DNA of 64,000 bases from a virus, in the IMG/VR virus record IMGVR_UViG_3300017917_002466, positions 124,001-188,000 of that record. The stretch is one strand, 5' to 3'. Below are positions 1 to 64,000 of this stretch, piece by piece (position 1 is the stretch's first letter; each line of letters starts with the position of its first letter). Below the pieces are notes generated by a model, which was not told the DNA's origin, ran no database searches, and saw only the letters and a program-made list of their open reading frames with translations. Position numbers and translations under genes: made by a program.

Positions 1-177
1 CAAAGTCATAACACTTTTGAACAAAGCAATCTCTAGCCCCTGTGCAGTTATATTATTCTGATTGCGAAAAGTTGCGAATGATTCAGCATCAGAAATAACA
101 GACCTACGGAAAATATTTACCATACTTTCCAAAGCATCTTCACAATGCTTATCCCAGACTTTCGTTACGTCTTTCAT
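1..177 (-). CDS. Hypothetical phage protein, cut by window edge
   Basis: First 59 codons of a minus-strand gene that runs off the left edge. The ATG at 177 has a GGAG ribosome site just upstream. The visible residues are charged and probably helical; no family recognised. Confidence 0.6.
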   Translation of the reverse strand, partial: MKDVTKVWDKHCEDALESMVNIFRRSVISDAESFATFRNQNNITAQGLEIALFKSVMTL

Positions 178-235
178 TTAAATCTCCTTTCAATATGAAT
201 ATAACATATTCTTTCAAACTAATCAAGCTCTACTA

Positions 236-598
236 TTATTTATCTATAGCTTTGTCTGAATTCTTGAATTCCATTCTCTCGTTCTCTTTCATATTACGAA
301 GTCCTTTTCTTTTCTCAATGTCAAACTTAACATCATTGAGAATAAGCGCACTCAAGAAGCGAATGGATTCTTTTTCGTGCTGATAAATCTCCTTCGCAAT
401 CTTCTTGCTTCTTTTCTGCAACATTTGCAGAACAGTTTCCCTCATAGGATGCTTGACAAGAATATCCGACCATCCACTAAAAGAATCCTCATCTTCATAG
501 TCCTGTACAGCCATTTCAGGATAAAGATCATCCCAAATACGAACTTTGAGAGTTAGGTATTCAGGGACTGGAGGCTTCACAAACTTTTTCTTAGCCAT
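236..598 (-). CDS. Hypothetical phage protein, paralogue of 25333-25620
   Basis: 120 residues, Lys/Glu rich. The core segments DSFSGWSDI and HEKESIRFLS recur as EAFSGWTDI and HKKESVRFLA in the protein at 25333-25620, so the two are paralogues of unknown role. Last gene of a three-gene unit (236-1136) with touching ends, read from the promoter at 1143-1171. Confidence 0.75.
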   Translation of the reverse strand: MAKKKFVKPPVPEYLTLKVRIWDDLYPEMAVQDYEDEDSFSGWSDILVKHPMRETVLQMLQKRSKKIAKEIYQHEKESIRFLSALILNDVKFDIEKRKGLRNMKENERMEFKNSDKAIDK

Positions 599-903
599 TA
601 GAACTTCCTCACTTCTGCAAGTTCAACTTTGATACCGGCCTTATGAAGTGCAATACTGTTCAGAATATGTGCGGAGAATCCTTCGGGGAAGTTCACTTCA
701 CCCAACTGGGCTCCCATAAAATCCGCACACATAACACAAAAGAATCCGCAGTCATTATTGCTAGGATATTCGGTGGGACAAGGAAGATCAGTTCTTCCAA
801 GTGTCTTCAACACACAGCTATCATCATAAACCTTCGGGAAGATACCGCTGTTGTTAAGGACTTCCAAGATGTCTTTCAGAGCCGGATTGCTAGGACCTTT
901 CAT
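598..903 (-). CDS. Hypothetical phage protein, cysteine rich
   Basis: 101 residues. A central cluster CGFFCVMC could bind a metal or form a zinc knuckle with the upstream Cys. Overlaps its neighbours by a few bases on both sides, so it is probably translationally coupled. Function unknown. Confidence 0.7.
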   Translation of the reverse strand: MKGPSNPALKDILEVLNNSGIFPKVYDDSCVLKTLGRTDLPCPTEYPSNNDCGFFCVMCADFMGAQLGEVNFPEGFSAHILNSIALHKAGIKVELAEVRKF

Positions 904-1136
904 TGTAGGACTTCTTTCTTCTTCTGTTGGGGAATATCTTTCTTGTTAGCCACATCTATCAATCTTGAAAAGTAAACCATCACATCAACAATCTGTTGAG
1001 CGCCAACTTCTCCCTTATCAGCCCTTTTATCCATATCTTCTATCATAAACTTCAGACGAAGAAATCTTCCACCACCGTCTGCACCGGCCATACAGTCCAT
1101 AATGTTATCAAAATGCTTTTGTGTTTCTTTTCTCAT
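900..1136 (-). CDS. Hypothetical phage protein
   Basis: 78 residues, highly charged and predicted helical, no recognised motif. First gene of the 236-1136 unit. Its ATG lies only a few bases below the -10 box of the promoter at 1143-1171, so the mRNA leader is very short. Confidence 0.7.
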   Translation of the reverse strand: MRKETQKHFDNIMDCMAGADGGGRFLRLKFMIEDMDKRADKGEVGAQQIVDVMVYFSRLIDVANKKDIPQQKKKEVLQ

Positions 1137-1142
1137 ATTCTT

Positions 1143-1171
1143 AATATAAACCCAAAAAACGATTTTGTCAA
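1143..1171 (-). promoter_or_regulatory. Sigma70-like promoter
   Basis: On the minus strand TTGACA, 17 bases, TATATT. Upstream of the 900-1136 gene. Confidence 0.8.
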
Positions 1172-1485
1172 TACAAATCTTCGCTCAGCAATGTCTTTGT
1201 AATGCCACTATCCTCAATTTGTCCATTATCAACAGCCAACTTATAGGCTTCCTGTCGGTTCAAGAATCTATCATAGCTTGTAACAAATCCCTGCACATTC
1301 TCAATATGTACTGGTGGTTCAGTCTCAGGTCTTCCCTCAATGATCCTTCTTGTCATAAAGCAGTTATGATGCCTTCGACCACAAACAACATAACCACTCG
1401 TTATATTCTTTGGCTGATGAAGGTATTCCTTTCCATCCTTAAAATGAATGGCTGCACAGAGAATATATTCTATCTTATCTTCCAT
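1168..1485 (-). CDS. Conserved phage hypothetical protein
   Basis: 105 residues. The block CGRRHHNCF near residue 35 and the YILCAAIHF start look like a small protein I recall from several tailed phages; its function is not known to me. Its stop overlaps the -35 box of the next promoter. Shares a transcript with 1488-1694. Confidence 0.75.
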   Translation of the reverse strand: MEDKIEYILCAAIHFKDGKEYLHQPKNITSGYVVCGRRHHNCFMTRRIIEGRPETEPPVHIENVQGFVTSYDRFLNRQEAYKLAVDNGQIEDSGITKTLLSEDLY

Positions 1486-1487
1486 TT

Positions 1488-1694
1488 TTACTCCAGTCTC
1501 GGATGATAATTTTCACACTTATCATTCACAAGAGGCTTACCACATTCATCACAACAAGATACCTTCCTAAAGTAACTACCACAGCTACAAGTCAACACAA
1601 AGTAATAATCCGTATAAACCTGTACACCATTCACCTGATGTTCTTTACTTTCAGTCATTCTTTTATTACCAGCCAAGCACATCAGTACTTGCAT
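1488..1694 (-). CDS. Small zinc-ribbon-like protein
   Basis: 68 residues with C-x-C, C-C-x2-C and a late Cys-x2-His, a plausible zinc ribbon. The first ATG is preferred because a GGGGG ribosome site sits 6 bases upstream. Promoter at 1734-1762. Confidence 0.7.
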   Translation of the reverse strand: MQVLMCLAGNKRMTESKEHQVNGVQVYTDYYFVLTCSCGSYFRKVSCCDECGKPLVNDKCENYHPRLE

Positions 1695-1733
1695 ATTCTA
1701 CCCCCTTAAAAACCATATCTCCTTTCTCCCTTC

Positions 1734-1762
1734 AATATAAACCAAAGTCCATAGATTGTCAA
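1734..1762 (-). promoter_or_regulatory. Sigma70-like promoter
   Basis: TTGACA / 17 bp (one -35 base variable) / TATATT on the minus strand, upstream of 1488-1694. Confidence 0.75.
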
Positions 1763-2340
1763 GAAGCCAATTTATTTTTACAAGGTTCCCAAAGGGATTC
1801 CTTAACAATTTCCTAGAAAAAGGGGGGAGGGGTCATTGGATGGATTTTAGAACTAATAAAGGTCAAAGAGAAAGGGCTTTTGTGGAATTCAAAGATTTTG
1901 GGGGAAAAACAAGAACAAAAAAGGCTTTCAAAGATTTTGAGGAAAAACGGGCTTGATAGTCAAGGCTCGGAAAATCCGAACCCCCTATTTTCCCGATTTT
2001 TTGGTTTTCCTATAACCTGGATTTGGCCCCCTACCACCTCCAGCATATACCCAGCCCCCACCCCCTTTATTATATGTAAGCCCCTCCATATCCCCCTTAC
2101 ACATTAGAATACCCCGGCCCCACCCCCATATTCTTTTAAGTTAATCAAGCCTCCCCCGGCCCCCCATAATAAAAAAAGGTATGGCCCCAGTACATAGCCG
2201 GGGGCCACCCTTCCCCCAGCATAGCTATACTTTCTTGTGGGATCGGGTGAGGCTACCTATACTGTATAATATAGTTTTTAAAACTAATATTAAAGATTCT
2301 AATACTATATCAAATACCCTTAACAGGCGATAGAGTATGG
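1763..2340. other. Gene-free stretch with many C/G runs
   Basis: No convincing gene on either strand. From about 1980 to 2230 the plus strand has more than ten runs of four to six C, so the minus strand is G-tract rich. Open frames here have odd composition and no ribosome site. Unlike the AT-rich genes around it. Confidence 0.6.
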
Positions 2341-2358
2341 TGTAAGTGGTTGTGTTCA

Positions 2359-2748
2359 TTAAGATTCTTTTGTGTTAAGTTGTTCTTCTATTCTCTGTAT
2401 CTCTGCGGTATCTTTGGCCACTCTGGCTCTTAAATACTGAAGCCTTCTCTTGGTCTTGCCAGTCAGTATGCCTTGGTCAATATTGGCCTTGTCACCAACA
2501 GTACCGCCTTGCTTGACAATGGTATAACGAGAATCAGGGGCTCCGAATTTTTGGTCGATGGTGGTACTGAATCCAGTGGTATTGCGGAACTCTTTGCCAG
2601 TCTTGGAGCAAAGAATAACTTGGTAGGTCAAGCCATTGTCCCAGAAACTCTTCCCGATTTCAGTTACCTTCCAGTACTTCAGAACAGTAGTTTGGTTCCA
2701 CCTATTGCACAGTACGCTGAAGATGTCACCGACTGAAAGCTTGGGCAT
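2359..2748 (-). CDS. Hypothetical phage protein with C-terminal coiled coil
   Basis: 129 residues. The N-terminal half looks like a small beta fold (VGDIFSVL...). The last 45 residues are charged with a heptad pattern, suggesting a coiled coil. Follows 2752-3159 with a 3-base gap, so the two form a pair read from 3183-3211. Confidence 0.75.
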   Translation of the reverse strand: MPKLSVGDIFSVLCNRWNQTTVLKYWKVTEIGKSFWDNGLTYQVILCSKTGKEFRNTTGFSTTIDQKFGAPDSRYTIVKQGGTVGDKANIDQGILTGKTKRRLQYLRARVAKDTAEIQRIEEQLNTKES

Positions 2749-2751
2749 AGC

Positions 2752-3159
2752 TTATCCTTTTGGGTTGTAAGTATATGGCTGGTTCCACTTGCCGATATTG
2801 ATATGAGTGTACCAACCAACATCAAAAAAATCTACTTGGGCGTCACTGTTGTCGTGGTTGCCGACATTCATAGCCTCTATCAGTTCAGCCAGACAAGCCT
2901 TGGCCTGACCAGTGAAGTGCTCGTGGAACCAGTACTCATTGACTTGCAGGTGGCCGTCAAGCACTGTGCTTCGGTTGTTACGGTCGGCCTCAACCATCCG
3001 GTTGAAGTTACCCACAAAGTCAATTGGTCCTGACTTGATGTTCAGCACCAGAGTACTGTGGTGACGAACGGCCAGTGTGGCCTTGAGTCCGTACTTTCGG
3101 AGTATGGACTGGATGGCTGGGGTTAGTGACCGCTTGTTCTGCTGGCTCATGTAAGCCAT
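2752..3159 (-). CDS. Conserved phage hypothetical protein
   Basis: 135 residues. The segment AVRHHSTLVLNIKSGPIDF is a signature I recall from uncharacterised proteins of diverse phages and plasmids. The ATG has an AGGAG site at normal distance. First gene after the promoter at 3183-3211. Confidence 0.8.
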   Translation of the reverse strand: MAYMSQQNKRSLTPAIQSILRKYGLKATLAVRHHSTLVLNIKSGPIDFVGNFNRMVEADRNNRSTVLDGHLQVNEYWFHEHFTGQAKACLAELIEAMNVGNHDNSDAQVDFFDVGWYTHINIGKWNQPYTYNPKG

Positions 3160-3182
3160 AGGTTACTCCTTTCTTACTAATT

Positions 3183-3211
3183 AATATACATTCGGAAGTT
3201 CAGACTGTCAA
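3183..3211 (-). promoter_or_regulatory. Sigma70-like promoter
   Basis: -35 box near TTGACA (read as TTGACAG), 17 bp, TATATT on the minus strand; serves 2752-3159 and 2359-2748. Confidence 0.75.
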
Positions 3212-3224
3212 GTTTTATTTTTGT

Positions 3225-3434
3225 GACTTACCTACTCTTATCAAGCACCTTGAAAGCCAGTTCACTGAAGGAATGAACTGGAGTAACCACGGTCTATATG
3301 GTTGGCACATTGACCATATAATACCTTGTTCTTCATTTGACTTGACAAAGCCGGAAGAACTTGCTAAGTGTTTTCACTATACTAACCTTCAACCACTTTG
3401 GGCTAAAGATAACTTATCAAAAGGCTCCACTTAA
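3225..3434 (+). pseudogene. HNH homing endonuclease, C-terminal scar
   Basis: Plus-strand frame with no start codon, ending TAA at 3432-3434. It encodes the C-terminal HNH block of phage homing endonucleases: WHIDHIIPCSSFD, then NLQPLWAKDNLSKG. The N-terminus is gone. One of eight nuclease fragments in the window, all on the strand opposite to their neighbours. Confidence 0.85.
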
Positions 3435-3480
3435 TTTACTCGGCTAAACCAGAAGACGACCTCGCCCTCGGGTCACTTTT

Positions 3481-3509
3481 AATATAATACAAAGTGGCCT
3501 GAATGTCAA
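3481..3509 (-). promoter_or_regulatory. Sigma70-like promoter, copy of 4031-4059
   Basis: TTGACA / 17 bp / TATATT on the minus strand. The sequence around it nearly repeats that at 4031-4063. It reads leftward into a stretch with no minus-strand gene until 3159, so it may make a short RNA (see findings). Confidence 0.7.
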
Positions 3510-3790
3510 GCCCTCTTTAGATTCTTTCGGTGAGACTGTGGGTAGTTAACTCTTAACCACTTCATCCATTTAACAGAGTCAATGGTTATGGTTCCAACCA
3601 CATTTACTTCCCCGTCTTCCCTTGCAAGCTTCGCTGCGTGGTATCTGGCCGCACTTACTGAATTGAGTCCCTTCCAGTCTCGCGAGTAGACTATTAAGCT
3701 TTCAATTCCGGGATACCACTCCCACTCGCCCTTTTCAGACAAGTAGTATGGCTGGCCACTAATGCAAACATAAGGAACGTAGAACTTCAT
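3506..3790 (-). CDS. Hypothetical phage protein
   Basis: 94 residues from the ATG at 3790, rich in aromatic residues (PYYLSEKGEWEWYPG). The start at 3790 lies right at the stop of 3792-4007, giving translational coupling. No family recognised. Confidence 0.7.
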   Translation of the reverse strand: MKFYVPYVCISGQPYYLSEKGEWEWYPGIESLIVYSRDWKGLNSVSAARYHAAKLAREDGEVNVVGTITIDSVKWMKWLRVNYPQSHRKNLKRA

Positions 3791-3791
3791 G

Positions 3792-4007
3792 TTAGGCTCT
3801 TTCAATTGTGATAAGGTGGAAGCCATTAAAGACTTTGTGGTTCTTTCGGACTATGAAGGAAGCCCAATCCAACTCAATCCGCTGACCAAGGAAAGCACCG
3901 AAGTCGACTCGGCCAAAGTGAGGAAGAACAAAGGAAGTACCAGCCGAAGCCCTTGTCAGCTTCTTCTGGACGATTGAGGAGAGAATGTGATTGAGAACTT
4001 TGAACAT
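3792..4007 (-). CDS. Hypothetical phage protein
   Basis: 71 residues; the ATG at 4007 follows a GGGGAA ribosome site. Mixed hydrophobic and basic, no motif. First gene after the promoter at 4031-4059. Confidence 0.6.
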   Translation of the reverse strand: MFKVLNHILSSIVQKKLTRASAGTSFVLPHFGRVDFGAFLGQRIELDWASFIVRKNHKVFNGFHLITIERA

Positions 4008-4030
4008 ATCGTTCCCCTTTCTGTACATCT

Positions 4031-4059
4031 AATATAATACAAAGGGGCCTGAATGTCAA
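4031..4059 (-). promoter_or_regulatory. Sigma70-like promoter
   Basis: TTGACA / 17 bp / TATATT on the minus strand, upstream of 3792-4007; near-duplicate of 3481-3509. Confidence 0.75.
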
Positions 4060-4074
4060 GCCCCTTTTTGTATT

Positions 4075-4186
4075 TGGTGGCAGCGGCTGGATTCGAACCA
4101 GCATCGGGACGACCACTACTTATCTAGAATGTTCGTGACCGTCAGGCACACCATTGGCCCTTTGTGTATTTGTCCTACACGCTGCC
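4075..4186 (-). tRNA. tRNA or tRNA-like gene, identity unclear
   Basis: On the minus strand a 7-bp acceptor stem (GGCAGCG with CGCTGCC), discriminator A, encoded CCA, and a perfect T arm (GCTGG, loop TTCGAAT, CCAGC). The 112 nt are about 20-35 more than a normal tRNA. A D-arm-like hairpin (GGGC...GCCT, with GG in the loop) can be drawn, but I found no standard 5-bp, 7-nt anticodon arm. It may carry an insertion, be decayed, or be a tRNA mimic. Confidence 0.6.
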
Positions 4187-4206
4187 AGTAAGCTTGTTGA
4201 AGTTGA

Positions 4207-4509
4207 TTACACAAACTCGTAGCACTCGACAGCCGGACCGTTCCGCATATTCTCACTGACAATCACAGCCTGAACCATCGGCCACTCGGCACGGTCGATG
4301 TTGCGCCACTTGGCGATGTAGGAAACATTCTTGGCGCAAGCTATCGGCTCGTCACAACACATTGAGCCAATCTTGTAGCCGTTCTTGTCCATGAACTTCT
4401 CAGCCTGACTCTCAGCCTCAAAGTCCTCGGTGGACTCAAAGCGGGCGATCATCACAGCCTTGCGACCAGTTTCCCTTGCGATCGTCTCAGCGGTTGACTT
4501 GTTGCTCAT
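4207..4509 (-). CDS. Hypothetical phage protein
   Basis: 100 residues from the ATG at 4509. Small mixed fold with a Cys pair (MCCDEP) and a Trp-rich C-terminal half; no family recognised. Promoter at 4535-4563 directly upstream. Confidence 0.7.
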   Translation of the reverse strand: MSNKSTAETIARETGRKAVMIARFESTEDFEAESQAEKFMDKNGYKIGSMCCDEPIACAKNVSYIAKWRNIDRAEWPMVQAVIVSENMRNGPAVECYEFV

Positions 4510-4534
4510 TGATTGTTTTCCTTTCTGTACATTC

Positions 4535-4563
4535 AATATACATCAAGCGAGTCGGTTTGTCAA
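4535..4563 (-). promoter_or_regulatory. Sigma70-like promoter
   Basis: TTGACA / 17 bp / TATATT on the minus strand, upstream of 4207-4509. Confidence 0.85.
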
Positions 4564-4760
4564 GCTCTATTTTTGGTATTTCCGTACAGACATAATACTT
4601 GATACTCTTCACCATCAGAGTAAGGAATCTTTTTATTTGACATTTCAGCAAAAACAAACCGAACACCTTGATTTCGAAGGTCTTGAGCAGCTGCTTGAAG
4701 GTCAGAAATTAACTCTTCTACCGAACCACCTACGCTTATTTCAACTTCTACTCTTCGCAT
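4560..4760 (-). CDS. Hypothetical phage protein
   Basis: 66 residues beginning MRRVEVEISVGGS. Beta strand, long helix, strand pattern. The ATG at 4760 has a GGAGG site upstream. Single gene with its own promoter (4782-4810). Function unknown. Confidence 0.7.
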   Translation of the reverse strand: MRRVEVEISVGGSVEELISDLQAAAQDLRNQGVRFVFAEMSNKKIPYSDGEEYQVLCLYGNTKNRA

Positions 4761-4781
4761 ATTCCCTCCTTTTGTACATAT

Positions 4782-4810
4782 AATATACAACAAATGAGCT
4801 TGAAAGTCAA
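4782..4810 (-). promoter_or_regulatory. Sigma70-like promoter
   Basis: TTGACT / 17 bp / TATATT on the minus strand, at the border between phage genes and the distal end of cassette array A. Confidence 0.8.
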
Positions 4811-4823
4811 ACTCTTTTTATAT

Positions 4824-5591
4824 TTAGTAACATCTAAGCAAGCGCTTTGTGTGCAGGGCCCCGGCGGGAAGGTGGCGTCCGTCAAGTGAATACGTCTCCA
4901 GTCGACCGGGGCGCACCGCGACCGGCGGTCTGTGGCGGCTGTCCAATACACCCGCCCTGGGCACCAGAGAAAACAATCCGGAAAGCGTACTGATACTGTG
5001 ATTGTCGTAGTTGCTCAACTGGATATAACAGGCGTCCGACTGCGGGAGATCGGTGCCCACGGTCCAGAGCCATGAACTGCCGCTGAGCCGTGCGGTCGTC
5101 AACGTCTGGAAATTGATACCGCCGTCGGTTGACAGTTCGACGCGCAGGTCGGCCTGAAGACCGATCTGCCAGGTAATCTCATACGTCGAACCCAATTCGA
5201 TATTCTCTCCGCCGGTAGGCGTCAGGACGAGAAATGGAACATCCTCCTGCACCGTTACCGATATACTGTCAACGACGGTAAACTCTCCGTCGTAGGCAGA
5301 CAACTGGAACACGTACGCTCCCGCCATCGAGAACACAACCAGAGACGACTTCGCGCCCGGAGCCCGGATATCGGCTCCGCCGGCAGGCCCGTCAACCTGC
5401 GTCCACTGATATTGCAGTTGTGCATTGAGCAGGCTGTCGTCCGTCGCAGTGGCGAAAAACCGGAAGGTCTGTCCAAGTCGAAACGTCGTATCGTGTCCGG
5501 CATTGACAACCGGCGGATTATTCTGAACGCCCCACACCCCGGACGACAGCATCAAAATACCCAGAATTGCGGAAAAACCGAGCCGAGTCAT
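4824..5591 (-). CDS. Secreted PKD/Ig-like repeat protein (array A, distal cassette)
   Basis: 255 residues. Residues 1-22 form a signal peptide (basic start, hydrophobic core, SGVWG). Residues 25-110 read as a PKD-type domain (NAGHDTTFRLGQ, then YQWTQVDGP, then VFQLSAYDG). Residues 120-205 form a second beta domain (TPTGGENIELGSTYEITW). The tail SLDGRHLP resembles the sorting-type tail of proteins from Bacteroidota or Fibrobacterota relatives, but the last 40 residues look partly frame-shifted. GC-rich codons differ from the phage genes, so it was probably taken from a bacterium. It lies next to the attC-like site at 5621-5721; none is seen on its other side. Confidence 0.75.
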   Translation of the reverse strand: MTRLGFSAILGILMLSSGVWGVQNNPPVVNAGHDTTFRLGQTFRFFATATDDSLLNAQLQYQWTQVDGPAGGADIRAPGAKSSLVVFSMAGAYVFQLSAYDGEFTVVDSISVTVQEDVPFLVLTPTGGENIELGSTYEITWQIGLQADLRVELSTDGGINFQTLTTARLSGSSWLWTVGTDLPQSDACYIQLSNYDNHSISTLSGLFSLVPRAGVLDSRHRPPVAVRPGRLETYSLDGRHLPAGALHTKRLLRCY

Positions 5592-5620
5592 AAAACATCA
5601 CCCCCATTTAATTCACATTG

Positions 5621-5721
5621 CCTACAACGTTTACGCAATGGGCGAAGCGCACCGTCTACAAAAAAGTTTATCTTCCTCCTTACCACAAACGGTGCATTTT
5701 GCCCTTGCGCTGTTGTGTGAT
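5621..5721 (-). repeat. attC-like site A7
   Basis: Left arm ACAACGTTTACGCAATGGGC and right arm TTGCCCTTGCGCTGTTGTG form an imperfect hairpin with a long loop; the outer cores are complementary (ACAAC/GTTGT). Confidence 0.75.
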
Positions 5722-5734
5722 GTGTTGCGAGTAC

Positions 5735-5881
5735 CTAAATGTTAATAGCTATTGTTGTACAAATAAACCCTGATAATAATCCAATCCCACTACCAGCAGA
5801 TGGAGGTAAATTAAAAAGAATGCTTATGCCACAACTAATGAAACATCCAATAACAAAACCAATAATCACACGACACAACAT
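5735..5881 (-). CDS. Membrane microprotein (array A cassette 7)
   Basis: 48 residues, almost wholly hydrophobic and Gly rich, with two possible membrane segments (VIIGFVIGCFIS and SGIGLLSGFI). The ATG at 5881 follows a GGAGG site. Its stop lies just before the right arm of the attC-like site A7. No homologue recognised. Confidence 0.6.
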   Translation of the reverse strand: MLCRVIIGFVIGCFISCGISILFNLPPSAGSGIGLLSGFICTTIAINI

Positions 5882-5915
5882 AATACCTCCTTTAAAAATT
5901 TAAGAGCAACATTTT

Positions 5916-6052
5916 GCACAACGTTTACGCAACGGTAGATGTGTTGCGCTTACTTGGTTCACAAATATCATCTACAAACTTAAACTGACAATCGGGATAC
6001 CACTTGCACTTCAAACATTGGCGCAACATTTCTACCTTGCGGTGTTGTGTGT
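5916..6052 (-). repeat. attC-like site A6
   Basis: GCACAACGTTTACGCAACGG pairs imperfectly with CTTGCGGTGTTGTG. The inner arms GGTAGATGTGTTGCGC and GCGCAACATTTCTACC also pair. The 3' end of the A6 gene lies inside the hairpin. Confidence 0.8.
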
Positions 6053-6170
6053 TGCGGAGGAAGGCTACCTCAGATTCCAGAGCAATTATGCGCTTTTGAC
6101 TACGCACACAAACCAACATTTGAAAAAAACCGATTGCCACCAAAACGATGATTGAAATTGAGTTAAGCAT
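5925..6170 (-). CDS. Membrane-anchored small protein (array A cassette 6)
   Basis: 81 residues. An N-terminal membrane helix (ISIIVLVAIGFFQMLV), a short coiled segment, and a Cys pair (CLKCKWYPDCQF) that could bind metal. The C-terminal codons are supplied by attC-like site A6. A related CRKCVWYPD segment occurs in the cassette at 31696-31962. Confidence 0.65.
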   Translation of the reverse strand: MLNSISIIVLVAIGFFQMLVCVRSQKRIIALESEVAFLRNTQHRKVEMLRQCLKCKWYPDCQFKFVDDICEPSKRNTSTVA

Positions 6171-6207
6171 AATTGCTCCTATAATGATAAAAAGCCGACC
6201 GTAGTTT

Positions 6208-6237
6208 CACACAACGGTTTGCCGTGTGTTGTGTGAT
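6208..6237 (-). repeat. attC-like site A5, very short
   Basis: ACACAACGG and CCGTGTGTTGTGT pair directly with a 4-nt loop. About 30 nt in all, against 60-200 for the others; probably a collapsed site. Confidence 0.55.
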
Positions 6238-6252
6238 GTTTAACCGCGCCTC

Positions 6253-6399
6253 CTAATTTTCTTTCGGCGCAGGCACTTGAGTAAACTTACCATCAAGAGT
6301 AACCTCGAAATAATTACCACAACAATCCCGAACCAATTCTATATCACGATAACCGCCTACAGGCTCGTAACCAAGTTTGCGAAGAATATAGCAGTTCAT
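6253..6399 (-). CDS. Hypothetical small protein (array A cassette 5)
   Basis: 48 residues beginning MNCYILRKLGYEPVGGYRD, with a Cys pair (DCCGNYF). The ATG at 6399 follows GGAG. Fills the cassette between two attC-like sites. No homologue recognised. Confidence 0.6.
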   Translation of the reverse strand: MNCYILRKLGYEPVGGYRDIELVRDCCGNYFEVTLDGKFTQVPAPKEN

Positions 6400-6445
6400 T
6401 TTTGCTCCTTGCGCCGAACTATTAATTCAAAGCGCGGTTAAATTT

Positions 6446-6524
6446 CGCACAACGTTCAGCGCACAGCCGATGCGGTACGCCCCGTGCTACGCTTCCCACG
6501 TTTCGGCTTGCGCTTGTTGGCCGA
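6446..6524 (-). repeat. attC-like site A4
   Basis: CGCACAACGTTCAGCGCACA and GGCTTGCGCTTGTTGG form the arms; AGCCGATGCGG pairs with the CGGCT region. Encodes the tail of the A4 protein. Confidence 0.8.
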
Positions 6525-6761
6525 TGTGCCTGCCGACTCAAATTTTACCAGCGGGCGACCCGGCGTAGTTACGAGAAGTCGAAGAAAGTAAATCGCTGCA
6601 TCGTTAGCCACTTTGTGCAGCTTTTTATAAGAATCGCGGCAGCCTTGTTGCCTGAACGTGTCAACAAAAGCCATTGCGATATTCGACTGCCACGCATATC
6701 GATACCCTTCGTCTTTTTTCAGGGCTGCCGCCACCATTTTGAATGCCTGTTGAAACTTCAT
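6456..6761 (-). CDS. Cassette protein, paralogue of 33538-33795 (array A cassette 4)
   Basis: 101 residues. Residues 4-40 (FQQAFKMVAAALKKDEGYRY, then NIAMAF) match the cassette protein at 33538-33795 (FQEAFKVFTRALRRDKGLYR, then NIAMAY). The homologous pair thus occurs in both arrays. The basic tail (RKPKRGKRS, then SAVR) is encoded by the attC-like hairpin. Function unknown. Confidence 0.7.
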   Translation of the reverse strand: MKFQQAFKMVAAALKKDEGYRYAWQSNIAMAFVDTFRQQGCRDSYKKLHKVANDAAIYFLRLLVTTPGRPLVKFESAGTSANKRKPKRGKRSTGRTASAVR

Positions 6762-6805
6762 TTTGCTCCTTTCGCCCGCCTACAAGATGGTTCGGCAGGC
6801 ATTTT

Positions 6806-6945
6806 GGCCAACGTGTTGCTAAACGGCTGATAGTTGCCGAATAGCCTGCAAAGATTGTCGAGCCAACACATACTGACCGTTGGACGTATACTCATCGTAA
6901 TCACGCAAACGTGAGGCAATTTCAGCCTTTAGTTGTTGTAGGCTG
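6806..6945 (-). repeat. attC-like site A3
   Basis: GGCCAACGTGTTGCTAAACG and CTTTAGTTGTTGTAGG are the arms; CGGCTGATAGTTGCC pairs with GGCAATTTCAGCC. Confidence 0.8.
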
Positions 6946-7061
6946 TTTGAGGAGGCTTCCATCAATTTTGCAGCACAAACAAGTGCCGCCTCTGCACTTC
7001 CAATATCTCCAACACTTAAAGCCAATTGAGCATTATGAATGTGTGATAGTATGTGCTGCAT
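6819..7061 (-). CDS. Helical cassette protein (array A cassette 3)
   Basis: 80 residues, all-helical, tetratricopeptide-like spacing (NAQLALSVGDIGSAEAALVC). The ATG at 7061 is close to the preceding attC core. The last codons read through the attC arm. No family assigned. Confidence 0.65.
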   Translation of the reverse strand: MQHILSHIHNAQLALSVGDIGSAEAALVCAAKLMEASSNSLQQLKAEIASRLRDYDEYTSNGQYVLARQSLQAIRQLSAV

Positions 7062-7086
7062 ATAACTCCAATGAAAAGTTTATTTC

Positions 7087-7190
7087 CACCAACGTTGACA
7101 AATGCTGAAGTGCCCGCCTATATAACCTCTACCTTAATGTCAGCGGGCATTTGGGTCGAGGCATCCGAGCCAGCATTTGTTTGTTGTGTG
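7087..7190 (-). repeat. attC-like site A2
   Basis: CCAACGTTGACAAATGCTG and CAGCATTTGTTTGTTGTGTG are the arms, with an inner GTGCCCGC/GCGGGCAT stem. Confidence 0.85.
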
Positions 7191-7291
7191 CTGTGACGAC
7201 CGGCTACCTTGATTTTCTGTGCGGCGACCTTACGCAACTTATTGGCAACGACTTCCGCAACAGGATCGGGGCCGATGACTTCGATATTCAT
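7118..7291 (-). CDS. Hypothetical small protein (array A cassette 2)
   Basis: 57 residues from the ATG at 7291 (AAGGA site upstream). Starts MNIEVIGPDPVAEVVANKLR; the rest is basic and low in structure and is largely encoded by attC-like site A2. Confidence 0.6.
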   Translation of the reverse strand: MNIEVIGPDPVAEVVANKLRKVAAQKIKVAGRHSTQQTNAGSDASTQMPADIKVEVI

Positions 7292-7341
7292 ATGATTCCT
7301 TTCGCCGCACCTATTTATAGAAAAGCCGGGCGGCATGGCAT

Positions 7342-7487
7342 CACAACGTTTCAGGCACTCGCCTGTTGTTTTTCTGCGACTCTATATTGACAAGACTCTG
7401 CCACGCAATACCCACGATTGACATTTAATGGGCACTTATGTTCCGATCCGAGACAGCAGAAAAATTGCAGGCTGCCTGTGTTGTATG
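7342..7487 (-). repeat. attC-like site A1
   Basis: CACAACGTTTCAGGCACTCG and GCAGGCTGCCTGTGTTGTA are the arms; inside, TTGTTTTTCTGC pairs with GCAGAAAAATTG. Confidence 0.85.
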
Positions 7488-7605
7488 AAGGTTTTGTTGA
7501 CTCCACCAGTGCTGCTTTTATGCGAAGCCACGCAAGATACTGGAGTCGCGACATACCGATATCACCCCAAGCCGAATCAACACTTTCTATATCTTCTTGT
7601 AGCAT
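7351..7605 (-). CDS. Cassette protein, related to 30252-30503 (array A cassette 1)
   Basis: 84 residues from the ATG at 7605, after a GGAGG site. The segment LAWLRIKAALVESTKPSYN resembles LAWGRIKMFCEEALKPSHN of the cassette at 30252-30503. The C-terminal part is Cys rich (CCLGSEHKCPLN). First cassette behind the attI-like site. Role unknown. Confidence 0.7.
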   Translation of the reverse strand: MLQEDIESVDSAWGDIGMSRLQYLAWLRIKAALVESTKPSYNTGSLQFFCCLGSEHKCPLNVNRGYCVAESCQYRVAEKQQASA

Positions 7606-7640
7606 AAAAGCCTCCAATACGGTTCAACAAAACTTTTGTA

Positions 7641-7680
7641 CAACTAGTTAAATGATGTCATTCCCTTGTCTAACTCTTTG
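7641..7680 (-). other. attI-like site, array A
   Basis: 40 bases identical to 33852-33891, the only other place where a cassette array begins. On the minus strand it ends CTAGTTGTAC, an attC-type GTT core directly joined to the first cassette. It contains GTTAGAC and GTTAAAT-like half-sites. No integrase gene is visible. Confidence 0.65.
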
Positions 7681-7697
7681 TTTTCTCCTATACATTT

Positions 7698-7726
7698 AAT
7701 ATACAACAGGAAACCGTTCTTGTCAA
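7698..7726 (-). promoter_or_regulatory. Promoter facing array A
   Basis: TTGACA / 17 bp / TATATT on the minus strand. It sits in the place of an integron cassette promoter. I saw no copy of this promoter inside the array. Confidence 0.8.
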
Positions 7727-7734
7727 GCCCTTTC

Positions 7735-7917
7735 TTACATCACCGAAACAAACAGATTCACGTCAGGGGCTTCCATTGCCTTCTTCAAAAATTCAACATC
7801 GGCATCTGTAATGGGCCGAAGGAACTTCTTCTGATTCTCAACCATATCGCTCTTGGCGATTACCAAGGCACGATAGTTGTCATACTCTCGCTTCGTCCAA
7901 CCACCAGTGAAATTCAT
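7735..7917 (-). CDS. Hypothetical phage protein
   Basis: 60 residues from the ATG at 7917 (MNFTGGWTKREYDNYRALV). Helical and charged. Own promoter at 7940-7968. No family recognised. Confidence 0.65.
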   Translation of the reverse strand: MNFTGGWTKREYDNYRALVIAKSDMVENQKKFLRPITDADVEFLKKAMEAPDVNLFVSVM

Positions 7918-7939
7918 GTTGCCTCCCTTTCTTACTATC

Positions 7940-7968
7940 AATATACACTATGGAAGAAGGATTGTCAA
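7940..7968 (-). promoter_or_regulatory. Sigma70-like promoter
   Basis: TTGACA / 17 bp / TATATT on the minus strand, upstream of 7735-7917. Confidence 0.8.
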
Positions 7969-7991
7969 GCCCCAAAGTTGAAGTCCTTTTA

Positions 7992-8073
7992 TTTAATCGT
8001 TTAAAAATCCACCGTAGGCTTTATCCTTGGCTTACTAAACCCTCGGCTTTATCCTGTCTTCTTAAGCGATTAA
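7992..8073. repeat. Two copies of the TTTAANCGNTTAAA palindrome
   Basis: TTTAATCGTTTAA at 7992-8004 and TTAAGCGATTAA at 8062-8073. Members of a palindrome family found only in the gene-free stretches of the left third of the window. Confidence 0.65.
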
Positions 8074-8081
8074 ATAAGGGT

Positions 8082-8112
8082 AAAAAAAGAAGGGGAAACC
8101 TTTGCTTCCCCC
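8082..8112 (-). terminator. Rho-independent terminator
   Basis: On the minus strand GGGGAA, a short loop, TTCCCC, then CTTCTTTTTTT. Ends transcription of 8135-8320. Confidence 0.75.
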
Positions 8113-8134
8113 AGTTAGATCACATCTTCGGTTC

Positions 8135-8320
8135 TTAGGCAGCCAAACTTGCTACCCAGTTGTAACCAGCAATCAAGTAAGGCACTATTGTATTATAGAC
8201 CTGAATAGCCAGACTCCATACCTGAGGAACGAGAGCCACGACGAAGGTTACCAGAGTCACAACCACCATCACCATAAAACTGAACACTGTCACCAGAATC
8301 CCACCGATTGTTGCGAACAT
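8135..8320 (-). CDS. Small membrane protein
   Basis: 61 residues from the ATG at 8320 (GGAG upstream). Residues 5-35 form one long Val-rich membrane helix (GGILVTVFSFMVMVVVTLV) and a second amphipathic helix follows. Own promoter and terminator. Function unknown. Confidence 0.7.
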   Translation of the reverse strand: MFATIGGILVTVFSFMVMVVVTLVTFVVALVPQVWSLAIQVYNTIVPYLIAGYNWVASLAA

Positions 8321-8366
8321 CTTCCTTCTCCTTTGATTGTTTGTGTCTTCCCTACCGACACATATA

Positions 8367-8395
8367 ATATAAGCTCTGCAAACCAATTTGTCAAG
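8367..8395 (-). promoter_or_regulatory. Sigma70-like promoter
   Basis: TTGACA / 17 bp / TATATT on the minus strand, upstream of 8135-8320. Confidence 0.85.
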
Positions 8396-8399
8396 CCCT

Positions 8400-8541
8400 A
8401 AAAAAGAAAACCGGGACCGATAGAGAAGGGGAGAGGGAGGAATCGATCCCGGTTTCTTTGAAGCAACTTTAAAGATGGTAGCTTTTTGATTTGTCTTTTA
8501 GCCGCATCAACTCGGCGCAGTCAACTACCGAAACTGCTTGC
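8400..8541 (-). ncRNA. Candidate small RNA with own promoter and terminator
   Basis: The promoter at 8548-8576 reads leftward into about 140 bases without a usable gene (the longest frame is 12 codons). They end in a strong hairpin: AAACCGGGA pairs with TCCCGGTTT and is followed on the minus strand by CTTTTTT. Promoter, short RNA and terminator make a stand-alone unit. Confidence 0.6.
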
Positions 8542-8547
8542 AATCTT

Positions 8548-8576
8548 AATATACATTACTCGGGTCGTTTTGTCAA
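8548..8576 (-). promoter_or_regulatory. Sigma70-like promoter of the candidate small RNA
   Basis: TTGACA / 17 bp / TATATT on the minus strand. Confidence 0.8.
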
Positions 8577-8596
8577 GTCCTTTTAATAAAAAAATA

Positions 8597-8621
8597 AAAG
8601 CTATCGAGAACCGATAGCTTT
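8597..8621 (-). terminator. Rho-independent terminator
   Basis: AAAGCTATCG and CGATAGCTTT pair perfectly (10 bp, 5-nt loop), followed on the minus strand by a T-rich tail. Ends the 8650-9117 transcript. Confidence 0.85.
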
Positions 8622-8649
8622 TCAAGCAAGGAAGGATAAAATGAGGAAA

Positions 8650-9117
8650 TTACTGAGCAGATGCCATATCGGCTTTTGCTGAGGCTTCTGCATTTGCATC
8701 AACCGGGATTTCATCATTGACGATCACCTCAGGAATATCTATAATATTTTCCGGATGAACGACTTTCTGCTTACGGCTTTTATTTACCCGACTTGAATTG
8801 GACTTACTTTCTTTGGTCACGATTGCAATACCATTTTTCTTGAGCATTGCAACGATTTTTGAAACGCTCATACCAGTCTTTTTCGCAATTTCACTGGCTG
8901 TACGTTTTCCTTTACGACCAAGAGCAAGAACACGATATTTCGCTCTTCGACCAGCAACTTTGTCAGACCCTTTTGTATTTGCATACACAGTCTGATAAGT
9001 CATCCCGGTCATCTCAGCAGCTTCTGCAAGCGTCTTACCAGCAGCAACCAAAGCCTTCGCTGCGGCTGTTCGAGACTTGTACTCTACACCTTCAATCTTC
9101 ACACTCTGCTTAGCCAT
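8650..9117 (-). CDS. Helix-turn-helix repeat protein
   Basis: 155 residues from the ATG at 9117 (AAGGAGG site). Two helix-turn-helix-like units: residues 15-45 (AAAKALVAAGKTLAEAAEMT, then TYQTVYA) and 65-95 (TASEIAKKTGMSVSKIVAML). An acidic tail follows. Probably binds DNA as a phage regulator. The short protein at 10729-10893 matches the first unit. Own promoter and terminator. Confidence 0.75.
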   Translation of the reverse strand: MAKQSVKIEGVEYKSRTAAAKALVAAGKTLAEAAEMTGMTYQTVYANTKGSDKVAGRRAKYRVLALGRKGKRTASEIAKKTGMSVSKIVAMLKKNGIAIVTKESKSNSSRVNKSRKQKVVHPENIIDIPEVIVNDEIPVDANAEASAKADMASAQ

Positions 9118-9172
9118 TTGGCCCTCCTTATTGGTTTGTTGTTTGCAGAGTCCTATTTGGACTTTCAATATC

Positions 9173-9201
9173 AATATACAATGTTTTCCCGAACTTGTCA
9201 A
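9173..9201 (-). promoter_or_regulatory. Sigma70-like promoter
   Basis: TTGACA / 17 bp / TATATT on the minus strand, upstream of 8650-9117. Confidence 0.8.
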
Positions 9202-9515
9202 GTCCCTTCTTCAACGGAGAAAGCCATCAGAATCTTGTTCACCTGTTCACTGGTGATGCTTCCAAAGTCAAGCCCTCGGTCATAGTTGAACAAGAGCTTT
9301 TCACGATAGAAGCCAGGCCAAACATTTGTCTTGGAAATAATCAATTTGGAAACCCGACCTTCGTTGATACCGAAGATTGAGGGGTTTACATAGACCTTGG
9401 ATTGAAACCAATGTCCATCAACCTGACCCGTGACCCAGTTGCCTGAGCTTTCGGTGACTTCCACACCCTCAACCTGTTGATAGGAACCTACATAATCATT
9501 AAGATAGTTAATCAT
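9198..9515 (-). CDS. Hypothetical phage protein
   Basis: 105 residues from the ATG at 9515 (GGAAA site). Beta-rich N-terminal half (VEVTESSGNWVTGQVDGHWF), helical C-terminus. No family recognised. Single gene with promoter 9539-9567. Confidence 0.7.
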   Translation of the reverse strand: MINYLNDYVGSYQQVEGVEVTESSGNWVTGQVDGHWFQSKVYVNPSIFGINEGRVSKLIISKTNVWPGFYREKLLFNYDRGLDFGSITSEQVNKILMAFSVEEGT

Positions 9516-9538
9516 TTTGTTTTCCTTTCTGTACATTC

Positions 9539-9567
9539 AATATACATCAAGAAGACTGTTTTATCAA
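9539..9567 (-). promoter_or_regulatory. Sigma70-like promoter
   Basis: TTGATA / 17 bp / TATATT on the minus strand, upstream of 9198-9515. Confidence 0.75.
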
Positions 9568-9574
9568 GCACATT

Positions 9575-9796
9575 TCAATCATATTCAGGAACTTCAAAAT
9601 CTTTGCGATCATCATATCCGCCGCCGTGAAACAACTGAGCACAATCCTCACAACAAAAATCCTGATCTTTGTCGGAAGGCTCAAATTCACATCCGCACCA
9701 CCGGCACACTCTTTTCTCATCTTTCCAAGCTTCTGGGCATCCTTGTTCGTGACAAAGTAATCCATTGATAACAAGAGATTCACAAGATGAACACAT
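9575..9796 (-). CDS. Double zinc-ribbon protein, paralogue of 17633-17809
   Basis: 73 residues with MCSSCESLVINGLLCHEQGC, then CRWCGCEF, then CCEDC: at least two zinc sites. The protein at 17633-17809 matches throughout (MCRSCETLVINGVLCHEHGC). Follows 9798-9920 in one transcript. Role unknown. Confidence 0.75.
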   Translation of the reverse strand: MCSSCESLVINGLLCHEQGCPEAWKDEKRVCRWCGCEFEPSDKDQDFCCEDCAQLFHGGGYDDRKDFEVPEYD

Positions 9797-9797
9797 A

Positions 9798-9920
9798 TTA
9801 AATGATCTCCATTTCTAGAGAATCTTCCATCGCGCTGATGGTCGCCATCTCGGTCAGCCACTCATCGTCGTCCCAACGTCCGTCTTCCTCGGTCACGACC
9901 ACGTTTAGATTCTCGTTCAT
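9798..9920 (-). CDS. Acidic microprotein
   Basis: 40 residues, strongly acidic (TEEDGRWDDDEWLTEM). The ATG at 9920 has a GGAGG site; the stop touches the start of 9575-9796. A nucleic-acid mimic is possible but not shown. Confidence 0.6.
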   Translation of the reverse strand: MNENLNVVVTEEDGRWDDDEWLTEMATISAMEDSLEMEII

Positions 9921-9943
9921 ATTCCCTCCCTTTCTGTACTTCT

Positions 9944-9972
9944 AATATACATCAAAGGAACGGATTTGTCAA
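9944..9972 (-). promoter_or_regulatory. Sigma70-like promoter
   Basis: TTGACA / 17 bp / TATATT on the minus strand, for 9798-9920 and 9575-9796. Confidence 0.8.
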
Positions 9973-9975
9973 GTC

Positions 9976-10248
9976 CTAATCTTCGTAATCTTGAAGAAAG
10001 CCATCCAGATGCCAAGCCTCAATACAGGCCCGAACTGGGGCAGACTTCTGACCACGCCAAGAAATGCCGGCTTCAGTCAAGTCGATTTGTGCATCCCATT
10101 CACCTTCGTTGGCCAATTCAATGGCCTGCTTGGCAAGGCCGAACACACATCCGGGAAGCGGCGGGTAGTGGTTGGACTGAAGGTGCCAACGAAGTGCAAT
10201 GTCGGCATCAGTCAGTTCAAGCATTGATTCAAGTCCCATTCGGCCCAT
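9976..10248 (-). CDS. Hypothetical phage protein
   Basis: 90 residues from the ATG at 10248, behind a GGGAG site. Helical and acidic with several Trp (EGEWDAQIDLTEAGISWRG). Its start overlaps the stop of 10248-10397. Unknown function. Confidence 0.65.
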   Translation of the reverse strand: MGRMGLESMLELTDADIALRWHLQSNHYPPLPGCVFGLAKQAIELANEGEWDAQIDLTEAGISWRGQKSAPVRACIEAWHLDGFLQDYED

Positions 10249-10397
10249 TATCCATTCTCCCTGTTCATTTTGACGCACTCGTCCTGCACCACCGGATGCC
10301 AGACTCCAGAAATCTCGGTGAGGGGCTTATAGTTCTCTCTGGCCCACTTGCGGAACTCGACTTCTTCTGCTGCGGTCAATTCACGAAAGAGTATCAT
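10248..10397 (-). CDS. Hypothetical microprotein
   Basis: 49 residues (MILFRELTAAEEVEFRKWAR...). The ATG at 10397 has GGGAG upstream; the stop overlaps the next start, so the pair is coupled. Distal genes of the unit from 10581-10609. Confidence 0.6.
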   Translation of the reverse strand: MILFRELTAAEEVEFRKWARENYKPLTEISGVWHPVVQDECVKMNRENG

Positions 10398-10400
10398 ATC

Positions 10401-10574
10401 TTATCTCCCTTCCTTTCTCCTGTAACTCAGCACAACATTATTATAACATTGCCCGCATCGAGATTTAAGATCAACCAATTCGCCTTGGTTAGACATTGAA
10501 AATATAATGAACTCAAACGGAACCCATCTTTTACATTCGGCACATTGAACATATATGTGTTTGTTCGTTATCAT
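10401..10574 (-). CDS. Zinc-ribbon protein, apparently leaderless
   Basis: 57 residues from the ATG at 10574: CAEC ... CGQC gives one zinc site. The ATG lies 7 bases below the -10 box at 10581-10586, where transcription should begin, and no ribosome site is present, so the mRNA is likely leaderless. Confidence 0.65.
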   Translation of the reverse strand: MITNKHIYVQCAECKRWVPFEFIIFSMSNQGELVDLKSRCGQCYNNVVLSYRRKEGR

Positions 10575-10580
10575 AAGAAT

Positions 10581-10609
10581 AATATACATCAAAGAGGCTG
10601 GTTTGTCAA
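10581..10609 (-). promoter_or_regulatory. Sigma70-like promoter
   Basis: TTGACA / 17 bp / TATATT on the minus strand, 7 bases from the ATG of 10401-10574. Confidence 0.8.
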
Positions 10610-10639
10610 GCTCTATCTTCATCTTTGTTTTAACATCTA

Positions 10640-10652
10640 TTTAATCGTTTAA
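10640..10652. repeat. TTTAANCGNTTAAA palindrome
   Basis: TTTAATCGTTTAA, identical to 7992-8004, in the gap behind the promoter at 10581-10609. Confidence 0.6.
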
Positions 10653-10671
10653 GAAGACAGGCAAAAAGAAA

Positions 10672-10695
10672 GGGAAGGTAATAACATACCTTCCC
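10672..10695 (-). terminator. Rho-independent terminator
   Basis: GGGAAGGTA, 6-nt loop, TACCTTCCC; the minus strand continues TTTCTTTTT. Ends the 10729-10893 transcript. Confidence 0.85.
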
Positions 10696-10728
10696 AATCA
10701 ATCTGAACCGGAGATGTTGTATAAAGTC

Positions 10729-10893
10729 TTAACCCCGAACAAGCATACGCATTTTGATCGCGTAAACAGTTTGTGGTCGAATTCCAGTCTTCCGAGCAAT
10801 CTCCGAATCCGACATATTGCTGTTGACGAGCAGGGTCCGAACATACGCGGAACGGGAACGATACTTTACGACACCAATCTTCTTCGCCTTCAT
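10729..10893 (-). CDS. Helix-turn-helix microprotein
   Basis: 54 residues from the ATG at 10893. KYRSRSAYVRTLL, then SDSEIARKTGIRPQTVYAI, matches the first helix-turn-helix unit of 8650-9117. Likely a small DNA-binding regulator. Own promoter (10938-10966) and terminator. Confidence 0.7.
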   Translation of the reverse strand: MKAKKIGVVKYRSRSAYVRTLLVNSNMSDSEIARKTGIRPQTVYAIKMRMLVRG

Positions 10894-10937
10894 CTGAACA
10901 CCTTTCGTTAAGGATTGTTTGTCTTGCTTACACATCT

Positions 10938-10966
10938 AATATACTCAAAAGAAACTGATTTGTCAA
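10938..10966 (-). promoter_or_regulatory. Sigma70-like promoter
   Basis: TTGACA / 17 bp / TATATT on the minus strand, upstream of 10729-10893. Confidence 0.8.
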
Positions 10967-10972
10967 GCCCTA

Positions 10973-11152
10973 TCAGTTCATTTCAAAAGAAATATCGGCA
11001 TCAGCACGGAATGAACCATCAACATAATCACCATCAGGAAGGGGAATAGTCTCATCTTCTTCCGCAATCCGAATAGCATCTTCAAGACATTTTGCTTCGA
11101 CGGTTACAACACCGTACATTTCCCAAGAAACCGCAACATTGAATTTTGCCAT
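10973..11152 (-). CDS. Hypothetical phage protein
   Basis: 59 residues from the ATG at 11152 (MAKFNVAVSWEMYGVVTVEA). Beta-alpha-beta pattern with an acidic C-terminus, resembling small DpnD/PcfM-like phage proteins; that likeness is weak. Promoter 11196-11224. Confidence 0.65.
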   Translation of the reverse strand: MAKFNVAVSWEMYGVVTVEAKCLEDAIRIAEEDETIPLPDGDYVDGSFRADADISFEMN

Positions 11153-11195
11153 CTTGTCTCTCCCTTTGTTTGTTGTTTCCCCTACCGACACATAT

Positions 11196-11224
11196 AATAT
11201 ACAAAGAGAATACTGATTTGTCAA
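11196..11224 (-). promoter_or_regulatory. Sigma70-like promoter
   Basis: TTGACA / 17 bp / TATATT on the minus strand, upstream of 10973-11152. Confidence 0.85.
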
Positions 11225-11242
11225 GTCCCTAATTGAAGTTTC

Positions 11243-11416
11243 TTACAGGATCGCCATAACTATAAAAGAAATAATGACTACTACAACAAATGCAAAAACT
11301 AATCCACCTAAATCACAAATTATTGACCATAACAACCAAAGAAGTTTAACTGCTGCCACAAGCAGAATAAGCCCACCAATAATAACCGCAGCAAAAGTAA
11401 GCAATGTAGTTACCAT
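11243..11416 (-). CDS. Two-helix membrane microprotein
   Basis: 57 residues, two hydrophobic segments (TFAAVIIGGLILLVAAV and VFAFVVVVIISFIVMAIL). The ATG at 11416 has GGAG upstream, inside the end of 11410-11559. Function unknown. Confidence 0.65.
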   Translation of the reverse strand: MVTTLLTFAAVIIGGLILLVAAVKLLWLLWSIICDLGGLVFAFVVVVIISFIVMAIL

Positions 11417-11559
11417 TCATTTCTCCTTTGATGTTTAATTTTACGAGAATACTTGGTCTTATCACGCATTACTTGACCTTGCTTTTGACCACGCAGCTTT
11501 AAAATAAGAACTCCATTAATAGAGACTAAACCACCGTAAGTATATTTTGAGGACTTCAT
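11410..11559 (-). CDS. Basic microprotein
   Basis: 49 residues, 30 percent Lys/Arg (LKLRGQKQGQ, RKIKHQRRNEW). Its stop overlaps the start of 11243-11416. First gene behind promoter 11585-11613. May bind nucleic acid. Confidence 0.55.
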   Translation of the reverse strand: MKSSKYTYGGLVSINGVLILKLRGQKQGQVMRDKTKYSRKIKHQRRNEW

Positions 11560-11584
11560 TTTTCTTTCCTTCTTTCGCATATTC

Positions 11585-11613
11585 AATATACATTAAAAAT
11601 ACTGATCTGTCAA
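11585..11613 (-). promoter_or_regulatory. Sigma70-like promoter
   Basis: TTGACA / 17 bp / TATATT on the minus strand. Confidence 0.8.
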
Positions 11614-11813
11614 GCCTTATGTTTCAATGGTGAAAAGTTCTCTCTAATGTATTTGATTTTGTTTTGAATCTCATCAAAACTATTTCCACAAAAAGTTGCA
11701 CCTGTACGATTACAATTAAACGTACATAGTGAAAATTTTTCACTGTAAAACATTCCTATGAATTCTACATCTTCAAATTCATTGGCTAAATCTTTGCCCA
11801 ACTCTTCAAGCAT
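11610..11813 (-). CDS. Hypothetical phage protein
   Basis: 67 residues from the ATG at 11813 (AAGGAG site). Small alpha/beta pattern with two Cys. Two promoters (11844-11872 and 11916-11944) and a minus-strand late-type box lie upstream, so it may be made at more than one stage. Confidence 0.65.
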   Translation of the reverse strand: MLEELGKDLANEFEDVEFIGMFYSEKFSLCTFNCNRTGATFCGNSFDEIQNKIKYIRENFSPLKHKA

Positions 11814-11843
11814 CTTCAATCTCCTTCAAGGTATAGAATCTAT

Positions 11844-11872
11844 ATTATATCATCTTGCGGGCGCTTTGACAA
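11844..11872 (-). promoter_or_regulatory. Sigma70-like promoter
   Basis: TTGTCA / 17 bp / TATAAT on the minus strand, a second promoter for 11610-11813. Confidence 0.65.
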
Positions 11873-11873
11873 G

Positions 11874-11881
11874 TATTTATA
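11874..11881 (-). promoter_or_regulatory. Late-type TATAAATA box, minus strand
   Basis: TATAAATA on the minus strand upstream of 11610-11813; the only minus-strand copy I noticed. Confidence 0.45.
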
Positions 11882-11915
11882 CAAGAAGGGATTGTATTCT
11901 CTCTTCCTCACATCT

Positions 11916-11944
11916 AATATACTCACGAAATACCGTCTTGTCAA
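11916..11944 (-). promoter_or_regulatory. Sigma70-like promoter
   Basis: TTGACA / 17 bp / TATATT on the minus strand, distal promoter of 11610-11813. Confidence 0.8.
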
Positions 11945-11970
11945 GCCCTATTTTTTATTAAAGAAAGGGC

Positions 11971-11999
11971 TTGACTTTATAGCTTCTATAGCTTATATT
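11971..11999 (+). promoter_or_regulatory. Plus-strand promoter
   Basis: TTGACT / 17 bp / TATATT on the plus strand. Reads through an AGCGAACGGGGAG stem-loop and three palindromes toward the endonuclease at 12265. Confidence 0.75.
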
Positions 12000-12041
12000 A
12001 AAGGTGTGGCAAGGCCAGCGAACGGGGAGGTCGTCTTTAAG

Positions 12042-12150
12042 TTTAAGCGATTAAATAAGAGTTCTATTTAAGCGATTCAAATTCAATCGTAGGCTTTAGG
12101 TGAGGGATTACTAGGGATAGCTTCTTAACCTGTCTTCTTAAGCGATTAAA
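12042..12150. repeat. Three TTTAANCGNTTAAA palindromes
   Basis: TTTAAGCGATTAAA at 12042-12055, TTTAAGCGATTCAA at 12067-12080, TTAAGCGATTAAA at 12138-12150. All in a gene-free leader. Confidence 0.7.
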
Positions 12151-12163
12151 CGATGATTAAAAC

Positions 12164-12260
12164 TATAAATACTGTTGTAGTAGGGAGACAGAGGAGTCGA
12201 CACCTTTTCTCAACCATACTTGAGATTATCCCTACTTAATCTACTTAACCTGTATGGAGG
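12164..12260 (+). promoter_or_regulatory. Late promoter plus pseudoknot leader, copy 1
   Basis: TATAAATA at 12164-12171. Outer stem AGTAGGGA (12179-12186) with TCCCTACT (12229-12236). Inner hairpin TCTCAA, loop CCATAC (12214-12219), TTGAGA. Downstream GTATGG (12252-12257) is the exact complement of the loop and overlaps the GGAGG ribosome site of the gene at 12265. Conserved GGGAGACAG after the 5' strand. Confidence 0.85.
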
Positions 12261-12264
12261 GAAT

Positions 12265-12957
12265 ATGCAAAAACTTTCTAAAGAAGATTTCATTTCCAAG
12301 GCTAATCAAATCCACCAAAATCGTTTTGATTATTCAAAAGTTGAATACTACGATAATAAAACTAAGGTTTGTATTATTTGCAAAGAACATAAAGAGTTCT
12401 ATCAACAACCAAGCAAACATCTTCTTGGTCAAGGTTGTCCAATATGTTCAGACCAAAAATTAACATTAGATAAGTTTATTTCAAAAGCAAATCAAACTCA
12501 TAACTTCTATTACGATTATTCTGAAGTTGTTTATGTTAACTGGAAAACTAAAATTTGTGTGGTATGTCCAGCACACGGAAAGTTCTGGCAAAGACCAGAT
12601 GTTCATTCGTCTGGTCAAGGATGTCCTATATGTAAATCTTCAAAAGGCGAAAAAGAAGTTGAAAAATGTTTAACCAACAAAGGAATTACATTCATTCCAC
12701 AAAAACGATTTGAAGATTGTCGTGGTAAAGTCAAACCTTTACCTTTTGACTTTTACTTACCAGAACATAATATTTGTATTGAATACCAAGGTAAACAACA
12801 CTACCTAAAAGAAAGTAAGTTCTATTCGGAAGAACTTTTACAGAATGATAAAACAAAAGCCCAGTATTGTTTCGATAACAACATTAGGCTTATCGTGATC
12901 CCATATTGGGAAGACGTTTATAAATGTCTACGATTTTTTGGTAGCGAAAGAGGTTGA
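12265..12957 (+). CDS. EDxHD (Vsr-like) homing endonuclease
   Basis: 230 residues. Residues 7-60 and 65-121 are two copies of a DNA-binding zinc repeat (DFISKANQIHQNRFDYSKV, then C-x2-C; DUF723 type). The C-terminal 100 residues carry the restriction-like core FDFYLPEHNICIEYQGKQHY, as in free-standing phage EDxHD homing endonucleases. Start at 12265, behind GGAGG. Lies opposite to all its neighbours and is expressed from the late promoter and pseudoknot leader. All key segments look intact. Confidence 0.88.
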   Translation: MQKLSKEDFISKANQIHQNRFDYSKVEYYDNKTKVCIICKEHKEFYQQPSKHLLGQGCPICSDQKLTLDKFISKANQTHNFYYDYSEVVYVNWKTKICVVCPAHGKFWQRPDVHSSGQGCPICKSSKGEKEVEKCLTNKGITFIPQKRFEDCRGKVKPLPFDFYLPEHNICIEYQGKQHYLKESKFYSEELLQNDKTKAQYCFDNNIRLIVIPYWEDVYKCLRFFGSERG

Positions 12958-13039
12958 CTTTAAAAAAACATTAAATCCTTTCTGTAAAGAAATGAAAGGG
13001 CTCTGGTCGCTTGGCGTCCGTGGCCCCTTCCCCCAATTT

Positions 13040-13055
13040 ACCAACCCATTGACTT
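13040..13055. repeat. Direct repeat of the 13193-13208 sequence
   Basis: ACCAACCCATTGACTT here and ACCAACCCATCGACTT at 13193-13208 (15 of 16 bases). The second copy is the 3' end of the gene at 13191. The pair flanks a promoter copy and an HNH fragment. Confidence 0.65.
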
Positions 13056-13064
13056 GATACATAC

Positions 13065-13094
13065 AATATATATCAAAAAAAGTTGTTTTGTCAA
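13065..13094 (-). promoter_or_regulatory. Sigma70-like promoter
   Basis: TTGACA / 18 bp / TATATT on the minus strand, reading left into a gap with no minus-strand gene; its -35 box abuts the HNH fragment. Confidence 0.55.
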
Positions 13095-13210
13095 ATGGAA
13101 TTTGTTTATGTAAAGATTGTCATAAAAAATTTCACAGTATGTTTGGTATAAAACATACTGTAAAATCTATGATAGACGATTTTTTAAAAACTACCAACCC
13201 ATCGACTTAA
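13094..13210 (+). pseudogene. HNH endonuclease, C-terminal scar
   Basis: Plus-strand frame without a start: NGICLCKDCHKKFHSMFG, the end of an HNH domain, then a short tail to TAA at 13208-13210. Lies between the direct repeats described at 13040. Confidence 0.8.
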
Positions 13211-13457
13211 CCATCTCACGACATTTGATTTGAGCAGGAGTATATTCGAGGTCTTTCTTCCATTCACCAGTCGTCTTGTCTCTATAGGCGATAATATCGC
13301 TGGTATACACACTTCCGCACTCCGTCTCAAAGCCATAGACCCGACAGATGGTCGTGGAACCACGGGCTGAACCAAGAACGTCGGCTTCCCAGCCGTTGCG
13401 CTGCATCACCCGAAAGCCCTTCTTGTTCTTCGCATCCCACAGTTCGGCAGTCTTCAT
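13191..13457 (-). CDS. Hypothetical phage protein
   Basis: 88 residues from the ATG at 13457. Beta-rich (TTICRVYGFETECGSVYTSD), helical C-terminus REMVKSMGW. Single gene with promoter 13503-13531. No family recognised. Confidence 0.7.
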   Translation of the reverse strand: MKTAELWDAKNKKGFRVMQRNGWEADVLGSARGSTTICRVYGFETECGSVYTSDIIAYRDKTTGEWKKDLEYTPAQIKCREMVKSMGW

Positions 13458-13502
13458 TCCCCATCCCTTCGTTAAATGTTTGTTTCTCTCACCTACACAT
13501 TT

Positions 13503-13531
13503 AATATACAACAGAAAAGGGATTTTGTCAA
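13503..13531 (-). promoter_or_regulatory. Sigma70-like promoter
   Basis: TTGACA / 17 bp / TATATT on the minus strand, upstream of 13191-13457. Confidence 0.85.
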
Positions 13532-13540
13532 GCCCTATAT

Positions 13541-13909
13541 TCACCACGAAGACTGGTAGATACAAGGCTTGTTTGCGGCGATGGCATTGTCCAGAATCTT
13601 CAAGGTGGACTCCAAGTCCTGAATGTAGTATTCGTCATAGTCCGTTCCACCGAAGAAAAATCCGCCCTGAGTAGGAAGCATTTTTTCCGCCAGAGAGAAG
13701 TCGCTCTTCTTGGCAGCGGCCAAGACCTTGTTGACGGTTGAACGAAGGGACTTCAGCTTGGTGACAGAGACGAGGGACCCCTGGCATTCGTCAATACCCT
13801 TCTGGCAGTTCTGTACGAACCATTTGTGAATTGCGTTGGCCTTGCGCCAATATCCGACATTAACGTTCTGGCCATTCACATTGCGGAACAAATACATATC
13901 CAGACCCAT
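13541..13909 (-). CDS. Conserved phage hypothetical protein
   Basis: 122 residues starting MGLDMYLF and containing GYWRKANAIHKWFV, a pattern I recall from uncharacterised proteins of many phages and bacteria. Function unknown. Single gene with promoter 13951-13979. Confidence 0.8.
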   Translation of the reverse strand: MGLDMYLFRNVNGQNVNVGYWRKANAIHKWFVQNCQKGIDECQGSLVSVTKLKSLRSTVNKVLAAAKKSDFSLAEKMLPTQGGFFFGGTDYDEYYIQDLESTLKILDNAIAANKPCIYQSSW

Positions 13910-13950
13910 ACGCCTCCCTTATGTTGATTGTTTCTTTTCCCTACATATCT

Positions 13951-13979
13951 AATATACATCAAGGAAATTGTTTTGTCAA
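13951..13979 (-). promoter_or_regulatory. Sigma70-like promoter
   Basis: TTGACA / 17 bp / TATATT on the minus strand, upstream of 13541-13909. Confidence 0.85.
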
Positions 13980-14008
13980 GCCTTAATTACGAAAAGAATC
14001 AACTCGCA

Positions 14009-14212
14009 TTAGTTGATCTTTTCAAGAGAAAATGTTTCGCCTTCATAAACATATTTCAACTGAACATCTTCTGCTTCTGCTCTTGTCAAGATTTTGGGGT
14101 TTGCACCCTTTGCACCCTTTGCAACATAAATCGGCATCCCTTGAACAGTTCCCTCAAAGACCCAAACTTTCCCCTCTGCATCTGTTACCTTTGCAATGTA
14201 TAATTCTTTCAT
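14009..14212 (-). CDS. Hypothetical phage protein
   Basis: 67 residues from the ATG at 14212, behind a GAGAGG site; an in-frame ATG at 14251 is a possible alternative. Small beta protein (MKELYIAKVTDAEGKVWVFE). Downstream of 14235-14645. Confidence 0.6.
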   Translation of the reverse strand: MKELYIAKVTDAEGKVWVFEGTVQGMPIYVAKGAKGANPKILTRAEAEDVQLKYVYEGETFSLEKIN

Positions 14213-14234
14213 ATTTGTTTTTCCCCATCCTCTC

Positions 14235-14645
14235 TTAATTTGTTTTTCCATAGTTGTCAAGGAATTTTTGAATTGCAGGAAGAAGAACATTATGAAAAGA
14301 ATCAACGATTATTTTAGCCGATTCATAATCTGGTGCTAAGTCTTCATTAGTCACGACGAATCCTGCATCCATATTGGACTGACCTTGATTAAAAATATTT
14401 ATAAAGACTTCCTTTGCCATTTGAAGAACAATATCGTCATCTTCATTAATGTTTGAATTAACAAGATTGGTTTTGAAAAACATATCTGCTTCCCAATCTT
14501 CTTTGGCGGCATTATATTCTTTTTGAACAAAAGTGTCAAAAGAAATTTTTTCATTGAGGGTTTTTTCAATATCATAATGCATTGAATGAAGTTCTTTCAA
14601 ACCAATATCATCAATCCATTCGATAAGACTGGGGAACTGAATCAT
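14235..14645 (-). CDS. Hypothetical acidic phage protein
   Basis: 136 residues, acidic and helical throughout, no motif recognised. The ATG has GGAGG upstream. First gene after promoter 14684-14712. Confidence 0.7.
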   Translation of the reverse strand: MIQFPSLIEWIDDIGLKELHSMHYDIEKTLNEKISFDTFVQKEYNAAKEDWEADMFFKTNLVNSNINEDDDIVLQMAKEVFINIFNQGQSNMDAGFVVTNEDLAPDYESAKIIVDSFHNVLLPAIQKFLDNYGKTN

Positions 14646-14683
14646 ATTTCCTCCCTCGTTAATGTTGTTCTTTCAACACATAT

Positions 14684-14712
14684 AATATACAACAAGAACT
14701 GAAAAAAGTCAA
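14684..14712 (-). promoter_or_regulatory. Sigma70-like promoter
   Basis: TTGACT / 17 bp / TATATT on the minus strand. Confidence 0.8.
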
Positions 14713-14715
14713 TCC

Positions 14716-15066
14716 CTATTTGACATTATCAAATTTTACCATAGCTGCATTTTTGCTATTAAAAGACCAGGCCCAATCACCAAACGATTCATTACCTGGA
14801 AACATTTCCGAAGGTGGATAATTATATACTTGACCTTTCTTTTTACCGTGCTTTTGAATCAATGAATATCCTTTTTGAACCTTAATCAAAAAGACTTCGT
14901 ATCCGACAGTCTTGCCGACCTCTCCATTGATTTCTTTTTCTATCTTTTGTTCGTAGACAGCTGCCTTGTCTGAACGACAGACCTGAACGTATTCGTATCC
15001 GTTCTTGGACTTCGTCTGAGGCAGCTTCTCGTAGGTCTTTGGGGCAGGTGCTTTGGTTCGTGCCAT
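14716..15066 (-). CDS. Hypothetical phage protein
   Basis: 116 residues, Lys rich with a beta core (EYVQVCRSDKAAVYEQKI) and a C-terminal aromatic segment (FGDWAWSFNS). GGGAG site upstream of the ATG. Single gene with promoter 15089-15117. Confidence 0.7.
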   Translation of the reverse strand: MARTKAPAPKTYEKLPQTKSKNGYEYVQVCRSDKAAVYEQKIEKEINGEVGKTVGYEVFLIKVQKGYSLIQKHGKKKGQVYNYPPSEMFPGNESFGDWAWSFNSKNAAMVKFDNVK

Positions 15067-15088
15067 TGTTCTTTCTCCCTTCCCTAAT

Positions 15089-15117
15089 AATATACATCAC
15101 GGACGAAGGATTGTCAA
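15089..15117 (-). promoter_or_regulatory. Sigma70-like promoter
   Basis: TTGACA / 17 bp / TATATT on the minus strand, upstream of 14716-15066. Confidence 0.8.
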
Positions 15118-15178
15118 GCCCTAAAAAAATGAATATGCCGCCAGTTTGGAATCCTTTCAGTTAAAGTTATCTTCTTTC

Positions 15179-15502
15179 CTATATAAAATTGACAATTCTT
15201 GAAATTCGATTTCGATAAACTTCGGTCTCAGTTATCGTTCTCTTTTTGCAATCTACGGTCACAAGGTATTCAATGTCTCCGTGCATATTGGTTCCGATGC
15301 CGTAGCCAGTCTCGCCAGCCTCATCGCCGCGAACCATCTCACAGAAGATGATGCGAGCAAGATATTCAGGATCATCCTGGCGGCCCTTCCCAACAGGACT
15401 GTTGACAGCCTTCACAACCTTATCCATCAGATTGTCGCCATCCCAATGCTGGTACAGATAGACACCTTCATCCTTGATAAACACCTGCGCTCTTGTTCCC
15501 AT
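15179..15502 (-). CDS. Conserved phage hypothetical protein
   Basis: 107 residues: MGTRAQVFIKDEGVYLYQHW and GETGYGIGTNMHGDIEYLV are characteristic of a small protein I recall from phages and prophages, with unknown function. Promoter 15528-15556. Confidence 0.75.
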   Translation of the reverse strand: MGTRAQVFIKDEGVYLYQHWDGDNLMDKVVKAVNSPVGKGRQDDPEYLARIIFCEMVRGDEAGETGYGIGTNMHGDIEYLVTVDCKKRTITETEVYRNRISRIVNFI

Positions 15503-15527
15503 TGTTTTCCTCTCTTTCTATACAGAT

Positions 15528-15556
15528 AATATACATCAAGGAAATTATTTTGTCAA
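15528..15556 (-). promoter_or_regulatory. Sigma70-like promoter
   Basis: TTGACA / 17 bp / TATATT on the minus strand, upstream of 15179-15502. Confidence 0.85.
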
Positions 15557-15858
15557 GACCTTTTATTTCCACATTGACCACAGTAATTATCTTTGTCATT
15601 AAAAGCGTTTCCGCAATTACGACAATAATTATCTTTCTTACAATTTTTCACGGGAGTTGTAGCCAATGTACTTATTAATCCTTCATCTCTTGCTTCGTCA
15701 ATATGCCTGCAATTTTTACGATATTCAAATCCTCTACAATCACAAGTAATAACACCATCAACAAACTTAATAGTATAATCATTTCCACTGTATGAATGAC
15801 ATATAATCTCATGACATTCATCATTCATTATCAATTCAAAATCATCTTTAAAACTCAT
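15553..15858 (-). CDS. SWIM-like zinc finger plus zinc ribbon protein
   Basis: 101 residues. Residues 38-54, CDCRGFEYRKNCRHI, fit the SWIM pattern C-x-C-x(n)-C-x-H. Residues 78-99 (CRNCGNAF...CGQCGNK) form a zinc ribbon. Likely binds nucleic acid or protein. Last of three genes (15553-16267) from promoter 16289-16317. Confidence 0.75.
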   Translation of the reverse strand: MSFKDDFELIMNDECHEIICHSYSGNDYTIKFVDGVITCDCRGFEYRKNCRHIDEARDEGLISTLATTPVKNCKKDNYCRNCGNAFNDKDNYCGQCGNKRS

Positions 15859-15873
15859 TGGGTAACCTTTCGT

Positions 15874-16122
15874 TTATATTCCACAATATTCACATGATCC
15901 ATTGATATGAAACAAATGATAATTTCTCTCAGTGATATATCCGTAATCATACATGCCATGTTTAACAGGAACCATAAACTTATTAGGTCGAGTTTTCCAA
16001 GTCTTCACTTTGCCGTTGACTCTCCAACGAACACAAGTACCATCAGCATTCATTTCATCATTCATCGCGAGAACATCATGATAATGAAGATTTTTAGCTT
16101 TATCAATTGTCAATGCAACCAT
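15874..16122 (-). CDS. Hypothetical phage protein
   Basis: 82 residues, beta-rich with a C-terminal CEYC pair. Start touches the stop of 16124-16267. Unknown function. Confidence 0.65.
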   Translation of the reverse strand: MVALTIDKAKNLHYHDVLAMNDEMNADGTCVRWRVNGKVKTWKTRPNKFMVPVKHGMYDYGYITERNYHLFHINGSCEYCGI

Positions 16123-16123
16123 C

Positions 16124-16267
16124 TTATTCCTCGCCTTCTATTCTGTCAATGTTGATTTCTTGTTCATCATTGTTAGTATCATTTTCGATACCGGCAACTT
16201 CACAAAGAGAATCCCAGACTCCAATTTCGATAGCATAATCTGTTAAATCACTTTTACGAAGTACCAT
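16124..16267 (-). CDS. Acidic microprotein
   Basis: 47 residues (MVLRKSDLTDYAIEIGVWDS, then an acidic tail). GGGAG site upstream of the ATG at 16267. First gene of the unit. Confidence 0.6.
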   Translation of the reverse strand: MVLRKSDLTDYAIEIGVWDSLCEVAGIENDTNNDEQEINIDRIEGEE

Positions 16268-16288
16268 ATTGTTTCTCCCTTCAACAAT

Positions 16289-16317
16289 AATATACAACAA
16301 AACATCCGATTTGTCAA
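16289..16317 (-). promoter_or_regulatory. Sigma70-like promoter
   Basis: TTGACA / 17 bp / TATATT on the minus strand, for 16124-16267 and the two genes after it. Confidence 0.8.
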
Positions 16318-16320
16318 GCC

Positions 16321-16530
16321 CTAAAATCTCTCGACAACCGTAAAGTGATCACCTTTCCCTCTTGCGGCGATCTCAGGCAATTGTTTTTCGCAACCAGCCA
16401 GAGTCCTGAAGCCTGACCAATCCATCTCGTCATAAAGAATAAGGAAGTTTGCGCTCTCAACATTTCCCCTTGGTTCACTTACCTTAATGAACGAACCAAA
16501 ATGTTCCTGACAGTAGATTAATTGGTCCAT
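16321..16530 (-). CDS. Hypothetical phage protein
   Basis: 69 residues; small alpha/beta (SANFLILYDEMDWSGFR). Last of three genes (16321-17074) behind promoter 17097-17125. Confidence 0.65.
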   Translation of the reverse strand: MDQLIYCQEHFGSFIKVSEPRGNVESANFLILYDEMDWSGFRTLAGCEKQLPEIAARGKGDHFTVVERF

Positions 16531-16546
16531 GATGTTTAGCCTTTCA

Positions 16547-16768
16547 TTAGTTAGTTATCTTACGCCTGTAGTATCCATACGGAACTGACATATCAGGAGT
16601 ATTGACTTTATTACCAAAAAGCTGTTCACCTACACTCTTCCATTTTCTGTAGATCGGTTCATTGCGAACCATCAAAGACACATCATCACCCTTGACAATT
16701 ATCTCCCCAATGTTCAACAGACGATAACCCTCGCCAGGATAAACCACTTCGTAAAAGAAAGCTTTCAT
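16547..16768 (-). CDS. Hypothetical phage protein
   Basis: 73 residues; mostly beta (MKAFFYEVVYPGEGYRLLNI). Three-base gap to 16772-17074, so co-transcribed. Unknown function. Confidence 0.65.
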   Translation of the reverse strand: MKAFFYEVVYPGEGYRLLNIGEIIVKGDDVSLMVRNEPIYRKWKSVGEQLFGNKVNTPDMSVPYGYYRRKITN

Positions 16769-16771
16769 AGT

Positions 16772-17074
16772 TCACATACTCCAATAGGTTTCGGATGAAG
16801 GATCGCAACACAAGGGAGTGTTTACGGGCTGTGTGAATTCTTTGCCACTTATCAAATTCTTTTTTGTCACCTGCTTTTCGATTTTAGTATGAAAGATAGA
16901 TTCGTCTTCGATAGCATAATCGTCTTTATTTGTTAAAACTATTCCCATATCATTAAACTCTCTTTTCATAACACGAGTCATGAATCCCTTTGCAGTTCTT
17001 TTAAATGTAAACCTTTTGGGATTTAATGAACCACCTAATAGTCTTGTAGTCTTTTTATTGTATATGATATACAT
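16772..17074 (-). CDS. Hypothetical phage protein
   Basis: 100 residues, basic N-terminal half (PKRFTFKRTAKGFMTRVMKR). First gene after the promoter at 17097-17125. No family recognised. Confidence 0.65.
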   Translation of the reverse strand: MYIIYNKKTTRLLGGSLNPKRFTFKRTAKGFMTRVMKREFNDMGIVLTNKDDYAIEDESIFHTKIEKQVTKKNLISGKEFTQPVNTPLCCDPSSETYWSM

Positions 17075-17096
17075 ATTAAATCCTTTCTATGCATTT

Positions 17097-17125
17097 AATA
17101 TAATACATAAAAGAAGAAAAGTCAA
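17097..17125 (-). promoter_or_regulatory. Sigma70-like promoter
   Basis: TTGACT / 17 bp / TATATT on the minus strand. Confidence 0.75.
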
Positions 17126-17128
17126 GCC

Positions 17129-17416
17129 CTATTTTAATCTATTTAATAAATCAATTGCTTGCTGTTGATACTTTTCAACTTTATTAAAATTATCTGTGAT
17201 AAAGAAATAATCGGTTCCGGTGTTTCCTAATACACATGAACTATCCATCCAATATGAATATCCATCCGAGTCTGTATAAGACCAATAAAATCCATCAGAA
17301 GTCTTTATACTTAGGCTAACTCTTTTTGAATATTCCCATTCACTTTTGTCTCTATTCCATTGACGAGTAAATACATTATTCTTTGTAAAGACTAAATCAG
17401 TTATATTGTAATTCAT
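17129..17416 (-). CDS. Hypothetical aromatic-rich protein
   Basis: 95 residues from the ATG at 17416, behind AAGGAGG. Rich in Trp, Tyr and Ser (YWSYTDSDGYSYWMDSS), a beta pattern. Last gene of the 17129-17809 unit. Confidence 0.65.
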   Translation of the reverse strand: MNYNITDLVFTKNNVFTRQWNRDKSEWEYSKRVSLSIKTSDGFYWSYTDSDGYSYWMDSSCVLGNTGTDYFFITDNFNKVEKYQQQAIDLLNRLK

Positions 17417-17418
17417 AA

Positions 17419-17622
17419 TCAATCCTCCTTAAAAAACTTTTTTGTTTTATTCCTCGGCAATTCGTTCCAATTTCTTACCGCTATTTTATGATCAAATTCG
17501 TCTGCGTGTTCGTCATTACGACCATTATTTTGTTTGGGACCAGTCATCAAACACACATTACATTCGACATAAACATAACGATCATTCAGATCAGTACTAC
17601 CACAATTAGGACAAGGTTTCAT
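17419..17622 (-). CDS. Lar-like zinc-ribbon protein
   Basis: 67 residues from the ATG at 17622: MKPCPNCGSTDLNDRYVYVE with a later Cys and AVRNWNEL. The CPxCG start and Trp-Asn-x-x ending recall Lar/restriction-alleviation-type small phage proteins. Family likeness only; function not shown. Confidence 0.65.
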   Translation of the reverse strand: MKPCPNCGSTDLNDRYVYVECNVCLMTGPKQNNGRNDEHADEFDHKIAVRNWNELPRNKTKKFFKED

Positions 17623-17632
17623 TTGATTTCTC

Positions 17633-17809
17633 CTAGCTGTTATGATTATAATAACAATCATCAGAACAACAAGTTTGATTATTAGATTCTGGCTTAAAAT
17701 CACAACCACACCAAAGACAATTACGAACTTCATTCATCCATGCATCAGGACAACCATGTTCATGACAAAGAACACCATTAATAACGAGAGTTTCACATGA
17801 TCGACACAT
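17633..17809 (-). CDS. Double zinc-ribbon protein, paralogue of 9575-9796
   Basis: 58 residues from the ATG at 17809: MCRSCETLVINGVLCHEHGC, CLWCGCDF, CCSDDC. About 60 percent alike to 9575-9796. First gene after promoter 17837-17865. Confidence 0.75.
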   Translation of the reverse strand: MCRSCETLVINGVLCHEHGCPDAWMNEVRNCLWCGCDFKPESNNQTCCSDDCYYNHNS

Positions 17810-17836
17810 AGATTGTTTTATCCTTTCTGTATATCT

Positions 17837-17865
17837 AATATACATCAGAATGATTATTATGTCAA
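17837..17865 (-). promoter_or_regulatory. Sigma70-like promoter
   Basis: TTGACA / 17 bp / TATATT on the minus strand; last minus-strand promoter before transcription switches to the plus strand. Confidence 0.8.
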
Positions 17866-17889
17866 GCCCTATTTTCTTTTATTTGGGGC

Positions 17890-17918
17890 TTGACAATATT
17901 AAGCCCGTGTTGTATATT
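17890..17918 (+). promoter_or_regulatory. Plus-strand promoter
   Basis: TTGACA / 17 bp / TATATT, divergent from the promoter at 17837-17865. Confidence 0.8.
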
Positions 17919-17988
17919 ATAATCATAGGGTGACGAAAGTCATCAGAAGAGGCCAAGGGCGAGGGTAGCCCGCCCAGCCGGAGACGGG

Positions 17989-18054
17989 TTTAAGCGCTTA
18001 AACAAAGGCCCTCAAAAATCCTCCCTCACCAAACCCCTATTTAAACGCTTCAAA
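17989..18054. repeat. Two TTTAANCGNTTAAA palindromes
   Basis: Perfect palindrome TTTAAGCGCTTAAA at 17989-18002; TTTAAACGCTTCAAA at 18040-18054. Confidence 0.7.
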
Positions 18055-18123
18055 TTCCATCGTAGATAGGAGCCTTTGTTGCCCCTATAAGGCCCCCTGC
18101 TACAGGATCAAACCTAGTGTCTA

Positions 18124-18218
18124 TTTAAGCGGTTTGAATCAATTCCCATTGACACAATGTGGCGAGGCTGTGACACATCAAAATTGGGCTTAAGCGGTTA
18201 GCCTATTTAAACGATTAA
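18124..18218. repeat. Three TTTAANCGNTTAAA-like palindromes
   Basis: TTTAAGCGGTTTGAA at 18124-18138, CTTAAGCGGTTAG at 18189-18201, TTTAAACGATTAA at 18206-18218. Confidence 0.65.
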
Positions 18219-18234
18219 CAAAAAAAGAAAGGGC

Positions 18235-18263
18235 TTGACAAACACTCTGCTATGATGTATATT
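18235..18263 (+). promoter_or_regulatory. Plus-strand promoter
   Basis: TTGACA / 17 bp / TATATT; followed by stem-loop AGCGA-ACGGGGAGA-TCGCT. Confidence 0.8.
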
Positions 18264-18307
18264 AATAGTACTGGAAGCCTCCAGCGAACGGGGAGATCGC
18301 TCTTTGA

Positions 18308-18321
18308 TTTAACCGCTTAAA
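18308..18321. repeat. TTTAANCGNTTAAA palindrome
   Basis: TTTAACCGCTTAAA. Confidence 0.65.
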
Positions 18322-18470
18322 TGAATGCTTAAGTTTCTTCGCCTTTGTCAATCCTTTTAGTCAATCTTCTCTGTCAATTTATCCCCTCTGAAACAGCTAA
18401 ATATAATCTCTCATTATCCCCTATGAAAACAAGCCCTATTATCCCCTCTGAAATATCCCCCAAAGGCTCA

Positions 18471-18499
18471 TTGACAATTACCTTCTAATATGTTATCTT
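18471..18499 (+). promoter_or_regulatory. Plus-strand promoter of the microprotein array
   Basis: TTGACA / 17 bp / TATCTT, the last promoter before 18596. Confidence 0.65.
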
Positions 18500-18566
18500 G
18501 TATTATAGGTGGTGAAAGAGCCTATCCGAGCGTTTGCGGGCTTATGGGGGCTCTAGTACCCACGTA

Positions 18567-18580
18567 TTTAAGCCCTTAAA
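18567..18580. repeat. TTTAANCGNTTAAA-like palindrome
   Basis: TTTAAGCCCTTAAA immediately before the AAGGAG ribosome site of 18596. Confidence 0.6.
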
Positions 18581-18595
18581 AAGGAGCCTTGACAG

Positions 18596-18865
18596 ATGAT
18601 GAAACTAGTCCATTCCTTCTTGCGATTCATATGGAGTAACCTCATAGGCATTCTCAGTTGGCTATGGTTGATATGGGTGACTGCAAGCCTATTGGATATG
18701 GGAAGCAGGCTTGACAAATTAGAGAAGCAAAATGGGCTTATCTTAGAATGGATATTGATGCAGGGGCAAGATGTTGGAAAGCTTAAACAGGCTCCGAATG
18801 AATCCGATACATCACAAGTCCCATATGGAAATTCGGATAGATGGAAAGGCTTAAATTGGCTTTAA
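18596..18865 (+). CDS. Membrane-anchored small protein
   Basis: 89 residues. Residues 10-38 form a Trp-rich membrane helix (FIWSNLIGILSWLWLIWV), followed by a short coiled coil (GSRLDKLEKQNGLILEWI) and a polar tail. AAGGAG site 9 bases before the first ATG. First gene of the plus-strand run; not an M-x-R-W protein. Confidence 0.75.
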   Translation: MMKLVHSFLRFIWSNLIGILSWLWLIWVTASLLDMGSRLDKLEKQNGLILEWILMQGQDVGKLKQAPNESDTSQVPYGNSDRWKGLNWL

Positions 18866-19002
18866 GCATATGGAAATGTGGATGGATGGAAAGAGTTTGG
18901 GAGGCTTGATTAAGCCCACAACGAGAGAGTGAATAGGCCCTATCTTTATTAAAGTGGGAGATTGTGGGATAAAGTGGGCCTTCGTGGGGAAATCTGGATA
19001 GA
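18827..19002 (+). repeat. Short direct repeat GGAAATCTGGATGGAT
   Basis: Variants at 18827-18844, 18872-18889 and 18988-19002; further copies at 19255-19274 and 19526-19545 near the ends of two array genes. The segment carries tandem ATGG units at which a short reading frame (MERLKLALSIW...) begins; probably debris of array duplication. Confidence 0.5.
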
Positions 19003-19032
19003 AAATCAATAGCTTACGCGGGAGCCTTCCTT

Positions 19033-19284
19033 ATGGAAAGATGGAGAATTAGACCTGATGATTGTCATTTTGATTCTGTTTGCCCCTTTTATGATTCAAA
19101 GAAAAATAGATGTACTAATATCAAAATGGCCTTTAGAAAGAAGTGTATTGTTTGGGAAGCCCTTCCTGTATCAAACTTTGATATATTGATAGACCTTGGA
19201 GTTAATCGTGATGATGAATGGTCAAGGGAAGAAGTTTTACAATGGAGAGAGTTTGGAAATCTGGATGGATTTTCTGGGAGTTAA
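19033..19284 (+). CDS. M-x-R-W microprotein with Cys cluster
   Basis: 83 residues: MERWRIRPDD, then four Cys (CHFDSVC, CTN, CIVW), a likely zinc knuckle that other members lack. GGAG upstream of the ATG at 19033. First member of a tandem family whose proteins start M-x-[R/K]-W and mostly end in an acidic Leu-Glu helix. Confidence 0.7.
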   Translation: MERWRIRPDDCHFDSVCPFYDSKKNRCTNIKMAFRKKCIVWEALPVSNFDILIDLGVNRDDEWSREEVLQWREFGNLDGFSGS

Positions 19285-19291
19285 GCCTATT

Positions 19292-19543
19292 ATGGAAAGA
19301 TGGATTATCAGTAAAACATATTCGGAATACATTAAAGATGTTATGGACATTGTGGTTCGTATGAATAAGTATAAAGATGTTGCGACTAATTTATTTGGCA
19401 ACTGTCTTAATGGGCCTTTTTTGTTAGATAGGGTTGAGAATGGTTTGTTTAAGTCTAATGCTATGGTTTCTGTTGACAAGGTAAAAGATAATGAAAAGTT
19501 TAACTTTGTAATGTATGTTGAGTCTGGAAATCTGGATGGATAA
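19292..19543 (+). CDS. M-x-R-W family microprotein
   Basis: 83 residues from the ATG at 19292 (MERWIISKTYSEYIKDVMDI). Helical. Ends in the GGAAATCTGGATGGA repeat, as does 19033-19284, which supports their duplication. Function unknown. Confidence 0.7.
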   Translation: MERWIISKTYSEYIKDVMDIVVRMNKYKDVATNLFGNCLNGPFLLDRVENGLFKSNAMVSVDKVKDNEKFNFVMYVESGNLDG

Positions 19544-19548
19544 TCTAT

Positions 19549-19752
19549 ATGAGAAGATTTTATACTTTAAAGAAACACTGGGACAAGGATTGTTTAAAAG
19601 CCTTTGAGTCTCGTATGACGGATATATTAGAATACATTGATTACTATAAAAGAAGTAATATATGGTTAGATTCTGATATTAAAAGCATTGAGAATTGTAG
19701 AGAAGATGTTACTATAATTTACAATGGATTAAGAACGAAAGGAACTATATAA
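19549..19752 (+). CDS. M-x-R-W family microprotein, variant start
   Basis: 67 residues beginning MRRFYTLKKHW: Phe replaces the family Trp. The central segment FESRMTDILEYIDYY matches the R-x-D-[V/I]-L core seen in other members. Confidence 0.7.
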   Translation: MRRFYTLKKHWDKDCLKAFESRMTDILEYIDYYKRSNIWLDSDIKSIENCREDVTIIYNGLRTKGTI

Positions 19753-19929
19753 GAAGGTGGGAAGGTAACAAAGTATGATAGAAGATTGAACGGAAACCTT
19801 TATGAAGCAGAATTTCGGATGGATGTTTTGGTATGGAAGTCTTCATTTGGGCAAATGGGGAGTACTGATACTGATTTTGAATTCTTCTTTAACTACTTGG
19901 AGAATATGAATGATAAGATGGCATATTAA
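19749..19929 (+). pseudogene. Decayed M-x-R-W family member
   Basis: IRRWEGNKV is readable from an ATA where other members have ATG. After a frameshift near 19775 the rest follows: LYEAEFRMDVLVWKS, ending FFFNYLENMND as other members do. Two lesions (start codon and frame) indicate loss. Confidence 0.65.
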
Positions 19930-20155
19930 AAAGATCAAAGCCAAGTGGTGGAAGATAACCTTCCCTTGGTTAGATAAGATAACTAAGATAAGAGTTGACA
20001 GAAGGTTAGATGTAATGGTAGCTATTAATTTCTTGAAAGGTTGTCGTCACGAAGGTGGTATTCCTTGCGTTGAAAGAATGTATGTTGAAGGTAAAGGATA
20101 CACAAGCCTCTATGAAAGAAAGAACTATCTTGATTGTTTGGAGAATGGAGTTTGA
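19910..20155 (+). CDS. M-x-R-W family microprotein
   Basis: 81 residues: MIRWHIKKIKAKWWK, core RVDRRLDVMVAINFL, ending NYLDCLENGV. The ATG lies inside the tail of the decayed copy before it. Clear example of the family layout: basic Trp start, R-x-D core, acidic Leu-Glu end. Confidence 0.75.
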   Translation: MIRWHIKKIKAKWWKITFPWLDKITKIRVDRRLDVMVAINFLKGCRHEGGIPCVERMYVEGKGYTSLYERKNYLDCLENGV

Positions 20156-20158
20156 CTT

Positions 20159-20314
20159 ATGCAAAGATGGAAGATTGATAGAGTATTTTTCTCTGAGGAA
20201 GAAGCCGAAGGTATGCTTGGTGAATGGCTTGATGTTCGTCTTCACTTAGACTATTTGGAAAATGATTGGCACGGCCAGAAGCTTCTTGAAACGCTTGAGG
20301 AAGATCAAGTATGA
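20159..20314 (+). CDS. M-x-R-W family microprotein
   Basis: 51 residues: MQRWKIDRVFFSEEEAEGML, core EWLDVRLHLDYLEN, ending LLETLEEDQV. Its stop TGA overlaps the next ATG (ATGA), so translation is coupled. Confidence 0.7.
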   Translation: MQRWKIDRVFFSEEEAEGMLGEWLDVRLHLDYLENDWHGQKLLETLEEDQV

Positions 20315-20493
20315 TAAAATATAAAGGGTTTAAAAACGACCACGATAAAGCAAGAAAAGAAGTCCTTGAAAAAATGAAGGATATGATTGAACTAAGGGAA
20401 TGGTGTGTTAGACATAATTCTCTTTCTTGTGACTTAGATGATTTTAATAATTTCCTTGAGATAATTGAAAAAGGTGGCAATGATAATGTATAA
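20311..20493 (+). CDS. M-x-R-W family microprotein, variant start
   Basis: 60 residues beginning MIKYKGFKND: Tyr in place of Trp. Core KMKDMIELREWC, ending FNNFLEIIEKGGNDNV. ATGA overlap with the previous gene. Confidence 0.7.
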   Translation: MIKYKGFKNDHDKARKEVLEKMKDMIELREWCVRHNSLSCDLDDFNNFLEIIEKGGNDNV

Positions 20494-20671
20494 GTGGAGA
20501 ATTCTTAAATTCAAGACAAGAAAGGATGCTGAGTTTATACTTGAACAAAGGTTAGATGTTTTGAAGTATGTTCCGACAGTAATTAACAAGGAACCATATT
20601 TTGAAATGCTTGAGTATGATGAAGAGCTAATAGAAGAAGAGACATTTAACAAAGACAGGTCTTTACTGTAG
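20486..20671 (+). CDS. M-x-R-W family microprotein
   Basis: 61 residues from the ATG at 20486 (MYKWRILKFKTRKDAEFILE); an in-frame ATG two codons upstream at 20480 is also possible. Core EQRLDVLKYV. Overlaps the end of the previous gene. Confidence 0.7.
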   Translation: MYKWRILKFKTRKDAEFILEQRLDVLKYVPTVINKEPYFEMLEYDEELIEEETFNKDRSLL

Positions 20672-20694
20672 ATACATAATAAGGTGAAGCTAAT

Positions 20695-20886
20695 ATGAAA
20701 AGATGGAAGACAAGAGACAAGAAGCCAGAAACAGTAGAACTCTATATGGACATATTAAAGGCTGAAGAGTTCTTCAAATTCTTGGATAATGAAAGTATAT
20801 TTGACAAAAAGCAAAGATACCCTGATAACTTTCAAAGATACATTATCAAGTCCGAGTTCGGTAACAATGAAGGTAAATATGTATAG
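20695..20886 (+). CDS. M-x-R-W family microprotein
   Basis: 63 residues: MKRWKTRDKKPETVELYMDI, then KAEEFFKFL. AAGGTG site before the ATG at 20695. The core R is replaced, but the start and helical pattern fit the family. Confidence 0.65.
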   Translation: MKRWKTRDKKPETVELYMDILKAEEFFKFLDNESIFDKKQRYPDNFQRYIIKSEFGNNEGKYV

Positions 20887-21076
20887 ATGGAAAGTTCAAA
20901 GGCTAAGTAGGAACAAAGAGATGCTTGAAAGGCGAATGGATGCCTTAGTAGCAAAAGAATATATTCTACATAACAAGTTTGAAGAAAGTATTATTGCTTG
21001 GAGTGGTGGCCCTCATCTCATTAAAAAGTTTGAACATTATTTGACGTTTCTTGAGAGTGGAATAATGGAGAAATAA
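20879..21076 (+). CDS. M-x-R-W family microprotein
   Basis: 65 residues: MYRWKVQRLSRNKEMLERRM, core RRMDALVAKEYI, ending HYLTFLESGIMEK. Starts inside the end of the previous gene. Confidence 0.7.
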   Translation: MYRWKVQRLSRNKEMLERRMDALVAKEYILHNKFEESIIAWSGGPHLIKKFEHYLTFLESGIMEK

Positions 21077-21111
21077 AGTTAGCTAAATGTATGTAACCCA
21101 TTGGAGGACTT

Positions 21112-21279
21112 ATGATAAGATGGGTTTCAAAAAAGGTCAAAACAGTTCCAGCAACAGACTGGATTACAATGGAGAAAACTGAGCAAGAATTATTGGATGA
21201 ATTGGCGTATCAGATGGATATTCAAATAGTTAAGCAGCTAATGTCAAAAGAAGGTGGGTGTTTTGTCAGGGTGTTTTGA
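21112..21279 (+). CDS. M-x-R-W family microprotein, split by frameshift
   Basis: 55 residues: MIRWVSKKVKTVPATDWITM, core ELAYQMDIQIVKQL, stop at 21277-21279. The family ending continues in another frame as MTDIEEYLECLENSV (21279-21326, TGATG overlap). Either a one-base change split the gene or the tail is separately translated. Confidence 0.6.
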   Translation: MIRWVSKKVKTVPATDWITMEKTEQELLDELAYQMDIQIVKQLMSKEGGCFVRVF

Positions 21280-21326
21280 TGACTGATATAGAAGAATACC
21301 TTGAATGTTTGGAGAATTCAGTATGA
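21279..21326 (+). pseudogene. Separated tail of the 21112 gene
   Basis: 15 codons, MTDIEEYLECLENSV, matching the usual family ending. It starts on the overlap TGATG and ends on TATGA at the next gene's ATG. Confidence 0.5.
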
Positions 21327-21529
21327 GAAGGTGGAGTTTCAAAAAGAACGGGAACAATGAAGAGTTTGATTCTTTTAGACTTATGACTGATATTTTAGTT
21401 TATTTGAATAATATGAAAGAGATAACAGCCAAATCTGTTAGTAATCCAGAAACCCTGAAATTCTATATCCAACATCAAACGGATAAAATAATTGCTTCAA
21501 TTGAAGAAGGAGATGGCTCAAATGGTTAG
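21323..21529 (+). CDS. M-x-R-W family microprotein
   Basis: 68 residues: MRRWSFKKNGNNEEFDSFRL, core LMTDILVYLNN, ending IIASIEEGDGSNG. ATGA overlap with the fragment before it. Confidence 0.7.
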   Translation: MRRWSFKKNGNNEEFDSFRLMTDILVYLNNMKEITAKSVSNPETLKFYIQHQTDKIIASIEEGDGSNG

Positions 21530-21704
21530 ATGGCATATTGTCAAAGGAAGAAAAGAAGAACCCGAACTTACCAAGAGATTCACCGATGTTCAGTATGAAA
21601 TTGATTGTTGGAAGTCTCTTAAACTAACCGCGGGATGGGCTGACGAAAAAGGAATTCAAGAAGCAGTTAAAAATACTTTACATAGTCTTGAGTTTGGAAG
21701 GTAG
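21522..21704 (+). CDS. M-x-R-W family microprotein
   Basis: 60 residues from the ATG at 21522 (MVRWHIVKGRKEEPELTKRF), chosen over 21513 because of spacing from the AAGGAG site. Ends NTLHSLEFGR. Starts within the end of the previous gene. Confidence 0.7.
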   Translation: MVRWHIVKGRKEEPELTKRFTDVQYEIDCWKSLKLTAGWADEKGIQEAVKNTLHSLEFGR

Positions 21705-21708
21705 ACAA

Positions 21709-21882
21709 ATGGTAAAATGGAGATTCCATAAACTTTGTTTAGATGCTGATGAGTTGCACGAAGAATGTCTTGACATAATAACACGACGAAGAAATTTGTT
21801 TAGAAGATATGAGGATGAAGAAATGGATTGTTTAATACAAGAAGATTGGAAGTCCGAACTAAGGTCAATAGAATATGATTAA
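21709..21882 (+). CDS. M-x-R-W family microprotein
   Basis: 57 residues: MVKWRFHKLCLDADELHEEC, core LDIITRRRNLFRR, ending SELRSIEYD. GGAAGG site from the previous gene's last codons. Confidence 0.7.
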   Translation: MVKWRFHKLCLDADELHEECLDIITRRRNLFRRYEDEEMDCLIQEDWKSELRSIEYD

Positions 21883-22108
21883 GTGGAGCGCAAACGGTTC
21901 AAATGGTCAAAGAAGAAAGAGGATAATAGCCACATTATCTGATTTAAAGATATGTGAAGCTTGCATTAATGAATATGATACTTTTCAAAATTACTTAGAA
22001 ATTCTTGAAGATGGTCAAGACGATGGGAAGTTTCCTGCTCAAATTCAAAATAAAATTATTGTAGGTATTGAAAAATTAAATTGGACTGATTTTAACTTTT
22101 CTATGTAA
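21875..22108 (+). CDS. M-x-R-W family microprotein
   Basis: 77 residues: MIKWSANGSNGQRRKRIIAT. FQNYLEILEDGQDDGKF is the family ending, here followed by an extra 22 residues. Overlaps the previous gene by 8 bases. Confidence 0.7.
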   Translation: MIKWSANGSNGQRRKRIIATLSDLKICEACINEYDTFQNYLEILEDGQDDGKFPAQIQNKIIVGIEKLNWTDFNFSM

Positions 22109-22117
22109 AGATTTTAT

Positions 22118-22315
22118 ATGATACGTTGGAAAATCTATAAATCGAAAAACAAGAGTTCTATAAGAGCCAGAAACAATATGATGAACTTTTATAATTGGAG
22201 TAACGCTATTAAACAAGTCGGGAAAAAAATTAATGCAGATTATTCTAAACATATTAGCGAAAGATTAACATTAATTGAGTCAGAAGAAGTTTATATAATT
22301 AAAAGGAATATTTAA
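22118..22315 (+). CDS. M-x-R-W family microprotein
   Basis: 65 residues: MIRWKIYKSKNKSSIRARNN. More basic than most and with a weak ending (RLTLIESEEVY). Confidence 0.65.
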   Translation: MIRWKIYKSKNKSSIRARNNMMNFYNWSNAIKQVGKKINADYSKHISERLTLIESEEVYIIKRNI

Positions 22316-22346
22316 GCTTGCATAACTTATTGGAAAATATTATATT

Positions 22347-22553
22347 ATGATAAGGAAATGGAGGGTTAATAAAGGAAAGTCAGTTCAGGCTAGCTTTACT
22401 ATTTCTAAGCTAGGCCATCAAGGATTTATTTCACCAAACCCAAAAGACTTTGAAAAGTACTGTGACATAATGAGTGATGAATTAAAGTTCAGAAAACTAT
22501 TTACTGATCCAAATACTATTAAAAGATACGAAGAATTTTTGGAGAATGACTGA
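22347..22553 (+). CDS. M-x-R-W family microprotein, insertion in start
   Basis: 68 residues: MIRKWRVNKGKSVQASFTIS (one extra residue before Trp). Core KYCDIMSDELKF, ending RYEEFLEND. Its stop overlaps the next ATG (TGATG). Confidence 0.7.
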   Translation: MIRKWRVNKGKSVQASFTISKLGHQGFISPNPKDFEKYCDIMSDELKFRKLFTDPNTIKRYEEFLEND

Positions 22554-22723
22554 TGCAAAGGTGGATAGTTCCAAAACAGATTCGTAAGTGGGAAGCTGTC
22601 ATTGAGGAAAGGGATCGTTGTATGGATGTTTTGAAAGATATTGAATATTACTCAGGAATTTGTTTGGTTAGAGTAGACCCTTTAAAAGTTAGAATGGCTG
22701 AACTATCTGTATGGGAAAACTAA
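22553..22723 (+). CDS. M-x-R-W family microprotein
   Basis: 56 residues: MQRWIVPKQIRKWEAVIEER, core RCMDVLKDIEYY, ending MAELSVWEN. Last clear member of the array. Confidence 0.7.
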   Translation: MQRWIVPKQIRKWEAVIEERDRCMDVLKDIEYYSGICLVRVDPLKVRMAELSVWEN

Positions 22724-22745
22724 TTGTATTTAATTATGTAAAGTT

Positions 22746-23015
22746 ATGATAAAATTTATGTACGAACAAGTTTCTATGTTTACTTTTTGGTTTGAAATTC
22801 GTGGAAATTATGGTGAATTACTTTATCCAAAATCGACAATATCTGCACCTGCAATGTCTATAATAAAAGAAATTTTGACAGACTATTTGTTTGCCAGAGA
22901 AATTAATAATAATACTTCTAAGATATTTAATAATGAAAGTTTAAGCCCTGAAGAACAAATAGATTTATTAACAATAATAATTCACAAACTAGAGGATGCT
23001 GACAATGACAAATAA
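22746..23015 (+). CDS. Hypothetical protein, distant array member
   Basis: 89 residues beginning MIKFMYEQVSMFTFWFEI and ending LLTIIIHKLEDADNDK. Length and acidic Leu ending fit the array, but the Trp is missing. Overlaps the start of the metallopeptidase gene. Confidence 0.6.
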   Translation: MIKFMYEQVSMFTFWFEIRGNYGELLYPKSTISAPAMSIIKEILTDYLFAREINNNTSKIFNNESLSPEEQIDLLTIIIHKLEDADNDK

Positions 23016-23604
23016 TGATAAAACTTTTATTGGTTGGGCGATAAATGAATGTATTAAAGAAGGTGTTAGTGTTCATTTAGTTCCTAAACAATCTATTAAA
23101 TTTGATAACGAAGATTGTGCTGGTTGTTTTAGTGATGGAGACAGAGAACTTTATGTAGCCACTAAAACTTCATTTAAAAATTTCTTTCCAACGTTTCTTC
23201 ACGAATTTTGTCACTTTAAACAATGGCAAACAAAAGAACCATCATATATGAAAGTCTGCAATAATCCTGAAGTTGATGCTGATATGTGGGAATGGATCGA
23301 GGGAAAAGATATTCCGATGAAAAGAGTTAGAAAGTCAATTCACTCTTATAGATTAATGGAGTTGAACTGTGAGAAGATGGCCTTAAATTATATAAAGAAT
23401 TTTGATTTATCTATTAACAAAGAGCATTATATTGTAGCCGCAAATGTCTATGTGTTGTTCTATGGGGTGATTGAGGAAACAAGAAAGTGGTTCAAGTACT
23501 CTCCTTATGATGATAGACTCTTTGATTTGGTACCAAAGAATTTTGTAAGGAGTTTCAGACTTCCGAAGGGGTTTAAAAAGAGGGCGTTGTCAGTGTGTTA
23601 TTGA
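23005..23604 (+). CDS. HExxH metallopeptidase-like protein
   Basis: 199 residues from the ATG at 23005. FLHEFCHFKQW (residues 63-73) is the zinc-binding HExxH helix. About 50 residues on, MELNCEKMALNY offers the third, acidic ligand of a gluzincin/M78-like fold. No membrane segment. Ends the plus-strand unit. Substrate unknown. Two other proteins here carry HExxH (36827-37486 and 52983-53816). Confidence 0.75.
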   Translation: MTNNDKTFIGWAINECIKEGVSVHLVPKQSIKFDNEDCAGCFSDGDRELYVATKTSFKNFFPTFLHEFCHFKQWQTKEPSYMKVCNNPEVDADMWEWIEGKDIPMKRVRKSIHSYRLMELNCEKMALNYIKNFDLSINKEHYIVAANVYVLFYGVIEETRKWFKYSPYDDRLFDLVPKNFVRSFRLPKGFKKRALSVCY

Positions 23605-23609
23605 ACTTA

Positions 23610-23738
23610 TCATTTTGATACTTTTTGAAGACGAACATTCTTACCAGTCTTTTCACAGTAAGATTTTATCCACTTCTTTTCAGATTGTCTTTTGACAGTC
23701 TGACCACAATGTTTACAGTGATATTTTTGTGCTTTCAT
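23610..23738 (-). CDS. Zinc-ribbon microprotein
   Basis: 42 residues: HCKHCGQTVKRQSEKKW, then SYC; basic. The ATG at 23738 lies within the end of 23713-24174, so the two are coupled. Confidence 0.65.
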   Translation of the reverse strand: MKAQKYHCKHCGQTVKRQSEKKWIKSYCEKTGKNVRLQKVSK

Positions 23739-24174
23739 ATTTCAACAGTTCTTCGTCACCCCAGTTTTCATCTATTGCTACAAATCCAAGCTTCTTGAAA
23801 AGATGATTAGATACTTTGTTTTCTTTAGTTGTGGAAGTATAGATTGGAACATCTGGTGGGGCTTCTTGAAGAATAAGTTTAATTGCATTAGTAGCTATTC
23901 TTTTCTTTCGGAAATTTGGATGGATCATTAGCCTTTGAATCCAAAAACCGGGAGCTTCTTCTCCTTTTTCAATTCCATAAGAAACCATACCACAGTCAAT
24001 CCAATTGCCGGTAGATTCATCTTTAGCCTGAATCCATCTGATACAATCAGAATATACTTTGAAAGACTCGGCAGCCCCAACTACAAAGTTTTCTTCTTCA
24101 TCAACTGAAACGTATTCTATTTTTAGGGCTTCATCCAAATCAGTACCGGAAAGTTGTATAAGTCGGATTTGCAT
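23713..24174 (-). CDS. GNAT-family N-acetyltransferase
   Basis: 153 residues. Core pattern of a GNAT enzyme: IQRLMIHPNFRKKRIATNAI (beta 4 and the acetyl-CoA pyrophosphate loop, R-K-K-R-I-A in place of Q-x-x-G-x-G/A), then NHLFKKLGFVAID. Would transfer acetyl from acetyl-CoA to an amine; substrate unknown. Overlaps 24140-24484 by 35 bases. Confidence 0.75.
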   Translation of the reverse strand: MQIRLIQLSGTDLDEALKIEYVSVDEEENFVVGAAESFKVYSDCIRWIQAKDESTGNWIDCGMVSYGIEKGEEAPGFWIQRLMIHPNFRKKRIATNAIKLILQEAPPDVPIYTSTTKENKVSNHLFKKLGFVAIDENWGDEELLKYESTKISL

Positions 24175-24484
24175 ATCTTATCTCTTGTTTTCCCAAGTAT
24201 ACATCTCGTTCTTCCAATGTCATTTCTTCAACAGAGTAACTATCAATACAATAGTTTGCGATTCTGGCAAGGTCTGTACACACTCCGTTCTTCATATGTA
24301 GAATTCTAAATACCTTTTCTTTACAAATTTTCAGGGCTGTTTCAAAGGTTTCGTTATTTCTAAGTACAAATTTCTTGACGAAACTTACCCTGTTCTTCCT
24401 AATATAAAGTTCTATTATACCACCACGAAGGCCGGTATAATTAACTCTCCACCTAACTATTCCTCTTTCAACCGCTTCATTCAT
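24140..24484 (-). CDS. Hypothetical protein with R-W motif
   Basis: 114 residues, VERGIVRWRVNYTGLRGG near the start, which recalls the R-W start of the nearby microproteins, but on the other strand and internal. Otherwise helical. First gene after promoter 24520-24548. Confidence 0.65.
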   Translation of the reverse strand: MNEAVERGIVRWRVNYTGLRGGIIELYIRKNRVSFVKKFVLRNNETFETALKICKEKVFRILHMKNGVCTDLARIANYCIDSYSVEEMTLEERDVYLGKQEIRYANPTYTTFRY

Positions 24485-24519
24485 GCTTCAGCCAATCTAT
24501 TTTGGAGTTTATACATATA

Positions 24520-24548
24520 ATTATATCATTTGATATTTGATTTGTCAA
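24520..24548 (-). promoter_or_regulatory. Sigma70-like promoter
   Basis: TTGACA / 17 bp / TATAAT on the minus strand, back to back with the late promoter at 24559. Confidence 0.8.
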
Positions 24549-24558
24549 GAAGTAATAT

Positions 24559-24657
24559 CATAAATATTTGTAGAAGTTAGGAGACAGCCTCCGGCCGGTG
24601 GTTTCTTTACCGCAATAAAGATTATCTTAACTTCCTTACTTAACCTTTGCGGAGGAG
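24559..24657 (+). promoter_or_regulatory. Late promoter plus pseudoknot leader, copy 2
   Basis: CATAAATA at 24559-24566. Outer stem GAAGTTAGGA (24573-24582) with TCTTAACTTC (24625-24634). Inner hairpin TCTTTA, loop CCGCAA (24610-24615), TAAAGA. Loop partner TTGCGG at 24647-24652 runs into GGAGGAG before the ATG at 24660. Confidence 0.85.
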
Positions 24658-24659
24658 CC

Positions 24660-25343
24660 ATGATTCTTTCTAAAACTGTTCAAGTTAAAATTAGCCGAAG
24701 AAATATTAAACATTATTTGTCTCTTGGTTATGTTATTCCAAAACATACTGATATTTATAATCGCCTTTGTAATCAAATAGGGATTCTAATTGAAGTATCT
24801 ATTGGACATTTACTCAAAGGAAGTAAAGTAAAAGTTCTTTGTAAATGTGACGAATGTGGAAAAGAAAATTTAACTTATTACAACGAATCTCTTAAATTCA
24901 AATATATTTGTAAAAATTGTGCTGCTAACCAACCTAAAAGATTAGAAAAGTTAAAAAATGCTATGACTGGTAAAAAACATTCCGAAGAAACTAAAAAGAA
25001 AATGAGTGAACATAATTGGGCAAAGAATCATACTGGAAAACTACATCCTTGTTACAATTCTAATCTTACTTTTGAAGACCGATATCTAGGTAGAAATAGA
25101 AATGTACAGCCAGAAAATTATCAATGGAAAAAGAAAGTTAAAGAAAGAGATAATCATATTTGCCAAAAATGTGGCTCAAAAGAAAATCTATGCGTTCATC
25201 ATCTTAACAACTATAAATCATTTGAAAACGAAAGGTATGACATTAAAAATGGAATTACCTTATGTGTTGGATGTCATAAGGAATTCCATAAAAGATATGG
25301 TCGTTTAACTACCAAAGAGCAAATAAAGGATTTTATAGGGTAA
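24660..25343 (+). CDS. HNH homing endonuclease with NUMOD-type region
   Basis: 227 residues. A zinc pair near 63-90 (CKCDECGKEN, then CKNC), a NUMOD3-like helix (TGKKHSEETKKKMSEHN) near 102-118, and a C-terminal HNH domain (CQKCGSKENLCVHHLNNY, then GITLCVGCHKEFHKRYGRL). Appears intact. Unrelated in its nuclease fold to the enzyme at 12265, yet it has the same leader. On the strand opposite to its neighbours. Confidence 0.88.
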   Translation: MILSKTVQVKISRRNIKHYLSLGYVIPKHTDIYNRLCNQIGILIEVSIGHLLKGSKVKVLCKCDECGKENLTYYNESLKFKYICKNCAANQPKRLEKLKNAMTGKKHSEETKKKMSEHNWAKNHTGKLHPCYNSNLTFEDRYLGRNRNVQPENYQWKKKVKERDNHICQKCGSKENLCVHHLNNYKSFENERYDIKNGITLCVGCHKEFHKRYGRLTTKEQIKDFIG

Positions 25344-25620
25344 TGCTAGAACGATCCACAACTTCAAAAGGCTCTCGTTTCATTACTTTATCAGCCAAAA
25401 ATCTAACTGACTCTTTCTTGTGTTTGCAAAGAAGTACAGCCATCTTACGGCCTTCGTCGTTATCTTTGTTGTCAACCATCTTAATGACCATCTTGAGCAA
25501 GTCGGTATCCATTCGGATAATGTCAGTCCATCCACTGAAGGCTTCATCTGTGTCTTCATCCTGAATAGACATCTCAAATGCATTGGCATACTTTCTATAC
25601 TTTTCAATCAATACTGCCAT
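25333..25620 (-). CDS. Hypothetical phage protein, paralogue of 236-598
   Basis: 95 residues: DEAFSGWTDI and HKKESVRFLADK match 236-598. Its 3' end overlaps the end of the endonuclease gene by 11 bases. It borders the distal end of cassette array B and is itself phage-like. Confidence 0.7.
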   Translation of the reverse strand: MAVLIEKYRKYANAFEMSIQDEDTDEAFSGWTDIIRMDTDLLKMVIKMVDNKDNDEGRKMAVLLCKHKKESVRFLADKVMKREPFEVVDRSSITL

Positions 25621-25632
25621 TATTCAAACCTC

Positions 25633-26481
25633 CTAACGGGCATTTCGCACAACAGTGTCCTGCGCGGGGCTTCTTAGCGCATGGATGCGCTCTTCTGCTA
25701 TCCGGCAGTATTTCTCTTCCTTCTCAATTCCGATGTAATTCCGGCCAGTATTAATACAAGCGATTGCAGTAGTACCGGAACCAATGAACGGGTCTAAAAT
25801 TGTATCACCACAAAAAGAATAATAAGAAATCGCTTTTGTAGCCAACTCTAATGGGAACGGAGCTGGATGTCTATTACGCTCCGGGTTGATTTTCCATACA
25901 TTTGTTCTTTCGTAACCATCCAGCACTTTGGATTTTTTTATTATCTCTTGTGAATGAGAACGAATTGATTTGTCCAGTAAGCACCCCGGCTTTGAAAACA
26001 CCAGTATATATTCTGTAATATTAAATGTTTTGTACGCAACTGGTCTACGATGGTGCGAAAATTTGATTGCTCGACTTGATGCACCATCTGGCTTTACCCA
26101 TATAATGTCGTCTAAGAATGTCCATTTTTTTGAAAGCATAGAACAAACATCAAACGGTATTGGTATTCGTTTTGATTCTGTGCTTCTTTTTTTCCTCGCT
26201 TCAATAACGCATGACAAGTTCAGCACAAATATTCCCGCCGGTTTTATCTTTGTATGTGCCGTATTAAAAACTGTGTCTAAAAAAGATAGATACGAGGCAT
26301 ACGATTCGTATTTTGAATAACACCTTGCATTATAATACGGCGGTGATGTTAAAATCATATCCACGCTCTCGTCTGGTATAGTCTGCATGACTTCGAGGCA
26401 GTCCCCGCATGTTACGGTATTTGTCTTCGGCGCAGGACGCGCCGTGTCTTGCCCCGCGCCTATAATTTCAGAATTTGCCAT
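25633..26481 (-). CDS. Site-specific DNA methyltransferase, beta-class order (array B distal cassette)
   Basis: 282 residues from the ATG at 26481. Motif IV TSPPYY at about 44-49 comes first. The AdoMet-binding motif DPFIGSGTTAIA comes near residue 235, followed by NYIGIEKEEKYCRIAEERI. The order and the TSPPY motif fit an N4-cytosine or N6-adenine methyltransferase. The ribosome site AGG is part of the attC core GTTAGGTGC right before the ATG. No cognate restriction enzyme beside it. Probably modifies phage or host DNA against restriction. Confidence 0.85.
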   Translation of the reverse strand: MANSEIIGAGQDTARPAPKTNTVTCGDCLEVMQTIPDESVDMILTSPPYYNARCYSKYESYASYLSFLDTVFNTAHTKIKPAGIFVLNLSCVIEARKKRSTESKRIPIPFDVCSMLSKKWTFLDDIIWVKPDGASSRAIKFSHHRRPVAYKTFNITEYILVFSKPGCLLDKSIRSHSQEIIKKSKVLDGYERTNVWKINPERNRHPAPFPLELATKAISYYSFCGDTILDPFIGSGTTAIACINTGRNYIGIEKEEKYCRIAEERIHALRSPAQDTVVRNAR

Positions 26482-26485
26482 ATTG

Positions 26486-26618
26486 CACCTAACGGTTCGG
26501 CAAACGTAAGCCGTGCCTACGAATGCGTGCGACAAGGATATTTTACGTGAACGCACTGACGGTCGTAATTCTCCACACAGCACGTTGTTTGGCATGGCTT
26601 GCTTTGCCTGTTGTTTGT
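26486..26618 (-). repeat. attC-like site B25
   Basis: CACCTAACGGTTCGGCAAAC and GCTTTGCCTGTTGTTTG are the arms; TAAGCCGTGCC pairs with GGCATGGCTTG. Minus-strand core GTTAGGT fits the integron consensus GTTRRRY. Confidence 0.85.
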
Positions 26619-26732
26619 CTGTTGAGCGAGTACAGCGGATTTCAGAGTTTGCCAATGCAACCGCCCCTTAGTTTGCAAGTGCTCCGATAACTCATCAAAC
26701 CATTGAACCGCATCAGATATTTCGTTACTCAT
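26517..26732 (-). CDS. Hypothetical cassette protein (array B)
   Basis: 71 residues from the ATG at 26732 (GGAG site). MSNEISDAVQWFDELSEHLQ is helical; the C-terminal 35 residues, Cys and basic rich, are encoded inside attC-like site B25. Confidence 0.6.
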   Translation of the reverse strand: MSNEISDAVQWFDELSEHLQTKGRLHWQTLKSAVLAQQTNNRQSKPCQTTCCVENYDRQCVHVKYPCRTHS

Positions 26733-26769
26733 TGGCAAACTCCTATCAGTAAATTTAAGAGCGAAATTG

Positions 26770-26910
26770 CAAACAACGTATCACGCACCCGCCCGTTGTT
26801 TGTCCGTTATCCACTTACAGCACCGAGGGCACCAAGCATCTATACCGCTATATGGATACACTGGTGCCTTACCACATGTAGGACAAATTACGGGCTGCGT
26901 GTGTTGTGGG
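26770..26910 (-). repeat. attC-like site B24
   Basis: AACAACGTATCACGCACCCG pairs with CGGGCTGCGTGTGTTG; the zinc-ribbon end of the B24 gene lies in the loop. Confidence 0.8.
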
Positions 26911-27095
26911 ACCGTGGGCAATTCTACCGCAATCTCTGCGCGGCGATCTTTTACCCATTGCTCCATTTCGATTTGATCATTACTCAATACCACCAACGCA
27001 TCATTAGGGATTTTCCCACCATGACGAAAAGGTGCCGTGACCTTGTTGACTCGGCAAAGGAACATCTCAAGCCTGTGTATGTCTTCGACGCGCAT
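26781..27095 (-). CDS. Zinc-ribbon cassette protein (array B)
   Basis: 104 residues from the ATG at 27095 (AAGGA site). Helical first half, then CPTCGKAPVYPYSGIDAWCP and CCKW, a four-Cys zinc ribbon whose codons lie in the attC hairpin loop. Confidence 0.65.
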   Translation of the reverse strand: MRVEDIHRLEMFLCRVNKVTAPFRHGGKIPNDALVVLSNDQIEMEQWVKDRRAEIAVELPTVPQHTQPVICPTCGKAPVYPYSGIDAWCPRCCKWITDKQRAGA

Positions 27096-27122
27096 AATAA
27101 TTCCTTTTGAATTGCCCATGTA

Positions 27123-27264
27123 CCACAACGTTTAGCGCACGGGTGATAGTTTGCCCGTGGCTCGACAAAGCCCACACTTTACCATACCAGTACCAGGATC
27201 GTCGGATAAATACTCGCCACTACCCATACACGTAGGGCAAATTTTACCCTGCGCTTGTTGGTTG
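27123..27264 (-). repeat. attC-like site B23
   Basis: CCACAACGTTTAGCGCACGG and CCCTGCGCTTGTTGGTTG; GATAGTTTGCCC pairs with GGGCAAATTTT. Confidence 0.85.
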
Positions 27265-27371
27265 ATGCGGAGGGAAGCCACCTCAGCCTCCAGCGTGGCG
27301 ATAGCCCGTTCAAGAGACAAAAACCGATTCATAACAAATGATGGATCAGAGAAATCAATTTCGTTTACCAC
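27132..27371 (-). CDS. DnaJ-type zinc-finger cassette protein (array B)
   Basis: 79 residues, GTG start at 27371 behind GGAGG. Coiled N-terminal part (LERAIATLEAEVASLR), then CPTCMGSGEY...CGLCRATGK, the C-x-x-C-x-G-x-G pattern of DnaJ zinc fingers. The cassette at 27722-27958 has a similar pair. Confidence 0.7.
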   Translation of the reverse strand: MVNEIDFSDPSFVMNRFLSLERAIATLEAEVASLRINQQAQGKICPTCMGSGEYLSDDPGTGMVKCGLCRATGKLSPVR

Positions 27372-27407
27372 GCCACACCTCCATGTATAAAAAGCTGACC
27401 GAAGTTT

Positions 27408-27490
27408 CAACCAACGTCTGCCCTATGCTGACGTTTCTGTTTCAGAAATGTGGGAGTCATCGACCGAACAGCATTGGGCTGTTGTTTGCT
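27408..27490 (-). repeat. attC-like site B22
   Basis: CAACCAACGTCTGCCCTATG and CAGCATTGGGCTGTTGTTTG are the arms; TTTCTGTTTCAGAAA closes the loop. Confidence 0.75.
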
Positions 27491-27668
27491 GTGCGCTCGC
27501 TTCCACAAAACCTGCGGTTTGCGGAGTATCGAGAGGGCACCAATTTGGTATTTCAAAAGTAACATTGATAACAGACCTACCGCCATATAGAGGATGGTTG
27601 CAAATAAATCCACTCTGACTGTAGCACAAGGGACATTCGTTACAGCAACTAATTTTGATTACACGCAT
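27423..27668 (-). CDS. Cys-rich cassette protein (array B)
   Basis: 81 residues from the ATG at 27668: CCNECPLCYSQSGFICNHP gives five Cys and one His in 20 residues, a clear metal site. The tail is attC-encoded. Confidence 0.65.
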   Translation of the reverse strand: MRVIKISCCNECPLCYSQSGFICNHPLYGGRSVINVTFEIPNWCPLDTPQTAGFVEASAQQTTAQCCSVDDSHISETETSA

Positions 27669-27705
27669 GAGCAAACCGCCTATCTATTCTCAAAAGAGCG
27701 CATTG

Positions 27706-27846
27706 CAACCAACGGTATCGGCTACGCCTGAAGTTTGCCCGTACCGTGACAACGCCAACAGTCCTTACCATTGTTATAATTATTGGTAGAACCAGACCCA
27801 GCAGGGAAACAGTCAGGGCAAATTTTAGGCTGGCCGTGTTGGTGGA
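27706..27846 (-). repeat. attC-like site B21
   Basis: AACCAACGGTATCGGCTACG and GGCTGGCCGTGTTGGTGG; GAAGTTTGCCCG pairs with AGGGCAAATTTT. Confidence 0.8.
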
Positions 27847-27958
27847 TGTGACGCTTGCTTCCACCAATTTTGCGGCGGGTCTTAAACTGATCCTCGCCAT
27901 AGTGGCCGGTTATGTAATTATCAAGTTCCTGACTCATGCGCTTATCGTTGCCGAACAT
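27722..27958 (-). CDS. DnaJ-type zinc-finger cassette protein (array B)
   Basis: 78 residues, ATG at 27958 behind GGAGG. KICPDCFPAGSG and CWRCHGTGKL form a DnaJ-like zinc finger encoded within the attC hairpin. Related to 27132-27371. Confidence 0.65.
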   Translation of the reverse strand: MFGNDKRMSQELDNYITGHYGEDQFKTRRKIGGSKRHIHQHGQPKICPDCFPAGSGSTNNYNNGKDCWRCHGTGKLQA

Positions 27959-27999
27959 ATTTCCTCCCGCCGCTTACCAGTTAAAAGCAAGCGGCATTT

Positions 28000-28144
28000 A
28001 CACCAAGTTTGGCGCATTCGCACGAAGTTACGCCGTCTTATCGCACCAACAAGTAGAACACTGCTTGTGAGCAACATCAAACGGGCATATATCCAAGCCC
28101 CATTTACAAGAAGGCGTAATTTTGTGCTGCGCCTGTTGGTGGAT
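28000..28144 (-). repeat. attC-like site B20
   Basis: ACCAAGTTTGGCGCATTCGC and GCTGCGCCTGTTGGTGG; GAAGTTACGCC pairs with GGCGTAATTTT. The left core is degenerate (CCAAG for CCAAC). Confidence 0.75.
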
Positions 28145-28267
28145 GTGCCGCGTTTCTTCCGCAATGTCAGGCTGGCAATCTTCCAGCATGATAGGGCAAG
28201 AACCGGCGTGATCCACTATTTCATCTTGAGTGCCAAAGAAGCCGCAATATTTACATTTGCCAGCCAT
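28028..28267 (-). CDS. Zinc-finger cassette protein (array B)
   Basis: 79 residues from the ATG at 28267: MAGKCKYCGFFGTQDEIVDH, then AGSCP gives a C-x2-C...H...C finger near the start. A second Cys group (CKWGLDICP, CSTCWC) is attC-encoded. Confidence 0.65.
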   Translation of the reverse strand: MAGKCKYCGFFGTQDEIVDHAGSCPIMLEDCQPDIAEETRHIHQQAQHKITPSCKWGLDICPFDVAHKQCSTCWCDKTA

Positions 28268-28298
28268 ATAATAAACCTTTCTTGAAACGCGGCATTTA

Positions 28299-28443
28299 CA
28301 CCAACGTTTGCTCAACCGCACGATAGTTGTCGCAATCGATCTACCACTGCTGTAACATAAGACACATAAACCTTGTGCTCAACAAACTCTTTGTAAAGAC
28401 TATCGGCTATTGCGGCAATTTCGTGCTTGAGCTGTTGTACGTC
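28299..28443 (-). repeat. attC-like site B19
   Basis: CACCAACGTTTGCTCAACCG and TGCTTGAGCTGTTGTAC; CACGATAGTTGTCGCAA pairs with TTGCGGCAATTTCGTG. Confidence 0.8.
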
Positions 28444-28551
28444 TGTGGAAGGAGCGGCTTCCTCAGCTTTAAGTGCTCGCATCACGGCAGGGCAACGGTC
28501 TACGTTTATACCCATACCGCTACACGGCAAAATGAATGACTTGTTATCCAC
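28312..28551 (-). CDS. Hypothetical cassette protein (array B)
   Basis: 79 residues, GTG start at 28551 behind GGAGG. APSTDVQQLKHEIAAIADSL resembles APSTDVQQPQVDITA of the cassette at 29752-29973, because both read the same attC arm. Helical; function unknown. Confidence 0.6.
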   Translation of the reverse strand: MDNKSFILPCSGMGINVDRCPAVMRALKAEEAAPSTDVQQLKHEIAAIADSLYKEFVEHKVYVSYVTAVVDRLRQLSCG

Positions 28552-28590
28552 GCGAGCACCTCCTAAATCGTAAAGAGCGACTGGAATTGC

Positions 28591-28724
28591 GTACAACGGT
28601 TCAGCAACGTGCGCCGTGCCTACAGGGCTTCACGGCAATATGGACACCACACAAACCCAGTATGGGCCTTGCCAAGACGAAGCCACTCGTGAAATTGGCA
28701 TGGCGTACTTGCCGTGTTGTGCGA
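28591..28724 (-). repeat. attC-like site B18
   Basis: GTACAACGGTTCAGCAACGT and TACTTGCCGTGTTGTGC; GCGCCGTGCC pairs with GGCATGGCG. Nearly identical over 100 bases to site B15 at 29438-29571. Confidence 0.85.
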
Positions 28725-28832
28725 TGAATTTGTTGACTCCCTAATGTAAGCGCGAATTGCTTCTAACGCGGTAAAATCTTTTGAATATTTACACATTCTC
28801 TCTACTTGCAAAACGGCTTCGTGTATATCCAT
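28620..28832 (-). CDS. Cassette protein, 3' half duplicated at 29468 (array B)
   Basis: 70 residues from the ATG at 28832 (GGAGG site). Helical N-terminal half (HEAVLQVERMCKYSKDF). The C-terminal FHEWLRLGKAHTGFVWCPYC is shared with 29468-29701 and ends in a Cys pair. Start region like 31415-31651. Confidence 0.65.
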   Translation of the reverse strand: MDIHEAVLQVERMCKYSKDFTALEAIRAYIRESTNSSHNTASTPCQFHEWLRLGKAHTGFVWCPYCREAL

Positions 28833-28863
28833 TCGCGCCTCCAATATGGTTCAACAAACTTTT

Positions 28864-28953
28864 GCACAACGGTTCGGCAAACGGGCGAAGTTGGTTTACC
28901 TCGACACGGAGGGCTGTTCTACGCCAATTTCGCCCTTTGCCTGTTGTGCGATG
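28864..28953 (-). repeat. attC-like site B17
   Basis: GCACAACGGTTCGGCAAACG and CCCTTTGCCTGTTGTGC; GGGCGAAGTTGG pairs with CCAATTTCGCCC. Confidence 0.9.
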
Positions 28954-29063
28954 TTGTTTTTAATTACCTTAATTTCAGCGGCGATTTCTCGTAACCGAAG
29001 ATTATTAGCTACAACAAAGCACCACAACGATAAATAAGCCAGAAAGACAAAAAACCATTTCAT
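28896..29063 (-). CDS. Membrane-anchored cassette protein (array B)
   Basis: 55 residues: MKWFFVFLAYLSLWCFVVAN is a membrane anchor or signal, then LRLREIAAEIKVIKNNIAQQ is a helix. GGCGG site before the ATG at 29063. Tail attC-encoded. Confidence 0.6.
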   Translation of the reverse strand: MKWFFVFLAYLSLWCFVVANNLRLREIAAEIKVIKNNIAQQAKGEIGVEQPSVSR

Positions 29064-29100
29064 AATCGCCGCCTATAAATCAAAGATTAAAAACCATTTC

Positions 29101-29235
29101 GCCTAACGTCTACCGCATCGCACGAAGTTGCCGCGCCCAAACCCACAACCTACGATAAACCCCTGACGGTAGATTATTGTTATTGTCTACAAAGGCTTCC
29201 ATTTCTGCGGCAATTTTGTGCTGCGGTTGTTGCAC
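29101..29235 (-). repeat. attC-like site B16
   Basis: GCCTAACGTCTACCGCATCG and GTGCTGCGGTTGTTGCAC; CACGAAGTTGCCGCG pairs with TGCGGCAATTTTGTG. GCCTAAC is the canonical integron core RYYYAAC. Confidence 0.9.
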
Positions 29236-29406
29236 GGGGCGCTTCGCCCGAACCGTTCGGCCCGTTTCCAAATTATCCAGCGCGGTGCGGACTGCTATTG
29301 CCCCGCTGTGGCCGAGAGAATAATTGACAACGGCAACCGCTTTGCCGTTACGACATACCTCAAACGCATAGCCAGTATCTTCTATCTCATATTTGGCACC
29401 GCGCAT
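29110..29406 (-). CDS. Hypothetical cassette protein (array B)
   Basis: 98 residues. The first 50 (MRGAKYEIEDTGYAFEVCRN, SGAIAVRTALDNLE) form a small alpha/beta unit; the rest, basic then helical, is attC-encoded. Function unknown. Confidence 0.65.
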   Translation of the reverse strand: MRGAKYEIEDTGYAFEVCRNGKAVAVVNYSLGHSGAIAVRTALDNLETGRTVRAKRPVQQPQHKIAAEMEAFVDNNNNLPSGVYRRLWVWARQLRAMR

Positions 29407-29437
29407 ATTAACATCCTATCTTTAAGGGCCGAATGGC

Positions 29438-29571
29438 GTGCAACGTTCTCGGCAATGTACGCCGTGCCTACAGGGCTTCACGGCAATATGGACACCACAC
29501 AAACCCAGTATGGTCCTTGCCAAGACGAAGCCACTCGTGATATTGGCATGGCGTACTTGCCGTGTTAGGCG
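29438..29571 (-). repeat. attC-like site B15
   Basis: GTGCAACGTTCTCGGCAATG and TACTTGCCGTGTTAGGCG; GTACGCCGTGCC pairs with GGCATGGCGTAC. The plus-strand core GTTAGGC matches the integron consensus exactly. Confidence 0.9.
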
Positions 29572-29701
29572 ATGTAGAAAGCGACTCCTTAACGTCCTCA
29601 AATTTGACAAATTCACCGTCGTCGCACTCCTCCATCCGAGCATGCGTGCCATACATATCGCTCGTGACCTTATAATCGTACCGTGTCAAATTTACATCCA
29701 T
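29468..29701 (-). CDS. Cassette protein, 3' half duplicated at 28620 (array B)
   Basis: 77 residues from the ATG at 29701. The N-terminal half NLTRYDYKV...GEFVKFEDVKESLS resembles 32217-32474 (NLTRYNLEW...AWVKFDDIKELLN) and 31696-31962. The C-terminal half is nearly identical to 28620-28832, so this cassette is a hybrid. Confidence 0.65.
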   Translation of the reverse strand: MDVNLTRYDYKVTSDMYGTHARMEECDDGEFVKFEDVKESLSTSPNTASTPCQYHEWLRLGKDHTGFVWCPYCREAL

Positions 29702-29724
29702 ATATCGCTCTCGCTTTCTATTTC

Positions 29725-29863
29725 GCATAACGTCTGCCACACGGTTGATCGTTACGGCCTACCTTGCCAATCACCAGATTCACGTTCAGGAACATCATAT
29801 CGCCGTTTAGATAAATCTCCATAATATGAATAGGCCGTAATGTCAACCTGTGGCTGTTGTACG
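29725..29863 (-). repeat. attC-like site B14
   Basis: GCATAACGTCTGCCACACGG and CCTGTGGCTGTTGTACG; TTGATCGTTACGGCCTA pairs with TAGGCCGTAATGTCAA. Confidence 0.85.
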
Positions 29864-29973
29864 TCTGTGGAAGGAGCGGATTCTTTAGTTAATGCGGTGC
29901 AGCCATGACCGACACCCTGAACACCTTGCCACTCCCACCGAGCTTGTATATAGTGACGACAATCTTTGAACAT
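29752..29973 (-). CDS. Hypothetical cassette protein (array B)
   Basis: 73 residues from the ATG at 29973 (GGCGG site). FKDCRHYIQARWEWQGVQGV near the start; the second half is attC-encoded. Function unknown. Confidence 0.6.
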   Translation of the reverse strand: MFKDCRHYIQARWEWQGVQGVGHGCTALTKESAPSTDVQQPQVDITAYSYYGDLSKRRYDVPERESGDWQGRP

Positions 29974-30012
29974 TTGCACCGCCTTATAGATCGTTTAGAG
30001 CGACTGGAATAG

Positions 30013-30083
30013 CGTACAACGTGTGCCAAAGTATGAAGGTGTGAAACAATTTGCGAAGCGAACATACTTTGGCTGTTGTGTGT
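30013..30083 (-). repeat. attC-like site B13, compact
   Basis: GTACAACGTGTGCCAAAGTA and ATACTTTGGCTGTTGTGTG; an 11-bp perfect stem GCCAAAGTATG/CATACTTTGGC. No coding sequence inside. Closely similar to site B6 at 31989-32064. Confidence 0.9.
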
Positions 30084-30238
30084 TGGTTTTCGCTCCACAA
30101 TATTAAAAAGCAATTTGGCGATTGTAACGAGGCCAACTCAACCACCCTCGTATCCCATCGGGCGTCCCCTTTGGTGGTCTACATAGCCGTGGACGGCTTA
30201 GCCAAATTGCCTATAAATTCAAAGAGCGAAAACTTACA
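30081..30238. ncRNA. Non-coding structured cassette NB2
   Basis: A cassette-sized interval between two attC-like sites without a reading frame of use. Outer helix GTTTTCGCT (30086-30094) with AGCGAAAAC (30225-30233). Second helix GCAATTTGGC (30110-30119) with GCCAAATTGC (30201-30210). Inner hairpins ACCACC/GGTGGT and AGCCG-TGGA-CGGCT. The cassette at 32059-32205 has the same outer helix and layout but a different, again complementary, second helix. Strand of the RNA not known. Confidence 0.6.
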
Positions 30239-30389
30239 CACAACGTATACGCTATTGTGAAGTAACTATGTTATTTAGGCGCTCCTCTAACTGTGAAATA
30301 AGCGACAATGCCTGTGGATACGACTCCATTGCTGACGGAACTGAATCCCGTAGAAACTTGAGCGCCGCCACAATAGCGTTGTTGTGCGA
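30236..30389 (-). repeat. attC-like site B12
   Basis: ACACAACGTATACGCTATTG pairs with CAATAGCGTTGTTGTG; most of the B12 gene's second half lies in the loop. Confidence 0.85.
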
Positions 30390-30503
30390 AGGTTTTAACG
30401 CCTCCTCACAAAACATTTTTATGCGACCCCACGCCAGTTGTTCAGACGAAGACCCTTTTGCATTAACAAGTGCGCTAACAGATGATAGTTCATTTTCAAG
30501 CAT
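30252..30503 (-). CDS. Cassette protein, related to 7351-7605 (array B)
   Basis: 83 residues from the ATG at 30503 (GGAG site). LAWGRIKMFCEEALKPSHN matches the array A cassette at 7351-7605. All-helical; function unknown. Confidence 0.7.
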   Translation of the reverse strand: MLENELSSVSALVNAKGSSSEQLAWGRIKMFCEEALKPSHNNAIVAALKFLRDSVPSAMESYPQALSLISQLEERLNNIVTSQ

Positions 30504-30535
30504 AAAAACTCCTAAATAAAAAGCGTTAAAACTTT

Positions 30536-30734
30536 TGCACAACGGGATCAGGCATTGCCCGACAGTTTGCGCGGTGCTTCACAAGCGATACAAACGCTTC
30601 ACAAAGCGCGAAGTTGCCGCGCCCATTTACTTAACTGCTCTGCACTTGGTACGCCACCGATATTTGCTATGCGCACACCATCCTCAAGCTCAGTGGCAAT
30701 TTGGGCGATAGCCGCGCTTTGTGTGTTGGTTGAT
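30536..30734 (-). repeat. attC-like site B11, long
   Basis: The left side starts GCACAACGGGATCAGGCATT; the pairing arms are CACAAAGCGCGAAGTTGCC and GGCAATTTGGGCG...CCGCGCTTTGTGTG. Extra sequence on the left side makes it about 200 nt. Confidence 0.65.
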
Positions 30735-30895
30735 GTGGAAGGAATGCCCACCTTATTTTTCTTTCGGCGGGTAATCTTTCTCCACCACGAATGAACAACG
30801 GAACAGATAATAGCAACCAATCCTATTGCCAACGCTACGCCAAGGAACACCAGCCCAAACACATCATGAAACGTCCATACGAAAATAGAACCCAT
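30599..30895 (-). CDS. Membrane cassette protein (array B)
   Basis: 98 residues. Residues 10-36 form a membrane helix (FGLVFLGVALAIGLVAIICS), then a basic stretch (WWRKITRRKKNK) that would stay inside, and a soluble helical tail encoded in the attC hairpin. Confidence 0.7.
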   Translation of the reverse strand: MGSIFVWTFHDVFGLVFLGVALAIGLVAIICSVVHSWWRKITRRKKNKVGIPSTSTNTQSAAIAQIATELEDGVRIANIGGVPSAEQLSKWARQLRAL

Positions 30896-30945
30896 TTTTT
30901 TCTCCTTACCCGCCGAACTATTAATTCAAAAGCGGGATTTATTTT

Positions 30946-31024
30946 GCACAACGGTCAGCGCACAGCCGATGCGGTACGCTTACCATTTTTGCTACCCCGT
31001 TTCGGCTTGCGCTTGTTGTGTGCT
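30946..31024 (-). repeat. attC-like site B10
   Basis: GCACAACGGTCAGCGCACAG and GGCTTGCGCTTGTTGTGTG; near-identical left arm to A4. Confidence 0.85.
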
Positions 31025-31131
31025 GTTCGGCGCGACTCTAATCGCTCCCAGGCGGCCAGCTCCGCATCACCACGGGCCTCCGCCGCACCCATCACAGCAT
31101 CAAAATCATCAGGACCATAATCGTTTTTCAT
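30955..31131 (-). CDS. Basic-tailed cassette microprotein (array B)
   Basis: 58 residues from the ATG at 31131: acidic helical first half (MKNDYGPDDFDAVMGAAEAR), strongly basic second half (NKRKPKRGSKNGKRTASAVR) encoded by the attC arm and closely like the tail of 6456-6761. Confidence 0.6.
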   Translation of the reverse strand: MKNDYGPDDFDAVMGAAEARGDAELAAWERLESRRTAHNKRKPKRGSKNGKRTASAVR

Positions 31132-31170
31132 TTGGCCGCCTTTACAATAACGCTCTCACGCCGAATGGCA

Positions 31171-31230
31171 TCACAACGTTCACCGCACGCCGGATGCGGT
31201 ACTCCGTTTACGGCTGCGGGTGTTGTGCGA
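31171..31230 (-). repeat. attC-like site B9
   Basis: TCACAACGTTCACCGCACGC and GGCTGCGGGTGTTGTGCG; about 60 nt. Confidence 0.85.
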
Positions 31231-31374
31231 AGTGCGGCCCGCTTCCGCAAGTATTGGCGCGACTTCGCTACGGTGCGCCCACTGACCTTCCTTGTCAAAC
31301 ACAAACCTTGCAATTACTTTTCCACAGCAAATCTCAGTTTTCAATGAATACCACTGCAGTTTTTTTCGCGCCAT
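31180..31374 (-). CDS. Hypothetical cassette protein (array B)
   Basis: 64 residues from the ATG at 31374 (GGAGG site): MARKKLQWYSLKTEICCGKV, a small beta unit with a Cys pair. Basic attC-encoded tail. Confidence 0.6.
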   Translation of the reverse strand: MARKKLQWYSLKTEICCGKVIARFVFDKEGQWAHRSEVAPILAEAGRTSHNTRSRKRSTASGVR

Positions 31375-31400
31375 TATAACCTCCAAAAGGGCCGCATTTT

Positions 31401-31536
31401 GCACAACGTCTGCGCTACTGGTGCTGTGCGCATACTAAGCAGGCATGTTTTTTACACTTTCGACTAGTAATTACACCACAGTCGTAACCAGCTCCGATGT
31501 GCGCTTCGCATGGCACCATAGCGCTGTTGTGCGATG
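31401..31536 (-). repeat. attC-like site B8
   Basis: GCACAACGTCTGCGCTACTG and ATAGCGCTGTTGTGCG; the Cys-rich end of the B8 gene is in the loop. Confidence 0.85.
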
Positions 31537-31651
31537 AATTTGTTGACTCCGCCAGTGCTGCGCGAATGGTTTCCAATGCACATTTACAATCTGGACACTG
31601 GTGTTGATCCACGACTATTTGAAAATGAGCCAAGGCTTTCTTAATTTCCAT
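31415..31651 (-). CDS. Cys-rich cassette protein (array B)
   Basis: 78 residues from the ATG at 31651 (GGAGG site; same start region as 28620-28832). CPDCKCALETIRAALAES near the middle and CKKHACLVCAQH at the end suggest metal binding. Confidence 0.65.
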   Translation of the reverse strand: MEIKKALAHFQIVVDQHQCPDCKCALETIRAALAESTNSSHNSAMVPCEAHIGAGYDCGVITSRKCKKHACLVCAQHQ

Positions 31652-31682
31652 TCGCGCCTCCAATATGGTTCAGCAAATTTTT

Positions 31683-31848
31683 CGCACAACGTATGCTAAA
31701 CGGCTGATGCCTTGCGCTGGATAAAATAGTCGTGAACATCTGGATACCACACACATTTACGACATTTATATAAATCCTCGTAATCGCTACCATAGTACGT
31801 TTCACATTCCTTACAGCGCAAGGTTTCAGCCTTTAGCGGTTGGTTGCC
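31683..31848 (-). repeat. attC-like site B7
   Basis: CGCACAACGTATGCTAAACG and CTTTAGCGGTTGGTTG; GGCTGATGCCTTGCGCTG pairs with CAGCGCAAGGTTTCAGCC. Confidence 0.9.
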
Positions 31849-31962
31849 TGTTTGTGAAAGCTCCTTAGTGTCGGCAAATTTTAAATATACTCCGTCACCA
31901 CCTTGATGTATGTCGCAATCACAATCGCAACTATTAAACACAAATGTTCTGAAATTTGCCAT
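31696..31962 (-). CDS. Cys-rich cassette protein (array B)
   Basis: 88 residues. The N-terminal half (MANFRTFVF, VYLKFADTKELSQ) is related to 32217-32474. LRCKECETYYG...CRKCVWYPD adds a two-site Cys ribbon; its last part is like that of 5925-6170 in array A. Confidence 0.65.
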   Translation of the reverse strand: MANFRTFVFNSCDCDCDIHQGGDGVYLKFADTKELSQTGNQPLKAETLRCKECETYYGSDYEDLYKCRKCVWYPDVHDYFIQRKASAV

Positions 31963-31988
31963 ATAATATCGCTCCTTTCACAAATTGC

Positions 31989-32064
31989 AACCAACGGTTG
32001 CCAAAGTATGAAGTTTACGTTTCGTAAATTTGCGAAGCGAACATACTTTGGCTGTTGTGTGTTG
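31989..32064 (-). repeat. attC-like site B6, compact
   Basis: CCAACGGTTGCCAAAGTATG and CATACTTTGGCTGTTGTGTG, with GTTTACGTTTCGTAAAT in the loop. Similar to B13. Confidence 0.9.
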
Positions 32065-32205
32065 GTTTTCGCTTCACAATAATGTAAGGCGCGGGGCTGC
32101 ATAGGCTGAGTAGTGACCACCGCAGCATATATCTCCACCGAAAGTACGGTGAACCCTCAATTGTCACCGCGCCATATAAATTCCAAAGAGCGAAAACTTT
32201 CACAC
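32059..32205. ncRNA. Non-coding structured cassette NB1
   Basis: Same plan as 30081-30238. Outer helix GTTTTCGCT (32065-32073) with AGCGAAAAC (32189-32197). Second helix GGCGCGG (32088-32094) with CCGCGCC (32167-32173), covarying with GCAATTTGGC/GCCAAATTGC of NB2. Inner hairpin CACCG-AAAGTA-CGGTG (32136-32151). The only minus-strand ATG after the attC core is followed by a stop two codons later. Confidence 0.6.
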
Positions 32206-32344
32206 AACGGTTCGCACTACTGCTGTTCGTGCCAATCGGTTCGTTTGCCAGTAAACCTACTGCACGCATGGCACGTGGGGCTGACACAACCACCTATGTT
32301 ACGTTTGCAAGATTGGCATGACAGCATAGCGCTGTTGTGCGATG
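32201..32344 (-). repeat. attC-like site B5
   Basis: CACACAACGGTTCGCACTAC and AGCATAGCGCTGTTGTGCG are the arms. Confidence 0.8.
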
Positions 32345-32474
32345 AATTTAGAAGCTCCTTAATGTCGTCAAATTTAACCCAAGCCCCCTCATCGGATGCA
32401 ACCATTTGATGAAAATTATCCATAGTTTTAGTACGGTTAAACCACTCTAAATTATAACGGGTTAAATTTGCCAT
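32217..32474 (-). CDS. Cys-rich cassette protein (array B)
   Basis: 85 residues: MANLTRYNLEWFNRTKTMDN, then AWVKFDDIKELL (family core shared with 29468 and 31696), then attC-encoded CQSCKRNIGGC...CHAC. GGAG site before the ATG. Confidence 0.65.
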   Translation of the reverse strand: MANLTRYNLEWFNRTKTMDNFHQMVASDEGAWVKFDDIKELLNSSHNSAMLSCQSCKRNIGGCVSPTCHACSRFTGKRTDWHEQQ

Positions 32475-32500
32475 ATAATATCGCTCCTTTCACAAATTGC

Positions 32501-32628
32501 AACCAACGTTTACGCAACGGGTGAAGTCGCCACAACTTTTAGATTATGACAATACCCTTGCTTTAATGTACAATGATCCGATAAACACTTTAAACTACAC
32601 TCGATTTCACCCTTGCGTTGTTGGTTGT
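32501..32628 (-). repeat. attC-like site B4
   Basis: AACCAACGTTTACGCAACGG and CTTGCGTTGTTGGTTG; GGGTGAAG pairs with TTTCACCC. Confidence 0.85.
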
Positions 32629-32749
32629 CTGTAAAATTTTCTACCTTAGATGCAAGAGCGGCACACCATACGAGATGGGTATACTGCTCCTTATCTAACG
32701 TAGATTTACAACCAATACTATCAAACCATTCTCTACAAGTGCCGCTCAT
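32510..32749 (-). CDS. Hypothetical cassette protein (array B)
   Basis: 79 residues from the ATG at 32749 (GGAG site): MSGTCREWFDSIGCKSTLDK. Several Cys in the attC-encoded part (CSLKCLSDHCTLKQGYC). Confidence 0.6.
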   Translation of the reverse strand: MSGTCREWFDSIGCKSTLDKEQYTHLVWCAALASKVENFTDNQQRKGEIECSLKCLSDHCTLKQGYCHNLKVVATSPVA

Positions 32750-32775
32750 ATAAACTCCAAAGAAAATTTTATTGC

Positions 32776-32850
32776 AACCAACGTTTGACAAATGGTGAAG
32801 TCGTGTACTCACGATTTAGGCTTTTCGTTACCATTTGTTTGTTGTAAGAT
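32776..32850 (-). repeat. attC-like site B3
   Basis: AACCAACGTTTGACAAATGG and CCATTTGTTTGTTGTAAG are the arms; about 75 nt, outside the coding sequence. Confidence 0.85.
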
Positions 32851-32868
32851 GTTTATGCCACTTCCTTA

Positions 32869-33165
32869 TTATCCGTTGGCGCATCTTTGTTTTTTGATAT
32901 AGTCTAAAAGTGTAACCTGTTCTTTTTCTGGTAACTGTTCAATCACTTTTTTATTGAAAAAATATTCATCCGTAAAACCACCAACAAAATCTAACCATTT
33001 TCCTGAAATCTTTGGTAATGGTAACTCGGTGCCCCGATAAGATGCAGACATAAATATCTCTGCTGGTACGCCGTTTAATTTCCGGTAAAGTGTTCCCCCA
33101 CCACTTTTCTGATGTTCCTCTGGATACGGTGGGTTCCAAACGCCTGTGAATTTTAGTTTTTGCAT
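32869..33165 (-). CDS. Hypothetical cassette protein (array B)
   Basis: 98 residues: MQKLKFTGVWNPPYPEEHQK, then AEIFMSASYRGTELPLPKI, ending in a helical basic tail. Unusually, its stop lies before the attC-like site. Compact single-domain look; no family recognised. Confidence 0.65.
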   Translation of the reverse strand: MQKLKFTGVWNPPYPEEHQKSGGGTLYRKLNGVPAEIFMSASYRGTELPLPKISGKWLDFVGGFTDEYFFNKKVIEQLPEKEQVTLLDYIKKQRCANG

Positions 33166-33210
33166 TTTTTCTCCTGCGCCAACATCTGAATATCAGAGTG
33201 GCATAAATTT

Positions 33211-33353
33211 CTTACAACGTTCACCGCACAGCCGATGAATTGCGCTGCCAGTTACAAGAAAGATTTTTTACACATACATCACCAAACCCTGCTTGATAAC
33301 TACACATTCCACTATATGCACAAAGCAATTTTTCGGCTTGCGGTTGTTGTGGG
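33211..33353 (-). repeat. attC-like site B2
   Basis: CTTACAACGTTCACCGCACA and GGCTTGCGGTTGTTGTGG are the arms; GCCGATGAAT pairs with ATTTTTCGGC. Confidence 0.85.
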
Positions 33354-33445
33354 ATGTGGAGCGCAGGTTCCTTAGTGTCCTGCGCGGCACGCTTCGCCCA
33401 AAAATCAATCCATTCATCACGAGTAATAGCTGGTTTAGATGGCAT
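33221..33445 (-). CDS. Hypothetical cassette protein (array B)
   Basis: 74 residues: MPSKPAITRDEWIDFWAKRA is helical and AAQDTKEPAL follows. Cys-rich attC-encoded end (CAYSGMCSY...CVKNLSCNW). Confidence 0.6.
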   Translation of the reverse strand: MPSKPAITRDEWIDFWAKRAAQDTKEPALHIPQQPQAEKLLCAYSGMCSYQAGFGDVCVKNLSCNWQRNSSAVR

Positions 33446-33496
33446 AATGTGACTTTCTATGAGCCGCGCCTATCATATAGACCTGCGCGGAATTTA

Positions 33497-33564
33497 CCAC
33501 AACGTCTGCGCAACTGCGCGTAGTTGGGCCTTGACAATTACGACGCTTGCGCTGTTGGTGGATG
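33497..33564 (-). repeat. attC-like site B1
   Basis: CCACAACGTCTGCGCAACTG and GCTTGCGCTGTTGGTGG are the arms; GCGCGTAGTTGG pairs with CAATTACGACGC. Confidence 0.85.
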
Positions 33565-33795
33565 TGCCTGCCGACTCCGCTTGCTCTGCGGGCGAACCGG
33601 CGTCAACAACAGCGCGAGGAAATGATCGGCGGCGCGATTGCCTATAGTGTGCCGTTTGGCCGATGAATCACGGCTACCCTCCCAACGAGCACAGTCGTAA
33701 TACGCCATGGCGATGTTGGCCTGATAGGCACGGTACAGCCCCTTGTCGCGCCGTAACGCCCTTGTGAATACCTTGAACGCCTCTTGAAACTCCAC
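33538..33795 (-). CDS. Cassette protein, paralogue of 6456-6761 (array B cassette 1)
   Basis: 85 residues: FQEAFKVFTRALRRDKGLYR and NIAMAYYDCARWEGSRDSSA match 6456-6761. First cassette behind the attI-like site. The ATG at 33795 has GGAGG upstream. Function unknown. Confidence 0.7.
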   Translation of the reverse strand: MEFQEAFKVFTRALRRDKGLYRAYQANIAMAYYDCARWEGSRDSSAKRHTIGNRAADHFLALLLTPVRPQSKRSRQAHPPTAQAS

Positions 33796-33851
33796 AGGCG
33801 CCTCCTTATTGTTCGCCCGCCTACAATCGCGTTCTCGGCAGGCATTTACAC

Positions 33852-33891
33852 CAACTAGTTAAATGATGTCATTCCCTTGTCTAACTCTTTG
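33852..33891 (-). other. attI-like site, array B
   Basis: 40 bases identical to 7641-7680. Here they overlap the last 12 codons of the gene at 33859 (QRVRQGNDII stop), while at array A only this fragment of the gene remains. The minus strand ends CTAGTTGGTG at the join to the first cassette. Confidence 0.65.
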
Positions 33892-34095
33892 ATTTTCATA
33901 AAATTTTTTAAACTTATTGCTCAATTTATCTAATGGATAACCGTCTTGTATTAAAGCCCTTATTACAGCATACCGAATATATTTAGAACGAGTAATTTTT
34001 AGCTTTTCTCCTTGATGCAAACAACCAGTTGCTAAAACTGGTTCTAAATATATCTTATAGTCACTTCTTATCTTATCAGACCATTTTGCTTTCAT
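33859..34095 (-). CDS. Hypothetical protein hosting the attI-like site
   Basis: 78 residues, basic: KITRSKYIRYAVIRALIQDG resembles a ribbon-helix-helix pattern (short strand, two helices), so it may bind DNA. The 3' end is the attI-like site. Promoter 34102-34130 would also drive the array. Not a tyrosine recombinase. Confidence 0.65.
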   Translation of the reverse strand: MKAKWSDKIRSDYKIYLEPVLATGCLHQGEKLKITRSKYIRYAVIRALIQDGYPLDKLSNKFKKFYENQRVRQGNDII

Positions 34096-34101
34096 ATTTT
34101 A

Positions 34102-34130
34102 AATATATATTATTTTAATGAATTTGTCAA
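34102..34130 (-). promoter_or_regulatory. Promoter facing array B
   Basis: TTGACA / 17 bp / TATATT on the minus strand, upstream of 33859-34095 and array B. Confidence 0.8.
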
Positions 34131-34369
34131 CCCCTCTGAACAATTATATCATCAGCCAACATTGCAATACCTTTGTTATCGCTTCTTCTATTTAAAATTG
34201 CGGTCTTGAAATCTCTTGTCATTAACTTCTTTGCGACTTCGTATTCTTCATCAGTCAAATTGAATGTAGATGGATATACCCTCATATTTCGGTTGATCGC
34301 AGACATATCCCAAACTTCAAGAACCTTTGTCTTGCTTGTCAGTTTAAAGTAAGGCTGAATACGTTCCAT
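34127..34369 (-). CDS. Hypothetical phage protein
   Basis: 80 residues. The segment FKTAILNRRSDN recurs as GKTAILNRTHNN in 36306-36809 and loosely as TGAILYIKHEK in 34989-35255, a small paralogous family. Touches 34369-34740. Confidence 0.65.
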   Translation of the reverse strand: MERIQPYFKLTSKTKVLEVWDMSAINRNMRVYPSTFNLTDEEYEVAKKLMTRDFKTAILNRRSDNKGIAMLADDIIVQRG

Positions 34370-34740
34370 TAGGCAACCTTTCGACTTTCCTTGTACTTCC
34401 TGAAGTTCTCTACAATCTGATTATGTTTTTCTCTTGAGCAGTAAAAACACCAGTTGCCTTGTAGTTTGTTTGAGTCCGGCAAAAGACAACCAAACATTGT
34501 TTTCTCAACTCCATTAATAACTATTCTCTCAATTGAAACAATACGGGCTTGTTCAAAGTCAATATCAAATTCACAGTTTGAAGCTTCTTCCGCTTTCTTC
34601 TTTATCTGGTCGGCATAATCTCGATTCATCCGTTCAATGACGTTACGAAGCTCTCCGTTCTCTTTCTCCAATTTCTCAACCTTATCTTGAAGAAGTTTGG
34701 CGTCAACTAGATAATCCAATCCTTTGAAGAAATTCCACAT
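34369..34740 (-). CDS. Coiled-coil protein
   Basis: 123 residues. Residues 15-55 form a coiled coil (LLQDKVEKLEKENGELRNVI). The C-terminal half is beta-rich with CFYCSREKHNQ, a possible metal site. First gene after promoter 34759-34787. Confidence 0.7.
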   Translation of the reverse strand: MWNFFKGLDYLVDAKLLQDKVEKLEKENGELRNVIERMNRDYADQIKKKAEEASNCEFDIDFEQARIVSIERIVINGVEKTMFGCLLPDSNKLQGNWCFYCSREKHNQIVENFRKYKESRKVA

Positions 34741-34758
34741 AAAGTTCTCCTTTTCTAT

Positions 34759-34787
34759 AATATAATGATTGCCAAATGTTTTGTCAA
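34759..34787 (-). promoter_or_regulatory. Sigma70-like promoter
   Basis: TTGACA / 17 bp / TATATT on the minus strand, back to back with the late promoter at 34796. Confidence 0.8.
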
Positions 34788-34795
34788 GGTCTTTC

Positions 34796-34892
34796 TATAA
34801 ATACATATAGAAGTTAAGAGACAGCGACTGATCCTCGTTTCTTTGCTTACCCAAAGATTATCTTAGCTTCCTCACTTAAACTCGGTAAGGAG
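34796..34892 (+). promoter_or_regulatory. Late promoter plus pseudoknot leader, copy 3
   Basis: TATAAATA at 34796-34803. Outer stem GAAGTTAAGA (34810-34819) with TCTTAGCTTC (34861-34870). Inner TCTTTG, loop CTTACC (34846-34851), CAAAGA. Loop partner GGTAAG at 34884-34889 merges with AAGGAG before the ATG at 34899. Confidence 0.85.
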
Positions 34893-34898
34893 TATCTT

Positions 34899-35030
34899 AT
34901 GCCAAGAAAATCCACTCGTGAAGAATTCATTACTAAAGCTAATCAAATCCACAATTTCAAATATGATTACTCCAATACAACGAATCAATTACGGAAACTT
35001 TGTCCCATCTATAACAGACTGTTTTTGTAA
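34899..35030 (+). pseudogene. Homing endonuclease, N-terminal scar
   Basis: MPRKSTREEFITKANQIHNF, then KYDYSNTTN, is the start of a DUF723-type repeat as at 12265. After about 30 codons it runs into the antisense of 34989-35255 and stops. Start, ribosome site and leader remain. Confidence 0.8.
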
Positions 35031-35255
35031 TTCATCAATCTTAAACTGCGCTAACTTTCCTAGCTTTTCGTGTTTGATATAAAGGATGGCTCCCGTATCT
35101 GAAGCCATTATTTTTTCAAATCCATCCTTCTCGTCTTCGGTTAGAGTATCTCTGTAGATTTCTTTGTAGTGTTCGTCAACAACATGGCAATCAAACAACT
35201 TCACATCACCCAAAGTTGTTACCTGTAAAATTGGATTGATAAAGTACTTAAGCAT
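34989..35255 (-). CDS. Hypothetical phage protein
   Basis: 88 residues from the ATG at 35255, overlapping the end of 35248-35472. Contains TGAILYIKHEKLGK (family of 34127-34369). Its 3' end covers the deletion point of the nuclease scar. Confidence 0.65.
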   Translation of the reverse strand: MLKYFINPILQVTTLGDVKLFDCHVVDEHYKEIYRDTLTEDEKDGFEKIMASDTGAILYIKHEKLGKLAQFKIDELQKQSVIDGTKFP

Positions 35256-35472
35256 CTTGAACAATTGGAGTAAAGTTGTCCTGAGTCCAAGAGAATCTTA
35301 AACAGTTTAAACAAGGAATTTGACCAGAATAACAATAAGGTTTTCCAGATGTTACCATTAGATAAAGCTGATATGAACCACAATTCTTACAATCATCACT
35401 CATATGCTGACCTCCTTTACATTTGGAACAATTTCTATCCTGTATGCATTCTCTATCTTCTATATTTTTCAT
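35248..35472 (-). CDS. Zinc-ribbon protein
   Basis: 74 residues with CSKC, CKNCGSYQL and CLNC. An internal ATG at 35403 has a better ribosome site (GGAGG) and may be the true start of a 51-residue form. Confidence 0.6.
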   Translation of the reverse strand: MKNIEDRECIQDRNCSKCKGGQHMSDDCKNCGSYQLYLMVTSGKPYCYSGQIPCLNCLRFSWTQDNFTPIVQDA

Positions 35473-35819
35473 CTAAGAAAAACATCGCCTCTTTTAAGTG
35501 AATCTATGATTTTAGATTCTTCTTCCTCTTTTGTCTTCTCCATCATTTTTTGAAAGTCTACTCTAGTTGATTTATCCGGTCTGTCACCACATTCTTGACA
35601 AGTCATTTTATTAGTAGTTACATCAACCGAGATATTAAAACTACCACATTTTTGACATTTATAAACACTGTTACAATCAACATCAAGTTCACCGTCTAAA
35701 AAAGGATTTGGTACTCCTTGTTTAGTAGTTGGTGAAATATTTTTTAATGTATTTTTACTTGGGATTAATTTATTTTTTTGTTTATATTCATTATATAGAT
35801 TTTCTAATTCTCCTTGCAT
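35469..35819 (-). CDS. Zinc-ribbon protein
   Basis: 116 residues: helical N-terminus, CQKCGSFNISVDVTTNKMTC, then QECG (zinc ribbon, residues 54-78), and an acidic helical tail. GGAGG before the ATG. First of a chain of genes ending at 33859. Confidence 0.7.
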   Translation of the reverse strand: MQGELENLYNEYKQKNKLIPSKNTLKNISPTTKQGVPNPFLDGELDVDCNSVYKCQKCGSFNISVDVTTNKMTCQECGDRPDKSTRVDFQKMMEKTKEEEESKIIDSLKRGDVFLR

Positions 35820-35835
35820 AATTATTCCTCCTTTA

Positions 35836-35911
35836 TATAAATATATATATGAAGTTAGAAGACAGGGAGTAATTAACCTTTCTTTGCCAATCCAAAGATT
35901 ATTCTGACTTC
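35836..35911 (+). promoter_or_regulatory. Late promoter plus leader, copy 4 (pseudoknot partner lost)
   Basis: TATAAATA at 35836-35843. Outer stem GAAGTTAGAA (35851-35860) with TTCTGACTTC (35902-35911). Inner TCTTTG, loop CCAATC, CAAAGA (35881-35898). The downstream partner and ribosome site are gone; the sequence jumps into the end of an HNH gene. Confidence 0.8.
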
Positions 35912-35916
35912 CTTGT

Positions 35917-36102
35917 TGTGGCTCTAAAAAACATCTTCAAGCCCATCATATTAACAACTTCAGAGATTTCAAAGAACAAAGGCTTCTAGTCGAAAACGGT
36001 ATTACTTTGTGTCAAGAATGTCATAAATTAATTCATAAACAATTCGGTCGTTTAACTAATAGAAAAAACTTAAACGAATTTATGAATCTTCAATCTTCTT
36101 GA
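35917..36102 (+). pseudogene. HNH endonuclease, C-terminal scar joined to leader
   Basis: CGSKKHLQAHHINNFRDF...GITLCQECHKLIHKQFGRLT to TGA at 36100-36102, homologous to residues 165-227 of 24660-25343. Everything between the leader and this point is deleted. Confidence 0.85.
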
Positions 36103-36316
36103 AAACATCTATTTCACAAATTTCATTTTCTTGATGTTGAAAAACTAAACGGTAATGATCTCTTATTTCTTTTTTGAGTTTTTCACTTCTTTCTCTATTA
36201 ACAACTGAAACTATTAAAGAATCTTTTCCATCTGATTGTTTAATCACTTGTTGAAATATTGGAAAGAAAAAAGAGTCCGTTGTCAAAGTATAAGGCTTCC
36301 AAATTTCATTTTTCAT
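36080..36316 (-). CDS. Hypothetical phage protein
   Basis: 78 residues; alpha/beta with SLIVSVVNRERSEKLKKEIR. Same small paralogous family as 34127 by position and style, weakly. Overlaps 36306-36809. Confidence 0.6.
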   Translation of the reverse strand: MKNEIWKPYTLTTDSFFFPIFQQVIKQSDGKDSLIVSVVNRERSEKLKKEIRDHYRLVFQHQENEICEIDVFKKIEDS

Positions 36317-36809
36317 TCTTCTTTTTCCTTTTGTATTTTACCTTAATCTTTTTAAATTCTTTTTGACTTTTTTCAATTGACTTTTGCCCTTCTTGTACTA
36401 TTGAAATAATTATTTTATCTTCGAGATTGATGGGATGGTCTATCTCAATAGTACTTTGACTTTCTCTTACATATTCGTGTATTCCAGAAAAAGACTTTGT
36501 CCAAATGCTAAAACAGTATTCTTTCCAGATAACTTCATATCCTATTACTTTATCAATAAATTTTCTAACTTCTTTATTGTTATGAGTACGATTAAGAATT
36601 GCAGTCTTACCAGTGTCAGAACAAATCTTCTTTATTAAAGAAATATGATTAATATTAATAAAACTTTCATAGATAAAAGAGTTGTTAATATCAGTATAAT
36701 AATTTAATATCTTCAAAGGAATACTGTTATCAGCAACAGCAATAAAAGCCTTTGGAGCTTTACCGTATTTAATACAATAGACTGTAAGTTTCTTTTTCAT
36801 TTTTCTCAT
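36306..36809 (-). CDS. Hypothetical phage protein
   Basis: 167 residues; contains GKTAILNRTHNNKEVRKFID (family of 34127-34369) and a basic tail. ATGs at 36809 and 36800; the first lies a few bases below the -10 box at 36818-36823, so the leader is very short. Confidence 0.65.
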   Translation of the reverse strand: MRKMKKKLTVYCIKYGKAPKAFIAVADNSIPLKILNYYTDINNSFIYESFININHISLIKKICSDTGKTAILNRTHNNKEVRKFIDKVIGYEVIWKEYCFSIWTKSFSGIHEYVRESQSTIEIDHPINLEDKIIISIVQEGQKSIEKSQKEFKKIKVKYKRKKKNEK

Positions 36810-36817
36810 TTCTATTT

Positions 36818-36846
36818 ATTATCTTATTAAGATTTTCCATTGTCAA
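36818..36846 (-). promoter_or_regulatory. Sigma70-like promoter
   Basis: TTGACA / 17 bp / GATAAT on the minus strand, overlapping the end of 36827-37486. Confidence 0.65.
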
Positions 36847-37486
36847 TCCTCACAAACTTTTTTGAAAAATGATTATAGATAATACCCCATTTATTTTTAA
36901 GATGTTCTTTGACTTTAATTGGAAATCCTTTATAAATAAAAGCACATCTATTTAAAGAACAAGTTACCGATGACTTAAAATAATTCTTACAAAAATTAAA
37001 ATGTGGTTTAGAAATTAATTTTAAAAGATAAGGATTTGTAATATATAAAGTTTGAATTTCAGCAAGTTCATCGTGTATTTCATTATTACTATACTCGTTA
37101 AGATAAAGTCTTTGAATTGGAAATTTTTTAATATAATCTTGAATTATTGTTGGATAAATTTGATATTGAAGTAAGTGTGAAAATTCGTGAATAGTAATAC
37201 CAAAAAGAGTTATATCTTGAAGACTACCGGGACAATAAGGCTCTTCAAAATCTTGTTTTTCGACTTCGTTCTGATTCTTGCATATTAATGGATTAACAAA
37301 AATTCTATACTTTTGACCTTTCTCAAAAGGTTTATATAATCCTGCTTCTACACTAGAAAAATCATAAGCAATAGATAAGTTTATATTGATTTTATTTTTC
37401 TTTAAAAATTTTTCAATAAGAATTATTGCTGCTTGAGTATCATCGAGTGGAACGTCAACCTCAACCCAAATTTTCTTCTTTGTCAT
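36827..37486 (-). CDS. HExxH metallopeptidase-like protein
   Basis: 219 residues. TIHEFSHLLQYQ (residues 97-108) is the zinc helix. NNEIHDELAEIQTLYI about 30 residues later supplies an acidic third ligand, as in gluzincins. No signal peptide. Similar in plan to 23005-23604 though not close in sequence. Substrate unknown. Confidence 0.7.
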   Translation of the reverse strand: MTKKKIWVEVDVPLDDTQAAIILIEKFLKKNKININLSIAYDFSSVEAGLYKPFEKGQKYRIFVNPLICKNQNEVEKQDFEEPYCPGSLQDITLFGITIHEFSHLLQYQIYPTIIQDYIKKFPIQRLYLNEYSNNEIHDELAEIQTLYITNPYLLKLISKPHFNFCKNYFKSSVTCSLNRCAFIYKGFPIKVKEHLKNKWGIIYNHFSKKFVRIDNGKS

Positions 37487-37715
37487 TTTCTTTTTCCTTG
37501 GCTATAACAATTAAAGAATTAATAATAATATTTTTGGGAATGATAGTATTTTCTTCTTTACTATTTTTTACCAGTAAAGAAGAAAGTCGATTTTCATTAG
37601 CTAATCTAAGATCATTTTCCCAAATATTAATTATGTTTTCTTTTTCTGATTCATCAAACCATTTTCCAATAAAAATAATATTTTGCGCCTGATTTAATTC
37701 AATTCGATACCTCAT
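37461..37715 (-). CDS. Hypothetical phage protein
   Basis: 84 residues, alpha/beta with IIINSLIVIAKEKE. Overlaps 36827-37486 by 26 bases, so coupled to it. Unknown function. Confidence 0.6.
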   Translation of the reverse strand: MRYRIELNQAQNIIFIGKWFDESEKENIINIWENDLRLANENRLSSLLVKNSKEENTIIPKNIIINSLIVIAKEKENDKEENLG

Positions 37716-37747
37716 TAATAAACCTCCTTATAAATCTTAAAAATTTT

Positions 37748-38140
37748 TTATTTAGCATAATATCCAGCTAATAGTCTGTCCAAAAGAAGTTTAAAGTGTT
37801 GTAACGTACATCTTGGGCAAATGTTTGTGTTACAATGATTGTCGTCTGAGCATTCTTCGCCCCAAGGAATACTTGCAACCATTGGAGTATCACCACTAGA
37901 AGCTAGATTTATTTCTCTGTCTTTTGGAATTTTATGCTTTGGAGCGATCTTAGCGATTATCTCTGGCATATTCGCGTGAACAAACTTAAAGGAACCAAAG
38001 TCCTGCTGTTCCTTTAGCTGTGCAATCTTTTCTGTTATTGCTTCGGAGTCTTGAGTCTTCTTTTGAAGTTTGACTTTCAAGATTTCTAATTCTTCAATTA
38101 GCTTCTCCTGTTCTTCCTGAAGTTCCTTCATTTGTTTCAT
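37748..38140 (-). CDS. Coiled-coil protein with Cys cluster
   Basis: 130 residues. Residues 1-50 form a strong coiled coil. Near 100-112 ECSDDNHCNTNICPRCTLQH is a likely metal site. No family recognised. Confidence 0.7.
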   Translation of the reverse strand: MKQMKELQEEQEKLIEELEILKVKLQKKTQDSEAITEKIAQLKEQQDFGSFKFVHANMPEIIAKIAPKHKIPKDREINLASSGDTPMVASIPWGEECSDDNHCNTNICPRCTLQHFKLLLDRLLAGYYAK

Positions 38141-38198
38141 ATCAATCTCCTGTTAAATATTCATTAATATTATATCATTTTTTCAAAAAGTTAAAAAA

Positions 38199-38858
38199 TT
38201 ATCTAAACTTACCAACATCTTTGTGACCGTGATTTAAATTAAGATTTCCAATTTCACAAATTTTTTGTACTCCAATTTGATAGTTATTTATGAAAATTTC
38301 ATATTGTCCTTTATATAAATTTAAAAAAGACTGAATTCCTTCTCTTGGATGTATCCACATACATCCATTTTCTTTATAAGTTTCAAATTCTTTGTGTGAA
38401 ATATAAAACCAATTGTCCTCAACCAACATATTAAAATCATCAAAAAGAAGTATTCCATTTTCTTTTAAAATTCTCCAAGATAAAATTGCGTCTTCTAATA
38501 CAGATGGTGCAAAATGGTCACCATCAATATATATCAAATCATACTTATTACCTCTAACATATTCCTCAAGTAAAGAAGAAAATGAATAATCGCACTTCCA
38601 TTTAAATCTACTAATGTCATTATCTTTTGACCATTCTTTAAAATTATGACTAAAGTTAGGCTCGTGTGCATTTGGATCAATTGTCGTTAGTTTACAATTT
38701 GGTAAATTTTCCAGAAGATAAAAAGTTGTTTTTCCTTCAAAAGTTCCAATTTCAAGTATTTCAGGACAAGTATTGTGTTTAAAATGACTTACTATCTTTT
38801 CAAAGTTTTTGTAATGAAAATCGTTCCAAAAGTCCATACTGAACTTATAATCTTTCAT
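38199..38858 (-). CDS. Class I methyltransferase-like protein
   Basis: 219 residues. ILEIGTFEGKTTFYLLENLP (residues 34-53) is AdoMet motif I, TIDPN motif II, and YDLIYIDGDH with a later GILLFDDF fits the Methyltransf_24 family. Target (small molecule, sugar or protein) cannot be told from sequence. Confidence 0.8.
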   Translation of the reverse strand: MKDYKFSMDFWNDFHYKNFEKIVSHFKHNTCPEILEIGTFEGKTTFYLLENLPNCKLTTIDPNAHEPNFSHNFKEWSKDNDISRFKWKCDYSFSSLLEEYVRGNKYDLIYIDGDHFAPSVLEDAILSWRILKENGILLFDDFNMLVEDNWFYISHKEFETYKENGCMWIHPREGIQSFLNLYKGQYEIFINNYQIGVQKICEIGNLNLNHGHKDVGKFR

Positions 38859-39025
38859 ATTGCCTCGTTTTCAGAAATTTTTCTTCCATCTTCCTTCATC
38901 TTGCGATAGGCCCGACATTGTTGAACAGTGGCTGCAGAACCACTCTTTGAAGCATTCTTACACTTGCAGAATTCGTATTGACCCCATTTACAACAATATA
39001 TGCTTGGGCAATCATAATTATCCAT
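38855..39025 (-). CDS. Cys-rich microprotein
   Basis: 56 residues: CPSIYCCKWGQYEFCKCKNA has five Cys; a later Cys completes a zinc or iron site. The ATG at 39025 has GGAGG upstream; the stop overlaps the methyltransferase start. Confidence 0.65.
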   Translation of the reverse strand: MDNYDCPSIYCCKWGQYEFCKCKNASKSGSAATVQQCRAYRKMKEDGRKISENEAI

Positions 39026-39051
39026 ATCAACCTCCTATTTTTATTATAACA

Positions 39052-39171
39052 TATTTATCAAAAAACGACAAAATTAAAAATAACTTTTGTAAACAAAATA
39101 ATATCACCCTTATAAAAATTACTTATAAAGATGATATTACAAATTATTTAAATATGTGCGTCATAAATTGA
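39052..39171 (+). pseudogene. EDxHD endonuclease, C-terminal scar
   Basis: NDKIKNNFCKQNNITLIKIT, then DDITNYL, aligns with NDKTKAQYCFDNNIRLIVIP and EDVYKCL of 12265-12957. Start lost; TGA at 39169-39171. Confidence 0.75.
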
Positions 39172-39181
39172 AAGAAGAGTA

Positions 39182-39277
39182 TCATCGGGTAATCCTATCA
39201 ATGTAGTGTTGGACTTCAAGCCAATCCCAATAAGGCTTGGTATATGGAACAGGCTTAGTTAACTTTTTGGTCTCCAT
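39182..39277 (-). CDS. Hypothetical microprotein
   Basis: 31 residues from the ATG at 39277 (GGAG site): METKKLTKPVPYTKPYWDWL, then a helix. Short, but positioned as a gene in the chain 39182-39660. Confidence 0.45.
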   Translation of the reverse strand: METKKLTKPVPYTKPYWDWLEVQHYIDRITR

Positions 39278-39428
39278 CTTTCTTCTCCTTCTTTACTTTC
39301 TTGTGCATTGAGTAAGAACCCCAACAAGTGCATCCTGCATATGGTACGCCGGGATTCTCTTTATGAAAATCACAGGTATGACTCTCAGTCCTACATTCGT
39401 AGTCGTCTGGGTTATAGTCTACTTGCAT
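39255..39428 (-). CDS. Hypothetical microprotein
   Basis: 57 residues from the ATG at 39428 (GGAGG site): HTCDFHKENPGVPYAGCTCW, then a Lys-rich tail. Overlaps both neighbours. Confidence 0.6.
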   Translation of the reverse strand: MQVDYNPDDYECRTESHTCDFHKENPGVPYAGCTCWGSYSMHKKVKKEKKDGDQKVN

Positions 39429-39660
39429 ATGATTCAACCTCCCGTTCAAATTCAACAATAATAGAAATAAGTTGTTCCTTTGTCATGTTCTTATACTTTT
39501 CTTTTATCGGATGGCAAACTCCATATTCTTCTGGTACCAATCCCAATTGATCTTTGATGTAATTGTAAGTATGTTCGGGATGATCTATTGGTAAACAATC
39601 CCTACGATACATCATTCCGCCGTGACTCCACCATACAGGAATTTCAATTTCAGACTTCAT
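39412..39660 (-). CDS. Hypothetical phage protein
   Basis: 82 residues: beta start (EIEIPVWWSHGGMMYRRDCL), helical end. Overlaps 39255-39428. Unknown function. Confidence 0.65.
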   Translation of the reverse strand: MKSEIEIPVWWSHGGMMYRRDCLPIDHPEHTYNYIKDQLGLVPEEYGVCHPIKEKYKNMTKEQLISIIVEFEREVESYASRL

Positions 39661-39663
39661 ATC

Positions 39664-40152
39664 CTAATCCTTCTTATAAGCCCTAAAAATACAACCCAAG
39701 TATTGTCTTACCTCTTGGAAAATCTTTGTTGACTCTTCTGGGTCTTTTCCGCGATTTCCGGCAACATTCAATATTACAATATTGTTTTTATCAATCCAAT
39801 CTGTGACATCAAAAATAAATGGTAAATCTTTTAAATCACATTCAAATGATAACTTATTATAAAATTGAATAGCTTTTTTAGTACAGATTGTTCCAGGTGA
39901 ATTAAAATCGTTTGCTATAAGAAGAGTTGCATCACTATCTTTTACATTACAGTATGTTCTTGGTGAATAGTTTGGAGAAGTATGCTCTATCAATCCGAGT
40001 TTGGCAAGAGATGGTCTGGGTCCATATACTGTTTTATATCCAAGAGGAGCAGTACCACCAGTAATTAACCCACAATCTCTAGCAGCAGCCAACGCAGCTA
40101 AATCAACTCCATATTGTCCACCACTGTAAATTGTTGTTAAAGTTTTTTTCAT
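39664..40152 (-). CDS. SLOG-like Rossmann protein (putative molybdenum-carrier family), leaderless
   Basis: 162 residues from the ATG at 40152. SGGQYGVDLAALAAARDCGL and TGGTAPLGYKT match the nucleotide-binding start of the family annotated as molybdenum carriers, part of the SLOG superfamily. DATLLIANDFNSPGT is the next conserved block. The ATG is 7 bases from the -10 box at 40159-40164 and lacks a ribosome site. SLOG proteins bind nucleotides or ADP-ribose derivatives; its role here is not known. Confidence 0.8.
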   Translation of the reverse strand: MKKTLTTIYSGGQYGVDLAALAAARDCGLITGGTAPLGYKTVYGPRPSLAKLGLIEHTSPNYSPRTYCNVKDSDATLLIANDFNSPGTICTKKAIQFYNKLSFECDLKDLPFIFDVTDWIDKNNIVILNVAGNRGKDPEESTKIFQEVRQYLGCIFRAYKKD

Positions 40153-40158
40153 ATGATT

Positions 40159-40187
40159 AATATACCATTTTGTTGTCAATCTGTCAA
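40159..40187 (-). promoter_or_regulatory. Sigma70-like promoter
   Basis: TTGACA / 17 bp / TATATT on the minus strand, 7 bases from the ATG of 39664-40152. Confidence 0.75.
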
Positions 40188-40229
40188 TAGAAAACTATAA
40201 ACACCTAAAGATGATATTAAAATTAAACT

Positions 40230-40574
40230 TCAAAACAATCTTTTACCAATCTCATATAAATCTACCGAAAAACGCCGATGCATCAACCTAACAGTAAAGT
40301 ACTCTCTTAAAGTATGTCTGGCATTTTCATCTTCAAAAAAACTGTTCGTTGAAGGTCTGTCGCCGTGTTCTAAGAGTAAAGGATGTTTAATGTACAATAC
40401 ACACCATTTCAACTCAGCAGACTTTGTTACAATCATATCAATATTTGATATTATTTTTGGGTTGAGTCCACTTATCCATATCTTTTCAGAAAATATCAAA
40501 GTATCAAAGTCAACTCCGAACTGAATAGAATAAAATCCTTTCTTGGTGCTTCCGCGATCTATTATCAGTTTCAT
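40230..40574 (-). CDS. Hypothetical phage protein
   Basis: 114 residues, mixed alpha/beta (IQFGVDFDTLIFSEKIWISG; WCVLYIKHPLLLEHG). Its start touches the stop of 40574-41320. Possibly a distant member of the 34127 family (ILYIKH). Confidence 0.65.
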   Translation of the reverse strand: MKLIIDRGSTKKGFYSIQFGVDFDTLIFSEKIWISGLNPKIISNIDMIVTKSAELKWCVLYIKHPLLLEHGDRPSTNSFFEDENARHTLREYFTVRLMHRRFSVDLYEIGKRLF

Positions 40575-41320
40575 TACTTCTTTGCGTTTACCAATTGTGC
40601 CTGAAACTCTGGCATCGCAGTAGTGTTATTTGAAAAACTTTGGTTCCTCAACTGAGTTATCTTATCAGGAGTCAGAAGACTTATTCCAAGTTTCTGCTCG
40701 TCATTCGTTCCCCATCCATTAGCGTCAATCTTTCCATACTTCTCATAGTATTCATCAACGCCAATTGTAAAGCTTTGCTTCGGTCTTACAATCCAATTCT
40801 TAATCCTTTCATACATTGAGTTACCATCAATGATAGTAACTGGGTCGTTCCTTGTCTCAAAATGCTCTTGGAGCATTAAAGCTAGCCCTTCAATCCGCAA
40901 TCCATATCCTTCGTACTGATGAATTGCTTCATTGACTCCATCACCCTTATTGTACAGTTCATCGGAAACTGGATTGTCTGTCCATATATGCCAAACGAAG
41001 TTATTAAAATACCTTGGGTTCCAATGATATTTTTGTGCAATATTTATTAGATTTACAAACTGGTCAACGTGTTGTTCAGGAGCATAAAAGAAAACATAAG
41101 CCTGGCTATTGTGGTGGGTTTTCGGTTCTTCTTCTTTCTCGTAAGAATATCCACAGCAAGAAAACTTCGGTATCATACCGATTCGGGCAAGTTCAAAGAC
41201 TAGCGGACGAATCGGTTTGTCAACGCATTCCCAAACTGTTCTCTTGTCTCTATCAGCGTTTATCTTTTTGAATCTTTTCTGAAAGGCTTTCCTCTGAATC
41301 GGCGTGACTCTGGACTCCAT
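40574..41320 (-). CDS. Hypothetical phage protein
   Basis: 248 residues from the ATG at 41320 (AAGGAG site). PLVFELARIGMIPKFSCCGY is reminiscent of phage proteins with a CCGY motif. No catalytic signature recognised. Confidence 0.7.
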   Translation of the reverse strand: MESRVTPIQRKAFQKRFKKINADRDKRTVWECVDKPIRPLVFELARIGMIPKFSCCGYSYEKEEEPKTHHNSQAYVFFYAPEQHVDQFVNLINIAQKYHWNPRYFNNFVWHIWTDNPVSDELYNKGDGVNEAIHQYEGYGLRIEGLALMLQEHFETRNDPVTIIDGNSMYERIKNWIVRPKQSFTIGVDEYYEKYGKIDANGWGTNDEQKLGISLLTPDKITQLRNQSFSNNTTAMPEFQAQLVNAKK

Positions 41321-41618
41321 TATCAACTCCTTGTTGAAGTTCTCTTTCAATTTTATCAATCTCAATTTGGATTCTATTTTTATCCGAAGTCAATTTAGCA
41401 AGAGCGGTCTTCAAGTTGTTCTCTCTGTCAGCCGCATTTATTTGTTTACAAAATGGACAACGCCTTTCTCTTGTAGGGTCAAAAGTACTCATTGTGCTTG
41501 AAACATCTATATCGTAAGTCTCTCCACATAAGTCACACACAAATTCAGCCCAAATCTTTTCAAGAGGGTCAGACCTTTTACTTTTATAACCGCTTCCAAA
41601 ATAACGTAAAAATCGCAT
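41253..41618 (-). CDS. Zinc-ribbon and coiled-coil protein
   Basis: 121 residues. CDLCGETY...RRCPFCKQ (residues 27-57) is a zinc ribbon. Residues 62-95 form a coiled coil (NRIQIEIDKIERELQ). Overlaps 40574-41320 by 68 bases. Confidence 0.7.
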   Translation of the reverse strand: MRFLRYFGSGYKSKRSDPLEKIWAEFVCDLCGETYDIDVSSTMSTFDPTRERRCPFCKQINAADRENNLKTALAKLTSDKNRIQIEIDKIERELQQGVDNGVQSHADSEESLSEKIQKDKR

Positions 41619-41631
41619 AAAATTTCCTTTC

Positions 41632-41796
41632 TTAATATTTTGTTAGTAAACCTTCTAACTTTCTCCAAGGATTTTTCCAATTGAGATAATATTCGTAAAC
41701 TCTTCCGACTGCCCAATATCCTATAAAAAATAAAATACTAGAAGTAATAGAAATACTAAATCCAATAATAAAACAATATATATAATCATTTATCAT
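41632..41796 (-). CDS. Membrane microprotein
   Basis: 54 residues: one membrane helix (CFIIGFSISITSSILFFIG), then a basic aromatic tail. Overlaps the stop of 41793-42050. Confidence 0.6.
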   Translation of the reverse strand: MINDYIYCFIIGFSISITSSILFFIGYWAVGRVYEYYLNWKNPWRKLEGLLTKY

Positions 41797-42050
41797 AAAA
41801 TATCCTGAAGTGAGTTTTTTTCTTTTTTTCTTTTCTTTTCCTTTTTTTCTTTCTTTTTTTGTTTTTTATCAGAGCAAGTTTTTCTTATTTTATTTTTATT
41901 ATCATCTAATTCCGATTCTATTTCAACTTTTCCTTTTTTAATTCGACGATAGTAAGAACATCCAGTTTTTGGATCAGGTTTTTTAATAAGAATTGTTTTA
42001 AAGAAACAATCTTTATTATAAAGATGACAGTTCGTAATTTCGCAGTCCAT
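41793..42050 (-). CDS. Cys-containing protein with Lys/Glu tail
   Basis: 85 residues: CEITNCHLYNKDCFF...CSYYRR looks like a zinc knuckle; residues 58-78 are almost only Lys and Glu. Role unknown. Confidence 0.6.
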   Translation of the reverse strand: MDCEITNCHLYNKDCFFKTILIKKPDPKTGCSYYRRIKKGKVEIESELDDNKNKIRKTCSDKKQKKKEKKEKKRKKEKNSLQDIL

Positions 42051-42061
42051 TAATTTTTCTT

Positions 42062-42460
42062 TTAAAATTTTTGCTGATTTTTTATAAATAAATTTCTTTT
42101 ATATTCATTTCTATGATCGGGACACATTTTTGGATATACAAAAATATTTGGAAATATTTTGATTTTAAACTCGTTATTACAACCTGGAAGTTTACAATTA
42201 GCCTTAATTATAACTGGGTTAGTATAACTATGCATAATAGTTTGATTTGGGTTACGAGATTCTTCTTCGGCTTTCTTGGTGGCGATCTTGGCGGCATCAA
42301 TTATCTTACGATATTTACGATGACGGTGTTCTGTACAAAATTTTCCCTTTCCAGTCATTTTTTGTTTTATTTTACATCCTGGAAAAGCACACTTCTTAAA
42401 TTTAAGTTTTTCACAATGCTGCTTACCAGATTTCTTTGGAACTATAAATGGTACGCTCAT
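42062..42460 (-). CDS. Double zinc-finger protein
   Basis: 132 residues. Two similar units: CAFPGCKIKQKMTGKGKFCT, then EHR, and CKLPGCNNEF...KMCPDHR, each C-x4-C...C-x2-H. Basic throughout; probably binds nucleic acid. Confidence 0.7.
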   Translation of the reverse strand: MSVPFIVPKKSGKQHCEKLKFKKCAFPGCKIKQKMTGKGKFCTEHRHRKYRKIIDAAKIATKKAEEESRNPNQTIMHSYTNPVIIKANCKLPGCNNEFKIKIFPNIFVYPKMCPDHRNEYKRNLFIKNQQKF

Positions 42461-42524
42461 AAACCTCCAATAAATAAAATTAAACCGATGAGGTTCTTGT
42501 TATAATATACAAAATCCTATCTAT

Positions 42525-42553
42525 AATATAATATTAGGAAACCGTTTTGTCAA
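42525..42553 (-). promoter_or_regulatory. Sigma70-like promoter
   Basis: TTGACA / 17 bp / TATATT on the minus strand, upstream of 42062-42460. Confidence 0.75.
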
Positions 42554-42565
42554 TAAAATTTTTTG

Positions 42566-43456
42566 TCAATTACAAGCTATTATAGAAGGTTTATTAGCCA
42601 TTTCTTCTCCGACTCTCTTGTATTGGTCAAGAAATTGAACTCCGTCAAGCTTATCAATAGCCTTTGGAATAGCAATGTCATAGTAGCTCATTGAAATCTT
42701 TTTCTTTGAAGAATTACACATTGCCTGTAATCCATAGACTTGTTCTTGACGAACTTGTTCTCTGGCTAGTCCACCATCATCAATTTCAAGGAAAGAAAGA
42801 ATCTGACGAACAAATTTATACTTTTTAGCTTTATTGAATAAAATATTTTCATCAGAAAATCCACAACCAATAATATCAAAATGCCAATTTTCATTTGGCC
42901 AAAGAATGAAAGCATCAACAAGACCATAAGCAATAGGAATATTGGCTACTCCCATTCCACCATCCATCCATACGGATTTATTTTGTTCGTCAATCAATGT
43001 TCCGAAATAGAAAGGAGCAGCAAAAGACTTACATGTCGAAGTAACAAGATATTCTTGTCCATCCTTTTGTTCCCAAGACTTAAAGAAGTGATTTCTCTTG
43101 TCACAAAGATTAACAGAAGTTATTTGAACTTTTGTCAAACAATCAGCCATTTTTATCATTCCAATTTCTTTGACAAAAATTTCAATGAAGTGTTTTCTAT
43201 TATACATTGGAATTGGTGGAAGCCATTGTCTTTCAAATATCTTCTTGACCATACTTGGATAAATAGCTTCAAGATAATCCATTGTAATCTTTCCAGAAGC
43301 TATCATTGCGGCATTGATAGCCCCAACAGAGCTTCCTACAATCAAGTCATAATATTTGGAAAGAGGACCAACTTCAGCTTCTTTCTTTTTCAAAACTTGG
43401 GCTTGTGCGTAGCCTTTTACACCACCACCGCTTAGAATCATTATTCGTTTAGACAT
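42566..43456 (-). CDS. Patatin-like phospholipase
   Basis: 296 residues. GGGVKGYAQAQVL (oxyanion loop, residues 9-21), GSSVGAIN (G-x-S-x-G nucleophile elbow, Ser near 43), and DGGMGVANIP (catalytic Asp, near 166) are all present, so the Ser-Asp dyad is complete. Would release fatty acids from phospholipids; could act in host membrane change or lysis. No signal peptide. Confidence 0.88.
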   Translation of the reverse strand: MSKRIMILSGGGVKGYAQAQVLKKKEAEVGPLSKYYDLIVGSSVGAINAAMIASGKITMDYLEAIYPSMVKKIFERQWLPPIPMYNRKHFIEIFVKEIGMIKMADCLTKVQITSVNLCDKRNHFFKSWEQKDGQEYLVTSTCKSFAAPFYFGTLIDEQNKSVWMDGGMGVANIPIAYGLVDAFILWPNENWHFDIIGCGFSDENILFNKAKKYKFVRQILSFLEIDDGGLAREQVRQEQVYGLQAMCNSSKKKISMSYYDIAIPKAIDKLDGVQFLDQYKRVGEEMANKPSIIACN

Positions 43457-43709
43457 TTTTTAATTCCTCTTTATCTTGATTAAAGTTTTCACATTTTTCT
43501 TTTAATAAATGTCCGCATTTTTCCCATTCAAAACAATTTTTACAACAAGAATTATTCCATTTTTCTCTTAAAGATGATGCACTTAGTTCAATCATTTCTA
43601 AAACAAATTTTTCACCTGGGTCTTTTCCTTTATTAATTCCATCAAAATATTTTGCATCATTCAAATATTTAATTTCTACTTTTATAAATCTTTGGTCTTT
43701 TTGAGACAT
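43449..43709 (-). CDS. Hypothetical Cys-containing protein
   Basis: 86 residues: NNSCCKNCFEWEKCGHLLKE, then KCENF is a possible metal site. Overlaps the patatin start by 8 bases, so the pair is coupled. Confidence 0.65.
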   Translation of the reverse strand: MSQKDQRFIKVEIKYLNDAKYFDGINKGKDPGEKFVLEMIELSASSLREKWNNSCCKNCFEWEKCGHLLKEKCENFNQDKEELKNV

Positions 43710-43724
43710 TTTTGCTCCTTTTCA

Positions 43725-43732
43725 TATAAATA
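43725..43732 (+). promoter_or_regulatory. Late-type TATAAATA promoter, different leader
   Basis: TATAAATA upstream of the scar at 43786. The leader here is not the common one: a simple hairpin ATTAGG-ATAAA-CCCTAAT, then AAGGAG. Confidence 0.7.
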
Positions 43733-43785
43733 CTATATGAAGAAAAAATTAGGATAAACCCTAATCAAAAAGGAGTCAATTTTAA

Positions 43786-43899
43786 ATGAAAAATTATTCT
43801 ACATCTTTTATAAAAAGATCAAATATTATACATAAAAATAAGTATGAATATTCTGAAATTATTTATATTAATAATAAAACTAAAGTCAAAATATATTGA
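43786..43899 (+). pseudogene. Homing endonuclease, N-terminal scar
   Basis: 37 codons: SFIKRSNIIHKNKYEYSEII, then INNKTKVKIY, the start of a DUF723-type repeat as at 12265, ended early by TGA. Confidence 0.75.
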
Positions 43900-43935
43900 A
43901 AATATTTTAATAAGTAAAATATTCTAAAGGCTTTA

Positions 43936-45240
43936 CTAAATTCTGTTATCTTCAAATCGGTCTAGAAAAGTTTTAAATCCCCACATCACAGGAGGATTAG
44001 AGTTTTTTGTACTCATAAGCCACAATACTTTACATTTTGGTTGGTGGGGAGGAGAAGCACAACCATCAGTATAAACTACCAATCCATCAACCTTTTCTTT
44101 ATCAGCTAAATTCATTATTTGCTCAAAGTCAGTTCCTCCCCTACCAAGACAAGTAAAACTCTTTCTGGCTTTTCTAAAGTTCTTTTCCACAATTTTTATT
44201 TCTGTATCAAACTCCACAAAAGTTATCTTACAATAGTGAAGTAGTTTATTCACAACACCAAAACCATATGCCAAATCTTCATCAGTCATTGAACCAGAAC
44301 TATCAACAGCAAAGATAACGTGTGGCATATAAACTCGTCTATAACCTGGGAGTTCAATATCCCAACGTCTATTCAAACGCATACGGCTACTAATACTTTT
44401 TCCTGTCAATACAGAAGCGCCAAATTTTCTAATAACATCTGAAGCTCTTACTTTTGGTTCAAGAGTCGCAAGAATTGATGCCTGTGCAGTACCAGTATAT
44501 CGTCCCCATTGTCTTGTCCTATGACGAACTTTATCAACGAAAGTCTTTATATCAGTATCAAATCCATTATTCTTTCCCCAACCCTGATTGCCATTACTAT
44601 TAGGGTCAGTATATTTCGTCATTGCTTCTTTTTCATTATCAAACTCTTGGAATCCATCACCATCAGCATTTTCATCTCGTTGGTCTTGTTCATCTTCAGT
44701 TTGAGAGATTACTTTTTGAACCATATCTTTCTTTTGTTCGTCAGACATTGACCCCCAAATCTTTTGAATTTGTTTATTGACCTTATCGGCTCTTTCTAAA
44801 AGTTCTCGGAAATATTCTTCAAAAGCTAAATTATCTTTCAAACCAAATCTTTTTGGGTCGGGAGTTATTTCATCAATTCCTTGGAGAAGTTTCTCAACAT
44901 CACCGTTTGAAAGTTGATTAATTGCTAAAGAAGAAGAAAGGTGAGCGATGTTTGCCGGTTCTTTCAGTCTGGTGGTGGGGTGACGAAGAAGCACACGCAT
45001 ACCTTCCGTATAAAGTACCAATTCAAGTTTTTCAAGAGAGATTGTAGTAATAAAGTTTGGGTTATACCTAAGAGATACTCGGTCTTGTCTAGTAACATCA
45101 ATACCCATTGTGTCATATTGTGGGTCTGGAATCTTATCCAACATTGACAAAGCACCAAATAAAACATTATCTTTTCTCCAAAGAGAAAAAATAACCTTAT
45201 CTATTTTTTGTTTGGCTCTTTCTATATTTTCATTATTCAT
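43936..45240 (-). CDS. VWA-domain protein (DUF2201 type)
   Basis: 434 residues. The C-terminal third (from about 295) is a von Willebrand A domain: FAVDSSGSMTDEDL (MIDAS D-x-S-x-S), GRGGTDFEQIM and VVYTDG. The N-terminal two thirds fit the DUF2201 metallopeptidase-like region, but I see no HExxH. Pairs with the MoxR-type ATPase at 45383-46648, a combination known in phages and bacteria as a chaperone-like couple. Confidence 0.85.
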   Translation of the reverse strand: MNNENIERAKQKIDKVIFSLWRKDNVLFGALSMLDKIPDPQYDTMGIDVTRQDRVSLRYNPNFITTISLEKLELVLYTEGMRVLLRHPTTRLKEPANIAHLSSSLAINQLSNGDVEKLLQGIDEITPDPKRFGLKDNLAFEEYFRELLERADKVNKQIQKIWGSMSDEQKKDMVQKVISQTEDEQDQRDENADGDGFQEFDNEKEAMTKYTDPNSNGNQGWGKNNGFDTDIKTFVDKVRHRTRQWGRYTGTAQASILATLEPKVRASDVIRKFGASVLTGKSISSRMRLNRRWDIELPGYRRVYMPHVIFAVDSSGSMTDEDLAYGFGVVNKLLHYCKITFVEFDTEIKIVEKNFRKARKSFTCLGRGGTDFEQIMNLADKEKVDGLVVYTDGCASPPHQPKCKVLWLMSTKNSNPPVMWGFKTFLDRFEDNRI

Positions 45241-45382
45241 TTAGAATATTCTTTCTATCAAATATAATATATAAATAACAAACAGAAGATGACATTATTA
45301 GACTAAATCATTTTACTAACTTAGAGTTATTGACAGTAGAAGATCACAAGAAAATACATTCTGGTGATCTTCTACTAAACGA
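45241..45382. other. Intergenic gap with late-type box and 12-bp hairpin
   Basis: TATAAATA on the plus strand at 45270-45277 with no gene behind it. A perfect 12-bp hairpin GTAGAAGATCAC (45336-45347) / GTGATCTTCTAC (45364-45375) lies next to the stop of 45383-46648. It may end or stabilise that transcript; it lacks a T run. Confidence 0.5.
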
Positions 45383-46648
45383 TTAGCCTTTTAGTAACTC
45401 ATCAATGTCAGGATCGTTGAAATGGTTTTCCTCATCCTCTTTCTCTTTCGGTGTTTTCCCGTGAATTAGGTCTATAAAATCATCCACTAATCCTTTGATA
45501 TTACTGGAAAGTAATTTATCGGGCCACGATTTGTGATTCTCGGTTGTTGCTTCACTGATGTAGTCATAAAAATCACAGCGAAGTTCATTGGGAAGGCACT
45601 TGAGATATTGGTACACATTAAATGCGTACTTATCGGCCTGTTTCTTTCCAGTGGGACTTTCCATCTCTCCAAAGTACTGTTCTTCTTCCTCTTCAAGATG
45701 AATTGATAATTCAAGGTTTAGTAACAAAATTTCTTGGTTGGAACATTTCTTGACTTTTTCTTCCAAATCTTTTGTCCAGTTTGTTACGATACTTCCAGGA
45801 TTTATCCCCTTCTTCTGTTCCTTGATGAAAGCATAGAAAGCCGAAGATGCACTTTCTCCAATGATTCCAGCCGAAATATCCCTAAGTGTAACAAAGTCTT
45901 CTTCGTTCAAAATCTTTGGATTCTTCTTGATGATATTGCTCATCCTTACCCAAGAACGTCGGGAAGGATAGACTACGCCCATCTTTCCGTTAGATGGAGG
46001 GTCAAGGTGCAATGCTCCGAACTTGGCAATGAATCCGATAACAAGCTTATGAACCTTTGCATCAATAGCCCAGTAAATCCATTCCTTGCGTGAAGGAGCG
46101 AACCCATAAACATTGAATCGGTCAAAAAGGGCTGGGTCAAGCTCGGTAACCTGATATCCAAACTTATCGTCAAGAGGATTGATTGCAGCGATGATTCGGG
46201 TGCAATCAGGAAGCTTCAATCCGTTGAGTTGACGGTTGAGAGCCATATCCATAATGCACTGATAGACCTCGGGCTTTCCTCGGTTGAACTCATCAAGGAA
46301 AAGAACGAGCTTGGTATTATTGTCTCTCGGCCACCATTTTGGTGGTGCGAATTCTGTTATTTTCTGTGAAACTTCTTTTCCATCATAAATGAAAGTAACT
46401 ATAGTTCGATCTGGCAAACCAATCAAATCACCAGCATCAGCCATCTGGCCAAGGAAAAGCATAATGACGGCATACCCACGCTTCTCAAAATAAGCCTTCA
46501 TAAACTCGGATTTGCCGATACCGTGAATACCAACGGCCATAATGGCTTGGTCTTCTGGAGTCATTTCAAGAATGTTTATCCAGTCTTTTGCCTCAAGCTC
46601 ACGAACCATATCCAAGGAACCGTTTGAACCACCTTCAATCTTGGACAT
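45383..46648 (-). CDS. MoxR-type AAA+ ATPase
   Basis: 421 residues. Walker A is modified: AVGIHGIGKSEFMKAYF (G-I-H-G-I-G-K-S, residues 41-48). Walker B LVLFLDEFNRGKPEV near 112-125 with the MoxR-like sensor block DKFGYQVTELDPALFDRFN. C-terminal half helical and acidic. Expected to work with the VWA protein downstream. Confidence 0.85.
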   Translation of the reverse strand: MSKIEGGSNGSLDMVRELEAKDWINILEMTPEDQAIMAVGIHGIGKSEFMKAYFEKRGYAVIMLFLGQMADAGDLIGLPDRTIVTFIYDGKEVSQKITEFAPPKWWPRDNNTKLVLFLDEFNRGKPEVYQCIMDMALNRQLNGLKLPDCTRIIAAINPLDDKFGYQVTELDPALFDRFNVYGFAPSRKEWIYWAIDAKVHKLVIGFIAKFGALHLDPPSNGKMGVVYPSRRSWVRMSNIIKKNPKILNEEDFVTLRDISAGIIGESASSAFYAFIKEQKKGINPGSIVTNWTKDLEEKVKKCSNQEILLLNLELSIHLEEEEEQYFGEMESPTGKKQADKYAFNVYQYLKCLPNELRCDFYDYISEATTENHKSWPDKLLSSNIKGLVDDFIDLIHGKTPKEKEDEENHFNDPDIDELLKG

Positions 46649-46670
46649 TATGAACCCCTTTCAATTGGTG

Positions 46671-46850
46671 TTACTTATGAAGCTCTTCGTCTATTTCTTC
46701 TTCGTACTCTTCATCTTCTTCAAGACTATCAAGGTCTATCTTTCTAAGGTAATCTTTTACCTTCTGTCTACTTTTCTTTTGAGACTTGCCGACTTTCTCC
46801 ATTCCATAGTTGTCAGCGTCATAATAGTTTTCACGGAAAGTCTTACTCAT
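46671..46850 (-). CDS. Acidic small protein
   Basis: 59 residues; basic middle (KSQKKSRQKVKDYLRK) and a very acidic end. GGAG-like site before the ATG at 46850. Upstream of the MoxR gene in the same direction. Confidence 0.6.
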   Translation of the reverse strand: MSKTFRENYYDADNYGMEKVGKSQKKSRQKVKDYLRKIDLDSLEEDEEYEEEIDEELHK

Positions 46851-46854
46851 TTGA

Positions 46855-47295
46855 TTAGGCTCCTTTTCCCTTTCTTACTCTTTTGAAAAAGCAACGAGTA
46901 CATTGCGTTAAATTGTTTGCATCAGCAGGCTGAATGAAATATTGGTTGCAGAATTTACAACGACAAATCTTCCCAGTCCACATAATGCGGATACGTTCAA
47001 AAATGTTATAGTGCTTTGGTATTGTTCCAAACAAAGAAAACTTCTTGAGCCAGCATTGTATTGGATTCTTGATTGATAATTCGTATTCATTGATTTCTTG
47101 GAAGACATTGCATTCTTTGACTTGGTCAAAAAGCATACTGAAGTGTTCAAAACTGCCATCCCCTTTATGTAAGAAGTGGCAAAAACCATTCTCTTGATGT
47201 GGTTTGTCTTTTTGAATTGACCAATATGGGCAAGTTCCATCACTATCCCAACAATATATTCCCTGTGGAATATTCTCAATTTTTCTTTCTTTCAT
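46855..47295 (-). CDS. Cys-rich phage protein with zinc ribbon
   Basis: 146 residues from the ATG at 47295. Early YCWDSDGTCPYWSIQ...CHFL resembles small phage Cys-cluster proteins. The C-terminal CRCKFCNQYFIQPADANNLT with CTRC is a zinc ribbon. Promoter 47302-47329. Confidence 0.7.
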   Translation of the reverse strand: MKERKIENIPQGIYCWDSDGTCPYWSIQKDKPHQENGFCHFLHKGDGSFEHFSMLFDQVKECNVFQEINEYELSIKNPIQCWLKKFSLFGTIPKHYNIFERIRIMWTGKICRCKFCNQYFIQPADANNLTQCTRCFFKRVRKGKGA

Positions 47296-47301
47296 ACTTT
47301 C

Positions 47302-47329
47302 AATATACATCTGTTTGCGAAAAAGTCAA
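47302..47329 (-). promoter_or_regulatory. Sigma70-like promoter
   Basis: TTGACT / 16 bp / TATATT on the minus strand, back to back with the late promoter at 47340. Confidence 0.7.
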
Positions 47330-47339
47330 GTAGTAAAAT

Positions 47340-47437
47340 CATAAATATTTATAGAAGTTAAGAGACAGCGACTGATCCTCGTTTCTTTGCCAGTACAAAG
47401 ATTATCTTAACTTCATCTACACAAACCGTACTGGAGG
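47340..47437 (+). promoter_or_regulatory. Late promoter plus pseudoknot leader, copy 5
   Basis: CATAAATA at 47340-47347. Outer stem GAAGTTAAGA (47354-47363) with TCTTAACTTC (47405-47414), 10 perfect pairs. Inner TCTTTG, loop CCAGTA (47390-47395), CAAAGA. Loop partner TACTGG at 47429-47434 merges with GGAGG before the ATG at 47442. Confidence 0.85.
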
Positions 47438-47441
47438 TTCT

Positions 47442-47489
47442 ATGATAGTTTCTAAAACAATTCTAATAAAAGAGTTTATGAATTTATAA
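47442..47489 (+). pseudogene. Endonuclease scar with both ends kept, middle deleted
   Basis: 15 codons: MIVSKT matches the start of 24660-25343 (MILSKT), and IKEFMNL matches its end (IKDFIG). All between has been removed in frame, leaving promoter, leader, start and stop. Confidence 0.75.
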
Positions 47490-48051
47490 CACGAAAAGCA
47501 TCAACAACAAATCTAATTTGATATTTACAATCGCTTATTGCGTTATGTTTCTGATCTTTGTCATCTGAATATTTACTTGTTGATATTTTTGAAAGCCAAG
47601 TTATTGTTCTACAATCAAATATATGCTTATAACTCCAAGGAGTTATAAGATTATATTCATTATAAGCTTGATTTAAAAGAGGAATATCAAAACCATTGCC
47701 CCAAACCTTAAAATTCTCTACAAGATTATTAGAACAAAAATCATTAAGTAAATTCAAACATTCCAATAAACTAATATTCCTATATGCTTCACTTTGTTCT
47801 TTTCTTACATTTTCGGGTTGGTTAAACCAAAATTTAATAGAACCCCATTCAATGTTTCTATTTGTTTGAGTTTCAATAATTGGATAAATTTCAAACTCTT
47901 TCCCCAATGTTCCATCTGTAATATTAAAACAAACTGCTCCAATACTTAAAACTACTGCATTCGTTTGAACTCCAAGAGTTTCAAGGTCTATCATAAGATG
48001 ATGTAGCTTCTTACTTTCTGCGGCCGGTACTGCGTTTATTTCTTCTGACAT
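47476..48051 (-). CDS. DEDDh 3'-5' exoribonuclease (Rv2179c-like)
   Basis: 191 residues from the ATG at 48051 (AAAGGA site). MIDLETLG (D-x-E), WGNGFDIPLLNQAY (second Asp) and HNAISDCKYQ (His and last Asp) give the full DEDDh set of an RNase H-fold exonuclease. Expected to trim RNA or short oligonucleotides. Neighbours include a coiled-coil protein that overlaps its start. Confidence 0.85.
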   Translation of the reverse strand: MSEEINAVPAAESKKLHHLMIDLETLGVQTNAVVLSIGAVCFNITDGTLGKEFEIYPIIETQTNRNIEWGSIKFWFNQPENVRKEQSEAYRNISLLECLNLLNDFCSNNLVENFKVWGNGFDIPLLNQAYNEYNLITPWSYKHIFDCRTITWLSKISTSKYSDDKDQKHNAISDCKYQIRFVVDAFRVINS

Positions 48052-48319
48052 CTGTAGTCCTTTCTCGGAGCGCGTCAAAGAATGCATCCTCGCCATAATC
48101 GTCGTCACAATCTTCTTTACAAACATTCGTTTTCTTTACCTTTACAGGCTTCTCTTTGGATTCAAGTTCCTTTATTCTATTTCTAAGCCTTTCTATTTCT
48201 TCCTCATATCGTGAAACATCTGAGTTAGCGTGACCAACAACGGTCTTTCCTTTCTCTACAATCACTGGCTTGAGGACTTGAAAATTATCGTGGAATGAAT
48301 TCTTATTCTCATTTATCAT
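48011..48319 (-). CDS. Coiled-coil protein
   Basis: 102 residues: SRYEEEIERLRNRIKELESK is a coiled coil; basic end. Overlaps the exonuclease start by 41 bases. Confidence 0.65.
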   Translation of the reverse strand: MINENKNSFHDNFQVLKPVIVEKGKTVVGHANSDVSRYEEEIERLRNRIKELESKEKPVKVKKTNVCKEDCDDDYGEDAFFDALRERTTDVRRNKRSTGRRK

Positions 48320-48321
48320 AT

Positions 48322-48477
48322 CTAATCCTTTATGAAGTCCATCTTCTTGCTTCTACGTTTCAGTATCATCCATCCTGTGCGAATGACAGAGAATCCCATC
48401 ACAAGTACAGTCAATATTGCTATTGATAGTTTCACAATGATAAGAGCATTGCTGTCTTGGTCGTCTATCTCAATCAT
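48322..48477 (-). CDS. Membrane microprotein
   Basis: 51 residues with one membrane helix (ALIIVKLSIAILTVLVMGFS) and a basic tail. Coupled to 48011-48319 by a 2-base gap. Confidence 0.65.
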   Translation of the reverse strand: MIEIDDQDSNALIIVKLSIAILTVLVMGFSVIRTGWMILKRRSKKMDFIKD

Positions 48478-48599
48478 GTGTTACCTTCTTTATCTCTTTC
48501 AACACAATAGCATAAATAAAGACCATAAAAAAGTACCAAACCAATACCACCAACTATTACAATAACAAGAGAAGCTATTAACCATTGTGGCAATATCAT
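48474..48599 (-). CDS. Membrane microprotein
   Basis: 41 residues: IASLVIVIVGGIGLVLFYGL membrane helix, charged tail. ATGA-type overlap with the next gene. Confidence 0.65.
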   Translation of the reverse strand: MILPQWLIASLVIVIVGGIGLVLFYGLYLCYCVERDKEGNT

Positions 48600-49579
48600 A
48601 GATAATTTTTTCTGGCTATTTCAATAGCCCTTTCAACTACAGTCTTCACATTGCATCCGTAAAGACCGGCACAACTGAAGCTGTTCAACTCCATTACCGA
48701 AAACTTATCTTGAGCATTCTTACAAATATCAACTGTGTACATCGGGTCGGGCTGATATACTTTAGCAGTCGCCTTCGCAAGCTCCAATGCCTGTTCCTCA
48801 AAGGAAGGAGAATAGTCTGATTCACTTTCCTTCTTGTATTGACTACCCGTAATGATTTCACCCTCAGCAGCAATGAATCTCCACTCAGCCACGATTCTAT
48901 CTTCATGACCAACCGGCCGAGCAAGAAGCAGTATATCTTCTTCCTTGGTTCCTTCACGAACCCAGAACCAATCCGAAGACCAGTATGGTTCATTTACTAT
49001 AAAAACCATACCAGTAAAAGGTTTCAATCCAGAGCTTGGTCTAATGAAGATTCGGCCTGTCTGTGGTTCCCCTATTGACTCTATGTATTTTTCAATACCT
49101 TTCTCTACGTTTATCCTTGAATCAAACAAACAGTAACCATTGAACAATGGGATTCCTGCGCTTTGAAGAATTGGGTAATACCGGCAACATTCGTAGTTTT
49201 CAACAGTAAGCCACGGTCCGGGCTTCCAATTAGTCTGCTTCTTAATCTGAAGCGCAAAGTTTATAGAAGTTTGAGTGAGTACGAAATCATCCTTGTCAAT
49301 GAAAGACAAGTCCATTCCTTCTATCGGAATGTACTTCTCAACGTGAACATCACATCCTTGTTTCTTGGCTTCTTCAGCCAAATCACCAAAGCGATTGTCA
49401 GGATGAAAGTCTTCTATAAACCATCTTGGATTAATCATTTGATATTTCCCATTTCTATCCTTTTCTATAATATAATATGTAACTCCAAGTTTGTCAAGAG
49501 CTTTCTTCCAAATTTCTGTTTCTTGACGAAGACATTCGGATTTCCAGACTGGAAAGCCTTCTATGATGAATTTAATCAT
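48596..49579 (-). CDS. ATP-grasp domain protein (DUF4343 type)
   Basis: 327 residues. IFIRPSSGLKPFTGMVF (ATP-lysine segment), AEWRFIAAEGEIITGSQYK and DICKNAQDKFSVMELNSFS (the D...E...N metal and ATP residues) fit an ATP-grasp ligase. Such enzymes join a carboxylate to an amine; the phage substrate is unknown. Confidence 0.8.
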   Translation of the reverse strand: MIKFIIEGFPVWKSECLRQETEIWKKALDKLGVTYYIIEKDRNGKYQMINPRWFIEDFHPDNRFGDLAEEAKKQGCDVHVEKYIPIEGMDLSFIDKDDFVLTQTSINFALQIKKQTNWKPGPWLTVENYECCRYYPILQSAGIPLFNGYCLFDSRINVEKGIEKYIESIGEPQTGRIFIRPSSGLKPFTGMVFIVNEPYWSSDWFWVREGTKEEDILLLARPVGHEDRIVAEWRFIAAEGEIITGSQYKKESESDYSPSFEEQALELAKATAKVYQPDPMYTVDICKNAQDKFSVMELNSFSCAGLYGCNVKTVVERAIEIARKNYL

Positions 49580-49767
49580 TTGGCTTCCTTAAATATTATG
49601 CAACCACAATACTTACATCCACAAGGATACATTTCTGCATAAGTATCAAAGTGTCGGTAATAAGGATGGCCGCAAGTACAGACTCTATCATCCCCGTAGT
49701 TAGGATTGTAATGTCTATCAGTTAATACTCTCTTTGTAATGATATATGGCTTCTCAGGCTTTTTCAT
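49576..49767 (-). CDS. Zinc-binding microprotein
   Basis: 63 residues: VCTCGHPYYRH...YPCGCKYCGCIIF, six Cys and two His in 30 residues. Overlaps both neighbours. Confidence 0.65.
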   Translation of the reverse strand: MKKPEKPYIITKRVLTDRHYNPNYGDDRVCTCGHPYYRHFDTYAEMYPCGCKYCGCIIFKEAK

Positions 49768-49945
49768 TCTTCAATTCCTTCTTGGCCTGCTTCTCCAAAG
49801 CATCCCACTTCTTTTGGTCAGCTACGATTTGAATTGCTTGACCCATTTCCTCAAGGACTTTCATTGAAGCATGAGAGCCTTGGACGATTTGTTTTCCACG
49901 CCTCATATTCAAATCCTTACGCATTACTATTACTTGTTTGACCAT
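49754..49945 (-). CDS. Truncated peptidyl-tRNA hydrolase 2-like protein
   Basis: 63 residues from the ATG at 49945 (GGAG site). KQVIVMRKDLNMRRGKQIVQ, then GSHASM, is the strand-helix start of PTH2 with its catalytic-region His. PTH2 is normally about 115-120 residues; the second half, including the conserved TVTCLGIGP-type block, is absent and replaced by a Lys-rich helix. May be inactive or repurposed. Confidence 0.7.
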   Translation of the reverse strand: MVKQVIVMRKDLNMRRGKQIVQGSHASMKVLEEMGQAIQIVADQKKWDALEKQAKKELKNEKA

Positions 49946-49946
49946 A

Positions 49947-50300
49947 TTATAGTTTCTCCCAAAGGAAAGGAACATACTGTGCTTGAATTCCATAATCCTC
50001 AAAGAGCTTAATCATCAATTTTGCGGCTGGACGGTTAATTGAATGAACGAAAATCTGATTCGGAACTCTGTCTCGGTTCTGAACCAACCACTTCACAACT
50101 CCATATCCGGTATTATCACCGGCTAGTACATATGTCTTACCACCAAGGTCGTGGTCAAGCATCAACACATCAAATTCAAAGGACTCCAAAGCAGCAATAC
50201 AATCTTTTGAAGTTGTAGTAAAGACTACATCGTTTCCGATAAGCTTCTGCTGAAATGTCTTGGTCCTTTCTGGACAGTCTTCAAGAATTAATATCTTCAT
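49947..50300 (-). CDS. cPPR receiver-like domain protein
   Basis: 117 residues. ILILEDCPERT, then VLMLDHDLGGKT (Asp pair), and FVHSINRPAAKLM fit the cyclic-phosphate processing receiver (cPPR) family, which is linked to RNA-repair and nucleotide-phosphate systems. Next to Thg1 and the RlaP-like enzyme. Confidence 0.75.
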   Translation of the reverse strand: MKILILEDCPERTKTFQQKLIGNDVVFTTTSKDCIAALESFEFDVLMLDHDLGGKTYVLAGDNTGYGVVKWLVQNRDRVPNQIFVHSINRPAAKLMIKLFEDYGIQAQYVPFLWEKL

Positions 50301-50301
50301 A

Positions 50302-51126
50302 TTACTCCTTGTCTACATCAACCCATTTCTGAATATAGTTTCTGTCTTGTGTGAAGATAGGAATTTCAGTATCAATAACATATTCTGTTCTTATTGTAGG
50401 ATTTCCAAGTATCTGTAGTCTATCTTCTTTTGATTTAGGAAATCCATCTTTATCATCCAAGTTATATGTGAGTCCATCTTTAATACAAACACTTCTTTTA
50501 TAGACGCAAGTTCCCCTTTTCTTGTGAGTTTCTGTATCATTCCAGTTGATACCTTTCTGTGAGAAAAGCATTTCCTGAATTGCTTCACAAGACTTATGGT
50601 CAAGTTCCTTGTGAGAGAAGTGGGCTCTTCCAACCATCTGAATAGAGTTGCGAGTACAGTCCTGCTGTCTCCAAATTATCACATTAACAACATCATCTTT
50701 CGGAACGTTAAATGCTCTGGCATCAAACAAAGCTGGCTTTTTATCATATCTTTCAGGAAATTTAGCCATAAACTCGTGATTAAAGAAAGCAGTTGCCATT
50801 GAAGCCGCAACAGACTCAACTTTACTTTTACGATAGTCAAACCAAGCACAGGTTTCAATTCTTGTATAATCAGTTAAAAGTAGCGTAATTTCATCGCTTT
50901 GAGTATAACCGAACGAACAACCTTCAATATTCTTTACAAGAGCTTGAGTTGTTCTTTGCATACATTCAATAAGATTATCGTCAAAAGGTCTATTCATTCC
51001 TCTTGTTAAAGTATGAAAAGCGCACCCATCCAAACGAATAATAACTGGTACGCGTCTAGTCAAATATATTTCGGTTGCCTTTTCATATTCTTTACATCTA
51101 TCGCCTAATGATCTTTTGTCTGACAT
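50302..51126 (-). CDS. thg1: tRNA(His) guanylyltransferase-like protein
   Basis: 274 residues from the ATG at 51126 (AAGGAG site). IRLDGCAFHTLTRGMNRPFD (first metal Asp), YTQSDEITLLLTDY (second catalytic S-D-E) and WFDYRKSKVESVAASMATAF are the hallmark blocks of Thg1. The enzyme adds G to the 5' end of tRNA(His), or repairs 5'-truncated tRNA by 3'-5' polymerisation. Probably part of a tRNA-repair set with the neighbouring genes. Confidence 0.92.
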   Translation of the reverse strand: MSDKRSLGDRCKEYEKATEIYLTRRVPVIIRLDGCAFHTLTRGMNRPFDDNLIECMQRTTQALVKNIEGCSFGYTQSDEITLLLTDYTRIETCAWFDYRKSKVESVAASMATAFFNHEFMAKFPERYDKKPALFDARAFNVPKDDVVNVIIWRQQDCTRNSIQMVGRAHFSHKELDHKSCEAIQEMLFSQKGINWNDTETHKKRGTCVYKRSVCIKDGLTYNLDDKDGFPKSKEDRLQILGNPTIRTEYVIDTEIPIFTQDRNYIQKWVDVDKE

Positions 51127-51140
51127 AGATACTCCTTGGT

Positions 51141-51170
51141 AATATAATATGGTCGCGGCTAGTTTGTCAA
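51141..51170 (-). promoter_or_regulatory. Sigma70-like promoter
   Basis: TTGACA / 18 bp / TATATT on the minus strand; the -35 sits in the palindrome GGCTAGTTTGTCAACTAGCC. Confidence 0.65.
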
Positions 51171-51181
51171 CTAGCCACAAC

Positions 51182-52108
51182 CTATTTGGTGAGAAGAGCT
51201 TCCAGTTTGTCAAGACGCTCCCAAACATCTTTAACAGAAATGTACTCTGTAGTCTGTTTTTTCATTCCACTCTCACTACCATACCATTGTTCAATAGCAT
51301 TAGCGAGAAGAACTTTAAGTTCTCCTGTTCTTGGTTGTGGGGAAATTGTGGTTTGATTAAGAGATTTCTTTTCAAGAATATCCAATCTTTCAAGAGCATA
51401 CTTCTCAAACCTTTCCCAAGTTCCCCAAGTACCTTCTCTCATACTTTTGGCTTCTTCTTTATTATTCATCAAATCAATAGTTCCGTTATCCAAAACCTGA
51501 TTGATTTGGTCAATGAGCCTCAATATTTGAGAAGCTTGTTTAACATCCATTCCAAACTGTTCAAGCATAAATTGTCTCTTAGGGTTTTCGGTTTTACCTC
51601 TTTTAATATCATTTCTCATACGATGAAGCTGTGCAAAAGCATAACCCTTAAAAGCCATTACTGTTCTAAGAGATAAAAACTTCTCAGCATTATCTCTTAG
51701 CATCCAAGCAATATCTGTACCAAAGGTAACCAAGTGTCTTCTAACAAAAAGACATTCAATAAGATTTGGTGAACCTTTAATTCCAGTAAGATAAAAAAAT
51801 CTAACTAAACTATTCCACTCTCCTTCAACATCAGTCTTACCATCAGGAGTAAGAATTCTACTTTTTTCTCCTTTGACTTCTTTACTTTCAAAATTGGGAA
51901 CATTATCAAAACCAATTACATATCCGTACTTTTGAGGAAAAAGATGGACTTCTTGTGGCATAACTAATGCGACAATATCAATATCTGATTGCGGAGTATT
52001 AAGTCCATAAGCTTGGCTTCCGACAATACACTCATAAAGTAAATTTTCTCTAATCCAAAGTTCTTGTTTTTGAAATTTTTCTTGAACAAATAAATCCGTG
52101 TAAATCAT
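51182..52108 (-). CDS. RlaP-like nucleotidyltransferase
   Basis: 308 residues. CIVGSQAYGLNTPQSDIDIV (G-S-x-A-x-G...S-D-x-D, residues 29-48) is the pol-beta-type catalytic start of the COG3541/RlaP family (RNA-ligase-associated). PNLIECLFV and the helical C-terminal part also fit. Likely acts on RNA ends. Confidence 0.85.
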   Translation of the reverse strand: MIYTDLFVQEKFQKQELWIRENLLYECIVGSQAYGLNTPQSDIDIVALVMPQEVHLFPQKYGYVIGFDNVPNFESKEVKGEKSRILTPDGKTDVEGEWNSLVRFFYLTGIKGSPNLIECLFVRRHLVTFGTDIAWMLRDNAEKFLSLRTVMAFKGYAFAQLHRMRNDIKRGKTENPKRQFMLEQFGMDVKQASQILRLIDQINQVLDNGTIDLMNNKEEAKSMREGTWGTWERFEKYALERLDILEKKSLNQTTISPQPRTGELKVLLANAIEQWYGSESGMKKQTTEYISVKDVWERLDKLEALLTK

Positions 52109-52277
52109 TATATCCTTCCTTTTTGAAAACCTTTATCTTTTCATTTCGTTGTTTCGGAATAGGACATCTTTCAAATCCATAAATCAACCATTGGCTTTGA
52201 CACCACTCTTCATCACGACTATCCATATCCCAGTATGGACAAACTATTTTCCCAACTGAACATTTATGTTTCTTCAT
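52050..52277 (-). CDS. Cys-cluster phage protein
   Basis: 75 residues: CSVGKIVCPYWDMDSRDEEW, then CQ...CPIP, a four-Cys cluster like those in 46855-47295. Overlaps 51182-52108 by 59 bases. Confidence 0.65.
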   Translation of the reverse strand: MKKHKCSVGKIVCPYWDMDSRDEEWCQSQWLIYGFERCPIPKQRNEKIKVFKKEGYNDLHGFICSRKISKTRTLD

Positions 52278-52434
52278 AAATCTTCTTTCCTTTGTCTATC
52301 GCAAAAGTTTCAATCCATGAACCAGATACTTCCTTTGAAGCTTCCTTTGCTTTCTTCTTGGTTGAATACACTCCATAAATGGACTGTGGATTGAACTGGC
52401 AACAGTAGAACATGACTATGTAGACTTTCTTCAT
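52264..52434 (-). CDS. Hypothetical microprotein
   Basis: 56 residues: MKKVYIVMFYCCQFNPQSIY, then a Lys-rich helix; a small strand-helix-strand protein. The ATG at 52434 has GGGGA upstream. Confidence 0.6.
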   Translation of the reverse strand: MKKVYIVMFYCCQFNPQSIYGVYSTKKKAKEASKEVSGSWIETFAIDKGKKIYEET

Positions 52435-52669
52435 TTATTTTCCCCTTATAAGTCTTCCAACACTTTGCCATTTCTTTACGAAGTTTGCAATCAGTGATAT
52501 AACCAAAACCAAGATGCTTACTACACCGTTTCTTGTAAAGACCATTAACGTCATTACACTGCAGTTCCTGACTGGTATGCTGATAAGGACAATGAAGTTC
52601 CTCAATCGGGAGAGGCTTCTCACCATTAAGCCAATCCTTGTAAGCGACTCCAAACTTTGAGAAGTGAAT
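52310..52669 (-). CDS. Coding-like frame without a standard start
   Basis: The frame from 52669 encodes a credible soluble sequence: HFSKFGVAYKDWLNGEKPLP, then ELHCPYQH, with Cys pairs. It has an AAGGA site 6 bases before an ATT. No ATG, GTG or TTG begins it, and it continues 125 bases into the next gene. Possibly an ATT start, a lost start, or a frameshifted gene. The competing frame 52435-52653 is Val/Ile/Arg-rich and less gene-like. Confidence 0.4.
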   Translation of the reverse strand: MHFSKFGVAYKDWLNGEKPLPIEELHCPYQHTSQELQCNDVNGLYKKRCSKHLGFGYITDCKLRKEMAKCWKTYKGKINEESLHSHVLLLPVQSTVHLWSVFNQEESKGSFKGSIWFMD

Positions 52670-52687
52670 AGTTTTTCCTTCTATAGT

Positions 52688-52981
52688 TTAATTCTTTTTC
52701 TTCCAAATTCCAGTACTAAAACAATTATTACACAAAATCTTCATTGGTCGACCAACCCAAGCATGAAATATATCGCTTGGCTTTACTTCAAGAGCCATCC
52801 ATCCACCGTCCAGTTCAAAATTTGAATCCCAATGAGTTTCTAGTTTGCGACCACAACAGCAACAGAAATGAACAATGCGAATGCCTTTATCTTTTATAGA
52901 TTGGACTCTGGCGGTTCTTTGTAGCCTTCGGTCCTCGGCAGTTTCAATCCGTCCGATATTTTCATCTGTGCCTTCAAACAT
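52688..52981 (-). CDS. Zinc-ribbon phage protein
   Basis: 97 residues from the ATG at 52981, right behind the stop of 52983-53816. FCCCCGRKLETH...CNNCFS gives a zinc ribbon. Coupled to the ArdC-like gene. Confidence 0.7.
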   Translation of the reverse strand: MFEGTDENIGRIETAEDRRLQRTARVQSIKDKGIRIVHFCCCCGRKLETHWDSNFELDGGWMALEVKPSDIFHAWVGRPMKILCNNCFSTGIWKKKN

Positions 52982-52982
52982 T

Positions 52983-53816
52983 TTATTGACACTTTTCGTT
53001 TTCGTCCAGAATGAGATTGATAGCTTTTCCAATTCTGCTGACAAGAGGAATCACAGCATCAACAGTTTCCTTCTTCAAGTTGTCAGCATACTTGTCAATG
53101 TATTCGTATGTGTTCTTTGTACCAGCCTTCAAACCAAACATCCTCATAAGTACGGCTGCTCCGAACTCTGCGACAATCTCTTGGTTAGAATCTTGACCAG
53201 CCTTGATTGCTCCCTGCACCTTCTCGTCTGCGGCATGGACAAGTTCGTGAAAAAATGCCTGCTGGTCGTCCGTTGCCATCACAATTTCTTTGCGTTCAGG
53301 TGAGAAGTATGCATAGAAAGAAGGGTTATCAAATCCCTGCCTGACCTTCATCCCCCAATTTTTTGCGACCTTCTCACAGAGGAACTGTGGCATTTCCTTG
53401 TCAACCTTGTAGTCTACATCTTTCCCTTCAGTCTTTTCCACTCCCCAAACTGCGATAGGGTTGAAGCCCACCAAAATCGGAATCTTCTTTTCCTTTCCAT
53501 CCTTATCCAGTACAGGCTTCCCGTCGTTGTCAAGGACTGGCTTCAGCCAAAGCTTCGGGGCGATGATACAGAAGTTCCCCGCCTTCGTAACCTTGCGTCC
53601 AACCTTGAACCAAGCCCTCGGGCCTCTTGCGTCAAAAGTACCGTGACGCATCATAATCAGTCGGTTCAGGATTGACCAGTTGTCAGAAGGAATGTCTATA
53701 CCTCTGCGGAACATAGACTTCGCCACAGTCTCCAAAGACTCTGGCTCCTTGAACATCTTCAACAGCCCTTCAATTTCCCCTCGCACCTTGTCGTTGGACA
53801 ACATACTTCTGGCCAT
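52983..53816 (-). CDS. ArdC-like antirestriction/metallopeptidase protein
   Basis: 277 residues. FFHELVHAADE (residues 187-197) is the HExxH zinc helix, and EIVAEFGAAVL the third-ligand helix, as in the peptidase part of ArdC. The N-terminal 120 residues resemble the ssDNA-binding part (LNRLIMMRH, then ARGPRAWFKVGRKVTKAG). ArdC protects incoming DNA from restriction. Own promoter 53842-53870. Confidence 0.8.
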   Translation of the reverse strand: MARSMLSNDKVRGEIEGLLKMFKEPESLETVAKSMFRRGIDIPSDNWSILNRLIMMRHGTFDARGPRAWFKVGRKVTKAGNFCIIAPKLWLKPVLDNDGKPVLDKDGKEKKIPILVGFNPIAVWGVEKTEGKDVDYKVDKEMPQFLCEKVAKNWGMKVRQGFDNPSFYAYFSPERKEIVMATDDQQAFFHELVHAADEKVQGAIKAGQDSNQEIVAEFGAAVLMRMFGLKAGTKNTYEYIDKYADNLKKETVDAVIPLVSRIGKAINLILDENEKCQ

Positions 53817-53841
53817 ACAAACCTTCCTTTCTTATGATTAT

Positions 53842-53870
53842 AATATACATCAAAGGAAAGAAAATGTCAA
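53842..53870 (-). promoter_or_regulatory. Sigma70-like promoter
   Basis: TTGACA / 17 bp / TATATT on the minus strand, upstream of 52983-53816. Confidence 0.85.
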
Positions 53871-53886
53871 GAGGAAAATAAAAAAG

Positions 53887-53913
53887 ATTGCCGGGCTTAA
53901 GACCCGGCAATCT
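53887..53913 (-). terminator. Rho-independent terminator
   Basis: GATTGCCGGG and CCCGGCAATC pair perfectly; the minus strand goes on TTTTTTATTTT. Ends the SPFH transcript (53989-55188). Confidence 0.95.
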
Positions 53914-53988
53914 CCAGTCCGTGAGTGGTTTGGGACGCTCAAGCAAGAAGCGCTAGCGTACTTGCCTGCTGTGTTGCTCCCGCCTTGT

Positions 53989-55188
53989 TCACTTCGTGTT
54001 TCCTGCTCCTTCAACACCCAAGTCAAGCGCAAGGTCTTTGGCTGTCTTGGCTGTCAGGAGATTGACAAGTTCATTAGCCCCTGAAGCCGACCTGCTATTA
54101 CCTTCACCCATGACAACAGTCGGAACCCAGTTACCAGCATAACCCTTGATAGCTTCAGCATATGCCTTGTTGATTTCAACAATTGCCTCAATCTTCTGTT
54201 CAAGGGCTCCGTTAGCCTGCATAACAAGCCTCTTATATGATGCCTCACCTTCTCCACGAAGGATGTTTGCACGCTTCTCCTGCTCGGCGGTCTTTGCTTC
54301 AAGTGTAGCAACTTCAAGCTTCTGCTGAGCTTCTGTTACTGCCGTTGCTTTAATTACTTCTTGATCCCACTTTGCCTTGGCTGCATCGGCCTCTCCGTTC
54401 TTGGCAACAGTGATAGCCCTCTGCTCGGCCTTCTTGGCTTCTGCTATGGAAGTTTGAACGTCCATTGTAATCTGTTGCTGTTGCTTAATCTGGTCTTCAA
54501 CAGCCTTGTCATACGGAAGCTGGTCAATCGCAAAGTTGAAGGTACGGATTCCGAAGTCCTTGATGGCTGACTCTTCCTGACGGGCAAGAAGTCCACTACT
54601 ATCTTTGACAATCTCAACCAAAGTTACAGTCTTCTCTGCACCTGTCATTTGGTCATTGGTCTTAACTTCTTTAGAGATAGTCTTGTACACACCATTGGAA
54701 ATCTGGTCTTCTACATATGAGATAAGGTAGTTGCGCTTCTCGGCATAAGACTCCTTGGAACTCATAAGAGGGCCAGTCATATAGATTGCCTTGTTCACAA
54801 TAGTCTGAATCAACTGAGTTTCAAGGGATGCCTGATTACTAAACTTATTCTGAACCTTGGTAAGATAATCCTTATTCAGTGGCATTTCATACTGAACTGA
54901 TCCCATCATTGTTCCGTGTCCACCATCATTGAAACGAACGGAAGTCTTGAACTGATAGATGGAACGCTTCTTGTACTTGGTGACCTTTCCGAAACCTTGC
55001 CACTTGATACCTGCATCGGTATACCAAGCGAGCTTTCCTGCGATGGGTGACTGAATACAAGCGATTTCGTCAGTATCTACGTTCTCAAAGATGTTACCCG
55101 CAAAAGCGATAACAATGATACCGACGACTACGATACTAACGATAGATGCAATTACTCCAACCGGATTGCGCTTCAATTGCTGGGTCAT
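53989..55188 (-). CDS. SPFH/Band 7 membrane protein
   Basis: 399 residues. Membrane helix at 12-32 (IASIVSIVVVGIIVIAFAGN), SPFH domain at about 35-220, and an Ala/Glu/Lys coiled coil (EAKKAEQRAITVAKNGEADA) at 225-330, the prohibitin/flotillin plan. Phage SPFH proteins may scaffold or protect membranes. Coupled to 55192-55422. Confidence 0.88.
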   Translation of the reverse strand: MTQQLKRNPVGVIASIVSIVVVGIIVIAFAGNIFENVDTDEIACIQSPIAGKLAWYTDAGIKWQGFGKVTKYKKRSIYQFKTSVRFNDGGHGTMMGSVQYEMPLNKDYLTKVQNKFSNQASLETQLIQTIVNKAIYMTGPLMSSKESYAEKRNYLISYVEDQISNGVYKTISKEVKTNDQMTGAEKTVTLVEIVKDSSGLLARQEESAIKDFGIRTFNFAIDQLPYDKAVEDQIKQQQQITMDVQTSIAEAKKAEQRAITVAKNGEADAAKAKWDQEVIKATAVTEAQQKLEVATLEAKTAEQEKRANILRGEGEASYKRLVMQANGALEQKIEAIVEINKAYAEAIKGYAGNWVPTVVMGEGNSRSASGANELVNLLTAKTAKDLALDLGVEGAGNTK

Positions 55189-55191
55189 AAA

Positions 55192-55422
55192 CTAACTTCT
55201 CCTTTTGGTTTTGATTGTTTTACGAATTTCACGAGCTTCTTTTTCCAAATCAACTTCAGAGGATTCCTGATTGAGTTCGCGAATTTCACTCTGAATCTTC
55301 TGTTCCTTTTGGAACATTGGGAACATCTTGGTTCCTTTTAGTGACGGGACTAACATTTGAGTGACAATTAGAATCATCACCGTCACGCATACAGCGAACT
55401 CAAACAGTGAAAGAAAGAACAT
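55192..55422 (-). CDS. Membrane-anchored coiled-coil protein
   Basis: 76 residues: membrane helix at 5-25 (LFEFAVCVTVMILIVTQML), then a charged coil. Three bases from the SPFH start; likely its partner in the membrane. Confidence 0.7.
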   Translation of the reverse strand: MFFLSLFEFAVCVTVMILIVTQMLVPSLKGTKMFPMFQKEQKIQSEIRELNQESSEVDLEKEAREIRKTIKTKRRS

Positions 55423-55457
55423 ACCTTGACCTCCTTTCTTTTTTAAAACTTTAAATA

Positions 55458-56312
55458 TTATTCACCATCAACACAATCATAACCACAATCAGGACAATTA
55501 TAGATTTTACCATTCTTGCCGTTTTCAATATTCATTTCACACCCACATTCTGGACAATCATTATCTTCTTCATCTTCTTCTGTACCAATGAGTAAAAGCT
55601 CATAATCGCAAGAATCAGCTATCAACTCTCCTTTTTTATTAGTAAGACCTTCGCTAATTAATATATCTTGTAACAAACAAGCAGCTGTATAACCAATGCT
55701 TAAACCTTTTTGAATTGTAAAAGGGTTTGCGTTTCCTTCATCATAAACTAATTTAACAGTTTTAGTAAAGTATTTTTCTTTCAATTCTTTTTTGTGTTTT
55801 TCTTTTGCTTCTTTTGCTTCCTCTGCTTCTTTTTTTCTAGCTAATCTTTTTTCTTCTGCTTTATTTGTTACTTCATATTCTTCTTCGTATTCTTGATTTT
55901 CCAAATATTCTTCTGTTGATTGAAAAGAATCTTGATAATCTTCTCTATTCGGCGTTAGAGAATCATCAAGCTCTTGTAGTCTCTCAAGCTCCTTATCAAG
56001 CTTCTTTTGATTTCTCTTGCTTATAAAAGAACCAGCGGAAATGCCGGCTCCAAAAGAAAGAGATTCGTTTCTACTGTTTCTCTTTTCATTATCCGATCTT
56101 TTTCTTTCAGCATCTTTTTCGTTTCTCATCCTTCTTTCATAGTCACCAATCGTTTCAGTTGATCTTGAACCACAACTCAAACACTTCCTGTCTTTGAAAG
56201 ATTTTGAAGGGCAACTATTATTACTACATCCAGTACTACCACAATCTTTGCATCGGTATATCCAACCGCTGCATCTAATATGATTATGGACTGCTTCACA
56301 CAAAGTTTTCAT
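55458..56312 (-). CDS. Multi-zinc-ribbon protein with charged centre
   Basis: 284 residues. N-terminal Cys clusters (YRCKDCGSTGCSNNSC, then CLSCGS), a long Glu/Lys helix (160-195), and a C-terminal zinc ribbon (CPECGCEMN...CPDCGYDC). Possibly a structural or nucleic-acid-binding adaptor. No family assigned. Confidence 0.75.
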   Translation of the reverse strand: MKTLCEAVHNHIRCSGWIYRCKDCGSTGCSNNSCPSKSFKDRKCLSCGSRSTETIGDYERRMRNEKDAERKRSDNEKRNSRNESLSFGAGISAGSFISKRNQKKLDKELERLQELDDSLTPNREDYQDSFQSTEEYLENQEYEEEYEVTNKAEEKRLARKKEAEEAKEAKEKHKKELKEKYFTKTVKLVYDEGNANPFTIQKGLSIGYTAACLLQDILISEGLTNKKGELIADSCDYELLLIGTEEDEEDNDCPECGCEMNIENGKNGKIYNCPDCGYDCVDGE

Positions 56313-56322
56313 ATTAAACCTT

Positions 56323-57489
56323 TTATATCTTATCTAAGCAACTTTTGAGATAATTAAAATAATCTTGATCTTCTGTCATAGACTTGGAAATATTATTGCT
56401 AAGTTTACAAACAGGTAGTCCATTAACAGAAATCTGCTTACAAACATTTTGTAGTGGCTCAAGTCCAAGATCATTAGATAAATAAGTTCCAATCCCGAAC
56501 ATAGTTTTTATTCTATGATTAAAACGAATAGCTAACTCAAACATCTTTGGAAAATCAAGTCCGTCAGAAAAAATCAATACCTTATTTTTTGGGTTAATTC
56601 CCAAAGCATTATAGTGATTTAGTACCATCTCACCCCAGACTATAGGATCACCAGAGTCGTGCCTCAAACCAGAACTTCTATTAGCAATATCTGGTGATAG
56701 ATCAAGTAACATTTTTTTATCACCTAACGTATCAGACAAAAGAATTCCTAAATCATTTCCATAAAAATCTAACCAAGTTTCAATCGCCATTTTCTGACTG
56801 TTCATAGGATGAGTAAAGGCTTGGAACAAAGTAAAAAACTCGTGTGCCATTGTGCCTATAGGTTTGATATTGAAACGCCTTGCCAAATCCACATCACTAG
56901 TTCCAATAATAACTCCATTATCAGCAAGATTTTTTGTTATGAACTCGTGCCATTCTGTAGTGTACGCTCTCCTACCCCCAAATTCTGCAATCAAAGGAGT
57001 ATAGCCATTCTTGCGTTCAAATTCTTTGAACATCGCAATTTTCTGAACAAGCCTATTTCTACCTTCAGAAATAAGATTATCATTAATAGGATTTACATTC
57101 CTACTATAAACCTCATGTACAATTTTCAAAACAAATATTTCAAATAGACTTACGTTTGTTAATGGTCCTTCCATTTCAATAGCCAAATTCCCATCTTTCT
57201 CACCAACATTAATATAATGCCTTTTGAGTCTGAAATCATCAAGATAGTTTATAAAACATTCACTAAAATAAGGAATAACAGCAAGATATTCAAGTTCATC
57301 ATTAGTAAAATTCAAATCACATAAACAGTCGATCTCATCTTCAATCTCTTTTTTAAATGGTAAGAGATTGATTCCGACATTTCTACACTTGAATTTATAC
57401 TTTGCTAATACATTAGGAAACTTCTGAAAAAAGATATTCAACATCGTCAGTTTGTAATAGTCTTGACTCAATAAACTTTTGATTATCAT
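56323..57489 (-). CDS. pncB: Nicotinate phosphoribosyltransferase
   Basis: 388 residues, near the bacterial PncB length. LLSQDYYKLTMLNIFFQKFP start, EFGGRRAYTTEWHEF, GTSDVDLARRFNIKPIGTMA (catalytic His region AHEFF), SGLRHDSGDPIVWGE and FSDGLD are signature PncB blocks; nicotinamide phosphoribosyltransferases lack this pattern. Makes nicotinate mononucleotide from nicotinate and PRPP. Second step of the NAD block, with PncA (62145), NadD (60408) and NadE (61345). Own promoter 57572-57600. Confidence 0.9.
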   Translation of the reverse strand: MIIKSLLSQDYYKLTMLNIFFQKFPNVLAKYKFKCRNVGINLLPFKKEIEDEIDCLCDLNFTNDELEYLAVIPYFSECFINYLDDFRLKRHYINVGEKDGNLAIEMEGPLTNVSLFEIFVLKIVHEVYSRNVNPINDNLISEGRNRLVQKIAMFKEFERKNGYTPLIAEFGGRRAYTTEWHEFITKNLADNGVIIGTSDVDLARRFNIKPIGTMAHEFFTLFQAFTHPMNSQKMAIETWLDFYGNDLGILLSDTLGDKKMLLDLSPDIANRSSGLRHDSGDPIVWGEMVLNHYNALGINPKNKVLIFSDGLDFPKMFELAIRFNHRIKTMFGIGTYLSNDLGLEPLQNVCKQISVNGLPVCKLSNNISKSMTEDQDYFNYLKSCLDKI

Positions 57490-57571
57490 TCAATTCCTCT
57501 TTCTTACTTCAATACACTTTCAATACGATTCTTTATTGCGGTCTTTAATTGAAGTTCCTTTTTATACATCT

Positions 57572-57600
57572 AATATAAATCAAGGTAAAGGATTTGTCAA
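57572..57600 (-). promoter_or_regulatory. Sigma70-like promoter of pncB
   Basis: TTGACA / 17 bp / TATATT on the minus strand. Confidence 0.8.
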
Positions 57601-57601
57601 G

Positions 57602-57814
57602 TTATTTCTTTCTTGCTTCTCTAAATTGTTTCAATTGTTCAAGCTTACCATTTAAAAACTTAGCTGGTAAAAAGAAAATATCTCCACACACTTGAAGAAA
57701 TTCCACAATAGGTTCAAGTGTTTCAATTGCAACAACAAGTTCTTTATCAGCAATTGCTTCACCAACACGAAGTCTATTCAAAACATCCGAAGTTGTTTGA
57801 TGTTCGGATTTCAT
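57602..57814 (-). CDS. Hypothetical phage protein
   Basis: 70 residues, helical (LRVGEAIADKELVVAIETLE). Overlaps 57811-57993 (ATGA-type). Unknown function. Confidence 0.65.
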   Translation of the reverse strand: MKSEHQTTSDVLNRLRVGEAIADKELVVAIETLEPIVEFLQVCGDIFFLPAKFLNGKLEQLKQFREARKK

Positions 57815-57993
57815 CTATCCTCCCTTCCAAAAGTCTCCATCCAATATGTTAAAATTTTAATAGATTCTTTATTATTAACTTTAAACTTCTTTTCAATATA
57901 TGGAGCAGCTCCAAACATGTTAGTTTTACCTGACTCTCTTAATTCATCAAGAAAGTCAAGATGATCTTGAGTTACATAATCTGGTCTTGACAT
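57811..57993 (-). CDS. Hypothetical phage protein
   Basis: 60 residues: MSRPDYVTQDHLDFLDELRE, then IKILTYWMETFG; small helical protein with a winged-helix feel. Part of the coupled run 57602-58158. Confidence 0.65.
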   Translation of the reverse strand: MSRPDYVTQDHLDFLDELRESGKTNMFGAAPYIEKKFKVNNKESIKILTYWMETFGREDR

Positions 57994-58158
57994 TTAATCA
58001 TTCTCCATTGGTAGTGATTCTACAATTAATTTTCTTCCCCACTTAATATCCAGTTCTTCAATAGTAAAAGCTCTTCCTTTATCAATTTCATTTAGTTGAT
58101 GTACAATTTTGATTTCATCATTATCAGCATAATGAATTTTAGCAGGAAAATTAATCAT
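57994..58158 (-). CDS. Hypothetical microprotein
   Basis: 54 residues: MINFPAKIHYADNDEIKIVH, ending in an acidic stretch. Stop TAA adjoins the ATG of 57811-57993. Confidence 0.6.
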   Translation of the reverse strand: MINFPAKIHYADNDEIKIVHQLNEIDKGRAFTIEELDIKWGRKLIVESLPMEND

Positions 58159-58185
58159 GACTTAGACTCCTTCGTTTAGAATAAT

Positions 58186-58554
58186 TTAAATTACCCTCAT
58201 ATAAAGAGTTTTGAAATACTTACCGTATTCAATACTATCGTCTATCATTAAATCAATATTTTGTTGCTTACAATATTTGGCTTTAGCATAGTTCCAATCT
58301 TCATTTTTGAAAAATGGATCATTAGGAGTCTTCCAATAAACTTCTTTACCTTGCGAAAGAAGATCGTCTGCTATGCTATAAAAATGAGTGTATTGAATTC
58401 CAAATTCTTTTAATTGAGATTCTATTTCAGGAGTTCTTTGCGAACCAGTTATAATGTAAACATTATGACCTTGTTCAATCAACCTTTTAGTAAAGGTTGT
58501 AAAAAACTTTGGCTTTGCATCAATTGTGTTATGTATGTCTACTCCGAACCGCAT
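58186..58554 (-). CDS. HAD-like phosphatase-fold protein, atypical active site
   Basis: 122 residues. GVDIHNTI (motif I), YIITGSQRT (motif II) and LMIDDSIEYGKYF (motif IV) outline a small HAD or 5'-nucleotidase fold. The second Asp of D-x-D-x-T is His here (D-I-H-N-T), so classic phosphatase activity is doubtful. Confidence 0.7.
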   Translation of the reverse strand: MRFGVDIHNTIDAKPKFFTTFTKRLIEQGHNVYIITGSQRTPEIESQLKEFGIQYTHFYSIADDLLSQGKEVYWKTPNDPFFKNEDWNYAKAKYCKQQNIDLMIDDSIEYGKYFKTLYMRVI

Positions 58555-58561
58555 AACAACT

Positions 58562-58795
58562 TTAAGCCTTTCTAAACCAATCCCACAAATAGTTCTTTCC
58601 CTTAAACTCTGGCTGGAGACTAAAGCTGTCTATTGTATTGTACTCTCCGTACACATCAACCCAATCCCCTCGGAACCCTTTGATTTTGTAGGTCTTGTTT
58701 TTGAAGAAAGCACATCCGACTGGGTCAGAAATTTCTGGAACATCTCGTTCTGCAAGGAGAAAATCATTTGGAACAATTACCTCAAAGCATTCCAT
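58562..58795 (-). CDS. Hypothetical phage protein
   Basis: 77 residues, beta-rich (CAFFKNKTYKIKGFRGDWVD), resembling small SH3-like phage proteins. Promoter 58819-58847. Confidence 0.65.
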   Translation of the reverse strand: MECFEVIVPNDFLLAERDVPEISDPVGCAFFKNKTYKIKGFRGDWVDVYGEYNTIDSFSLQPEFKGKNYLWDWFRKA

Positions 58796-58818
58796 AAACG
58801 TATCCTTTCTATGTAACT

Positions 58819-58847
58819 AATATAATATCTGTGAAAGGATTTGTCAA
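58819..58847 (-). promoter_or_regulatory. Sigma70-like promoter
   Basis: TTGACA / 17 bp / TATATT on the minus strand, upstream of 58562-58795. Confidence 0.8.
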
Positions 58848-59038
58848 TGGTTATTTGAAATATTCATAACCATTTGTGCCAAAGCTCCAATATCATCTGA
58901 AATAAAATCAAGGGCTTTAGAAAGTTCTCTTCTTGTTACCATTTTATCTGGACTTCTTTTCATCTTTTCTACAAAGCTATCCCAATCTTTTTGTCTAAGT
59001 TCAGAATCTTTATTTTCCGTTTTCATAGTAAACTTCAT
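58844..59038 (-). CDS. Hypothetical protein, paralogue of 61013-61321
   Basis: 64 residues: KDWDSFVEKMKRSPDKMVTR, then ELSKALDFISDDIGALAQMV, matching KAKWDAFVQDLKDNPDATVT and ELLEVVEFVSGNIEGLAQMS of 61013-61321. Helical. Confidence 0.7.
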   Translation of the reverse strand: MKFTMKTENKDSELRQKDWDSFVEKMKRSPDKMVTRRELSKALDFISDDIGALAQMVMNISNNH

Positions 59039-59193
59039 TCCACTTCTGATTCTTCTTTCTTGATATTGAACTTTTTGCCTTTCACGCTATTGCCGTGAAC
59101 GCATTCGTGTTCAATGTTGTTGGGCTTTGAACCTTGACACCAACGATAGTTCTTAGTGTAGGGAGCATAAACTGGACATTCACAACACTTCAT
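59035..59193 (-). CDS. Cys-rich microprotein
   Basis: 52 residues: MKCCECPVYAPYTKNYRWCQ...ECVHG, a zinc-type cluster, basic tail. The stop overlaps the next start. GGAGG before the ATG. Confidence 0.65.
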   Translation of the reverse strand: MKCCECPVYAPYTKNYRWCQGSKPNNIEHECVHGNSVKGKKFNIKKEESEVE

Positions 59194-59202
59194 AGAAACC
59201 TC

Positions 59203-59418
59203 CTATTCTGAAATTATATCAAACTGGTCACCGATTTTATTCAAAGTATTGGCAAGTTGTTTGGCCAAAGACTTTAGCCATTCCTCAGACCTACCATTCA
59301 TTACCCTGTCTTGTTCTTCTTCTGATAAGTCTTCAAAGACAACATTAGCATACTTCTTGGTATCTTCGTTCAAAGTCCTGAAATAAATGCCCGAAAGTTT
59401 TCTACGTTCTTTAGCCAT
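59203..59418 (-). CDS. Hypothetical phage protein
   Basis: 71 residues: RRKLSGIYFRTLNEDTKKYA, then VVFEDLSEEEQDRVM. Looks like a small phage protein of unknown role. Confidence 0.7.
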   Translation of the reverse strand: MAKERRKLSGIYFRTLNEDTKKYANVVFEDLSEEEQDRVMNGRSEEWLKSLAKQLANTLNKIGDQFDIISE

Positions 59419-59421
59419 TTT

Positions 59422-59826
59422 CTAATCTCCTTTATCTGTTTCATTAAGGATTCTATTAGCCCTACGTTTAACATTACCCGGCTTCTTATACATCATTTTC
59501 AAATAATCTTCAGCAGAAATTGAAGCACTCGAGACAGTAGGACGATAAGTACCAGAAACTGTTCTACCATCCATCGTAGTTGCTGTCAAAGGATTAAAGC
59601 CATTGTCATACATTCTATTATAATGATCTACTTCTTTCCTTATATCTTCAATGTAGTCTGTATTCTTCTTAGCCTTCTCAATCACTACTTTCATTGTAGG
59701 AGTTACTGTTTTCGGTGGCCTTGGCTTAGGCTTCGGAAGCATTGCCTTGATTGTTTTCAATTCTTCAAGAAGATTCTTGAAAGTTGAATCAAGGAAATCA
59801 ACATACTTCAAGTAAAGCTTAATCAT
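59422..59826 (-). CDS. Hypothetical helical protein
   Basis: 134 residues from the ATG at 59826, overlapping the stop of the Nudix gene. Pro-rich linker (PKPKPRPPKTVTPT) between two helical parts. Unknown function. Confidence 0.65.
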   Translation of the reverse strand: MIKLYLKYVDFLDSTFKNLLEELKTIKAMLPKPKPRPPKTVTPTMKVVIEKAKKNTDYIEDIRKEVDHYNRMYDNGFNPLTATTMDGRTVSGTYRPTVSSASISAEDYLKMMYKKPGNVKRRANRILNETDKGD

Positions 59827-60427
59827 ATAATTCACCTTCAATTTTAAAAAAATTTCTACCAATAAAAGAATTAAAAATTAACCAAGCTTTTGCACTTATT
59901 TTATTATTTGGATTTTCTAAAATTTCTTGAACTTTATTTTTGTCGGCTATAATAATTTCTATTTCTTCACTTGATTCATTATTTTTATTTGAGATTTCTC
60001 CTTCAGCTTCACAAAAAACAATTGAAATTGATTCATCTGAAAGACCCGCGCTGTTTATAATAAATGGACTTATATGTTTTATTTTTGTCACATTTAGTCC
60101 AACTTCTTCAAAAAATTCCCTACGAGCAGCTTCTTCAATACTTTCATTTTTGTCAATTAATCCTGCTGGCAGAGAAAATTCATAATCCTGAAGTGGAACT
60201 CGGAACTCTTTGATAACTACAAGCCTCAAATCTCTTTGATATCCTGCACCAACTGGCATTGTAATCCATCCCTTATCAACAACAGCCGCAATATAAACTG
60301 CCTTCATTCCGTTTGGTCTAGAACACCAAGTCCAATAATTTGTTTGATTTTTTTTATTAAGATATTCAGTTGCAAGTAAATCAAGAAATTGTGTTTTAAT
60401 TAGTGGTTTAGTTCTCAATATTTTCAT
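59819..60427 (-). CDS. Nudix hydrolase, ADP-ribose pyrophosphatase type
   Basis: 202 residues from the ATG at 60427. The Nudix box reads GLIDKNESIEEAARREFFEE, then VGL, complete (G-x5-E-x7-REUxEExGU). An upstream strand (LPAG) and a downstream acidic stretch fit ADP-ribose hydrolases. Expected to split ADP-ribose to AMP and ribose phosphate. Overlaps nadD, so both are made together; ADP-ribose is the other product when NAD is destroyed. Confidence 0.85.
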   Translation of the reverse strand: MKILRTKPLIKTQFLDLLATEYLNKKNQTNYWTWCSRPNGMKAVYIAAVVDKGWITMPVGAGYQRDLRLVVIKEFRVPLQDYEFSLPAGLIDKNESIEEAARREFFEEVGLNVTKIKHISPFIINSAGLSDESISIVFCEAEGEISNKNNESSEEIEIIIADKNKVQEILENPNNKISAKAWLIFNSFIGRNFFKIEGELYD

Positions 60428-61004
60428 AAAGCTTTTCCTTTTTAATAAAACGTACAATTTTTTTATTTGTCAATGCAGTAGCACAATTAAAATTACCCCG
60501 ACTCAAAAGCTTTCTTATATAAGTAGAACTACATTCACAATTTTTTATAAGCAACATTTGATGTGGCTTAATTAAATACCAAGTTTCAAGATGTTGTTCG
60601 ATATAATCGCCTCTTTCAAAAATAATAAATGGAACTGATTGTATTAATGATTCATAATTAGCCCAAGTATTAATATGGTCTGCACAGTCCCTTCCTATAA
60701 TAACACTAAAATTATATTTTTCAAACATAAAACGAAGAATAGCTATCATATCATACATACGACCACTTATATTCATTTCTTCATATCGCTTAACCTTAAT
60801 ACGACCAAATAAACTAGGAAATATTAATTTACACATTTTAATTCTATGTTCAAAAGATACTTGATTATTTTTATGTGGATGGTTATAAGTAGGAAGTACC
60901 CAAACTTCATTAACAAGATTCTTTTCCAAACAAGCTTTTACAATTGCTAGATGTGAAATGTGGGGTGGATTAAAAGAACCCCCTAGTATTCCGATCTTTT
61001 TCAT
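60408..61004 (-). CDS. nadD: Nicotinate-nucleotide adenylyltransferase
   Basis: 198 residues. GILGGSFNPPHISHLAIVKA (nucleotide-binding G-x-F-x-P-x-H-x-x-H), VLPTYNHPHK, SVIIGRDCADHINTW and the C-terminal SSTYIR are the NadD blocks. Makes nicotinate adenine dinucleotide from NaMN and ATP. Overlaps the Nudix gene by 20 bases. Confidence 0.9.
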   Translation of the reverse strand: MKKIGILGGSFNPPHISHLAIVKACLEKNLVNEVWVLPTYNHPHKNNQVSFEHRIKMCKLIFPSLFGRIKVKRYEEMNISGRMYDMIAILRFMFEKYNFSVIIGRDCADHINTWANYESLIQSVPFIIFERGDYIEQHLETWYLIKPHQMLLIKNCECSSTYIRKLLSRGNFNCATALTNKKIVRFIKKEKLYENIEN

Positions 61005-61012
61005 ATTATTCT

Positions 61013-61321
61013 TTACGGAAGAATGATACCACTCTTAGTCTTATTACCAACTGTTCCTGGTTTTCCACCCGTAATTACTGATACAATCTGCTGAAAGTTA
61101 TGGTTCAGAGCATCCATATTATGCATCATCGTTACTGACATTTGAGCCAAACCTTCAATGTTTCCAGAAACGAACTCAACAACTTCCAAGAGTTCGGACT
61201 TGGTAACAGTTGCATCAGGATTATCTTTCAAATCCTGAACAAAAGCATCCCACTTAGCTTTGCGGGCTTCGTATTCTTTCTTCATTTCCTCTTTGGTCAT
61301 TTCCTTCTGTGGCTGTTCCAT
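61013..61321 (-). CDS. Hypothetical protein, paralogue of 58844-59038
   Basis: 102 residues, helical; long charged N-terminal helix, then the shared VVEFVSGNIEGLAQMSVTMM core. Lies between nadD and nadE in the same direction. Confidence 0.7.
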   Translation of the reverse strand: MEQPQKEMTKEEMKKEYEARKAKWDAFVQDLKDNPDATVTKSELLEVVEFVSGNIEGLAQMSVTMMHNMDALNHNFQQIVSVITGGKPGTVGNKTKSGIILP

Positions 61322-61344
61322 TTTAGCTTCTTGGTATGATGATT

Positions 61345-62127
61345 TTATGTCTTATTAAGTTTACAGATTGGTGGCATATTCATTTTATGAAAACTATTAT
61401 TATGTCTCTTAACATAAATTGTTAAAATTTCTTTTTGTCTATCTGTTAATTCTATAAACATTCTTTCATAAACTTTTACTGGCAAATATGAATACTTTTC
61501 ATAATATTCCATTGCCCATTCAAGTTCAGGATAAGTTGCACCTATCTGATCTTCATCCGAACGATCATCTTCCCATAATCCGTCTGTAGGTTTTGCTTCA
61601 ACAATCTCTTTATTAATATCAAAATGTTTAGACAAATCCCATACTTCAGTCTTCAATAAATCACCAATTGGACTAATATCAACTCCACCATCTCCATACT
61701 TTGTAAAAAAACCTACACCAAAATCTTCAACTTTATTTCCAGTACCAGCTACAACATACCCATAACTATTAGCAAAGTTATACAAAGTCACCATTCTTAA
61801 ACGCGATCTGGCATTTACTAAAGCTAAATCTGAAATTGCATCAAATGGAATACTTTTTTTCCATACTTCAAAAGTTTCCGTCAAATCAACCTCAAAAGAA
61901 GTAACATTCGTAAAATTCCTTTTCAACCAATTCATATGGTTATGGGCTCTATCTAAATGAGATTTTGGTTGATGAATTGGCATTGAAACAACAATAACGG
62001 GTTTTTTAGTTTTAGCACAAAGAGTACTAACTAATGCAGAGTCAACCCCACCACTAATACCAATAACAAAACCATTGTAACTCTGTAGCCAATTAACAAT
62101 TTGTTTTTCAACTTTAATGCAGTCCAT
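61345..62127 (-). CDS. nadE: NAD synthetase, ammonia-type
   Basis: 260 residues. GISGGVDSALVSTLCA is the P-loop of ATP pyrophosphatases (S-G-G-x-D-S). NARSRLRMVTLYNFAN, VAGTGNKVEDFGVGFFTKYG and DGGVDISPIGDLLKTEVW are the NadE signatures. No glutaminase domain, so it would use ammonia. Final step to NAD. Confidence 0.93.
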   Translation of the reverse strand: MDCIKVEKQIVNWLQSYNGFVIGISGGVDSALVSTLCAKTKKPVIVVSMPIHQPKSHLDRAHNHMNWLKRNFTNVTSFEVDLTETFEVWKKSIPFDAISDLALVNARSRLRMVTLYNFANSYGYVVAGTGNKVEDFGVGFFTKYGDGGVDISPIGDLLKTEVWDLSKHFDINKEIVEAKPTDGLWEDDRSDEDQIGATYPELEWAMEYYEKYSYLPVKVYERMFIELTDRQKEILTIYVKRHNNSFHKMNMPPICKLNKT

Positions 62128-62144
62128 AACACTTTATTTTCGTA

Positions 62145-62675
62145 TTAAAGTTTTGCTACTGCAAAGTGCGCTCCAGCAGCGCGCATTTCTTTGATTGCTA
62201 CTTCGGTAGTTTCTGGAGCAACCCCAGCAATTGCATTCTCAAAGACGTAAGTCTTAATCCCAAGTTTACAAAGACCAAGAACAGCCGCCTTCACACAGTA
62301 GTCAGTGGCAACTCCAGCGATCCAAGCATCAGTAATCTTATTCTTTTTCAACCAATCTACAATCTCCTTGCTTCCAAGTTCTGGATGAAAAACATCATAA
62401 GTCTTTTTATTAAAAACCACTGCTTTATTAGCGGCACATTCTATTATACTAGCTTGTCCGCTGGTTTCTGTTATACAATGAGGTGGAAAAATCTTAAACT
62501 CTGGATCGTTGACATCGTGACAGTCCATTGTCTTGATAAGAAGAATATTGTCTTCTTTAACCATTTCTGTAATTTTGGCAAGAACTGGCCTAATTTTATC
62601 GGTATTCGGAACAGCCAGTGTTCCACCAAAAAAGAAATCATTTTGACAATCAACTAGAACAATTACCTTTTTCAT
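62145..62675 (-). CDS. pncA: Nicotinamidase
   Basis: 176 residues. LVDCQNDFFFGGTLAVP (catalytic Asp), TMDCHDVNDPEFKIFPPHC (metal site) and IAGVATDYCVKAAVLGL (nucleophile Cys after the cis-peptide V-A-T) fit PncA. Turns nicotinamide into nicotinate, so it starts the salvage of what NAD-cleaving enzymes leave behind. First gene of the block behind promoter 62705-62733. Confidence 0.92.
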   Translation of the reverse strand: MKKVIVLVDCQNDFFFGGTLAVPNTDKIRPVLAKITEMVKEDNILLIKTMDCHDVNDPEFKIFPPHCITETSGQASIIECAANKAVVFNKKTYDVFHPELGSKEIVDWLKKNKITDAWIAGVATDYCVKAAVLGLCKLGIKTYVFENAIAGVAPETTEVAIKEMRAAGAHFAVAKL

Positions 62676-62704
62676 ACTATATACTCCTTTGTTGAGTTCA
62701 CAAT

Positions 62705-62733
62705 AATATAATATCTTGTAACAAGTTTGTCAA
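62705..62733 (-). promoter_or_regulatory. Sigma70-like promoter of the NAD block
   Basis: TTGACA / 17 bp / TATATT on the minus strand, back to back with the late promoter at 62742. Confidence 0.8.
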
Positions 62734-62741
62734 GGACAATC

Positions 62742-62838
62742 TATAAATACCTTTAGAAGTTGGGAGACAAGGGCCGTACACCTTTTTCTTGCCAATCCAA
62801 GAATTACCTCAACTTCCTTACTTATACCTGATTGGAGA
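62742..62838 (+). promoter_or_regulatory. Late promoter plus pseudoknot leader, copy 6
   Basis: TATAAATA at 62742-62749. Outer stem GAAGTTGGG (62756-62764) with CTCAACTTC (62808-62816), including one G-T pair. Inner TTCTTG, loop CCAATC (62792-62797), CAAGAA (a paired change from TCTTTG/CAAAGA). Loop partner GATTGG at 62830-62835 merges with GGAGAG. Confidence 0.85.
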
Positions 62839-62843
62839 GCTAT

Positions 62844-62912
62844 TGTCATAAAGATATTCATAAAAGATTTAGTAAATTTACAACAGAAGAATACTTAATT
62901 CTGTTTATCTAG
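62844..62912 (+). pseudogene. HNH endonuclease, C-terminal scar joined to leader
   Basis: CHKDIHKRFSKFTTEEYLIL to TAG at 62910-62912, homologous to the last 22 codons of 24660-25343 (CHKEFHKRYGRLTTKEQIKD). Leader and gene end are kept; no start codon in frame. Confidence 0.8.
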
Positions 62913-63176
62913 TTTATTAGATTCGTCAAAATATTGTTTGATTATTTTCAAAACTTGAACCCAGAACACCTTTATTGAAAGTTCTTTGGATTCTCTCATA
63001 TTGTTATCCACGTATCTTATCCCTTTTTCAAAATCCAGAGTATCGTGCAAAAAACCTATAAGAATATAATCAAGTTTATTATTCATCTTATTTGGAACCA
63101 TAGACTGAAGTTCAGCTAATTCCTTTATCATCTTGATAACTAAATCTTTCTTAGTCTGATTTTTTCTTACGTTCAT
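62895..63176 (-). CDS. Hypothetical phage protein
   Basis: 93 residues, helical (LVIKMIKELAELQSMVPNKM). Its ATG overlaps the stop of the macro-domain fragment upstream. Unknown function. Confidence 0.65.
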   Translation of the reverse strand: MNVRKNQTKKDLVIKMIKELAELQSMVPNKMNNKLDYILIGFLHDTLDFEKGIRYVDNNMRESKELSIKVFWVQVLKIIKQYFDESNKLDKQN

Positions 63177-63280
63177 AGAATGTAGACCTTGACTGTTGTT
63201 TCACCAAAACATTCGTTAATCATCTTCTCAACGATTGACCACTCACCATTGGTCAACCCACAACCAATCTTTATACTTAA
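63173..63280 (-). pseudogene. Macro-domain protein, C-terminal fragment
   Basis: 35 codons without a start: IKIGCGLTNGEWSIVEKMIN, then TVKVYIL. It matches the last third of macro-domain (ADP-ribose-binding) proteins, with the I-G-C-G-L ligand loop. The N-terminal two thirds are missing. Lies just upstream of the NAD block. Confidence 0.65.
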
Positions 63281-63283
63281 TCA

Positions 63284-63520
63284 TTAAAACAACACTCCCT
63301 CGTCCATAAGACGAATCTTTTTTTCTTTTTCACATTTTTCAATACATTCATCACATAGGGCTACTTGATAGACATTTCCATCAAAAAGACTTCCGTATGG
63401 CATTTGAAGAAGAAAAGTCACCCCACCGTTTACATTGTTGAATGATTTGTTAAGGATACTCTCAAGCTTCTTTCCGCAAATCATACAGACTGGCTTCTTA
63501 AATTTCTTCTTGTTGTTCAT
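63284..63520 (-). CDS. Zinc-ribbon phage protein
   Basis: 78 residues from the ATG at 63520 (GGAGG site): CMICGKKLESILN...LCDECIEKC, two C-x2-C pairs. Unknown function. Confidence 0.7.
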   Translation of the reverse strand: MNNKKKFKKPVCMICGKKLESILNKSFNNVNGGVTFLLQMPYGSLFDGNVYQVALCDECIEKCEKEKKIRLMDEGVLF

Positions 63521-63552
63521 TTCTTCCTCCGTTAAATATTTATCATTAAAAA

Positions 63553-63650
63553 TATAAATACAAGTAGAAGTTAAAAGACAGCGTAGGCATACGTTTCTTT
63601 GCTCACTCAAAGATTATTTTAACTTCACTAACATAAACCTAGTGAGAGGT
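63553..63650 (+). promoter_or_regulatory. Late promoter plus pseudoknot leader, copy 7
   Basis: TATAAATA at 63553-63560. Outer stem GAAGTTAAAA (63567-63576) with TTTTAACTTC (63617-63626), a paired change from AAGA/TCTT. Extra hairpin CGTA-GGCA-TACG. Inner TCTTTG, loop CTCACT (63602-63607), CAAAGA. Loop partner AGTGAG at 63641-63646 merges with GAGAGG before the ATG at 63657. Confidence 0.85.
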
Positions 63651-63656
63651 ATATCT

Positions 63657-64000
63657 ATGCGTCCTAAAATTATCAAAGATGAATTTATCCAGAAAGCTAA
63701 TTTTATTCATAATAATAAATTTAATTATGATTTAGTTGTTTTTAACAACGCAAATGATAAAATAACTATCAAATGTAATGATTGTCAAAATATATTTATT
63801 CAAAGATTAAGTTCACACATAGAAAAAAATCACCCTAAAGGATGCCCAAATTGTGCAATAAAACAACAATCCAATGTTCGTTTATATAAAGCATCAAACA
63901 AATTTCATAAAACTATTCAAATTAAACAACCAGATATTGATTTTTCAAAAGATACTTATAGTGGTTGGAATAAGCCTTATAAATGTATTTGTAAAAAATG
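63657..64000 (+). CDS. DUF723-type homing endonuclease, cut by window edge
   Basis: First 114 codons, still open at the end of the window. EFIQKANFIHNNKFNYDLVV, C-x2-C (CNDCQN) and GCPNCAIKQQ form one zinc repeat like those of 12265-12957, and a second unit begins (HKTIQIKQPDIDFSKDTYSG). Preceded by leader copy 7. Confidence 0.85.
   Translation, partial: MRPKIIKDEFIQKANFIHNNKFNYDLVVFNNANDKITIKCNDCQNIFIQRLSSHIEKNHPKGCPNCAIKQQSNVRLYKASNKFHKTIQIKQPDIDFSKDTYSGWNKPYKCICKK

Follow-up and report, generated by a model that had tools for sequence, protein, structure and literature searches.

Two integron-like cassette arrays in a phage genome that appear to shuffle protein halves

The phage integrons and CALINs described by Qi et al. 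2023 (PMC9892861) consist of co-oriented small-gene cassettes with attC-like hairpins, often without an integrase, and carry DNA methylases as cargo. Their integrases are IntI, and the sites tested recombine with IntI1. Chromosomal integrons, e.g., those of Vibrio, have the order recombinase, attI, cassettes, and folded R''-L''-L'-R' sites with an unpaired spacer, an extrahelical base and a variable terminal structure. According to PMC2727003, the extrahelical bases are by definition on the R''-L'' arm, and inverting them shifts the crossover to R''. The I2-type insertion has been linked in published work to the recognition of extrahelical bases and to the avoidance of second-strand exchange.

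We analysed a stretch of 64,000 nt (the window) from a viral record of 253,664 nt, in which two arrays, A and B, resemble these systems. Unlike in the published phage integrons, the extrahelical base was on the L' arm, protein C-termini were encoded in the hairpins, the cassette ends were complementary, and the recombinases found beside related arrays were without the long IntI insertion. In contrast to chromosomal integrons, recombinase and cassettes were on the same strand, and the site core was GTT, without RRRY in most sites. We consider it probable (roughly two chances in three) that arrays A and B are a phage integron-like cassette system shuffling protein halves, present here without its recombinase.

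Content and comparison of the two arrays

7641–7684, minus strand: attI-like sequence (44 nt) at the 5' (promoter-side) end of array A, 98% identical to 33852–33895; its 3' end is ...TTTAACTA followed by GTTG
7351–7605, minus strand: cassette A1 ORF, 84 aa; N-module 7644–7480, hairpin/C-module 7479–7348
7118–7291, minus strand: cassette A2 ORF, 57 aa; C-module 7182–7094
6819–7061, minus strand: cassette A3 ORF, 80 aa; C-module 6934–6813, QLKAEIA..RQLSAV family
6456–6761, minus strand: cassette A4 ORF, 101 aa; front part related to 33538–33795
6253–6399, minus strand: cassette A5 ORF, 48 aa; stop before R''; long terminal inverted repeats 6228–6271/6410–6453
6216–6227, minus strand: site 5, a remnant at the A5/A6 junction; R''-12 nt-R', without L stem
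5925–6170, minus strand: cassette A6 ORF, 81 aa; C-module 6043–5923
5735–5881, minus strand: cassette A7 ORF, 48 aa; stop before R''; hairpin 5711–5629
4824–5591, minus strand: last ORF of array A, 255 aa, PKD/Ig-like; GC 58%; no hairpin 3' of the ORF
33852–33895, minus strand: attI-like sequence at the 5' end of array B, overlapping the 3' end of ORF 33859–34095
26494–33855, minus strand: array B; 25 hairpin sites, architecture as in array A; GC 47%
29445–29563, minus strand: C-module B15, 94% identical to C-module B18; front part unrelated
28598–28715, minus strand: C-module B18
25633–26493, minus strand: N6/N4 DNA methylase ORF region at the 3' end of array B

An earlier note on array A was partly confirmed in its observations and partly supported in its interpretation. 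It had counted eight cassettes and seven hairpins in one orientation. The minus strand of 4824–7680 indeed had eight ORFs starting in a ribosome-binding-site-like context, along with seven R''...R' sites, but one of the sites was the remnant without L stem, and the last ORF had no hairpin after it. The score cut-off was reached by four of the seven sites. The distance between the arrays was about 18 kb, as noted. Against their curated Pfam cut-offs, the N6/N4 methylase alone passed among eight window proteins and none among ten cassette proteins, the latter giving weak zinc-ribbon-like hints only.

The best DNA matches between the arrays were 126 nt at 83% and 44 nt at 98% identity. These short matches were scattered and differed in order, ruling out array A as a segmental copy of part of array B, the alternative that the note had set against its own reading. 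The data support integron-like arrays with independent content and related pieces in common. The note had further proposed that the arrays exchanged or inherited whole cassettes, and here the unit in common was the half-cassette. Genes 6456 and 33538, named as homologues, matched in their front parts (54% of 69 aa), and no homology was detected between their hairpins; the A4 C-module (6515–6454) was akin to that of B10 (31014–30953), not B1. For the second pair, 7351 and 30252, there was no direct match at E 0.005. The front part of 7351 was nearer to the gene at 31415–31651 (61% DNA identity over 177 nt), again with no common hairpin. Hence the supposedly shared cassettes had at most their N-modules in common, and not their attC-like sites.

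Coding hairpins and unlinked modules

At 49 of 53 testable long-loop sites, in the window and in related viral loci, the ORF crossed R'' and stopped near R'. The coding frame was open through the hairpin in the same 49/53, versus 14/106 for the other frames, and in 37 of the 49 the stop was 2–7 nt before GTT. The loops of the commonest C-family, whose sequences were saturated, gave no third-codon-position signal. Since the gene usually runs on through R'' and the hairpin loop, with its stop just before R', the R'' box divides it into an N-module and a hairpin-encoded C-module.

The two modules were largely unlinked. Pairs with homologous N-modules also shared the C-module in 3/39 cases, the other 36 having no detectable hairpin homology, and pairs with homologous C-modules shared the N-module in 3/48. 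Front modules recurred with different hairpins and hairpins behind different front modules, near-identical hairpins having unrelated flanks on both sides. In several of these, similarity broke off exactly at the R'' box and, at the opposite end, no more than ~5 nt from R'. A duplicate locus (L041) and five weak, isolated sites (one in L037 and two each in L056 and L057) were dropped before the module, complementarity, reading-frame and array-start counts. Chromosomal integrons also show similar hairpins behind unrelated genes, so this pattern alone is no proof of swapping. As the hairpins here encode protein ends, recombination appears to swap these ends between genes. The "active capture" of the earlier note holds insofar as the arrays were dynamic across phages, with hairpins 92–100% identical behind unrelated genes; the phage's own record gave no tyrosine recombinase match.

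Phages recombine frequently, and the mosaics could instead stem from homologous or illegitimate recombination during phage replication among short similar sequences (hairpins, arms, 5' leaders), the sites being fossil attC. The hairpins and leaders would supply the short homologies, and some breakpoints were outside the boxes. Cassette A3 had 83% DNA identity to locus L060 in its front part and a different C-module, the two diverging ~20–25 nt before R'', and the A4-A5 and B10-B11 junctions diverged at the start codon; both are as expected from such recombination and count against our preferred reading. Still, we regard this origin as quite unlikely, given the sharp divergence of near-identical hairpins at R'' and close to R', the open recombinase genes beside four arrays, and the complementarity of ends kept in most cassettes. 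In 57 of 81 cassettes the complementarity between own start and own end exceeded the 99th percentile of foreign pairs, and in 71 of 81 the own start folded better than the mean of foreign starts. A single-stranded circle of most cassettes would therefore adopt a rod-like fold, whose two end loops carry the gene and its C-terminal part, respectively, on either side of a central recombination core.

Sites, recombinases and the proposed mechanism

In a strict hairpin scan, array A had one site (mean of dinucleotide shuffles 0.0) and array B seven (mean 0.04), and such sites were confined to the two arrays within the window. A relaxed scan of the window arrays and viral loci gave 113 sites, against about 3 in shuffles. 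That the hairpins are regulatory RNAs or terminators in an operon of small genes would fit folded structures between co-oriented small genes, and is very improbable in view of the attC-like box and spacer geometry, the attI-like motif, the adjacent recombinases and the reshuffled modules. Rfam and ARAGORN returned nothing on the window, with no Rfam match at gathering score.

Like attC, the sites were imperfect R''-L''...L'-R' palindromes with AAC/GTT boxes. Their extrahelical base was not on the R''-L'' arm, as in attC, but on the L' arm in 80/92 sites, by a scorer slightly favouring that arm, and in 24/27 sites of four arrays by an even-handed scan, versus 1/4 classical phage integron sites. 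Spacers were mostly 1/4 nt, compared with mostly 3/3 in classical controls. The R' core GTTRRRY fitted 8/115 R' boxes (7/85 and 1/30), the GTT itself being imposed by the scan. At internal sites, the two bases before GTT were AC, CC or GC in 115/117; of 14 array starts collected by eye, 13 had TA or AA there.

Both window arrays were headed by one attI-like sequence, and a similar motif (consensus about CRTATAATAACTA followed by GTTG) headed, in variants, most of the 14 array starts. A pattern scan found 12 stretches, of which three (in G007, G016 and G025) headed an array and nine had no array after the motif. The exact 21-nt core of the window phage's sequence was not found in viral contigs.

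Similar arrays were present in 15 other viral records. Single arrays, which the earlier note had suggested looking for in metagenomic phages, do occur, many phages carrying one or two. Array B gave no blastn match against phages and plasmids, and one cassette protein had no close relatives in viral contigs. Tail-sheath relatives were 15 mostly short contigs; in three of their records, the site-pattern scan gave no match in two and one isolated match in the third.

Having two or more attC-like sites and no nearby integrase, arrays A and B could be classed as CALINs, with the attC differences above remaining. They might then be ordinary ones, i.e., classical cassettes of bacterial origin that a host IntI mobilises at R' alone, the N/C mixing reflecting generic attC joined to many genes at cassette formation. 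Such arrays are published for virulent phages, 5/6 tested phage sites recombining with IntI1 (PMC9892861); the GC content of the arrays (45–47%) was above that of the rest of the window (36%); and the attI-like site is placed on the R' side, in agreement with ordinary crossover at R', as an R''-only polarity would place it at the other end. We nevertheless consider this unlikely. Besides the missing hairpin homology in 36/39 N-module pairs and the deviating arm and spacers, the hairpin pattern had 24 matches in 84,980 prokaryote genomes, with an array at only one, and the recombinases found at attI form a distinct family that lacks the long IntI insertion.

In four contigs (G004, G025, L109 and L080) we found recombinase, attI-like site and array all on one strand, the site being at the 3' end of an open gene for a Xer-like tyrosine recombinase or immediately downstream of it. 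In profile and fold comparisons of these proteins, XerA, XerC and XerD ranked among the best matches; the proteins differ from them in adjoining an attI-like site and cassette array. The distance from KGxxER to HxLRHS was 57–71 residues, versus 105 in the M16-3 IntI (34–48 shorter), and the G004 protein scored 125.5 bits against TIGR02249, below the cut-off of 265. The IntI integrase with I2 of a complete integron was thus not present. A structure model of the L109 recombinase (mean pLDDT 77, built from three sequences) had XerA structures and IntI4 as its best fold matches, no more than about 2 Z units apart and at high rmsd, scores so close that the model does not decide between them. The window's own record had no match to PF00589 or to a tyrosine recombinase, and the recombinase-family profile found no member in it; of the 16 other records searched, many being fragments, 13 likewise gave none. 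A 373-aa integrase in G019, ~2.4 kb 3' of the only site in that record, had the look of an ordinary phage integrase and was left out of the count.

In these sequences an array starts at its attI-like site, and the hairpin sites part successive cassettes. We propose that the Xer-like enzyme would recombine the folded core and use the GTT of R' to capture cassettes at attI; without an I2-type insertion, it may also exchange at R''. If exchange between two folded sites went to completion, the hairpin tips, i.e., the C-terminal protein parts, would change places, bringing N- and C-modules into new combinations. As no recombinase gene was found in the window's phage, its arrays would be moved by an enzyme in trans, or are relics of past activity keeping only attI. 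More tentatively, the whole may be a combinatorial protein generator, in which a phage-native Xer-like enzyme carries strand exchange to completion on gene-internal sites folded from single strands, with in-frame N/C mixing, the window arrays being recombinase-less examples.

If this is true, phages would own a class of integrons set apart by a different recombinase, by the inverted polarity of the sites and by their position within genes, a natural counterpart of the laboratory attC mutants with crossover shifted to R'' that are described in PMC2727003. Enzymes without the insertion, yet on attC-like arrays, would make the role of the I2 helix in integron integrases testable. The diversification by phages of small, possibly host-directed proteins would become testable as well.

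Layout of the arrays and coding hairpins

The IMG/VR virus record (G000) is 253,664 bases long, the window being its bases 124001–188000, and a terminase match was present. Two integron-like arrays of small genes were recognized, with every cassette gene on the minus strand; no further arrays were seen across the whole record.

from near 7644 to 4824, minus strand: array A
from 33855 to about 26494, minus strand: array B, with a methylase gene after the array end

We annotated 32 sites in the window, 7 in array A and 25 in array B, some of them placed by eye. The automatic score cut-off was passed by 21 (4 in A, 17 in B), and a strict hairpin scan gave 1 in A and 7 in B, compared with shuffle means of 0.0 and 0.04. 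Array A closed with a 255-aa ORF (4824–5591) having 58% GC in an otherwise AT-rich phage, with weak PKD/Ig-like matches, resembling a bacterial surface protein fragment.

On the gene strand, a unit opens with the GTT-type box R', after which come a leader containing one arm, a ribosome-binding site, the start codon and the front part of the gene. Next is the other arm, and then the AAC-type box R'', set off by a single base from L'' (about 6 bp). The stem continues into the loop and returns, now carrying an extra base, to L', which about 4 bases separate from the next R'. R'' lies within the gene, separating its front part (N-module) from the part encoded by the hairpin (C-module), and most cassette genes run on past it. 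For sites with loops of at least 90 nt, with the upstream ORF picked blind to the loop, the frame was open to 30 nt or less from R' in 49 of 53, versus 14 of 106 other frames; nine more sites had no such ORF. A stop codon was found 2–7 nt ahead of GTT in 37 of the 49. From the open frames through long loops and the stops near R', the hairpin is predicted usually to encode the protein C-terminus. Several of these C-terminal parts had paired cysteines, and others were IA...RQLRA-like. Short hairpins were often non-coding. Over all loop lengths, an ORF through R'' with a stop near R' was found in 62 of 112 sites.

Apparent shuffling of modules between cassettes

N-modules were considered homologous at BLASTN E<1e-4 over 50 nt or more, with 117 modules compared. 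The C-module was common to only 3 of 39 N-homologous pairs, part of these matches being chiefly leader and arm. Reciprocally, the N-module was common to 3 of 48 C-homologous pairs, and the next N-module to 2 of 17 testable. For example, array B cassettes B15 and B18 had hairpins 94% identical and unrelated flanks; contig L055 had two hairpins identical across 74 nt behind unrelated genes, the same hairpin recurring at 95% in phage L058; and array A cassette A3 had its N-module in common with L060 (83%), but not its C-module. Judged from these alignments, N- and C-modules are shuffled. The earlier note had paired 6456 with 33538 and 7351 with 30252 as cassettes shared by both arrays, and proposed checking whether they share attC sites. 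The first pair has the N-module in common but not the C-module, no direct match was found for the second, and the homologous pieces have no attC in common.

A C-module plus the next leader matched between 6399–6519 and 30896–31018 (83% over 126 nt), and the end of this match at the start codon is read as a second kind of module boundary. The N-modules of B6 (32054–32208) and B13 (30075–30244) had outer arms in common and similar hairpins. Their interiors differed, were palindrome-rich and apparently non-coding, and are possibly cassette-borne small RNAs.

A repeat search found inverted repeats flanking single genes (6228–6271/6410–6453, 6516–6547/6781–6812 and 7480–7500/7624–7644). In 81 cassettes with both ends, all from arrays of the kind described here, the pairing of own start with own end, boxes excluded, had a mean score of 12.3, versus 6.4 with the ends of other cassettes, and exceeded the 99th percentile in 57. 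Pairing between array neighbours was not seen (score 6.4). DNA folding of end, hairpin and own start gave a continuous rod in the examples displayed, and in 71 of the 81 the fold with the own start was more stable than the mean of foreign starts.

Related arrays, attI-like sequences and recombinases

A hairpin-plus-loop pattern, derived from the RQL-type C-module, matched 21 stretches in 20 records of viral contigs. By site scan, 15 of these records had at least two sites, two had one, and three had none or one doubtful. A second pattern gave one-strand clusters in most matched viral records, with controls near zero. The records were up to 264,037 bases long; of 20 searched for a terminase, 7 gave a match, 5 of these above the cut-off. 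Against 84,980 prokaryote genomes the hairpin pattern gave 24 matches, with an array at one only (L080, a 9,270-base contig from an uncultured bin); being biased to one hairpin family, the pattern yields counts that are no measure of all arrays. Phage CALINs (attC sites without a nearby integrase) and phage integrons with IntI are already published, according to PMC9892861. Among the papers listed by an open-access library, PMC8876359 included, nothing closer on coding attC sites, attC domain shuffling or phage integrons was found.

Arrays A and B open with the same 44 nt (98%), an attI-like sequence, and still other phage arrays open similarly.

Ends of some of the attI-like array starts
Arrays A and B: TTTAACTA/GTTG
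G007: CGTATAATAACTA/GTTG
G016 (twice) and G025: CATATAATAACTA/GTTG
G014 (twice): CATGATTGATCTA/GTTG

In record G025 a tyrosine recombinase gene has this sequence as its 3' end and overlaps the site with its TAG stop codon; immediately after the site comes a cassette-like leader, and then the contig end. Homologous recombinase genes in G004 and L109 end just ahead of the attI-like site, followed by cassettes, the L109 protein being 49% identical to that of G004 and 53% to that of G025. The recombinase of L080, more distantly related (E 2.4e-35 against the profile), likewise ends directly ahead of the site, with cassettes after it. All four recombinases found, a count leaving out weaker matches on other contigs of the L080 bin, were thus on the same strand, directly upstream of the attI-like site. 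By profile search, 3 of 17 records had members of this family (G004, G025 and the bin containing L080); G000 had none.

Two attI-like copies about 1 kb apart (6545 and 7548), each followed by a cassette-like leader, were found in one array region of L104 (G016). In L109, the first cassette past the recombinase (6863–7222) encoded a RyR-domain protein (PF02026). In the window, a repeated 47-nt promoter-like element, TGTACAT..AATATACA..TTGTCAAGC, precedes many minus-strand genes; one copy, just upstream of the attI-like site of array A, may drive this array.

Copies of the 47-nt promoter-like element
4015–4061, 4519–4565, 4766–4812, 7682–7728, 7924–7970, 8532–8578

Extrahelical bases and a possible mechanism of exchange

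PMC2727003 places the extrahelical bases of classical attC sites on the R''-L'' arm, and reports that with these bases shifted to the opposite arm the other strand recombined and crossover took place at R''. In the arrays described here, by contrast, the L' arm carries them: this held for 24 of 27 sites in an even-handed scan, versus 1 of 4 classical phage sites, and for 80 of 92 in a fuller count, whose scorer adds a point for the L' arm. Integron integrases carry an I2 helix, which PMC7790495 describes as gained to allow recombination of folded single strands, and links to the avoidance of second-strand exchange. The four recombinases were 34–48 residues shorter than classical IntI between two motifs flanking the I2 region, and we infer that the missing part is I2. 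Together, the L'-arm extrahelical bases, the location of R'' inside the gene and the shorter recombinases point toward complete exchange between folded sites; such an exchange would swap the hairpin tips. The R'-side position of attI suggests that capture at R' of the ordinary kind also takes place, or did so in the past.
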